Source of the DNA: Sulfuricurvum sp.
GTDB lineage: Bacteria; Campylobacterota; Campylobacteria; Campylobacterales; Sulfurimonadaceae
Assembly (NCBI RefSeq): GCF_028712165.1
Contig: NZ_JAQTQR010000027.1
Location: 1 to 34,033 of the forward strand
DNA: 34,033 nt
Reading direction: 5' to 3'
Shown here: piece by piece, positions 1-34,033 of the stretch
Layout of the letters: each line of letters opens with the position of its first letter
Position numbering within the stretch: position 1 is the first letter of the stretch
The notes under the pieces: generated by a model
Database searches by the model: none
What the model saw: the letters and a program-made list of their open reading frames with translations, nothing else
What the model was told of the DNA's origin: nothing
Made by a program: the position numbers and the translations under genes

Positions 1-294
1 CTCCATTTTGTCATCAACTATCGTTACGACGATGCGTTTATGAGCAGACTGTACGGCAATTACCGCGGATGGGGATATGGAAACGATGCGATTGACAAGA
101 TGATCCGTTATCATGCGATTTTTGAAATCCCGATGGGCTCTTCGCCGGAAGATTTGAAAAAACGGTATCGCATGTTGGCAAGACGCTATCATCCCGATCG
201 CGTTCAGACGAAAAGTCCTGAAATAATTAATAAATATACGAAGAAATTTCAGCTTCTCCAAGAAGCGTACGGCGCGTTAGCGGCGGTTAGTTAG
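1..294 (+). CDS. J-domain (DnaJ-like) protein, 5' partial
   Basis: The reading frame is open from base 1 with no stop before the ATG at 40, so the gene very probably starts outside the window and only its C-terminal part is seen. The visible end is a J-domain: a helix rich in basic residues (KKRYRMLARRYHPDR), the diagnostic HPD tripeptide at residues 51-53 counted from the ATG at 40, and a third helix ending in LLQEAYGAL. J-domains stimulate the ATPase of Hsp70 (DnaK). There is no G/F region or zinc finger after the J-domain, so this is a type III-like co-chaperone with the J-domain at its C terminus, not DnaJ itself. It overlaps the convergent downstream gene by 18 bases. Client and partner are unknown. 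Confidence 0.85.
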   Translation, partial: LHFVINYRYDDAFMSRLYGNYRGWGYGNDAIDKMIRYHAIFEIPMGSSPEDLKKRYRMLARRYHPDRVQTKSPEIINKYTKKFQLLQEAYGALAAVS

Positions 295-1182
295 CGAAAA
301 TAAATCTTCGGCACTGAAACGGTAGACCCGCTTGTCTCGGAGGGCGTTTAGTTCATTTGAAAAGCCCCGTTTGGTAAAGAGAAAAATTTTGTCCGGACTT
401 ATGGAAAGTTTGGTGCATTTTTCTTCGAGTTTGTGAAACTCTTTTTTATTCACTTTATGGTTTGTCCACTTGCATTCTCCGACCCACGTTTCCCCCTCCA
501 TCGTTTCGGTTAAAAGGTCGATCTCTACCTCGCGGTCCCAATAACTGCCGGAATCGAGGATATCGCTCTGAAATTTCGGCGCCAAAATATCCCGGATATA
601 CAGATCGCATAACTCTTCGAAAGTAAACCCGACAAACGCATTGAAATAGGTATGAAAATGCTCAAAAAAGCGTTCTGTATTTCCTTCTTGAATCTGCTTG
701 CCATACGGTTCGACAAAGGCAATCCAAAAACGCAAGAAGGGGGAAGTAAACCGAAATTTGTGTGAGATGCGGTGGTGCTCGATCTCTTTTTTGAACCGCT
801 GTTTCGGATGGGCCCGCTGCAGAGGCATTTCACGTGAACGCTCCAGCGTCAGATAGCCGCTGTAGCGTAAAAACTCAAACGCTTCATTCCCCCGTTCCTT
901 ACCGATTCGGGCTCGACGAAAAGCAGAGCCTTGACGACGATCCCCTACGGCGATTGCGTGTAAAAGGTTAAGATAAAGCGGTTCGTTTTGCAAAGGGGTG
1001 AGCAGTCGTTCACGATGGGATTCAAATGATGTCAGGATGTGGCGGGAAATGAGGGCCTCGATCGGCTCATCGGCGTCAATGGGCTCGTCATAACCGCCGA
1101 AAATGGCAAACAGTTCGATACACTGTTCCATATCTTTCGGCAGGTTACGATGAAAAAAATCGCTTATTAGGTCTCTATTCAT
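277..1182 (-). CDS. DUF234 / PD-(D/E)xK nuclease-like protein
   Basis: A 301-aa protein whose C-terminal third resembles the DUF234 region of archaeal-type ATPases, a restriction-endonuclease-like fold. The candidate active-site signature is E220-I-D222 followed by G-E236-C-K238, matching the D...ExK pattern of PD-(D/E)xK nucleases. The middle (about 95-165) looks like the winged-helix linker typical of this family. The AAA-type ATPase domain that usually precedes DUF234 is absent, and no P-loop is present, so this is a stand-alone short version or a remnant that stayed intact as an ORF. Its start lies only 7 bases below a perfect TATAAT on the minus strand and there is no clear Shine-Dalgarno; Met18 is the alternative start. 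Its 3' end overlaps the J-domain gene. Nuclease activity is inference only. Confidence 0.65.
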   Translation of the reverse strand: MNRDLISDFFHRNLPKDMEQCIELFAIFGGYDEPIDADEPIEALISRHILTSFESHRERLLTPLQNEPLYLNLLHAIAVGDRRQGSAFRRARIGKERGNEAFEFLRYSGYLTLERSREMPLQRAHPKQRFKKEIEHHRISHKFRFTSPFLRFWIAFVEPYGKQIQEGNTERFFEHFHTYFNAFVGFTFEELCDLYIRDILAPKFQSDILDSGSYWDREVEIDLLTETMEGETWVGECKWTNHKVNKKEFHKLEEKCTKLSISPDKIFLFTKRGFSNELNALRDKRVYRFSAEDLFSLTNRR

Positions 1183-1189
1183 TGAATAG

Positions 1190-1195
1190 ATTATA
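1190..1195 (-). promoter_or_regulatory. -10 box (TATAAT) for the DUF234-like gene
   Basis: Reading the minus strand, TATAAT sits 7 bases before the ATG at 1182. Transcription would start at or within a base or two of the start codon, giving a leaderless or nearly leaderless mRNA, unless the true start is Met18. Confidence 0.45.
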
Positions 1196-1249
1196 ACGAA
1201 TATCTGAACAGTACACTAGAGGCAGGATGACCCACCGGTATGTTCACCA

Positions 1250-1579
1250 TTATGAAGCGAGAACGGTTTCTATGTTTTTTAGGATTTTGCTGACACGTTC
1301 TGCGTATTGGGACAATTTATCGGAATAGCTATTCGCTGCCGATGCGTTCACTTCGAGTTCGCCCAAAACATCCATCATAGAACGGACGAAATCGCGGTGA
1401 TCGGCACATTCATGACATACCGTTGAATTCGAACACATACCGCTGTTCATAGTAAAATAAGCCTCTTCCGTTGCAATACTCAGCTCCGTAAAATAGTCAT
1501 TATTTCTTTTTTCCTGACTGTTTAACAATTTGCTAATGTTTTGAAATTGTTTTTTTGCATCACTTAAAACATTTTTCAT
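1250..1579 (-). CDS. Small Cys/His-containing protein of unknown function
   Basis: A 109-aa protein that I do not recognise. It is predicted mostly helical with two heptad-like stretches (about 5-45 and 65-108). In between is a compact cluster C49-x5-C55-H56-x-C58-x2-H61, which could bind a metal or an Fe-S/heme cofactor, or act as a redox switch; it is not a CxxCH heme-c motif. No signal peptide or membrane segment is seen, so it is probably cytoplasmic. A good Shine-Dalgarno (AGGGG) lies about 8 bases before the ATG and a minus-strand TACAAT lies at 1613-1618. It stands alone between the DUF234-like gene (67-base gap) and the divergent aldo/keto reductase. Function unknown. Confidence 0.7.
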   Translation of the reverse strand: MKNVLSDAKKQFQNISKLLNSQEKRNNDYFTELSIATEEAYFTMNSGMCSNSTVCHECADHRDFVRSMMDVLGELEVNASAANSYSDKLSQYAERVSKILKNIETVLAS

Positions 1580-1612
1580 CGTTGTCCCCTGTTAAAAATA
1601 TGACGAACTTAT

Positions 1613-1618
1613 ATTGTA
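1613..1618 (-). promoter_or_regulatory. -10 box (TACAAT) for the small Cys/His protein
   Basis: On the minus strand TTTTTTGAGATACAAT reads as a T-rich stretch followed by a -10 box, the usual layout of sigma70 promoters in Campylobacterota. It leaves a leader of about 25 bases. Confidence 0.45.
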
Positions 1619-1631
1619 TCTCAAAAAACGG

Positions 1632-1637
1632 TAGAAT
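1632..1637 (+). promoter_or_regulatory. Candidate -10 box (TAGAAT) for the aldo/keto reductase
   Basis: TAGAAT lies 37 bases before the ATG at 1675, preceded by a poly-A run rather than a recognisable -35. The box is one mismatch from consensus and the call rests on position alone. Confidence 0.3.
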
Positions 1638-1674
1638 ACACTTACAAAATAACGATTAAATAAAGAGAGAATCT

Positions 1675-2691
1675 ATGCAGTATCGCTATATCGGGCGCAG
1701 CGGTTTGCGCGTATCGCCGATTTGTTTAGGCACCATGACATTCGGAAGCCAGTGTGATGAAAAAACGGCATTTAAAATTATGGATAAGGCGTATGAGGCA
1801 GGCGTTAATTTTTTCGATACTGCCGAACTTTATCCTGTTCCGCCGGAAGAGAAACTGGCCGGATTGACAGAGGAAATGGTAGGTCGATGGTTAAAGTCTA
1901 AACCGCGTGAGAGTTTGATTTTAGCGACAAAAGTGGCGGGTGCAGCGTCGGGATGGTTTGTTCCTCCGATCCGTCACGGATATACTGCGATTGATCGCTT
2001 TCACATCGAACGGGCAATCGAAGGGTCATTGAAACGTCTCGGTACCGATTATGTCGATCTTTATCAGATGCATTGGCCCGATACTATAATTCCTATCGAG
2101 GAATCAATGCGGGCGTTTGACGCATTGGTGCAAAGCGGCAAAGTACGCTATATCGGAACATCGAACGACACCGCACGGGGAACGATGAAGTCTCTGATGG
2201 TGAGCAAGTACGAAAAATTGGCCCGTTTCGAGTCGATTCAAAACAATTTTTCATTACTCAATCGCCGCGATTTAACCGAAATCGGTGCATTGTGCCGCGA
2301 AGAGAAGATTTCGCTTTTACCGTACTCTCCTTTGGCGGGCGGAGTCCTCAGCGGAAAATACAATCAAAATACCGAAGTTCACGGACGGTTCAGTGATTAT
2401 GTAAAATCTCCCAACAACCGTCAACGTCTTATGGCAGCACGGTTTTTGAACGATAAAACGCTTGCTTCGACCCAAGAATATCTCCGTATTGCACATGAGG
2501 CGGGGCTTGATCCCGTGACGATGGCGATTGCCTGGAGCAAGCAGTTCGATTTTGTCGCATCAACCATTGTCGGAGCGACAACGCCTGAGCAGCTCGACGC
2601 ATCGCTTGCGGCAATGAATGTGACGCTCAGCAGCGAAATTTTGAAAGCGTTGGATGGTGTTCATGCAAAAATTCTTTACCCTATGGGTTAG
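1675..2691 (+). CDS. Aldo/keto reductase, Tas/YajO-like
   Basis: A 338-aa NADPH-dependent oxidoreductase of the aldo/keto reductase superfamily, a (beta/alpha)8 barrel expected in the cytoplasm. The N terminus RYIGRSGLRVSPICLGTMTF is typical. The catalytic tetrad is complete: D48 and Y53 in FFDTAELYP, K86 in LATK, H133 in QMHWPD. Cofactor-site features GTSN and PYSPLAGGVLSGKY are present. The extended barrel loop around residues 90-110 and the spacing place it with the Tas/YajO group rather than the short 280-aa AKRs. Substrate cannot be told from sequence. Shine-Dalgarno AGAGAGA precedes the ATG. Its 3' end overlaps the start of the following lipoprotein gene, so the two are probably co-transcribed. 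Confidence 0.93.
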   Translation: MQYRYIGRSGLRVSPICLGTMTFGSQCDEKTAFKIMDKAYEAGVNFFDTAELYPVPPEEKLAGLTEEMVGRWLKSKPRESLILATKVAGAASGWFVPPIRHGYTAIDRFHIERAIEGSLKRLGTDYVDLYQMHWPDTIIPIEESMRAFDALVQSGKVRYIGTSNDTARGTMKSLMVSKYEKLARFESIQNNFSLLNRRDLTEIGALCREEKISLLPYSPLAGGVLSGKYNQNTEVHGRFSDYVKSPNNRQRLMAARFLNDKTLASTQEYLRIAHEAGLDPVTMAIAWSKQFDFVASTIVGATTPEQLDASLAAMNVTLSSEILKALDGVHAKILYPMG

Positions 2692-3163
2692 TCTGGTTGC
2701 CCTCATCATTGTAGGGTGTGCACCGAAACAGTATGAAATCAGCAAACCGAAACTGATCGTTCTGAAAACGCCGAAAATTAAATTTGCCGATACGGGATAC
2801 ATCCGCTCAAGCGGCGAGAATGTCGAAGCGGAACTCTTTACGGCAGGAGTGGCGGTAGAGAAGATTTCGATTGAGGATAAAGTGTGTGTGAGTGCAGGAT
2901 GTATGAGCGAAGAGGCGTTTGTACGCGATTATCTCTCTCCGGACTACCCGAAAGATATACTCAGACGCATTCTCCTCGGCGAACCGATCTATAACGGACA
3001 AAATACGAGCGAGCAGTGCAGCGGAATACGAACCCAATACATCCGAAACGATAAAACGGACATTGTCTATCGCCTTCGGCCGGATGAAACCTATTTTAAA
3101 GACCGTATGAACGGTCTCATCATAAAGATCAGTGATTTAGAGGACAATAATGCGACTCAGTGA
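2663..3163 (+). CDS. Putative lipoprotein
   Basis: A 166-aa secreted lipoprotein of unknown function. The N terminus is a classical lipoprotein signal: MQK, a hydrophobic stretch, then the lipobox IVGC with the lipidated Cys at residue 19, followed by a charged mature region. I chose the ATG at 2663 because it gives the most typical signal peptide length; an ATG at 2654 and a GTG at 2657 in the same frame are alternatives. Mature Cys residues in VCVSAGCMSEE and a later single Cys could form a disulfide in the periplasm. The gene overlaps the end of the aldo/keto reductase and the start of the aminotransferase, indicating translational coupling. No known domain recognised. Confidence 0.8.
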   Translation: MQKFFTLWVSLVALIIVGCAPKQYEISKPKLIVLKTPKIKFADTGYIRSSGENVEAELFTAGVAVEKISIEDKVCVSAGCMSEEAFVRDYLSPDYPKDILRRILLGEPIYNGQNTSEQCSGIRTQYIRNDKTDIVYRLRPDETYFKDRMNGLIIKISDLEDNNATQ

Positions 3164-4298
3164 ACTAAGCGGAACAATCGAGCAGTCTCATATTCGGTCG
3201 ATGACGAGAGCCTGCAATGCATTGGGCGGAATCAATATGGCGCAGGGGGTTTGTGATCTCGAAGTTCCTCGCGAGGTGATTGATGGGGCATATCGTGCCA
3301 TGAATGAGGGGATCAATATCTATACCCCGACGGAAGGATTGCCCCGATTACGCTCTGCGATAGCGGCTAAAATGAAACGGTTTTACAATGTGGATGTTGT
3401 ACCTGAACAAGTACTGGTCTCCGATGGTGCAACAGGGGCATTTTATACGGCGTGCATGGCGCTGCTCAATCCCGGTGATGAGGTAATATTGTTTGAACCC
3501 TATTATGGGTATCACCGCTCTACACTCACATCACTGGGAGCTGTGCCGACGTATGTCCGTCTCGAAGCGCCGGAGTGGAACCTCGATATGAATGCCCTCG
3601 AAGCCGTTGTGACATCAAAAACCCGTGCGATGGTGATCTGCAATCCCGCTAATCCGAGCGGAAAAGTTTATACGCGTGAAGAGTTGGAACAGATCGGAAC
3701 TTTTGCCCAGAAACATGATTTGATCGTTTTTGCTGATGAGATGTATGAACACTTTTTATACGGAGATGCGGTTCACATCACGGCACTCAGTGTACCAAGT
3801 CTCAAAGATCGATGCGTTGTACTCTCAGGATTTTCAAAAGTATTCAGTATTACCGGATGGCGTTTAGGATACGCGATCGCTCCGGTGAGCGTTATCGAAG
3901 CGATGGCACAGCTCAACGATCTCATCTACGTCTGTGCTCCCGCACCGTTGCAGATCGGTGCTGCGGTCGGGTTGGAAGAACTGGAAGATAGCTATTACGT
4001 TGAACTTGCTCGTATTCATCAGTATAAACGCGACCTTTTTTGTAATGCATTGCGTGATGCGCGGTTGATTCCGAGTGTTCCGAGCGGAGCCTATTACGTC
4101 ATGACCGATGTCAGCAGTGTGGTTGGAAATGATGATTTTGAAAAAGCGATGGCAATTTTAGAGAGAACAGGGGTTGCATCCGTTCCGGGACGTGCGTTTT
4201 ATCATGACGAAGCAGGTCATAATATGGTTCGCTTTTGTTACTCTAAACCCCTCGATGTACTCGAAGAAGCGGCGGATCGAATTCGCAAGCTACGCTAA
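3150..4298 (+). CDS. PLP-dependent aminotransferase, class I/II
   Basis: A 382-aa fold-type I aminotransferase. PLP-binding residues are readily seen: the Schiff-base lysine K230 in SGFSKVFSITGWRLGY, R238 in the same motif, N168 in CNPANPSG, D196 and Y199 in ADEMYEH, and the carboxylate-binding Arg near the C terminus in MVRFCYSK. Length and motifs match the aspartate/kynurenine-type aminotransferases, but the amino donor cannot be fixed from sequence; aspartate, alanine or aromatic amino acids are all possible. A Shine-Dalgarno (GAGGA) precedes the ATG, which overlaps the lipoprotein gene by 14 bases. Endonuclease IV follows after 30 bases, likely in the same transcript. Confidence 0.92.
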   Translation: MRLSELSGTIEQSHIRSMTRACNALGGINMAQGVCDLEVPREVIDGAYRAMNEGINIYTPTEGLPRLRSAIAAKMKRFYNVDVVPEQVLVSDGATGAFYTACMALLNPGDEVILFEPYYGYHRSTLTSLGAVPTYVRLEAPEWNLDMNALEAVVTSKTRAMVICNPANPSGKVYTREELEQIGTFAQKHDLIVFADEMYEHFLYGDAVHITALSVPSLKDRCVVLSGFSKVFSITGWRLGYAIAPVSVIEAMAQLNDLIYVCAPAPLQIGAAVGLEELEDSYYVELARIHQYKRDLFCNALRDARLIPSVPSGAYYVMTDVSSVVGNDDFEKAMAILERTGVASVPGRAFYHDEAGHNMVRFCYSKPLDVLEEAADRIRKLR

Positions 4299-4328
4299 AA
4301 TACCAATACTAAATATCAGGAATTTATT

Positions 4329-5177
4329 ATGTCTAAATTTGTAGGTGCTCATGTATCCGCTTCGGGCGGAGTTTTTAACGCCCCTCTTAACGCAATGGCG
4401 ATCGGTGCGAAAGCGTTTGCTCTTTTCACAAAAAACCAAAAACAATGGACGGCAAAACCGCTCGATGATGAGACGATAGGTCTGTTTAAAGACAATCTTG
4501 CCAAAAGCGGAATCCTCCCTAAACACGTTCTTCCTCACGATTCGTATCTGATCAATTTGGGACATCCCGAAGAGGAGAAACGTCAAAAATCGCTCGAAGC
4601 GTTTATTGATGAGCTCAACCGATGTGATCAGCTGGGGTTGGATCGTTTGAACTTCCATCCGGGGAGCCATTTGAAACAAATCAGAGAAGAAGAATGTATC
4701 GATCGGATTGCTATGAGTATGAATGAAGCTCTAAGTGTTACCAATGGTGTCACATTGGTAATCGAAAATACAGCAGGGCAGGGGAGCAATTTAGGATGGC
4801 GTTTTGAGCATCTGAGCGCCATAATAGAGCGTATAGAGGACAAATCACGAGTAGGTGTGTGTATCGATACGTGCCATATGTTTACCGCAGGTTACGATAT
4901 CCGAACCCGTGAAGCCTATGATACAACTTGGGGAGAGTTTGATAGAATAGTCGGGTTTAACTATCTCAAGGGGATGCATATCAACGATTCCAAACCTGAT
5001 CTTGGGAGTCATGTCGACCGGCATGATTCCATAGGGAAAGGGAAACTGGGCGTCGAGCCGTTCGGATTTATCATGAACGATCAGCGTATGGATGACATTC
5101 CTCTGGTACTGGAAACGATCGACGAGACGATCTGGGCGCAGGAGATAGAACTACTCTATTCACTACAGGAGAAATAA
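4329..5177 (+). CDS. nfo: Endonuclease IV
   Basis: A 282-aa AP endonuclease that cleaves DNA 5' to abasic sites and some oxidised bases during base-excision repair. It is a TIM barrel with three zinc ions, and all nine expected metal ligands can be placed: H70, H110, E146, D180, H183, H217, D230, H232 and E262. Signature segments include [32 protein letters not shown] and HINDSK. Length agrees with the E. coli protein (about 285 aa). The stop codon overlaps the ATG of the FadL-type gene by one base, so the two are translationally coupled even though their functions look unrelated. Confidence 0.97.
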
Positions 5178-6394
5178 TGAGAAGTTTGGTATTACTGTCC
5201 GCTGCAGCAGCGACGGTTATGGCTGGGGGATATGCGATCCCGGAGAGTTCGATCAATGCTACCGCACTGAGTGCGGCGTATGTGGCCAATGCGCACGGTG
5301 CCGACGCGGCGTACTATAATCCTGCAGCAATGGTGTACAACGACGATGCAAATCTGCTCGAAGTGGATGCGACGTATATCGGACTTAGCCCGATTGACTT
5401 TTCAGGTACAACCGGTGATTACAGCTCTAAAAAAGAGAACTTTATTATCCCGACAATGCATTTCAGTTCTAAAAAACTGGGCGAACGAGGAGCACGTGTA
5501 GGATTTAGCATTGTGGTACCGGCAGGGCTTTCTAAACGATGGGAGAGTGCGGTTCCAAAATCGAGTGCAGAAGAGTTTACCCTTCAGACGGTTGAACTCA
5601 ATCCCTCTTTGGCCGTACCGTTGAGCGATACGGTCAGTATGGCCGCTGGATTTCGTATTATCAATACACACGGTGTTGTTAAAAGTAATACGGGAGCCAC
5701 GCAAGTTACCCGTGATTTGAACGGAGATTCGGTTGATGTCGGTTATAACCTTGCCCTAAATTATCGTCCTTTGCCGAATCTTTCATTGGCGGCAACGTAT
5801 CGGTCTAAAGTTGATTTAACGGTTGTAGGAAATGCGACACTCAATTATCTCCCTTCCGGATATCCTACCCATGTATCGTATATGGGATCTGCAAGTGTTA
5901 CGGTCCCATCACCGGCAACGTTGAATATCGCTGCAGCCTATACATTCGGTTCCGGTACGACTCTTGAAGCTGTGTATGAAAAAACGTTTTGGTCCGCGTA
6001 TAAAAGTTTAGATTTTGATTACGACGGGACAGTGAATACGGCAACGGCTATCTTCGGTGCTCCTATCGCAAAAAATTGGGTCAATACTGATAGCTACCGT
6101 CTCGGTCTTACCCAAAAATACGATAAATGGACGGCAATGGCCGGTGTTGCTTACGATGAAACTCCGGTTCCGAACGCAACACTCGGATATGAACTCCCCG
6201 ATTCGAATGCATGGATCGTATCTCTCGGCGGCCGCTATAAAATCGATGAATCATGGAATATAGGATTAGCAGGTTTGCTGGATATGAAGCAAAACCGTGA
6301 AGTACATCAAAGTACCGGTAGCAACCCGATTAACGGTGAATTTACCAATGCGCGGGCGTATTTGGTGACAGCCGGAATTGAGTATCGCTTTTGA
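5177..6394 (+). CDS. FadL/OmpP1/TodX-type outer-membrane transporter
   Basis: A 405-aa outer-membrane beta-barrel of the FadL family, which imports long-chain fatty acids or other hydrophobic compounds (TodX-type members carry aromatic hydrocarbons). A signal peptide ends near residue 16 (cut before GGYAIPE). The mature N terminus, which forms the plug, has the family pattern GGYAIPESS followed by the NPA motif at 48-50 in YYNPAAM. The rest alternates polar and hydrophobic residues as barrel strands and ends in the outer-membrane signature EYRF with terminal Phe. The next gene is an acyl/AMP ligase that starts inside its stop codon, which supports uptake coupled to activation. Substrate is open: fatty acid or hydrocarbon. 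Confidence 0.9.
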   Translation: MRSLVLLSAAAATVMAGGYAIPESSINATALSAAYVANAHGADAAYYNPAAMVYNDDANLLEVDATYIGLSPIDFSGTTGDYSSKKENFIIPTMHFSSKKLGERGARVGFSIVVPAGLSKRWESAVPKSSAEEFTLQTVELNPSLAVPLSDTVSMAAGFRIINTHGVVKSNTGATQVTRDLNGDSVDVGYNLALNYRPLPNLSLAATYRSKVDLTVVGNATLNYLPSGYPTHVSYMGSASVTVPSPATLNIAAAYTFGSGTTLEAVYEKTFWSAYKSLDFDYDGTVNTATAIFGAPIAKNWVNTDSYRLGLTQKYDKWTAMAGVAYDETPVPNATLGYELPDSNAWIVSLGGRYKIDESWNIGLAGLLDMKQNREVHQSTGSNPINGEFTNARAYLVTAGIEYRF

Positions 6395-7935
6395 TCCACT
6401 ATCCGTACGAAAACTTTTATGAAATGCTTTTTCTCATCAGCGAGGAGATGTCTTCCAAAAAAGTAATTTTTATTGACGATAAGAGTTATACATACGCCCA
6501 ATTTTTAGAGAGTGTGGATCGGCTTGCCCGCGCTTTGGAACTTGTTTGTGTTGGAAAAGGCGATAGAGTCGCTCTTATCTGTCCTAACAGCGTAGAATTT
6601 GTGATGAGTGTTTTTGCCATTAGCAAGCTCGGGGCGGTCACGGTACCGATCAACACGATGCTGAAAAATGAGGAATACCGCTATATCCTGGATGATTGCG
6701 GTGCTAAAATTTTGATTACCGCTTCAAAATTTGCCAAAGAAGTAGACGGGTTGTGCGAAAGTGTAGCTTCGATCGAACATACGATATGGATCGATAAAGC
6801 ACCGAGGGAAAATGCGTGCCATTTGGTGTTGGATGAAATTCTTACCGATCATCTGCACACGCATACGCCAAGCTCGGCCAAGCTCGATGATACGGCCGTA
6901 ATCTTTTATACATCCGGAACGACGGGACACCCAAAAGGTGCAATGATCAGCAACCGAAATCTTTTTTCAAACCTTATTGGGGCCAAAGAACGATTTGATC
7001 TGAATTCCCGCGATCGATTTATTGTTTATCTTCCGATGTTTCACTCCTTCACGTTTGCGATTATGGTGATACTTCCATTTTTTTTACGGGCTTCGATCGT
7101 CATTGTCCCTTCAATTTTGCCATTTAGCAATATCATCAAACAGACACTTCTGAAGCGGGTAACGGTATTTATGGGCGTTCCCGATATTTACAATGCTCTA
7201 ATACGTGCAAAACTTCCATGGTACTTTTTATGGTTTAACCGTATTCGTGTTTTTGTTTCAGGCGGCTCAGCTCTGAATCAAGATACGTTAAACCGATTTC
7301 GTTCCCTATTTAAACGTGCAACCATGTTGGAAGGGTATGGATTGAGCGAATGTTCTCCTGCGGTAGCGGTTAATCCTATAGAGAAACAAAAAACGCTTTC
7401 GGTCGGGTTGCCGCTTTATGGCTATAAAATCAAAATAGTCAATGAGGAGATGATTGAACTTCCCGTTGGAGAAGCGGGTGAATTAATCGTCAGCGGAGAT
7501 TGTGTGATGCAAGGGTATCTGAACAATCCGGAAGCTACCGCAGATACGATTCATAATGGCTGGCTCCGCACAGGGGACATTGCAAAAATAGACAAAGAGG
7601 GGTATATTTATATCGTTGATCGGATTAAAGATTTGATCATTTCAAAAGGGATCAATATCTATCCTCGTCAGATTGAAGAGCAAATGATGTTGCTTCCCTC
7701 AGTCAAACTGGCCGCGGTTATCGGTATAAGCGATCCGCATAGCGGAGAAGTCCCGGTTGCGTTTGTTGAACTCGAAGAAGGATATGCTGATGCAACACCT
7801 GCACAAATTAAATCGCAGTTAAAAGAACATTTGGCATCATTTAAAATCCCTAAAACCATTACCGTGGTAGAATCACTCCCTAAGACCGCTACGGGAAAAG
7901 TACTCAAACGAGTATTAAAACAAGGAAACTATTGA
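6391..7935 (+). CDS. AMP-dependent acyl-CoA synthetase (FadD-like)
   Basis: A 514-aa member of the ANL adenylating superfamily that would activate a carboxylic acid to its CoA thioester using ATP. Motifs in order: P-loop YTSGTTGHPKG at 173-183, the A5-type motif EGYGLSECSPA, LRTGDIAKIDKEGY, hinge motif DRIKDLIISKG, and catalytic K503 in TATGK near the C terminus. Similarity is to medium/long-chain acyl ligases, but chain length is undetermined. The start is taken as TTG at 6391, sharing TTGA with the FadL stop, because the residues before the internal ATG at 6424 (NFYEML) fit the family N terminus. It is flanked by the FadL-type transporter and the AAA+ ATPase. No beta-oxidation genes are nearby. 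Confidence 0.9.
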   Translation: MIHYPYENFYEMLFLISEEMSSKKVIFIDDKSYTYAQFLESVDRLARALELVCVGKGDRVALICPNSVEFVMSVFAISKLGAVTVPINTMLKNEEYRYILDDCGAKILITASKFAKEVDGLCESVASIEHTIWIDKAPRENACHLVLDEILTDHLHTHTPSSAKLDDTAVIFYTSGTTGHPKGAMISNRNLFSNLIGAKERFDLNSRDRFIVYLPMFHSFTFAIMVILPFFLRASIVIVPSILPFSNIIKQTLLKRVTVFMGVPDIYNALIRAKLPWYFLWFNRIRVFVSGGSALNQDTLNRFRSLFKRATMLEGYGLSECSPAVAVNPIEKQKTLSVGLPLYGYKIKIVNEEMIELPVGEAGELIVSGDCVMQGYLNNPEATADTIHNGWLRTGDIAKIDKEGYIYIVDRIKDLIISKGINIYPRQIEEQMMLLPSVKLAAVIGISDPHSGEVPVAFVELEEGYADATPAQIKSQLKEHLASFKIPKTITVVESLPKTATGKVLKRVLKQGNY

Positions 7936-9668
7936 AATACCTTATCGATTTTCTAGACAATAAAACCATCGAAAAAACCCATATCTTTTCACAGCTCAAA
8001 TGTACAGTGGAAGAGGCAAAAATATTGCAGCTTTTGACTCGCAAATTTTTACAGTCTCAGGAAGATGCTATCGTTGCGGAACTCCTCCAAGAGCTTCACG
8101 GAGCGGATGACTATTCGTATCTTAGCCATTTCGGAGAGGTCAAAACACTGTTAGAACTTGGGTGGATTACCCATCACTCCTTTACACCGATCAAAATCAG
8201 TGATATGTCACACTTAGAACTTTATAACACTCCTGTGGCACTTACCTCGGTCTTTATGAAACTCCTCGAAGAGGGGTCGTTGGAGATGACGCTTCCGGAC
8301 ATAAAACCCTATGCCGATCATTTGGAATACCTGCAAGATCAGTTTTTCCGTATCGAGCTGTATCAAAAGATGTCTATTATCCGACACAATGGAAACGAGC
8401 ATTCTCTAGGGATCAACCGTATCCAAAACAAACTCGATCTTCTCGAAAAACGGATTGATGAACGGATTGCGCAGACATCACTCGATGTAGTCCTGGATCG
8501 TTTTTTCAAACAAAAGAAACTTGAGCCCAAAGAACAGGTGATTTTTTTGGCTCTGCTCAAAGAAGAGTACAGTGCAACCGAGGGGAATTTGCGGGAGATG
8601 AACACTCTGATCGATCTGATCAGTTTTGATGATTACGAGCGGATTAAAAACCGTGCCCTGCTCGAAGACGGCGCCCGCTTGATCAACGAAGAAGTGATCG
8701 ATTATGAGGAGATGCTCAATCCGTTCGGCGGTATCAGCCGCGCTTTTTACATTGTCGATGAGGTACTTCAGTCGATTATGCATCCGCAGAAAAAGAAAAA
8801 AGTACGCAAACTCAAACTCGATATGCTGATTAAAGAGCAGGAGATTTTTGAACTGATCGAACCGACAACATCATTGGAAAATGTCGTATTAAATCCGACA
8901 ACGGAGCAAACGCTTCAAAACCTCATGCGTCAGCTGGATCGGGAAGTGATAGCCCGTCTTCATGAATGGGGGATCAAAGATAAAAAAGCGGGAATCGATG
9001 CACGAATCATTTTTTACGGCCCTCCGGGAACGGGAAAAACTCTTACGGCACACTCTTTATCCCGTTCATTGAAACGACAGGTTCTGAGCTTTGACTGTTC
9101 CAAAATCCTTTCGATGTATGTGGGAGAATCGGAAAAAAATGTTCGTAAAATTTTTGATACCTACGCCGATTTAACCCGTCAAACCAAAACAGAGCCGATC
9201 TTATTGCTCAACGAAGCGGATCAGTTTCTCTCTTCACGTTCTTCAGGGGTCGGTTCTTCCGCCGATCAGATGCACAATCAGATGCAGAATATCTTTTTGG
9301 AGCAGATTGAGAAGTTTCAGGGGATTTTGATCGCGACGACCAATCTGCTTGAAAACATTGATCAGGCTTTTTCCCGCCGATTCAATTACAAAATCGAATT
9401 TAAAAAACCGGATCAAAAACAGCGTCTTACTCTTTGGAAAATGATGCTTCCGAAAAATGCACCGTATGAAAGCGGATTTGACGTTGAAAAACTCGCAGCC
9501 TACCCGCTCACCGGAGGTCAAATTAATTTGATCGTCAAAAATACGGCGTATCATGTCGCCGCGAGAAAAGAGGGGACATTCAAACACGAAGACTTTATTG
9601 CCGAAATCCAAAAAGAGCGTTCAGGAAGTTTCGAAGGTGAAAAATCGATGGGATTTATTAATCACTGA
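7932..9668 (+). CDS. AAA+ family ATPase with long N-terminal region
   Basis: A 578-aa protein with one AAA+ module in its C-terminal half. Walker A is GPPGTGKT at 363-370. Walker B reads ILLLNEAD, with N427 replacing the usual Asp before E428; an NEAD variant also occurs in other bacterial AAA proteins, so activity is not excluded. Sensor 1 (IATTN) and an arginine-finger-like AFSRRF follow. The first 340 residues are helical, with charged coiled-coil-like stretches and no recognised domain, and probably bind a target. The start is TTG at 7932, within the TTGA overlap with the ligase stop; AAGGAAAC gives a good ribosome site. No membrane segment is seen. Role unknown: remodelling of a protein complex is the family's general job. 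Confidence 0.85.
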   Translation: MKYLIDFLDNKTIEKTHIFSQLKCTVEEAKILQLLTRKFLQSQEDAIVAELLQELHGADDYSYLSHFGEVKTLLELGWITHHSFTPIKISDMSHLELYNTPVALTSVFMKLLEEGSLEMTLPDIKPYADHLEYLQDQFFRIELYQKMSIIRHNGNEHSLGINRIQNKLDLLEKRIDERIAQTSLDVVLDRFFKQKKLEPKEQVIFLALLKEEYSATEGNLREMNTLIDLISFDDYERIKNRALLEDGARLINEEVIDYEEMLNPFGGISRAFYIVDEVLQSIMHPQKKKKVRKLKLDMLIKEQEIFELIEPTTSLENVVLNPTTEQTLQNLMRQLDREVIARLHEWGIKDKKAGIDARIIFYGPPGTGKTLTAHSLSRSLKRQVLSFDCSKILSMYVGESEKNVRKIFDTYADLTRQTKTEPILLLNEADQFLSSRSSGVGSSADQMHNQMQNIFLEQIEKFQGILIATTNLLENIDQAFSRRFNYKIEFKKPDQKQRLTLWKMMLPKNAPYESGFDVEKLAAYPLTGGQINLIVKNTAYHVAARKEGTFKHEDFIAEIQKERSGSFEGEKSMGFINH

Positions 9669-9699
9669 TCATTGTGATGTATTTGTGATTTAAGCAGAG

Positions 9700-9705
9700 T
9701 ATAAT
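9700..9705 (+). promoter_or_regulatory. -10 box (TATAAT) for the soluble chemoreceptor gene
   Basis: Perfect TATAAT 28 bases before the ATG at 9734, preceded by TTTGTGATTTAAGC, an AT-rich stretch without a clear -35, as is usual for Campylobacterota. It separates the chemoreceptor from the upstream operon. Confidence 0.6.
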
Positions 9706-9733
9706 TTTCTTACATCAGTAAGAAGGGGTTCTC

Positions 9734-10828
9734 ATGGGTTGGTTTGGAGATGATACAGCTTTAAAAAATGAGTTGGAAAGTGTCAAAAAAGAAAATAATA
9801 CACTCCAAGAAGAGAACAAACGTCTAGAAACACGCCTCCGCGAACAAGATATCCTCCTTCAGCAACAGGCTGATCAAAGCAAATGTGATAACGCATCGCT
9901 CATGATGACTTATCAAAATGAACAGATCAAGAAAAATTTGATCGATGTTCAGGGAAATATGGCCTCATCCGTCGTATCCTCAAAAGAAAACATTGCACAA
10001 TCCACCGCATTACTGGAAAATATTGTCGATCTCGGACATAAAGCATCGGGTATTTCGAATACATTAGAAGGTCTAAACGGCTTGGCACTTGAGTCAATGG
10101 AAACGGTTCATGCATTATCGGAACGTGCGCAGGATGTGGCAAGCATCTTAGTCTTGATTAAAGATATATCCGATCAAACGAACTTGCTTGCCCTTAACGC
10201 TGCGATTGAAGCGGCTCGGGCAGGAGAACACGGACGAGGATTTGCCGTTGTTGCAGACGAAGTACGCAAACTCGCAGATCGAACGGATAAGGCAATCAGC
10301 GAAATCAATATTTCATTACAGTCAATGAAACAGGATGTTACAACGATTGGGGAAAAATTTGAGCAAGTACAAGAGAGCATTGAGGAATCGAATCAATCTA
10401 TCGGAAGCTTCAATACAAATATGGAACATAATGCGCAGATGATGCGTAAAACGTTTGCCAGTACGGAACATACGGCGGAACGGATATTTATGAGTCTGGC
10501 AAAATTGGATCATATTGTTTGGAAAGTGAATACCTACCTTTCAGCCATCACCCGAAAAGAGCAGTTTAGTTTTGTTGACCATCATAACTGCCGTCTCGGT
10601 AAATGGTATTACGAAGGTGAAGGGGCTGAGTTTTTCAAAAAAACCGCAAGTTATTCGGCACTTGAATCACCGCATTCGATTGTTCATAACTCAACTCACA
10701 AAATTTTTGATTTGATGAAGACTGAGAGCATCGGTTCAGAACGTTTTGTCAAAGTTTTTGAAGAGATGGAACATGCAAGTGACGGTGTATTCGCAACTTT
10801 GGATCGTATGCTTCAAGAAAAAATCTAA
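9734..10828 (+). CDS. Soluble methyl-accepting chemotaxis protein with CZB domain (TlpD-like)
   Basis: A 364-aa cytoplasmic chemoreceptor. There is no transmembrane segment or HAMP domain; residues 5-50 form a coiled coil. The conserved signalling tip that contacts CheA/CheW runs from about 145 ([20 protein letters not shown] ... [15 protein letters not shown]). The C-terminal chemoreceptor zinc-binding (CZB) domain has its four expected ligands: H260, C286 (in NCRLGKWY), H314 and H318. The architecture matches Helicobacter pylori TlpD, a soluble receptor linked to energy and oxidant taxis; CZB Cys-Zn sites are known to react with oxidants such as HOCl. It sits directly upstream of the complex I promoter, which suits an energy-sensing role, but that link is inference. 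It has its own promoter. Confidence 0.93.
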
Positions 10829-10866
10829 TTTCCTTCTCATCTTCAATTAGAATGGCGCATGAATAT

Positions 10867-10887
10867 ATTTCATCTTTTTGATGAAAT
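10867..10887 (+). terminator. Stem-loop behind the chemoreceptor gene, possible terminator
   Basis: ATTTCATC and GATGAAAT form a perfect 8-bp stem with a five-T loop, 38 bases after the stop codon. It is AT-rich and lacks a T-run on its 3' side, so it is a weak terminator at best. Confidence 0.35.
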
Positions 10888-11000
10888 GTAGAAATTTGTG
10901 ACATATTTAATGCATCGTATTCTATTTTGTTACAAATAATAACACTTGTCGCTAAAGTACACGTTTTAGGTGTTTCCTATTGTGACAGAAGCCAAAAAAT

Positions 11001-11021
11001 ATAAATGATTGATAAATGATT
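11001..11021 (+). repeat. Tandem direct repeat, candidate activator site for nuo
   Basis: ATAAATGATT occurs at 11001-11010 and again at 11012-11021, both copies perfect and one helical turn apart. The pair ends 27 bases before the -10 box, where OmpR/PhoB-class response regulators commonly bind as tandem dimers. The regulator is not identified. Confidence 0.45.
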
Positions 11022-11048
11022 AAGGGTTTGCTTTAATTCTCTTTTTGT

Positions 11049-11054
11049 TATAGT
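11049..11054 (+). promoter_or_regulatory. -10 box (TATAGT) of the nuo operon
   Basis: TATAGT preceded by CTTTAATTCTCTTTTTGT fits the Campylobacterota sigma70 pattern of T-rich periodic sequence followed by a -10 box. No good -35 hexamer is present, in keeping with activator control. The predicted leader is about 80 bases. Confidence 0.5.
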
Positions 11055-11080
11055 GCAACAACTGTTTTTATCTAAAACCG

Positions 11081-11115
11081 TATCCTGTGGCAGGAAGCTT
11101 TCTTGACGCAGGATA
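11081..11115 (+). promoter_or_regulatory. Inverted repeat in the nuo leader
   Basis: TATCCTG (11081-11087) is the exact reverse complement of CAGGATA (11109-11115), with a smaller imperfect AGGAAGCTTTCT hairpin nested between them. The element would lie in the 5' leader of the nuo mRNA, ending 28 bases before the ATG. It has no T-run, so it is more likely a stability or control hairpin than a terminator. Confidence 0.4.
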
Positions 11116-11143
11116 GGCCATTAACCACGTAAAGGTCAGAACT

Positions 11144-11533
11144 ATGGAGCATTACCACGTAGCAAATCCTTATTTTGGGGTATTTGTACTGTTTGTATTG
11201 ACGTTTGGGGCATTCTATACCACAACAGTCATCGCACGCTTAGCCAGCCGCGCATTAGCGGCCAAAGATACTGAAAAAATAAAACTCTCGGTCTACGAAT
11301 GCGGACCGGAGGTGACCAAACAGCCGAACCGTATTTCGACACAGTTTTACCTGTTTGCGTTGTTGTTTTTATTGTTTGATGTGGAAATTGTATTTATGTT
11401 TCCGTGGGCAATTGATTTTAAATTACTCGGATGGTTCGGCTTTAGCGAGATGATGATGTTTATCGTCTTGTTGGCTATCGGATTTGTTTATGCGTGGAAA
11501 AAAGGGGCACTCGAATGGCACAACATCAAGTAA
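11144..11533 (+). CDS. nuoA: Complex I subunit NuoA
   Basis: A 129-aa inner-membrane subunit of proton-pumping NADH-type:quinone oxidoreductase. Three hydrophobic segments are seen (about 10-32, 67-88, 95-115), the normal topology. The conserved loop YECGPEV between the first and second helices, with its Cys, faces the quinone cavity, and [12 protein letters not shown] carries the conserved acidic residues. Length is normal. It is the first gene of the operon, 90 bases below the -10 box, and its 3' end overlaps nuoB by 19 bases. Confidence 0.97.
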
Positions 11534-12024
11534 ATTATCTTAAAGACGGCGGACTTCCCGTCGCATTGACAACAATCGATAAAGTGGTCAACTGGGGTCG
11601 ATCAAACTCTATCTGGGCATTGACATACGGTTTGGCATGCTGTGGTATTGAAATGATGGCTTCAGGGGCATCCCGTTATGACTTTGACCGTTTCGGTACG
11701 ATCTTCCGGGCTTCTCCGCGTCAGGCTGAACTCATGGTTGTTGCAGGGACATTGACGAAAAAACATGCGGAGTTTATTCGCCGTTTGTACGATCAAATGA
11801 CAGAACCTAAATGGGTTATCTCTATGGGTTCATGCGCTAACACAGGCGGTATGTTCAATACTTACGCTACGGTTCAAGGTGTCGATCGTGTTATCCCTGT
11901 TGATCTCTATCTACCGGGATGTGCACCACGTCCTGAAACCTTGCAATATGGCGTATTGCTGTTACAGCAAAAAATTCGTAAAGAGAGTGCGTCACGCGCT
12001 CAAAAACCAAAAAGGTTGATGTAA
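11515..12024 (+). CDS. nuoB: Complex I subunit NuoB (N2 cluster)
   Basis: A 169-aa peripheral subunit that holds the terminal [4Fe-4S] cluster N2, from which electrons pass to quinone. All four ligands are present: the tandem C42-C43 in [10 protein letters not shown]107 in [10 protein letters not shown] and C136 in PGCAPRPE. I chose the ATG at 11515 over one at 11494 in the same frame because it gives the normal family N terminus and has AAGGGG at the right distance inside the end of nuoA. The stop TAA shares a base with the ATG of nuoC. Confidence 0.97.
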
Positions 12025-12830
12025 TGAGAGCTTACACCCCTAAAGACGACGTACAGAAAAAACCCTATTATACAGATCGCTATTGGGTTGCCCCTCAGGT
12101 AGCGAAGAGCGATGTGAGCGAAGATGCGGTATTTGCTGCGGATCTCGAAGCGATCAAAGCAAAATTTGACGTATTGGATGCGTATATCCAAGTGGGTCAA
12201 ATGGTGGTCGTCATCAATGCTGTGGACAACTTTGGTGTAATTGAACTGATGAAAAATGAGCTTTCATACAATCAGCTCTCTGAAATGTCTGCGATTGATT
12301 GGTTGGCTACGGAAGGAAAATTTGAGATTTTCTACCAAATGCTCAGTATGTCTAAGCGCAAACGTATTCGCGTAAAATGCAAAATCGGTGAAAAAGAGTC
12401 GATCCAAAGCGTTGAGAAACTGTTTCGATCTGCTGACTGGTCTGAGCGCGAGATGTATGACATGTTCGGTGTCGTTGTGAATAACCACCCGTTTATGAAA
12501 CGTATTTTGATGCCGGATGACTGGGAAGGCTTCCCGCTTCGTAAAACCTATCCTCTCCAAGGGGATGAATTTGCGCAGTGGTATGAAGTCGATAAAATCT
12601 TCGGTAAAGAGGCGCGTGAGATTATCGGACCTGAAAACCGCGATCCTGCACGTGTTGATCGCTATGACACCGAACGTTTTGCAAGATTGGGTCACGAAGT
12701 ACCGCGCGGTGCCGATATCAGCCAAGGCGAGCCGGATACTCCGCTTGTTTACCAAGAAGAGGGTGGTGTCTTCTTGATCGAAAAATTTGACGCAGAGAAG
12801 AGTGTCGTGATCTCTGATCGCGACCGTTAA
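12024..12830 (+). CDS. nuoC: Complex I subunit NuoC
   Basis: A 268-aa peripheral subunit that scaffolds the quinone module together with NuoD. The core 30-kDa signature [20 protein letters not shown] and the following [15 protein letters not shown] are clear at about 130-180. It carries no cofactor. An N-terminal extension of about 40 residues and a C-terminal tail of about 60 residues after the core make it longer than the E. coli NuoC domain. NuoC and NuoD are separate genes here, unlike the fused NuoCD of E. coli. It starts on the last base of nuoB and ends 9 bases before nuoD. Confidence 0.95.
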
Positions 12831-12839
12831 GGATCACGT

Positions 12840-14066
12840 ATGCAACAAGCCAATAGACTTAGACCTTTTTTCGAAAACATTACATTTGACCGTGATGACA
12901 ATGAGTTGATTCTCAACTTCGGTCCTCAGCATCCATCGGCGCACGGACAATTACGTTTGATGCTCCATTTGCAACAAGAGCAAATCACAAAAGCCCATCC
13001 GGATATCGGATACCTTCACCGTGGTATGGAGAAGATGGCAGAGAACATGATTTACAATGAATTCATGCCGACCACTGACCGTATGGACTATATTGCATCC
13101 AGTTCAAACAACTACGGATTTGCTTTGGCAGTTGAAAAACTGATCGGTCTTGAAGTACCGCGCCGTGCGAAAGTAATTCGTATGATGCTTCTTGAGACCA
13201 ACCGTCTTATGTCCCACCTTTTTTGGTTGGCGACAACGGCGCTGGATATCGGAGCGATGACCGTGTTCTTGTTTGCATTCCGTGAGCGTGAATATCTCAT
13301 GGATTTGATCGAAGACTACTGCGGTGCCCGTTTGACCCATGCAGCGGTTCGTATCGGTGGAGTTCCCCTCGATTTGCCGGATAACTTTATCGCCGATCTT
13401 CGCAAATTCCTCGACAAATTGCCGGAGAATATCAAAGACTACGAAGACCTCCTCGACAGCAACCGTATTTGGTTGATGCGTATGGAAAATGTCGGAGTTA
13501 TCTCAAAAGAGATGGCCTTGAGCTGGGGATGTTCGGGAGTAATGCTCCGTGCTTCAGGTGTTGAGTGGGATATCCGTAAAGAAGAACCGTATGAGCTTTA
13601 TGATGAAGTAGAGTTCAATGTTCCGGTTTCGGACAAAGGGGACAACTACGCCCGTTATAAACTCTACATGGCAGAGATGCGCGAATCGGCAAAGATTTTG
13701 GATCAAGTTCTCGATATGTACGAGGGAACCGGGCCTGAGTTAATGGCGCATGCACCGCAATATATTTCGGCACCTAAAATCGATATTATGACTCAAAACT
13801 ACTCGTTGATGCAGCATTTTGTCCTTGTAACTCAAGGGATGCGTCCTCCGGTAGGAGAAGTATATATCGCGACCGAATCACCAAAAGGGGAGCTTGGTTA
13901 TTACATCAACTCCCAAGGTGGTGCTTATCCGTACCGTCTTAAACTCCGTGCGCCGTCATTCTGGCACACCGGGATTTTGACAGATTTATTGCCGGGTCAC
14001 TACATTCCGGACGTTGTATCTATCATCGGGACGACCAATATCGTCTTCGGTGAAGTAGACCGCTAA
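12840..14066 (+). CDS. nuoD: Complex I subunit NuoD
   Basis: A 408-aa peripheral subunit of the 49-kDa family that forms the quinone headgroup site next to cluster N2. The N-terminal [15 protein letters not shown] carries the conserved HPSAHG loop, and [12 protein letters not shown] and [11 protein letters not shown] follow; the C terminus ends GEVDR as in the family. Like other complex I members, it lacks the Ni-binding Cys pairs of its hydrogenase relatives. Length is normal. A short Shine-Dalgarno lies in the 9-base gap behind nuoC. Confidence 0.97.
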
Positions 14067-14078
14067 AAGGAGCATGCA

Positions 14079-14303
14079 GTGAAACGTTACGATTTACGTC
14101 ATTTAAAAGAAAATTTTTACGGTCGCATGTCTGATATTATCAAACAAGAGCCTGCAAACGGCGAAGTACTGATCTTTTTGTTTGAAATTGGTGATTTTAC
14201 CCCGATCCAACAATCGGCTGATTTGGTTAAAGAGCTTGGGTGTGAACTCATGAATTCGTTGAAGTTTAACGAAGCCGACTGGACCATTGTGGTCAAAAAA
14301 TAA
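14079..14303 (+). CDS. Small NuoE-position protein (Campylobacterota NuoE substitute)
   Basis: A 74-aa protein in the place where other bacteria have the 160-170-aa NuoE. It contains a single Cys (residue 55, ELGCELMN), so it cannot hold the [2Fe-2S] cluster N1a, which needs four. Size and position match the small replacement proteins known from Campylobacter jejuni (Cj1575c) and Helicobacter pylori (HP1264). The fold may resemble a reduced thioredoxin-like domain: a helix, a strand EVLIFLFEIG, a helix and a strand DWTIVVKK. The start is GTG at 14079 behind AAAAGGAG; the nearby ATG at 14074 is out of frame. It probably binds the following fusion protein. Function beyond that is unknown. Confidence 0.85.
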   Translation: MKRYDLRHLKENFYGRMSDIIKQEPANGEVLIFLFEIGDFTPIQQSADLVKELGCELMNSLKFNEADWTIVVKK

Positions 14304-14312
14304 GGAAACGTT

Positions 14313-16349
14313 GTGAGTAAAGTCTATTTCTCCACGTGGCGGGGCGAGCAAATTAACAACATCGGCAAAGCTGACGATGCTTGGGAAAAATCTGCTTATA
14401 ACCTCCCGTTGGAATATAACGAACACGCCCATTCAAAAGCGTTTATCGGTTGGGATGGCGTAGCGCTGTTTAACCCCGATGTTGACGTGGTTCGTTTAGC
14501 GACGGAGTATGCAGCGCAATATCAGGTTTATTCTGAAGCATGCGGACGTTGTGCACCGGGGCGATGGGGCGGTCGTATTTTGTACGATTTGCTCGATAAA
14601 ATCGCTCGCGGAGAGGGTGCGGTATCGGACATGGATCACCTAAAAGAGGTCTCCAAAACGATGCAGGAAACGTCTAAATGCGAGATTGGTAAAACCGTTC
14701 CAAACCCGTTATTGGATCTCATGACTCACTTCGAGTCGGAGTTTATGGCGTGTATTACCGAGCAAAAACCTTCCAAACATTATCATATGGAAGATACCAA
14801 TTACATCGCAAAAATTACCGCACCCTGTATGGATGCGTGTCCGGCACACGTCGATATTCCGGCCTATATCGAAGGTGTGAGAGATCTGCGTTTTGATGAT
14901 TCATTGATGGCAACCCGTCAAACCATGCCATTGGCACATACGTGCGGACGTGTTTGTCCTCACCCGTGTGAAACAGAGTGCCGCCGTACAAACCTTGATG
15001 AACCTATTTCGATCATGGAGCTCAAACGTTTGGGTGCCGATTATGAGACCGATCACGGTTTCGGCTTCTTCCACCCAAGTGAGAAAAAACCGTCCATCGG
15101 TAAAAAAGTGGCGGTAATAGGTGCCGGTCCTGCAGGGCTAACGGGTGCCTATTATCTGGCACTTGACGGTGTTGACGTTGATGTGTACGAAGAACTTCCG
15201 GTTCTCGGCGGCGAGGTAGCCGTCGGGGTTCCGGAGTACCGCATGCCTATTGATAAATATAACCAAGACATCGAAGCAGTACGTGATCTTGGCGTTAATT
15301 TTATCACGAATAGCAAAGTCAATGCAGATATGATGCGTCAGTTTGAAAATGACTATGATGCTGTTTTGGTAGCAACCGGAACCCGTATCTCTAAAAAAGT
15401 CTATTGTGATAATGAACGTCCTGAAATTCAGGGATACTGGGGAGCTATCGACTTTTTGGATAAAGTTAATCTCCAAGTCAAATACGACATCATGGTACCG
15501 GAAGCGGATCAAAAACGTCATATGTTACCGACAAATTTCGTTGATTTGACGGGTAAAACACTGGTATGTGTCGGGGGCGGATTTACCTCTATGGACGTTG
15601 TACGCTGTGCGATCCGTGCCAATGCAAAAAAGGTTGTTATGCTTTATCGCCGTGACGAAGCAACGATTATCAAAAACACGACGTATGAAGAGTATCACGA
15701 AGCGGTAGAAGAGGGTGTCGAATTTATTTTCCACTCTGCCGTTGCAAAGATGAACGATGAAAACGATGTTTTGAAATCATTGATTGTCGATCGCTATGAA
15801 CTGGTTCCGGATCCGAACGGGGGGCGTCCTCAGTTGGAAAAAATCGAAGGAGCTTCGTTTGAGATGGAGTGTGATTATCTCATTCCTGCCGTTTCTCAAA
15901 GTGCTGATTTGAAACTTATTCCCGAAGAGTGGGAAATCGAGCGTACCTCATGGGCTACGATCAAAACCAACGGGAAAGACTATATGACTTCCCGCAAAGG
16001 GATTTTTGCTGCCGGAGACTGTGAATACGGACCGATGACGATTGTTAATGCGGTCGGACAGGCAAAACGTGCCGCATCGGTTATGGCACGTTATGTCCAG
16101 AGCGGCGAAATTACCTTGTTAGATGATGAGATCATGGAAGATCATCTTCGTAAGCTCAAGGTTTACGACAAAAAAGAGAAAATCCAAGGGTGGCTTCCGG
16201 GATTGCCGCGTCAACACAGTGAAGTCTTGACACCGGATGAACGCAAAGACAATAACCGTGAAGTCAAATACGGATTTACGCAAGAAGAGGCGCTTGCTGA
16301 AGCAGAACGATGTATGCGCTGTTATTATATTGCGATGGTAGCACACTAA
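14313..16349 (+). CDS. NuoF-position fusion: N3-like domain + GltD-like FAD/NAD(P)H oxidoreductase
   Basis: A 678-aa protein in the nuoF slot. Residues 1-150 resemble only the C-terminal cluster-N3 region of NuoF: EACGRCAPGRWGG gives C77 and C80, C123 follows, but the third expected Cys is G83. The FMN/NADH-binding domain of NuoF is absent. Residues 165-678 look like glutamate synthase small subunit (GltD) and relatives: Fe-S motifs C172-x3-C176 and C211, C215, C219, C223 (GRVCPHPCETEC); FAD site GAGPAG at 270-275; a second nucleotide site GGGFTS at 421-426 with R446-R447 (YRRDE), a pattern associated with NADPH; FAD motif AAGDCEYGP; and terminal C667/C670. No glutamate synthase large subunit is nearby. 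Inference: an alternative NAD(P)H- or ferredoxin-linked electron entry for complex I. Start GTG at 14313. Confidence 0.88.
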   Translation: MSKVYFSTWRGEQINNIGKADDAWEKSAYNLPLEYNEHAHSKAFIGWDGVALFNPDVDVVRLATEYAAQYQVYSEACGRCAPGRWGGRILYDLLDKIARGEGAVSDMDHLKEVSKTMQETSKCEIGKTVPNPLLDLMTHFESEFMACITEQKPSKHYHMEDTNYIAKITAPCMDACPAHVDIPAYIEGVRDLRFDDSLMATRQTMPLAHTCGRVCPHPCETECRRTNLDEPISIMELKRLGADYETDHGFGFFHPSEKKPSIGKKVAVIGAGPAGLTGAYYLALDGVDVDVYEELPVLGGEVAVGVPEYRMPIDKYNQDIEAVRDLGVNFITNSKVNADMMRQFENDYDAVLVATGTRISKKVYCDNERPEIQGYWGAIDFLDKVNLQVKYDIMVPEADQKRHMLPTNFVDLTGKTLVCVGGGFTSMDVVRCAIRANAKKVVMLYRRDEATIIKNTTYEEYHEAVEEGVEFIFHSAVAKMNDENDVLKSLIVDRYELVPDPNGGRPQLEKIEGASFEMECDYLIPAVSQSADLKLIPEEWEIERTSWATIKTNGKDYMTSRKGIFAAGDCEYGPMTIVNAVGQAKRAASVMARYVQSGEITLLDDEIMEDHLRKLKVYDKKEKIQGWLPGLPRQHSEVLTPDERKDNNREVKYGFTQEEALAEAERCMRCYYIAMVAH

Positions 16350-16359
16350 GGAGGGATGG

Positions 16360-18612
16360 ATGATCAATTTTACGATTAACGGCCAGCCCGTCATAGCAAA
16401 TAAAGGGGAGACTATTCTCCAAGCAGCACGTAAAGCGGGATTCTATATCCCAACGATGTGTTATTTAGAGAAAACAACTCCGTGTGCCTCATGCCGATTG
16501 TGTGTCGTTGAAACGGATAAAACCGATGGATTGATTCTTAGTTGCCAAACTCCACCGACGGAAGGATTGGGTGTAACGATTAATTCAGAACGCCTTGAGC
16601 AAGAACGAACCAATATCATGCGTCTGTATGATGTCAATCACCCTTTAGAGTGCGGTGTATGTGATAAATCCGGGGCATGTGATCTTCAAAATAAAACATT
16701 AGAGTTCGGTGTTTCGGCACAACATTTCAGTGCCAAAGATCAACATCGTGCGATTGAGCACTGGGGAATGATCAATTATGATCCCGCTTTGTGTATCTTG
16801 TGCGAGAAATGTGTTCATGTCTGTAATGAAATTATCGGCGATGATGCGATTACACTCCAGTTTGGAGGATATAAATCGGCAGTGATCCCGAAAAACAGTG
16901 AAGTTCTTGATTGTACGTTCTGTGGTGAGTGTATTGCGGTATGTCCGGTCGGTGCGCTGGTAAGTTCTGATTTTCAGTACACGGCAAATGCATGGGAACT
17001 GAGTCAAATCCCGGCAACCTGTGTTCATTGCTCAGCTGGATGTTCGCTTACCTATGAAGTGAAACATACTTCGACAACGAATGCAAACGATCGTATTTAT
17101 CGTGTAACCAATAATTTTGAACACATGACTCTATGCGGAGCAGGACGTTTCGGGTTTGATTTTGATCAGCAAAGCGAAAAAAATGAGGCAGAATTTACCA
17201 AAGCTGTTGAAGCAATTCGAAATGCCTCTGCTATCCGTTTCAGCGCATTGATTACAAATGAAGAAGCGATGATCCTTCAGCAATTCAAAAAAATGCTAGG
17301 GATCAAACTTTATAACGAAGAGGCAAGAGCGTATCAAAGTTTCATGGCCGCATATGCATCCGTTAGCGGAAAAATGGGATTCGGCGGAAGTCTGGATGCG
17401 ATTAAACAAAGTGACGGAATCATTGTAGTCGGAGGGCGTATCACTACCGATAATCCGGTTGTCCGTTACGCAATGACAAGCGCTGCGCGTCATAACGGGG
17501 CAAAAGTGGTTTACATGCATCCTCTTGAAGATACATTGCTTCAAAATGTTGTGACACAATTTGTCAAATACGAAGTAGGAACGGAAGAGGGCGTTATCGC
17601 GATGCTGGCATCAACCCTTCTGCAGGATGCCGATATCAATGACGAGATGCGCAAATTCTTCGCGGATCTTGATGAGGGCTATCTTTGTGCCGAGAGTAAT
17701 GTCGGAGATGAAGAATTCATCCGTATCGCAAAATCGATGGGCAGAGCAAAACGAAAAACCCTTATTATCGGCAGCGATGTATTAAATCATAAACGCGCAG
17801 CTAATATTGCCCGTTTGTGTGCAATGATCGAAACCTATACCGAGTTTTCCGTTGTTGTCGTAGCCCCGAGTGTCAATACTATCGGAGTCTCGTTGATTTG
17901 TGATCTTGATGCCGATAACGGCGGCGATGGAGTTGTAGGTTATAATGCAGCAGGTGAGTATACGATGGGTTCCATCGGTGACGTGATGCTCAAACTCCCT
18001 TCTCTCAATTCACAAGAGGGGACGTTTGTAAGTATCAATCACCAAGTGCTTCCGACAAATGTTGCGGTAGCGTTTTACGGCTATACATTAAATGATCTTG
18101 CAAATGCGCTGGGGTTAAAATCAGCGAATACTATTGATTACACGGCACAACTTCCGGTTGCAAAAGGGTTTAACGGGTCGTCTTTTGATGATTTAGGGAA
18201 TTTTTACGGACCGCTTGGAGAAGATGATCGAGGATATATTTTAGAAAATATCGATGTTGAAATCGGTGGTTCTCTCGAAGAAATTGAAGATTTACCGGAG
18301 TTTAACGGCACTGTTGTCTATCGTTGTAATCCTGTAAATCAATTTAACGCGTACACAGCGCGAACGTCACAGCTCGAAAAAGAGGCAACTTTATCCGGTT
18401 CTGCCCAATTCGCGGCTGCTGCAAAAATCACCGATGGTGATAAAATTCAAATTGTATTTGCAGGTGAGATGCAAGAGAGAATTTTCAAATTGGATGCATC
18501 ACTGAAGGGTACCATTGCTTTGGTACCGGCATACGATGTCGCATACGGTGCGATGAATGAAAAATATCGTTTTGAAAAGGTGAAAATTATGAGGATGGGG
18601 AATGAATCATGA
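16360..18612 (+). CDS. nuoG: Complex I subunit NuoG, first copy
   Basis: A 750-aa iron-sulfur subunit of the NuoG/molybdopterin oxidoreductase family. Cluster ligands in order: [2Fe-2S] N1b C34, C45, C48, C62; His-ligated N5 H94, C98, C101, C107; two complete ferredoxin-type motifs C145/148/151/155 and C185/188/191/195; N7 C221, C224, C228, C259. Canonical NuoG has one cluster (N4) in place of the two ferredoxin motifs, so this form resembles the N-terminal part of FeFe-hydrogenase and formate dehydrogenase. The C-terminal 480 residues are the degenerate molybdopterin-type domain. A strong Shine-Dalgarno (GGAGGGATGG) precedes the ATG. It shares ATGA with the second nuoG, so the pair should be made in equal amounts. 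Confidence 0.93.
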   Translation: MINFTINGQPVIANKGETILQAARKAGFYIPTMCYLEKTTPCASCRLCVVETDKTDGLILSCQTPPTEGLGVTINSERLEQERTNIMRLYDVNHPLECGVCDKSGACDLQNKTLEFGVSAQHFSAKDQHRAIEHWGMINYDPALCILCEKCVHVCNEIIGDDAITLQFGGYKSAVIPKNSEVLDCTFCGECIAVCPVGALVSSDFQYTANAWELSQIPATCVHCSAGCSLTYEVKHTSTTNANDRIYRVTNNFEHMTLCGAGRFGFDFDQQSEKNEAEFTKAVEAIRNASAIRFSALITNEEAMILQQFKKMLGIKLYNEEARAYQSFMAAYASVSGKMGFGGSLDAIKQSDGIIVVGGRITTDNPVVRYAMTSAARHNGAKVVYMHPLEDTLLQNVVTQFVKYEVGTEEGVIAMLASTLLQDADINDEMRKFFADLDEGYLCAESNVGDEEFIRIAKSMGRAKRKTLIIGSDVLNHKRAANIARLCAMIETYTEFSVVVVAPSVNTIGVSLICDLDADNGGDGVVGYNAAGEYTMGSIGDVMLKLPSLNSQEGTFVSINHQVLPTNVAVAFYGYTLNDLANALGLKSANTIDYTAQLPVAKGFNGSSFDDLGNFYGPLGEDDRGYILENIDVEIGGSLEEIEDLPEFNGTVVYRCNPVNQFNAYTARTSQLEKEATLSGSAQFAAAAKITDGDKIQIVFAGEMQERIFKLDASLKGTIALVPAYDVAYGAMNEKYRFEKVKIMRMGNES

Positions 18613-21095
18613 ATGAAATCACGATTACCATAGACGGCCGCACTGTCCAGACGCAAGAGGGTGAATATATTCTTAATGCGGCGCGTGCTAATGGGATTTT
18701 TATTCCGGCGATTTGTTATTTAACACGATGTTCACCGACATTGGCGTGTCGTATTTGTTTGGTTGAAGCGGATGGCAAGCAAGTCTACGCGTGTAATGCC
18801 AAAGCAAAGCAAGGGATGGAAATTACGACTACAACTCCGAATATCGAATCTGAACGCCGTGCGATTATGGAAGTTTATGATGTCAACCATCCGCTTGAGT
18901 GCGGAGTGTGCGATCAATCAGGTGAATGTGAGCTGCAGAACTATACTCTTGAGATGGGTGTAGATCAACAAACCTATGCGATCAAAGACACTCATAAACC
19001 GGCACAGGATTGGGGATTGATCCATTACGATCCGGCATTGTGCATTATGTGTGAACGTTGTATTACCGTTTGTAAAGACATGATCGGAGATGCGGCACTC
19101 TCTACCGTTGCGCGGGGATCCGATCCAATCGAAGCGGCATTCAAAGAATCAATGCCAAAAGATGCCTATGCGATGTGGAATAAGCTCAATAAATCGCTTA
19201 TTTCTCCGAATGCGGGTGATACGTTAGATTGTACTAACTGCGGAGAATGTACGTCGGTATGTCCGGTCGGTGCGTTGGTAAGCAGTGATTACCAATACAC
19301 ATCCAATGCATGGGAACATAAACAAATCCCGGCAACGTGCGCCCATTGTTCGGCAGGATGTCAGCTGAGCTATGATATCAAACACACCTCTGTTGAAAAT
19401 CCTGAGAGCAAAATCTACCGCGTTAAAAACGAGTGGAACTATGTATCGCTTTGCGGTGCCGGTCGCTACGGATACGATTTCGAAAATAAAAATGTAACAA
19501 AAGATGCTGTAGCCTTTGATGCTGCGATTGCAGCATTCAAGCAAGCCGACACGATTGCATTTACATCAACCATTACGAACGAAGAGGCATTGATTCTTCA
19601 GCGTCTTAAAGAAAAATTCGGATACCGCCTTATTAATGAAGAAGCCCGTGCGTTTAAATCATTCCTTAACGCTTACAGTGCTGTGAGCGGTACGTCACTT
19701 TACGGCGGTGATTTGGGTGAAGTTCATGCATCTGATTTTGTTGTCTCTATCGGAAGTGCACTTAAAACCGATAATCCAAATGCCCGTTTTGCGATGAATA
19801 ATGCGTTATCGATGAATAAAGGTGCAGGTCTTTATTTCCATCCGATCAATGATCCGGTTATTGCCGGTATGTCAAAAAGTGTGACGCAGTTCAATCACGC
19901 ACCGATGATGGAAGAAGCGGCTCTTTATTTGATACTGGACCTTTTCGCAGATAAAGCGGCAATGCCTTCTTCCGTGAGCGAATATTTGGCAGGTTTCCAT
20001 TCGACGAAGACCGTAACGGTTGAAGAGACGGTTGATGAAAAAGTGACCGAAACCGTTGTCAAAAAAGTTCTCAACGAAGAGACCGGTGTGGAAGAAGAGG
20101 TAAGCGAAGAGGTTACCAAAACAGTGAAGAAAAAAGTTTCAAAAGAGGTGGAAGTAGATGAAAATGCTCTTTTCGCCCTTTTGAATGCTCCGGCAGGATT
20201 TAGCGATACATTGACTAAATATTTGGCGAAAAAAGAGCGTTTCTCATTGATGGTCGGACCGGATTTATATACACACCCTAATGCATCAAATTGTGCTCGC
20301 TTGGTAGCTTTGATCGAAAAATATACGCAGTTCAGCGTCACAATGATTCCAAACCTTTCCAATACACTCGGGGTTGCCATGATTTGTGATCTTGATTCTG
20401 AGCGCGGAAGTTATACGATCGGATATAACACGGCTGGAAACTTTACACTCAGTGCACTTGGCGGCGGAGATTTGGATATGCCTGCGTTGAATCAGCAAGA
20501 GGGGACATTGACCAATATCGATAAACGGGTTAACCCGACGAATGCGGCACTTTCATTTAGCGGATATGTTTTGAATGATATTGCAAATGCGTTGGGTCTA
20601 AGCTCTAAATACACGGTTGATTACACGGCACAGCTTCCTAAACAGGCAGGATTTAAAGCAACCTGTTTTGATGCGCTTCCTAACCACTACACCAACTCAG
20701 GTGAAGAGGTTCGAGGTTATCGTTTGGACATCCAAACGGTAACGGTAGACACAGATGAAAACGTAACGCCATTTGATGCGGATAAAGCAATTAACGAGAA
20801 TGTTGTTTATTTGGCCAATCCGGTTTTACAGTTTTCACCGTTTACGGCAGCTTCCCATCAACTTCAAGAAAATGGGGGTCTTTATGTCTCTAAAACGTTC
20901 ATGGAATCTAACAGTTGGAATGAAGGGGATCGCGTGAATGTGAAAACGGCACGCGGCGAGCTAAGTCTCAACGTTATAGCCGACGGTAAAATCGAGGGAG
21001 ATATTGCGTATCTTCCGACATTTGATACCGCTATCAACTCTGAAGCACTGTTTGACGGTTACCGTTTTGCGTGCGTATCAATTCAAAAGGTGTAA
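18609..21095 (+). CDS. nuoG: Complex I subunit NuoG, second copy
   Basis: An 828-aa paralogue of the gene before it, with the same complete cofactor set: N1b C36, C47, C50, C62; N5 H94, C98, C101, C107; ferredoxin motifs C145/148/151/155 and C208/211/214/218; N7 C244, C247, C251, C282. It differs by a 23-residue insert between the two ferredoxin motifs and by a Glu/Lys/Val/Thr-rich block at about 467-519 inside the molybdopterin-like domain. Its length is nearer to the single NuoG of Campylobacter and Helicobacter (about 820-840 aa from memory), so it may be the ortholog and the first copy the addition. The conserved N-terminal 290 residues versus divergent remainder suggest an old duplication with specialised roles. 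Confidence 0.92.
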   Translation: MNEITITIDGRTVQTQEGEYILNAARANGIFIPAICYLTRCSPTLACRICLVEADGKQVYACNAKAKQGMEITTTTPNIESERRAIMEVYDVNHPLECGVCDQSGECELQNYTLEMGVDQQTYAIKDTHKPAQDWGLIHYDPALCIMCERCITVCKDMIGDAALSTVARGSDPIEAAFKESMPKDAYAMWNKLNKSLISPNAGDTLDCTNCGECTSVCPVGALVSSDYQYTSNAWEHKQIPATCAHCSAGCQLSYDIKHTSVENPESKIYRVKNEWNYVSLCGAGRYGYDFENKNVTKDAVAFDAAIAAFKQADTIAFTSTITNEEALILQRLKEKFGYRLINEEARAFKSFLNAYSAVSGTSLYGGDLGEVHASDFVVSIGSALKTDNPNARFAMNNALSMNKGAGLYFHPINDPVIAGMSKSVTQFNHAPMMEEAALYLILDLFADKAAMPSSVSEYLAGFHSTKTVTVEETVDEKVTETVVKKVLNEETGVEEEVSEEVTKTVKKKVSKEVEVDENALFALLNAPAGFSDTLTKYLAKKERFSLMVGPDLYTHPNASNCARLVALIEKYTQFSVTMIPNLSNTLGVAMICDLDSERGSYTIGYNTAGNFTLSALGGGDLDMPALNQQEGTLTNIDKRVNPTNAALSFSGYVLNDIANALGLSSKYTVDYTAQLPKQAGFKATCFDALPNHYTNSGEEVRGYRLDIQTVTVDTDENVTPFDADKAINENVVYLANPVLQFSPFTAASHQLQENGGLYVSKTFMESNSWNEGDRVNVKTARGELSLNVIADGKIEGDIAYLPTFDTAINSEALFDGYRFACVSIQKV

Positions 21096-21097
21096 GC

Positions 21098-22087
21098 ATG
21101 GATGTAGCATTTATCATAGAAACGATTGCTAAAATCGTTGTAATCTTGTTGATCTTTTCAGCGCTCGCGGGTCTTGGGACCTACTTCGAGCGTAAAGTGC
21201 TGGCGTTTATGCAACGCCGTTTGGGACCGATGCATGTCGGACCATTTGGATTGCTTCAAGTCGCAGCGGACGGGATTAAACTCTTTACGAAAGAGGATAT
21301 TATCCCTCAAAACGTCGTAAAACCGATTTTTAAAATCGCTCCGGTTATTACGGCTGCGACTGCGTTTATGGCTTCAGCAGCCATTCCGTTTTGGCCGCAG
21401 TTTACTGTAATGGGCTATACCGTTCATCCGATCGTAGCAGACATCAATGTCGGTATCCTCTATGTTCTTGGGGTTATGGCAATCGGATTGTACGGACCGC
21501 TCCTTGGGGGGATGGCATCGGCAAATAAATGGTCATTGATCTCTGCGGCACGTAGTGCGGCTATCTTTATCTCGTATGAAGTTATTACTGGACTTGCGTT
21601 GTTGGCACCGTTAATGATGGTAGGTTCATTGTCATTGGTAGATATCAACAATTACCAAGCCGGCGGAATTACCAACTGGATCGTTTGGTCACAGCCGGTA
21701 GCATTTGTCCTTTTTTGGATTGCCGCTTTTGCAGAAACCGGGCGTACCCCTTTCCACCTTGTTGCAAACGATCATGAAATTATTGACGGTTTCGGAACCG
21801 AGTATTCGGGTATGCGTTGGGGTCTTTTCTTCATCGGTGAATATGCAAATATGTTCTTTATCTCGTTTGTAATCGCTATTGTATTCTTGGGCGGTTTTGG
21901 TGACGGTACTTTTGCGGGAGCATTCCAATTGATCCTCAAAGTAGCGTTTTTCTTTTTCTTTTTCCTTTGGACACGTGCCGCATGGCCGGATGTTCGACCT
22001 GACCAATTGATGTGGTTATGTTGGAAAGTTTTAATGCCGATTGCGGTGCTCAACGTTGTTGTCACCGGCATCGTGATGATGTTCTAA
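21098..22087 (+). CDS. nuoH: Complex I subunit NuoH
   Basis: A 329-aa membrane subunit with eight predicted helices that links the quinone cavity to the pumping arm. Conserved segments include ERKVLAFMQRRLGP, GLLQVAADGIKLFTKED and FGTEYSGMRWGLFFIGEYAN. The cytoplasmic loop usually read as PFDLPEAE-type is here PFHLVANDHEIID (219-230), so two acidic positions of the E. coli loop are His and Ala while E227, D230 and E235 remain. The ATG at 21098 is preferred over a GTG at 21071 in the same frame, which would overlap nuoG and add a polar tail. A (TTTTTC)3 tract at 21947-21964 encodes a run of six Phe in the last helices. Confidence 0.96.
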   Translation: MDVAFIIETIAKIVVILLIFSALAGLGTYFERKVLAFMQRRLGPMHVGPFGLLQVAADGIKLFTKEDIIPQNVVKPIFKIAPVITAATAFMASAAIPFWPQFTVMGYTVHPIVADINVGILYVLGVMAIGLYGPLLGGMASANKWSLISAARSAAIFISYEVITGLALLAPLMMVGSLSLVDINNYQAGGITNWIVWSQPVAFVLFWIAAFAETGRTPFHLVANDHEIIDGFGTEYSGMRWGLFFIGEYANMFFISFVIAIVFLGGFGDGTFAGAFQLILKVAFFFFFFLWTRAAWPDVRPDQLMWLCWKVLMPIAVLNVVVTGIVMMF

Positions 22088-22099
22088 GGAGGTTGTGCG

Positions 22100-22723
22100 A
22101 TGCATCATGAAGAAGTATTTACAGACCGAAATGTAAGTGAACATAGCGCTTATTATTACGTCGATATCGAAAACTATCCGGTAACCGGATGGGATAAATT
22201 TAAGCAAGTTGTCAAACGTGCCGCAAAAGGCGAATTGTTTGTGGGCTTATGGGTTGTTATGCGAGAGATGATCAAATTTGACATCCATACCGTCCAATAC
22301 CCGAAAGAAAAACTTCCGATCGGGCCTCGTTATCGTGCGGTTCATAAACTGCTCCGTTTGTGGGAGTCAGGGTATGAGCGTTGTATCGGTTGTGGATTGT
22401 GCGAAAAAATTTGTATCTCCGATTGTATCCGTATGGATACTCGTATCGACGAGAACAGCCGCAAAGAAGTAACGGAGTACAGCATCAACCTCGGACGTTG
22501 TATCTTCTGCGGATATTGTGCGGAAGTGTGCCCGGAACTCGCTATTGTCCACGGAGGACGTTACGAAAACGGTTCTGAACAACGTGCCCATTTTGTTATT
22601 AAAGACGATATGCTCACTCCGCTTGATTTGCTTACGGCAGGTGAACAATCAGAGTACCCGGGCTTCGGAGCCATCATCCCAGGAAGCGACGCGTCGGTCA
22701 AAAAGACCCCGCTCGCCTATTAA
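22100..22723 (+). CDS. nuoI: Complex I subunit NuoI (N6a/N6b)
   Basis: A 207-aa peripheral subunit carrying two [4Fe-4S] clusters that pass electrons from NuoG to N2 in NuoB. Ligands are C95, C98, C101, C105 (CIGCGLCEKIC) and C134, C137, C140, C144 (CIFCGYCAEVCPE). The first motif lacks the usual Pro after its fourth Cys. An amphipathic helix around 45-65 would lie on the membrane surface. Length is somewhat above the E. coli protein (180 aa) because of an N-terminal extension of about 30 residues. Shine-Dalgarno AAGGAGG precedes the ATG. Confidence 0.97.
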   Translation: MHHEEVFTDRNVSEHSAYYYVDIENYPVTGWDKFKQVVKRAAKGELFVGLWVVMREMIKFDIHTVQYPKEKLPIGPRYRAVHKLLRLWESGYERCIGCGLCEKICISDCIRMDTRIDENSRKEVTEYSINLGRCIFCGYCAEVCPELAIVHGGRYENGSEQRAHFVIKDDMLTPLDLLTAGEQSEYPGFGAIIPGSDASVKKTPLAY

Positions 22724-22735
22724 GGAGTCAAAGTT

Positions 22736-23314
22736 ATGTTTGAAGCTATCGCTTTTTATCTGTTTGCTGTCCTCACAATCGTGATGTTTACCATCACGGT
22801 TATGACCAGTCAAGCATTGTATGCCATCACCGCAATGGCGGCTGGGATGATTTTCATCTCGGCATTTTTCTTTATTCTTGGTGCCGACTTTTTGGGAGCT
22901 ATCCAAATCATCGTCTATACCGGAGCAGTTATGGCGCTTTATGCGTTCGGTATGATGTTCTTCGACACGACTCGTAATGTAGTTGAAAAGAAAGTCAATC
23001 CGCAAATCGTTTTTGTACTGGGCGTATTGGCAGCGGTCATGGTAGTTGCTATTTTTGTTGCACCGATCATCTCAGACAATATCCAAGCGTTGTATCCGAT
23101 TGATCCGACTATCGGTAATTCACAGGCAGTGGGTATGGTTCTCTTTACTAAATATCTGGTCCCTTTCGAACTTGCAGCAGTCATGCTTCTTGTCGCGATG
23201 ATCGGCGGGATTATTATGGCAGGTAAGAAAATGGATAAATCGTTGACCTTGATGGCGGAAGAAGAGATCGGCATGATGGATGACAGCTATAGAGCAGAAG
23301 AAGGGGGACACTGA
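22736..23314 (+). CDS. nuoJ: Complex I subunit NuoJ
   Basis: A 192-aa membrane subunit with five hydrophobic helices. The third-helix motif with the pi-bulge region, QIIVYTGAVMALYAFGMMF, is clear at about 59-77 and belongs to the hinge that couples quinone reduction to pumping. The C-terminal tail is acidic. AAGGAG lies before the ATG. It overlaps nuoK by one base (TGATG). Confidence 0.95.
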   Translation: MFEAIAFYLFAVLTIVMFTITVMTSQALYAITAMAAGMIFISAFFFILGADFLGAIQIIVYTGAVMALYAFGMMFFDTTRNVVEKKVNPQIVFVLGVLAAVMVVAIFVAPIISDNIQALYPIDPTIGNSQAVGMVLFTKYLVPFELAAVMLLVAMIGGIIMAGKKMDKSLTLMAEEEIGMMDDSYRAEEGGH

Positions 23315-23619
23315 TGGAAATTACACTCACCCATTATCTTGTATTGTCAAGCATTTTGTTTGCAATCGGATTGATCGGTATCATGCGACGTAAAAATCTT
23401 TTAATGCTCTTTTTTGCAACAGAAATTTTACTGAATGCTACCAATATCGGATTTGCGGCAATTTCGCATTATATCGGCGATTTGAGCGGTCAAATGTTTG
23501 CATTCTTTATTATTGCAATTGCGGCTTCTGAAGTGGCAATCGGATTGGGTCTTCTCATCGTTTGGTATAAACGTACCGGTAAGATCGACCTAGATCAGAT
23601 GAATTCAATGCGAGGATAG
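23314..23619 (+). CDS. nuoK: Complex I subunit NuoK
   Basis: A 101-aa antiporter-like membrane subunit with three helices. Both functionally important membrane glutamates are present: one in FFATEILLNATNIGF and one in AASEVAIGLGLLIVWY. Length is exactly that of the family. It starts on the last base of nuoJ and nuoL follows after three bases. Confidence 0.97.
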   Translation: MEITLTHYLVLSSILFAIGLIGIMRRKNLLMLFFATEILLNATNIGFAAISHYIGDLSGQMFAFFIIAIAASEVAIGLGLLIVWYKRTGKIDLDQMNSMRG

Positions 23620-23622
23620 GCT

Positions 23623-25509
23623 ATGGAACTTTATTTATATATTGCACTCTTCGCTCCGTTGGTAGGGTCATTATTTTCAGCGTTGTTCGGTATGTCGCCT
23701 AAAACGAACATTACAGGTTATATCGCTTCCGGATTGCTGTTCACCTCTTTTTTAAGCAGTCTCGTTCTGCTCAACTATGTTTTGGGTGGACACACGGTAC
23801 ACGTAGAACTGATGACATGGATGGCAACGGGTGATCTTTACATACCGTTTGGATTTGTCGTCGATCAAGTAAGCGTTGTGATGATGATGGTTGTAACGAT
23901 CGTTTCTACAGTTGTTCACGTTTATTCTGTCGGGTACATGGATCATGACAAAGGATTTAACCGTTTCTTCTCATGGCTTTCGGCTTTCGTTTTCTCGATG
24001 ATGGTTTTGGTTATGAGTGACAACTTCGCCGGATTATTTATCGGATGGGAAGGGGTCGGTTTGTGTTCATGGGGTCTAATCGGTTTCTGGTATCACAAAG
24101 AATCGGCTACATGGGCAGCTAACGAAGCGTTCATTATGAACCGTATTGCCGACCTTGGGATGTTGATCGGTATCTTCATGATTTACTGGAATGTCGGATC
24201 TCTCCAATATGATGTGGTATTTGCAGAAATCGGAAATCTTCCGTTAGTGATTACAACATGGATCGGTATTTTCCTCTTTATAGGTGCAATGGGTAAATCG
24301 GCGCAATTTCCGCTACATACATGGCTTGCCGATGCGATGGAAGGTCCAACTCCGGTTTCGGCACTGATCCATGCGGCTACGATGGTTACTGCGGGGGTTT
24401 ATTTGGTCGTAAGGGCGAATCCGATTTATGATTTGATCCCGAATGTCGGTATTTTTATCGCGAGCCTTGGTGCATTTGTTGCTCTTTTCGCAGCATCTAT
24501 GGCATTGGTTAACCGCGATATGAAACGTATCATCGCCTACTCAACCCTTTCACAACTCGGATATATGTTCGTAGCAGCCGGTTTGGGCGCATACTGGGTA
24601 GCATTATTCCATCTTATGGCACACGCATTTTTCAAAGCGTTGCTGTTCCTCGGTGCCGGTAACGTTATGCATGCGATGCATGATGAACTCGATCCGTTTA
24701 AAATGGGGGGCTTGCGCAAAGTGATGAAAGGGACATTTATCATGATGACCCTTGCTTCCGTTGCCTTAGCGGGTATCTATCCGTTTGCCGGATTCTTTTC
24801 AAAAGATTTGATTTTAGAAGTCGGGTTTGTTGAACACCACTATATTATCTATACCGTATTGTTGTTGACTGCCGGTTTGACAGCGTTTTACTCGTTCCGT
24901 CTTGTGGCATTGATCTTCCATGGAGAAGAGCGCTATAAACTTTTCGGGATTCACCCGCATGAAGCGTATAAGTTTATGTTGGTGGCTATGTCTCCATTGC
25001 TCGTATTGGCGATTATTGCCGGTTCATTTAAAATGACGTACTATCAATTGGTCACTAACCTGCTTCCATCAACGGTATATCATGTGCATAATGAAGTGAC
25101 TTTCTGGATCATGACGATCGGAACACAACTGTTTGTTATTTCAGCTATTTTGTTTGCGTATAAAAAATACAGCAACTGGAACAGTGTTCCGGACGGCACC
25201 TCTAAAATGGAAAATAGTTTCGGCTACAAATTGCTGTGGAATCAGTATTACATACCGAAATTTTATGAAGAAGTTTTTTCCAAACCGTATTTGGAACTTT
25301 CCAAAATTGCGTGGAAACAGATTGATCTTAAAATTGTCGATGCGACCGTAGATATGATTGCTAATGCAATTTACAAAACGGGTGAAAATACACGTGATAT
25401 TCAAAACGGAAATCTCTCCACTATGCTTCGTTGGATGGTTTTCGGTTTGGTTGTTTTATTAGCACTTGCCGTTGCGTTTACCGTTGGGTATAACGCGGTC
25501 AGCGCTTAA
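23623..25509 (+). CDS. nuoL: Complex I subunit NuoL
   Basis: A 628-aa antiporter-like proton-channel subunit at the far end of the membrane arm, with about 16 predicted helices including the long lateral helix and last anchor helix at the C terminus. Typical motifs are GWEGVGLCSWGLIGFWY (membrane Glu), GKSAQFPLHTWLADAMEGPT with its channel Lys, and ALIHAATMVTAGVYL. Length is near the E. coli protein (613 aa). The loop before the lateral helix (about 470-560) is the least conserved part. Confidence 0.97.
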   Translation: MELYLYIALFAPLVGSLFSALFGMSPKTNITGYIASGLLFTSFLSSLVLLNYVLGGHTVHVELMTWMATGDLYIPFGFVVDQVSVVMMMVVTIVSTVVHVYSVGYMDHDKGFNRFFSWLSAFVFSMMVLVMSDNFAGLFIGWEGVGLCSWGLIGFWYHKESATWAANEAFIMNRIADLGMLIGIFMIYWNVGSLQYDVVFAEIGNLPLVITTWIGIFLFIGAMGKSAQFPLHTWLADAMEGPTPVSALIHAATMVTAGVYLVVRANPIYDLIPNVGIFIASLGAFVALFAASMALVNRDMKRIIAYSTLSQLGYMFVAAGLGAYWVALFHLMAHAFFKALLFLGAGNVMHAMHDELDPFKMGGLRKVMKGTFIMMTLASVALAGIYPFAGFFSKDLILEVGFVEHHYIIYTVLLLTAGLTAFYSFRLVALIFHGEERYKLFGIHPHEAYKFMLVAMSPLLVLAIIAGSFKMTYYQLVTNLLPSTVYHVHNEVTFWIMTIGTQLFVISAILFAYKKYSNWNSVPDGTSKMENSFGYKLLWNQYYIPKFYEEVFSKPYLELSKIAWKQIDLKIVDATVDMIANAIYKTGENTRDIQNGNLSTMLRWMVFGLVVLLALAVAFTVGYNAVSA

Positions 25510-25515
25510 GGAGTA

Positions 25516-27066
25516 ATGATGATAGATCATATTTTAACACTTTTAATTTTCTTCCCTGCATTGGCTGCAATGCTTGGATTTGTCGTCACAAAAGACAGTA
25601 TGAGAGCGTACGGTATTGCCGTTTCTTTCATCGAATTTGTCCTCTCTTTGTGGCTATGGTACGCGTACGATCCGATGGTTTCGGGGATGCAATTTATGGA
25701 GTCAATGCCATTGATTCCGGCTTTTGGTATTAATTACCTTCTTGGTGTGGACGGTATATCACTCTTTATTATTATTCTATCAACGTTTTTCACGATGATC
25801 GGTATTGCATCATTGACTGAAAAGCGTCACCTTAAGAATTTGATTATTACCTTGTTATTCTTAGAGATGACAATGGTTGGTGTATTTGCCGCGTTGGATG
25901 CAATTGTATTTTACGTGTTTTGGGAACTCTCATTGGTTCCGATGCTTTACATTATCGGTGCATGGGGCGGGCCGTTGCGTATATACGCATCGATCAAGTT
26001 TTTCCTCTATACGTTTACCGGTTCTTTGATTATGCTGGTCGGTATGCTCTTTATGGCGTATTTTTACAATCAGGCAACCGGAATGTGGAGCTTCTCAATC
26101 CTTGAATGGTATCGTCTGATTTTGCCGGAGAATTTCCAGCTTTGGTTATTTGCGGCATTTTTTATCGGATTTGCAATCAAAGTACCGATGTTTCCATTCC
26201 ATACATGGCTTCCGTATGCTCACGGTCAGGCACCAACTATCGGTTCGGTCATCTTGGCAGCAATTTTGCTTAAAATGGGAACGTACGCATTTGTCCGTTT
26301 TTCATTGCCGATGTTTCCGGATGCTTCGGTTTACTTTATGTTCCCGATTGCAATTATTGCCATCATAATGATTATCTATACGGCGATGGTAGCCTATGCG
26401 CAGGAAGATATTAAACAAGTTGTTGCCTACAGCTCGGTTTCTCACATGGGTGTTATTATCCTCGGTACGTTCGCGTTGAACGTTGAAGGGGTGAGCGGAT
26501 CGGTGTTCTTAATGCTGGCGCATGGGGTTGTCTCAGGGGCTCTGTTCTTACTCGTCGGAGTGATTTATGATCGACGTCATACAAAAATGATGTCGGAGTT
26601 CGGTGGAATTGCATCGGTTATGCCTCGCTATGCGACTATTTTCGGAATTATGATGATGGCATCAGTGGGATTACCGCTTACGATTAACTTTGTCGGAGAG
26701 TTTTTGAGTTTGCTCGGTTTTTATAAACAATCTCACATGATTACGCTTACGGCCGGAGTAGCCATTATCGTTGGGGCAATTTATATGCTTTCTGCCTATA
26801 AAAAAATGTTTTTCGGTACTGTAACGAATGAAGCAAACCGAAATTTGAAAGATGTAAACCGCACTGAACTTCTTGGGCTTATCCCATTAGTTATTGTAGC
26901 AATTTGGCTGGGTGTATATCCAAAACCTGTTTTGGGACCGATTAACAACAGTGTCGAGTCGATTATACAGCTTATGCATGACAAAGCTCAAAGTCCTGAG
27001 GCTAAAGAGCGTATCCCTAACCTTTCAGATTCGAGTAAGATCATTTCAATGCAGGAGGCGCACTAA
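25516..27066 (+). CDS. nuoM: Complex I subunit NuoM
   Basis: A 516-aa antiporter-like proton-channel subunit with 14 predicted helices. The membrane Glu lies in [20 protein letters not shown], the channel Lys in [17 protein letters not shown], and [17 protein letters not shown] is conserved. A polar C-terminal tail of about 30 residues extends past the last helix. Two ATG codons stand side by side at the start, 25516 and 25519; either may be used. Shine-Dalgarno AAGGAG precedes them. Its stop overlaps the nuoN ATG by one base. Confidence 0.97.
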
Positions 27067-28571
27067 TGTTAGAGCCGATTCATGTTTCGCTTGCGTCGCT
27101 TAATTTAGCGACGTTAGCCCCGATGCTCATTGCGATTGTCGGTGCGCTGGTTATTTTAGTGATCGATATGGCAAAGGGAGGGCTGCACAAATCGTTGTAC
27201 GTCATGCTCAGTCTTTTGTTTTTGCTTTTGGATTTAGGTTCGTTGATCGATTTTGCAGGCTTGTTTCTTAAAAACGGAACAATCTTAGGTTTCTTTGATG
27301 TCATGCTTATGGATGGTCTAGCCATCTTGGCTCAGATCATTATTGTAGTGGGATCAATGCTCTTTATTCCGTTGGCATTGACTTCAAAACGGTTTCATGA
27401 ATACAACTATCCGGAGTATTTTGCCCTCTTTTTATTCATGATTTCCGGCTTTCAGTTTATGGTTGCAACCGATAATCTGATTTTGATCTTCATCGGATTG
27501 GAAACGGCATCGTTGGCACTTTATACCCTTATCGCATTGCATAACCGTGCTAAATCTTTTGAAGCTGCCGTGAAGTACTTTACGATGGGTGCATTGGCAG
27601 CAGGCTTTTTCGCTTTCGGTTCGATGATTTTTTATGCGATCAGCGGTTCTGTTGAAATCAATCAGATAGCAACCGTATTGGCAGAAGATCATTACAGTAA
27701 TATTGGCTATATTTTGATTGCTGTTACCTTTATGATCGCAGCAATCGGATTTAAAATATCGATGGTACCGTTCCATACCTGGACACCGGACGTTTATGAA
27801 GGTTCATCTGCAGCACTAGCAGGATATATGTCAATCGTTCCTAAAATCGCAGGTTTTGTGGTTGCGATGCGTTTGTTTGAATTTTTGGTTCACAGCGGAG
27901 TAGCATGGCTGCAAGTCATCCTGTATATCGGAGTTGTCATAACGATGACGGCAGCTAACGTATGGGCATTGGTACAAAGTGATGTCAAGCGTATGTTGGC
28001 ATACAGTTCAATCAGCCATGCCGGTTTTGTAATGGCAGCGATTTTGATCGGTACGACCCAAGCCAACACAGGATTGTTTTTGTATTGGGCGCTCTTTAGC
28101 TTTACCAATCTCGGAGCCTTTACGATGTTATGGGTGAATCGACAGAAAAATCTCCTTCCGGGGCAAAGTTCGGATCATCCGTACGAGAAATTCTCCGGTA
28201 TGGTAAAAACAATGCCGATGGGTGCCGTGATGATGGGTCTGTTTATGCTTTCCCTCGCCGGTATCCCTCCGTTTGGTCTGTTCTGGGGTAAATTGTACAT
28301 GATAGGATCTGCCGTCTCAGCAGGTTATACGGGACTGGCTCTTATCATGGCTCTGAACTCGGCGATCGCCGGGTATTACTACTTGAAACTTATTGTATTT
28401 ATGTTTATGAAAGAACCAATGGTCGGATATGAGAAGATGTATTTTATGAATGCCTCTCTTTCGCTGAAAACCATTATCGGTATTGCTGTAGTCGGAACAA
28501 TATTTGCCGTATTTGCAGTCAACCCTTTGTTGAAAGTTATTACTCTATTCGTGTATAATAGCGGCTATTAA
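27066..28571 (+). CDS. nuoN: Complex I subunit NuoN
   Basis: A 501-aa antiporter-like proton-channel subunit with 14 predicted helices. The membrane Glu is in [16 protein letters not shown], the channel Lys in [18 protein letters not shown], and [17 protein letters not shown] matches the family. Length is normal. It is the last nuo gene, starting on the last base of nuoM. The stop is followed at once by a perfect palindrome and then pflA. Confidence 0.97.
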
Positions 28572-28586
28572 TCCTCATTATGAGGA
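28572..28586 (+). promoter_or_regulatory. Perfect palindrome between nuoN and pflA
   Basis: TCCTCAT-T-ATGAGGA is a perfect 7+1+7 palindrome starting on the base after the nuoN stop and ending about 5 bases before the pflA ribosome site. In RNA it gives a 6-bp hairpin with a three-base loop. No T-run follows, so it should not stop transcription; RNA processing, stability or translational control of pflA is possible. Confidence 0.5.
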
Positions 28587-28601
28587 AAAGAAGGGGAAGG
28601 A

Positions 28602-30959
28602 TTGAGACACTGGATTGCTCTATGCCTCTGTTTCCCCTTGTTTGCCTTGGAACTCTCCATCCAAACCGGAAAAGAGGAAGGGGCGACATTTAGTATTCTC
28701 CACCTTCAAAATGCATTCCCTTTCACGTGTGATGCAACAAACGATGAGTTTGGCGAAACACGGCGAATCGATTGTCGCATACCACAAGCAACAAAACAGA
28801 CCTTCTCCCCGATCAACAATGCTCAATTCAGTATAACCGGTGTTTCTTCGCCTCAAGGCTATAGTATTACTATCCTTCCCAAAGCAAAAATGAAACTGAT
28901 TCCACTCGCATTTGATCTTTCCAAAGAGACAGAAACGTTTCAAGGAAACATTCGCAAAGCAAAGCATTGGAGTGTAGTCGGATACACACAGACTCTTCCC
29001 TTGATAGTAATGAATCCAACACCTGAATCAGGAATTAACTTCCCTATAAATATCAAAAAAGATATGAGACCTATTGTCGGAGGCCTCGACCTGAAAGGGA
29101 ACCCGATAAAGATTACACGGGTACAAGACGTTACTGACTATATGGAGATGAAAAAAGCGTATGAAGCAAAGAGATACGACAGAGTTCTTGATCTCAGTAC
29201 GAATGCTCTGAAAAACTATCCGAAGACTGTCTTTAAAAATGAATTATTGCTCTATCAAATCCGTGCATTGCATCACGAAGAGAATTCTGAAAAACTCATA
29301 GAAATTGCCAAGCAGTTTTTGCGAGATTATTCTTCGGATCCAAGTGTCGCAGAGGTCCTAGCTTATATCGCTGATGCCTATGGAAAAATCGGTCAGAGTG
29401 TCGATGCGGATTACTTTTTTGACCGGTTGTTCGATGAGCAGGCGGACAGTCCGTTTGCATCATTGGGGATGCTTTACAAAGCTGAGCAGTTGGAAGGTTC
29501 AGGAGAGATTAAAAATGCAGTTGAGTTGTATAAAAAGGCCCTTGAAACGAGTAAAGATGTAGCCGTTGCTTCTGAAGCGGCTTTTAAACTTGCCCAAATC
29601 GAGCTGAACAATGGAAATACAAAAAAAGCGGCACAGTATGTTGACAAAATTGCATCGGCCAATCCGAATTATTTTAAAGACGTTCGAGACAATTCCATGG
29701 CTATGGCAGAAACATTCTTTGAAAAAAATGACCCTAAAACGGCAGCACGTATCAGCGAATCTCTTTTAAATGCGACCGATAAAAAGTCTCCCGATTATGA
29801 GGTGAATCTTAAAGCTCTCGGATTTGCATTGGCTAAGGCCAATAACAAACTAGAAGCCTTAAAGCGATTTAATGAGTATTTGGACACCTATAAATACGGT
29901 CAATATATAGAAGACGTACGTAGGGCTAAAGACAGTTTATTTTTTGATGACGGGGATAAAAATACGACCAAAGAGATCAAAAAATACGATGAGTTGATCG
30001 AGCGTTACGGAAATGACAGTGTCGGTAAAAAAGCCCTTTATAAAAAAGCACAGCTTCTTTTTAAAGAACAAAAATATCAAGCGATTTTGGATATGGAAAG
30101 CTATTTGTATCGCTTGGAATCGACCGAATATCCGGAAACGAACAGTATGATTTCAAAAAGTGCAATCGGTTTGGAAAAAGCACGTCTTAAAGAGGGAAAA
30201 TGTGTTGAAGCGATGGCGTTTCAAAAAATGTATAAGATACGCCTTTTGCCTGAATGGGATGAATATATATTTAATTGCGAACTCAAAACAACCCAATATG
30301 CAGCAGCGAAAAAAATAGCACAAAGCCATCTCAAATCAAAATCGATTGCCGAACGGCAGATTTGGCTTTCTCGTATGGTGAAGACGCAGTTCGGACTCGG
30401 TGAATACAAAGAGGCGATTAAAGGAGGAGAAGAACTGATAACCCTTTTGGATGTTGAGAAAAATCCATCTTTGAATGACATCTATCGAACCATGTTTGAT
30501 GCAGCTCAGCGAGTGAGTGATGATGAGGGGATGATCCGCCATATAAAATCGGTTGAAGGTGCTTATCCTAATGATTTTAAAGATATTGAGCGATATACCC
30601 AAATGGTGAGTCTGGGGCTTAAACGCAAAGATGAAGGGATGGTACAAACGTATGGACGCAAAGTAAGTGCCCTGCAGGAGAGAACCAAAACCTATACACA
30701 AAGCCCTTATATCGAATTTACCCTTGCTCAGTCATACCAAAATTTAGGGAAAGACAGTGCTGCACTCTCTGTCCTTAAAACCTTGGACAAACAAAAACTC
30801 GATACGGAGAAACGTGCCCGTCAGCAATACCTTATCGGAGCGATAGAGCAAAAATTAGGGCATAAACGCGAAGCACGCGATGCTTTTAATGCGAGTATTA
30901 AAGCGAATAAAAACTCTGCATGGGGAAAACTGGCTAAAGATGCATTGGGATTAATGTAA
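28602..30959 (+). CDS. pflA: PflA-like flagellar motor protein (TPR repeats)
   Basis: A 785-aa periplasmic protein. A signal peptide is seen (MRHWIALCLCFPLFALE). A beta-rich region of about 150 residues is followed by helical hairpin repeats of TPR/Sel1 type to the C terminus; repeat-like pieces include YEAKRYDRVLDLSTNAL, AVELYKKALE and KAAQYVDKIASANP. Length and position directly behind nuoN match PflA of Campylobacter jejuni (Cj1565c, about 788 aa) and the H. pylori gene in the same place. PflA is needed for rotation and forms part of the periplasmic scaffold, with PflB, that holds stator units in the wide high-torque motor. The start is TTG at 28602 behind AGGGGAAGG; no in-frame ATG gives a signal peptide. 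Its end overlaps convergent miaA by 9 bases. Confidence 0.87.
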   Translation: MRHWIALCLCFPLFALELSIQTGKEEGATFSILHLQNAFPFTCDATNDEFGETRRIDCRIPQATKQTFSPINNAQFSITGVSSPQGYSITILPKAKMKLIPLAFDLSKETETFQGNIRKAKHWSVVGYTQTLPLIVMNPTPESGINFPINIKKDMRPIVGGLDLKGNPIKITRVQDVTDYMEMKKAYEAKRYDRVLDLSTNALKNYPKTVFKNELLLYQIRALHHEENSEKLIEIAKQFLRDYSSDPSVAEVLAYIADAYGKIGQSVDADYFFDRLFDEQADSPFASLGMLYKAEQLEGSGEIKNAVELYKKALETSKDVAVASEAAFKLAQIELNNGNTKKAAQYVDKIASANPNYFKDVRDNSMAMAETFFEKNDPKTAARISESLLNATDKKSPDYEVNLKALGFALAKANNKLEALKRFNEYLDTYKYGQYIEDVRRAKDSLFFDDGDKNTTKEIKKYDELIERYGNDSVGKKALYKKAQLLFKEQKYQAILDMESYLYRLESTEYPETNSMISKSAIGLEKARLKEGKCVEAMAFQKMYKIRLLPEWDEYIFNCELKTTQYAAAKKIAQSHLKSKSIAERQIWLSRMVKTQFGLGEYKEAIKGGEELITLLDVEKNPSLNDIYRTMFDAAQRVSDDEGMIRHIKSVEGAYPNDFKDIERYTQMVSLGLKRKDEGMVQTYGRKVSALQERTKTYTQSPYIEFTLAQSYQNLGKDSAALSVLKTLDKQKLDTEKRARQQYLIGAIEQKLGHKREARDAFNASIKANKNSAWGKLAKDALGLM

Positions 30960-31847
30960 GAGTATTTCCTCGGCCCTGGTTCTTATTTTGTCTACTTCTC
31001 CGCTTTCGCTTAGACTAAATTGATTGGCGTTAAACGTTTGCTGCCGTTTGGCGAGTTGCGCCGTATGGGTTGTTATTGCCTCGATCAATTCATATTTAGA
31101 AATTTTCCCGTCTAAAAATTCCAGTGTTTCGAGTATACCGATTGCTTTCATACTGTTGGGGGCTCTTCCATAAAGCCGTTCAAGCTCTGCGACTTCGTCA
31201 ATCAGTCCTGAATGAACCATCTTCCGCGTGCGAAGAGCGATACGCTCACGTAAAACCGCTCTGTCTATTTTGAGTTCAAAAACAGGACACTCTTCAATAA
31301 TCGGCTCAGCAGGATGAGCGCGAAACCATTCTGAAGGAGGAATATTCGTCTCCAGATAAATTAAAAGCATCTTTTCGATCCGATAGGAGTCACTGGGAGT
31401 AATTTTCTCCATGTAGAGTGGATCAATACTCCTGAGCAACGTATGGCACTTAGAGAGGTCGGCAAGCATACTGTTGGCACGTGCAGTCGTATCAGGGGAA
31501 TAGTCCGGAATTTTTGAGAGTCCATCTAACATACTTTTGAGATAAAAGCTGCTTCCTCCGACAATGATGATGTTTTTCTCTTCTTCAGCAGCACGTTCAC
31601 GAATACGTTGGTACTCATCAATAAAAGTGATAACACTTGCATTTTCATCCGGAGATAAGCGATTGATCCCGAAATGCTCCACAAGAGTGAGTTCAGAAGA
31701 GGAAGGCTTTGCAGAAGCAATATCAATCTCTTTGTAAATACTGAGAGAATCGATCGATAATATAAGAGCATTATGGTTTAAAGCAAGTTCAAGAGCGAGA
31801 TCACTTTTTCCCGAAGCAGTGGAACCGATAATTGCTATTTGTTTCAT
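30951..31847 (-). CDS. miaA: tRNA dimethylallyltransferase MiaA
   Basis: A 298-aa enzyme that adds a dimethylallyl group to N6 of A37 in tRNAs reading UNN codons, the first step of (ms2)i6A. The P-loop GSTASGKS is at 8-15, and the catalytic-site segment SIDSLSIYKEIDIASAKPS carries D33. IIVGGSSFYLKSML and the C-terminal TTHTAQLAKRQQTF basic region, which binds tRNA, are present. Length is normal. The start codon is fixed by the P-loop spacing; a minus-strand TATAAT lies only 6 bases before it. The 3' end overlaps pflA by 9 bases, so the two genes converge without a terminator between them. Confidence 0.96.
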   Translation of the reverse strand: MKQIAIIGSTASGKSDLALELALNHNALILSIDSLSIYKEIDIASAKPSSSELTLVEHFGINRLSPDENASVITFIDEYQRIRERAAEEEKNIIIVGGSSFYLKSMLDGLSKIPDYSPDTTARANSMLADLSKCHTLLRSIDPLYMEKITPSDSYRIEKMLLIYLETNIPPSEWFRAHPAEPIIEECPVFELKIDRAVLRERIALRTRKMVHSGLIDEVAELERLYGRAPNSMKAIGILETLEFLDGKISKYELIEAITTHTAQLAKRQQTFNANQFSLSESGEVDKIRTRAEEILLH

Positions 31848-32002
31848 ATTTATATTATAACGCTATCGGAATAAAATCCCGATAGACTACGTTAACACTG
31901 TGTTTACTTCAGCAGTAAGCTCATATGCACATATATGCACTTTGTTATGATAAAAGAGAAATTACGATAAAATAAATAGACTTCATTTAACAAAGGCTTT
32001 GT
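31848..32002. promoter_or_regulatory. Divergent promoter region of miaA and the prenyltransferase gene
   Basis: A 155-base AT-rich gap. It holds a minus-strand TATAAT for miaA (31854-31859), a 7-bp inverted repeat CTATCGG/CCGATAG (31863-31869 and 31879-31885), an almost perfect dyad GTTAACAC-T-GTGTTTAC (31891-31907), a repeat of ATATGCAC one helical turn apart (31923-31930, 31933-31940), and a plus-strand TAAAAT (31968-31973) about 30 bases before the GTG start at 32003. The dyads look like operators but no regulator is encoded nearby. Confidence 0.5.
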
Positions 32003-32863
32003 GTGCAGCGAATTGCGAAAAGATTACGAGATTTTAATGAACTGGTTATGTTTCAACATACCGTCTTTTCACTCCCTTTTATTTTTACCGCAATGATCGT
32101 TGCAGCCGGTGGATGGTTTGGATTTAAACTCCTTGTATTAGGTGCTTTTGCAGCAATCAGTGCGCGTAATGCTGCCATGGGTTTTAATCGTTATGTGGAT
32201 CGTAAATTTGATAAGCATAATCCCAGAACGGCGGGTCGACCAAGTGTAGACGGGCGATTGGACGGAGCATCCATTTTCATTTTTACTGCCGTAAATGCAG
32301 TTGTATTTATTGCCGTCGCTTATTTCATTAACGAGTTGGCATTTTATCTGAGCGTGCCGGTATTGGTGGTATTGCTCAGTTATTCGTATTTTAAGCGATT
32401 TAGTTCGATGGCACACATCGTATTGGGTATATCTTTGGGGATGGCTCCCATCGCCGGTGCGATTGCTGTGCTGGGCTATATGCCGTTATGGTCTTTTTGG
32501 CTGAGTATCGGAGTGGTTTTCTGGGTTGCGGGATTTGATTTACTCTATTCACTGCAAGATATGGACTTTGACCGTACAAATAACCTACATTCGATCCCCT
32601 CACGTTACGGAAGCAGTGCGACGATGAAAATATCGGCATCCTTTCATATTCTAAGTGTTCTCTTTTGGTCACTTTTTGTATTTGAAGCCGGTTTGGGATA
32701 TCCTGCCATAATGGCAGTTGTATTTTCTGGCGCTATGCTCACCTATGAGCACTATTTGGTACGTAAAGATTTTACTCAAATCGATCGGGCATTCTTTACA
32801 GTGAACGGTTATTTGGGATTTGTATTTATCGGATTAATAATTTTAGATAAGGTGATAGTATGA
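32003..32863 (+). CDS. mqnP: UbiA-family prenyltransferase, probably MqnP
   Basis: A 286-aa integral membrane enzyme with about eight helices that attaches a polyprenyl chain to an aromatic acid. The two Asp-rich motifs that bind Mg-prenyl diphosphate are visible: N62-x3-D66-x3-D70 (NRYVDRKFD) and the D186-M-D188-F-D190 region in YSLQDMDFDR. Members of this family in Campylobacterota serve menaquinone synthesis by the futalosine route (MqnP), although many are labelled UbiA (4-hydroxybenzoate polyprenyltransferase); the assignment is by lineage. The product would be the quinone used by the complex I upstream. The start is GTG at 32003, chosen because the ATG at 32048 would cut off the conserved RLRDFNELVMFQHTVFSLPF. 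It shares ATGA with the next gene. Confidence 0.87.
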   Translation: MQRIAKRLRDFNELVMFQHTVFSLPFIFTAMIVAAGGWFGFKLLVLGAFAAISARNAAMGFNRYVDRKFDKHNPRTAGRPSVDGRLDGASIFIFTAVNAVVFIAVAYFINELAFYLSVPVLVVLLSYSYFKRFSSMAHIVLGISLGMAPIAGAIAVLGYMPLWSFWLSIGVVFWVAGFDLLYSLQDMDFDRTNNLHSIPSRYGSSATMKISASFHILSVLFWSLFVFEAGLGYPAIMAVVFSGAMLTYEHYLVRKDFTQIDRAFFTVNGYLGFVFIGLIILDKVIV

Positions 32864-33381
32864 GTGAGATAAGACTTGTAACCGCAACGATTGATTTGGT
32901 GTACGAAGAAGTAGGAACAGATACCGAAAAATATGAGCTGGAGTTTAATGAGATCAGCGAAACGGATGAAGACTCTATCGGTCAATGGGTAAAACACGCA
33001 AAAGTTCGAGGTGAAACGAACGATAACGATGCGGTGATGCTCAATCTGATGGTAGAGCTTTACCGAAAGATTGACAAAATTGAGTTATTGCTGACTAAGG
33101 GTTATCCTAAGCGTTTAGTGCTTACGAGTGAAGCATTTATCGAGAGTATCGGATTAGAGCACTTTAAGCTCAGTACGGAAGGTTTTGAAGCGGGGAAACA
33201 TTATTACGGCCGTGTTGAAATAGCAACGTTCCCCAAACGTGAAATAGCTTTCTTCTTTGAAGCTATCGATTCATCCTTGGCAAAAATTGAAAAAATGCAT
33301 GTTCGGGACGAGAAAGAGTGGGGATATTATATGACGGCGTGTGAACGGGCTATGATCCGTCAGATGAAAGGGCTTGAATGA
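32860..33381 (+). CDS. Conserved-looking protein of unknown function (173 aa)
   Basis: A cytoplasmic acidic protein that I do not recognise. It has no signal peptide, membrane helix or cofactor motif. The first 60 residues mix strands and acidic loops (ELEFNEISETDEDS); 60-90 is a helix (MLNLMVELYRKIDKIELLL); the segment HYYGRVEIATFPKREIAFFF looks like beta-strands and is only loosely reminiscent of PilZ-like barrels, with no RxxxR or [D/N]xSxxG motif. It starts inside the stop of the prenyltransferase gene and its own stop overlaps the next gene (ATGA), so all three are translationally coupled. Possible link to membrane or quinone metabolism by position only. Confidence 0.75.
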   Translation: MSEIRLVTATIDLVYEEVGTDTEKYELEFNEISETDEDSIGQWVKHAKVRGETNDNDAVMLNLMVELYRKIDKIELLLTKGYPKRLVLTSEAFIESIGLEHFKLSTEGFEAGKHYYGRVEIATFPKREIAFFFEAIDSSLAKIEKMHVRDEKEWGYYMTACERAMIRQMKGLE

Positions 33382-33893
33382 ATCATATGATAGAGATTGC
33401 CCTGATCGCATTGGCGGTAATGGTTGTCGGGCTCATCTATTATGTTATTACGAAAGAGGGGGAGGTGACTTCTCAGATCCGTGCAGTTGCAAAAGCAGTT
33501 GAAGATTTACACCGTGAACTGTTTATGCTCGATAAACGGCTTAAACAAGAGCTTGAAATTATCACATCACTTCAAGAGAGCGTTCCTCGTGAACAACATT
33601 CGCTGCATGCAGAACTGGGACGTGAAGTCAATGAAATATCAATACCGATTCTGGAGTCTCTTGGACAGATTGAGGGGAGTTTTAGCGCGTACAAAGAAAA
33701 AACTGAAAACCGTCTTCGCTATCTTGAAGAGCGTATCCGTAATCTTTCTCTTCCTACCTCAATCAGCGGTCTGGATGATGAAAAGGTAATCAGCCGATAC
33801 AACCAGGGTGTTGAAGTGGATGCGATAGCCAAAGAGCTTAGATTGTCAAAAGCGGAAGTTGAATTTGTGTTAAAGATCAATCAACTGCGCTAA
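33378..33893 (+). CDS. Membrane-anchored coiled-coil protein with C-terminal HTH-like end
   Basis: A 171-aa protein of unknown function. One N-terminal transmembrane helix (about 4-24, IEIALIALAVMVVGLIYYVI) is followed by a long charged coiled coil (about 28-125) and a short C-terminal unit, DDEKVISRYNQGVEVDAIAKELRLSKAEVEFVL, written here as residues about 133-166, which has the spacing of a helix-turn-helix of the kind seen in small bacterial anchored proteins (DUF6115-like). With one helix and no signal cleavage site, the bulk most likely faces the cytoplasm. It overlaps the previous gene by 4 bases. Whether the terminal unit binds DNA or protein is unknown. Confidence 0.75.
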   Translation: MNHMIEIALIALAVMVVGLIYYVITKEGEVTSQIRAVAKAVEDLHRELFMLDKRLKQELEIITSLQESVPREQHSLHAELGREVNEISIPILESLGQIEGSFSAYKEKTENRLRYLEERIRNLSLPTSISGLDDEKVISRYNQGVEVDAIAKELRLSKAEVEFVLKINQLR

Positions 33894-33905
33894 AAGGTAA
33901 TTAAT

Positions 33906-33932
33906 GCTTTTTTAAGCTTTTTAAGCTATAAT
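33906..33932 (+). promoter_or_regulatory. Promoter of the tRNA-Arg gene
   Basis: A perfect TATAAT at 33927-33932, 20 bases before the tRNA, is preceded by two overlapping GCTTTTTTAAGC-like units with a 10-base period (33906-33917 and 33916-33926). Periodic T-tracts instead of a -35 box are the hallmark of sigma70 promoters in this phylum. The two units also form small GCTT/AAGC dyads. Confidence 0.7.
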
Positions 33933-33951
33933 TTCGTTCTCTTTAAAAGAT

Positions 33952-34028
33952 GCGTCCGTAGCTCAGCTGGATAGAGCACCGGTTTGCGGTACCGGCGGTC
34001 AGGGATTCGAATTCCTTCGGGCGCACCA
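33952..34028 (+). tRNA. tRNA-Arg (anticodon GCG)
   Basis: A complete 77-base cloverleaf with encoded CCA. Acceptor stem GCGTCCG pairs with CGGGCGC (one G-U), D-arm GCTC/GAGC, anticodon stem CCGGT/ACCGG with loop TTGCGGT, so the anticodon is GCG (33986-33988) reading CGC and CGU as Arg. The T-arm is AGGGA-TTCGAAT-TCCTT. A at position 20 of the D-loop supports Arg identity, and the body resembles E. coli tRNA-Arg. Most bacteria use ACG (modified to ICG) for this box, so GCG is noteworthy. Confidence 0.95.
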
Positions 34029-34033
34029 TCTTT

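Follow-up and report, generated by a model that had tools for sequence, protein, structure and literature searches.

Two NuoG subunits in one complex I operon

Why should a single complex I operon encode two NuoG subunits? The window (the whole stretch of DNA analysed, 34,033 nucleotides) comes from a Sulfuricurvum-like, sulfur-oxidising member of the Campylobacterota whose genome is 99.94% complete and whose nearest relatives found are Sulfuricurvum MAGs (G1 identity up to 86%). On the forward strand, one operon runs in the order nuoA, nuoB, nuoC and nuoD (11144..14066), nuoX (14079..14303), a fusion gene (14313..16349), the two nuoG copies, G1 (16360..18612; 750 aa) and G2 (18609..21095; 828 aa), and nuoH to nuoN (21071..28571). 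NuoX has a GTG start, matches PF16514 (NADH-UOR_E) and carries no conserved cysteine. The products of nuoH, I, J and L were identified by family search; for nuoK, M and N, the assignment uses length and position together with matches in relatives. Directly upstream of nuoA (7932-10828) are genes for an AAA ATPase and for a chemoreceptor with MCP and zinc-binding CZB domains.

The initial annotation had described two complete NuoG subunits in tandem with all the ligands for five clusters each, and both its coordinates and this description were borne out. The epsilon-type NuoG model PRK08493 (cut-off of 591 bits) scored 890 bits for G1 and 1193 bits for G2, spanning the full length of the latter, and both proteins matched Pfam Fer2_4, NADH-G_4Fe-4S_3 and Fer4. 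Alignment placed 20 ligands in each copy, as expected of NuoG for N1b (CCCC), N5 (HCCC), N4 and N7 (CCCC), together with a second ferredoxin-type cluster, here called FdB (CCCC, like N4). For G1 these are C34, 45, 48 and 62 (N1b), H94, C98, 101 and 107 (N5), C145, 148, 151 and 195 (FdA/N4), C155, 185, 188 and 191 (FdB) and C221, 224, 228 and 259 (N7). The Fe-S halves of G1 (16360..17169) and G2 (18609..19493) are 49% identical. Both copies also have the molybdopterin-oxidoreductase-like C-terminal half of NuoG, with a PF00384 match just over its cut-off in G1. Since the AF2 models were weak (pLDDT of 59 for G1 and 64 for the fusion), fold-level matches alone were used; the poor G1 model matched complex I NuoG in Foldseek at an E value of about 1e-20. 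The C-terminal half of G2 contains a Lys/Glu-rich, repeat-like insert of ~60 residues (19960-20160) that is absent from G1.

The two genes overlap by four bases, ATGA, as had been noted. The equal amounts of the two proteins that the initial annotation expected do not follow from this overlap, and in other genomes the G1-G2 junction lies mostly between -14 and +6 bases, -4 being a common value.

The clusters are not equally conserved among relatives. N1b, N4 and N5 of G1 are invariant in 28 of 28 aligned sequences, whereas 5 of these have lost FdB and 4 have lost N7; the core electron wire of G1 has thus been preserved. The initial annotation missed that FdB and N7 of G1 are dispensable in some relatives, and it did not recognise G1 as the full-length counterpart of NuoY (see below). 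N1b, N4 and N5 of G2 are likewise invariant across 47 operons, and FdB is kept in 46 of them, missing in L105. The N7 ligands of G2 are lost in 19 of the 47 (L083-L088, L091-L093, L098, L099, L101, L105, L107, L108, L111, L034, L037 and L040, from families f3, f7, f9, f10 and relatives). FdB of G2 is retained even in operons whose G1 has no clusters, a pattern that would fit an entry or link cluster.

Canonical NADH complex I, as in E. coli and Thermus, shares the membrane arm genes and the NuoG clusters N1b, N4, N5 and N7 with the window. It differs in having one NuoG with four clusters, and NuoE plus NuoF with FMN, whereas the window encodes two NuoG with five clusters each and no NuoE/F flavin or N1a domains. 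FdB, the fifth site lacking in E. coli NuoG, also occurs in Aquifex and in one Rhizobium NuoG. The nearest solved NuoG by sequence, from Aquifex aeolicus (7q5y), has all five cluster sites as in the window, but its solved entry includes a canonical NuoF chain, which the window lacks.

A flavoprotein fusion in the place of NuoE and NuoF

Neither the canonical NuoF flavin domain (FMN/NADH, PF01512) nor the NuoE domain (PF01257) was matched anywhere in the genome. Their donor-side place in the operon is taken by NuoX and the fusion, which is therefore the only flavin port found for complex I. The fusion combines the C-terminal N3 domain of NuoF with a GltD-like FAD/NAD(P)H module. Its N3-like domain (14529..14750; PF10589) has three cysteines instead of the four of NuoF N3 (CGRCAPG...KCEIG) in 28 of 28 fusions, the third cysteine of CxxCxxC being replaced by glycine in all of them, and the cluster is possibly labile or differently ligated. 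The GltD-like part (14817..16103) has the features of a GltD-like NADPH oxidoreductase, namely six cysteines of two predicted 4Fe-4S sites, FAD and NAD(P) folds (PF14691 and PF07992) and a YRRDE motif, whose position at the expected nucleotide site, by analogy with GltD, suggests a preference for NADPH. The two ligands missing from the GltD-type clusters are likely those of a C-terminal CMRC (16311..16322), giving eight invariant cysteines that can hold two predicted 4Fe-4S clusters.

Among solved structures, the fusion comes closest to subunit A of NfnABC and of Stn, which are electron-bifurcating transhydrogenases (8oh5, 9bov and 9n5u). These enzymes resemble the window in pairing a GltD-like NADPH module with NuoF/NuoG-type Fe-S domains, but they are soluble, distribute their domains differently and have the NuoF flavin domain that is absent here.

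The first NuoG copy accompanies the fusion

We surveyed 160 genomes, each at least 90% complete, and compared operons from eleven families. Two architectures were distinguished: type A, nuoX-fusion-G1-G2, as in the window, and type B, nuoX-NuoY-G2, as in Campylobacter and Helicobacter. The fusion was found in 35 of the 160 genomes, all 35 of which have the G1 Fe-S half (in one, G105, the contig stops before G2), and this half was found only in genomes with the fusion. Another 27 loci, from separate projects, repeat the gene order of the window, which rules out an assembly artefact as the source of the duplication. Wherever an operon was examined, G1 sat tightly packed between nuoX/fusion on one side and G2 on the other, and it was never seen in the place of G2.

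Five fusion-free genomes (G056, G061, G109, G146 and G122) have a second NuoG-like match of 25-29% identity. None of the five matches lies in a G1/G2-type operon, and a canonical NuoF domain is present in each of these genomes. In the two loci inspected (G061 and G122), the second NuoG is followed by nuoH, indicating a separate complex I operon. The second NuoG of four f10 genomes and of G122 (L128-L132) is short, about 480-530 aa, and these genomes encode a canonical NuoF domain at another location.

NuoY as a remnant of G1

The epsilon-type complex I of Campylobacter jejuni and Helicobacter pylori (nuoA-D, nuoX, nuoY, nuoG-N) resembles that of the window in operon order, in NuoX and in its single NuoG, which is orthologous to G2. 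It differs in having no NuoF/GltD fusion and in encoding, instead of the intact G1, the cluster-free NuoY (Cj1574c/HP1265 type). According to reviews, NuoY (Cj1574c) and NuoX (Cj1575c) replace NuoE/F, and Cj1574c was reported to hand flavodoxin electrons to complex I (PMC4178425, PMC6682613).

NuoY proteins (231-343 aa) are homologous to two stretches in the C-terminal half of G1, residues 347-530 (17398..17949) and 634-745 (18259..18594), the intervening part being absent from NuoY. No match was found anywhere in the Fe-S half of G1, and no alignment column has a cysteine in more than 8 of 19 NuoY, so that none is conserved. HHalign matched the NuoY profile (built without the contig-truncated G1 of L035) to G1 at an E value of 6e-57 versus 5.3e-24 for G2. 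The G1 profile was matched by all 19 NuoY at E ≤ 5e-18; only 7 of the 19 matched G2 better than 1e-4. No Pfam family was found for the two NuoY tested, and the NCBIfam NuoG C-terminal region matched two of three far below its cut-off. A tree of the C-terminal halves separated NuoY and G1 from G2 with a support of 100; within it, the NuoY of one f7 genome groups with the G1 of its own family, and f2 NuoY with f2 G1. With this short C-terminal alignment, a single origin of NuoY was not rejected (AU test, p 0.125). Both the sequence and the locus, between nuoX/fusion and G2, identify NuoY as orthologous to G1. Because the matches are confined to the C-terminal half and the clusters are gone, sequence comparison indicates that NuoY is a cluster-free remnant of G1. 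BLAST had labelled NuoY as G1, and the candidate reading as a truncated Fe-S half was rejected when alignment placed it at the opposite end.

This explains the origin of the puzzling NuoY of epsilon-type complexes as a NuoG copy stripped of its clusters. Its reported role with flavodoxin should be reread, since an Fe-S-free protein could serve as a docking site for a donor but probably does not carry the electrons itself. Existing annotations probably already show the two nuoG genes side by side; we found no account of the meaning of the tandem or of the relationship between NuoY and G1 in searchable papers, key subscription papers excepted.

Evolution of the two copies

In a tree of the Fe-S halves, G1 and G2 stand apart from the NuoG of E. 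coli, Aquifex, Rhizobium and Nonomuraea and from canonical Campylobacterota NuoG (support of 99), although long outgroup branches make the root position less certain than this support suggests. G2 forms one group (support of 100), and G1 one or two, a single G1 group not being rejected (p 0.41). The initial annotation had proposed phylogeny as a check for an early split, and the split of G1 and G2 indeed predates the sampled NuoG-bearing families of the Campylobacterota. These trees indicate that the two are ancient paralogues within the phylum and that G2 is the ordinary NuoG.

A tree built from eight other nuo genes of the operon showed six switches of architecture, at least five of them on well supported branches. 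The fusion and the G1 Fe-S half changed together in five of five independent pairs (sign test on five pairs only, p 0.0625). Repeated reduction of G1 is the simplest reading of these switches; alternatively, the fusion may have been anciently transferred together with G1.

Proposed electron route

We somewhat favour the reading that G1 and G2 belong to one complex I with different jobs, G1 wiring the fusion to G2. Because G1 comes and goes with the fusion and survives elsewhere only as the NuoY stub, an added arm for electron entry is its most likely role, more so than that of a spare copy. The initial annotation had offered both a shared complex with a longer or branched wire and two alternative complexes. 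The former is favoured by the retention of NuoY and by the co-occurrence of the fusion with the G1 Fe-S half. Co-assembly in one particle is suggested by gene content, NuoY retention and operon position. BN-PAGE of C. jejuni complex I counts against co-assembly, as NuoG, NuoD and NuoC were detected and NuoY was not (PMC7717971).

According to this model, G2 would be the standard NuoG, docking on NuoB/C/D/I and feeding quinone, while G1 would use its C-terminal half to dock next to it, together with NuoX, and the Fe-S half of G1 would connect the fusion flavoprotein to G2. Electrons would pass from NAD(P)H through the GltD-like part, first its FAD and then two 4Fe-4S clusters, to the N3-like cluster, and on through G1 (N1b, N4 and N5) to G2, N6a/N6b, N2 and quinone. 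The route, its direction and the NADPH preference are predictions from sequence. The cysteine missing from the N3-like site of every fusion is a point against the model. After loss of the fusion, G1 would become the cluster-free NuoY, and G2 alone would accept electrons from flavodoxin or ferredoxin. What emerges is a candidate complex I with an NADPH-type module where NuoEF would otherwise be and a second NuoG to span the resulting gap. The complex of the window would hold 16 Fe-S clusters (fusion 3, G1 5, G2 5, NuoI 2 and NuoB 1). The complex I of E. coli has 9. We give an even chance to the full picture, namely one complex with two NuoG in series or branched, about 16 clusters, an NADPH-type flavoprotein instead of NuoEF, separate NAD(P)H and ferredoxin ports, and NuoY as the relic of the second NuoG.

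The alternative that survives best, though we judge it unlikely, is a branched complex in which G1 and the fusion would serve NAD(P)H, while ferredoxin or flavodoxin would enter independently at FdB of G2. Both kinds of donor would then meet in the one complex, and confurcation or bifurcation might be involved. This reading is consistent with the different fates of FdB in G2 and G1, with the reported use of flavodoxin/ferredoxin by fusion-free relatives (PMC6682613, PMC4585668) and with the proximity of the GltD part to the bifurcating Nfn/Stn enzymes, but the conservation of FdB can be explained otherwise, for example by its receiving electrons from G1.

We regard it as quite improbable that G1 and G2 compete for one NuoG site in two alternative complexes, one fed by the fusion and one by another donor. 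Each copy is a complete NuoG with a full ligand set, as this reading would have it, but the C-terminal half of G1 is kept beside G2 after the clusters are lost, and a competitor of G2 would not persist as a cluster-free stub next to it. Moreover, G1 never occupies the place of G2 in the operons examined, G2 is one ancient group separate from all G1, and the G1 Fe-S half occurs only with the fusion. A soluble Nfn/Stn-like NAD(P)H:ferredoxin enzyme of fusion and G1, merely co-transcribed with complex I, is equally improbable: Stn and NfnABC are built of the same module types (NuoF N3, NuoG and GltD) and match the fusion best in both structure and sequence, but the parts that would complete such an enzyme, a NuoF flavin domain and NuoE, are absent from the genome, the position of G1 and its tight junctions speak for complex I, and NuoY stays in the operon after the fusion is lost.

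Association with autotrophy

The preferred model, with G1 as an entry arm of one complex I, has its setting in autotrophic sulfur oxidisers, which depend on quinol-driven formation of NAD(P)H. In these autotrophs, which use the reductive TCA cycle and whose electrons enter at the level of quinone, the arm would probably run backwards, with the proton motive force driving the production of NAD(P)H. ATP-citrate lyase (ACL; PF16114), used here as the marker of this cycle, was found in 38 of the 160 genomes, 30 of them with the fusion. Six others, of family f5, have no NuoG, and in the remaining two (G061 and G109) a canonical NuoF occurs along with a second NuoG. A candidate pyridine-nucleotide port, either fusion and G1 (30) or canonical NuoF (2), is thus kept in every one of the 32 ACL-positive genomes that have a NuoG. 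The fusion occurs without ACL in five genomes (G007, G117, G041, G155 and G159), showing that autotrophy is not its strict partner. Given these exceptions and the confounding by shared ancestry, the association supports reverse electron flow but does not prove it.

Three f2 genomes (L096, L097 and L103) carry a divergent fusion and G1 and no ACL. In two of these three fusions, a long linker joins the N3 domain to the GltD part.
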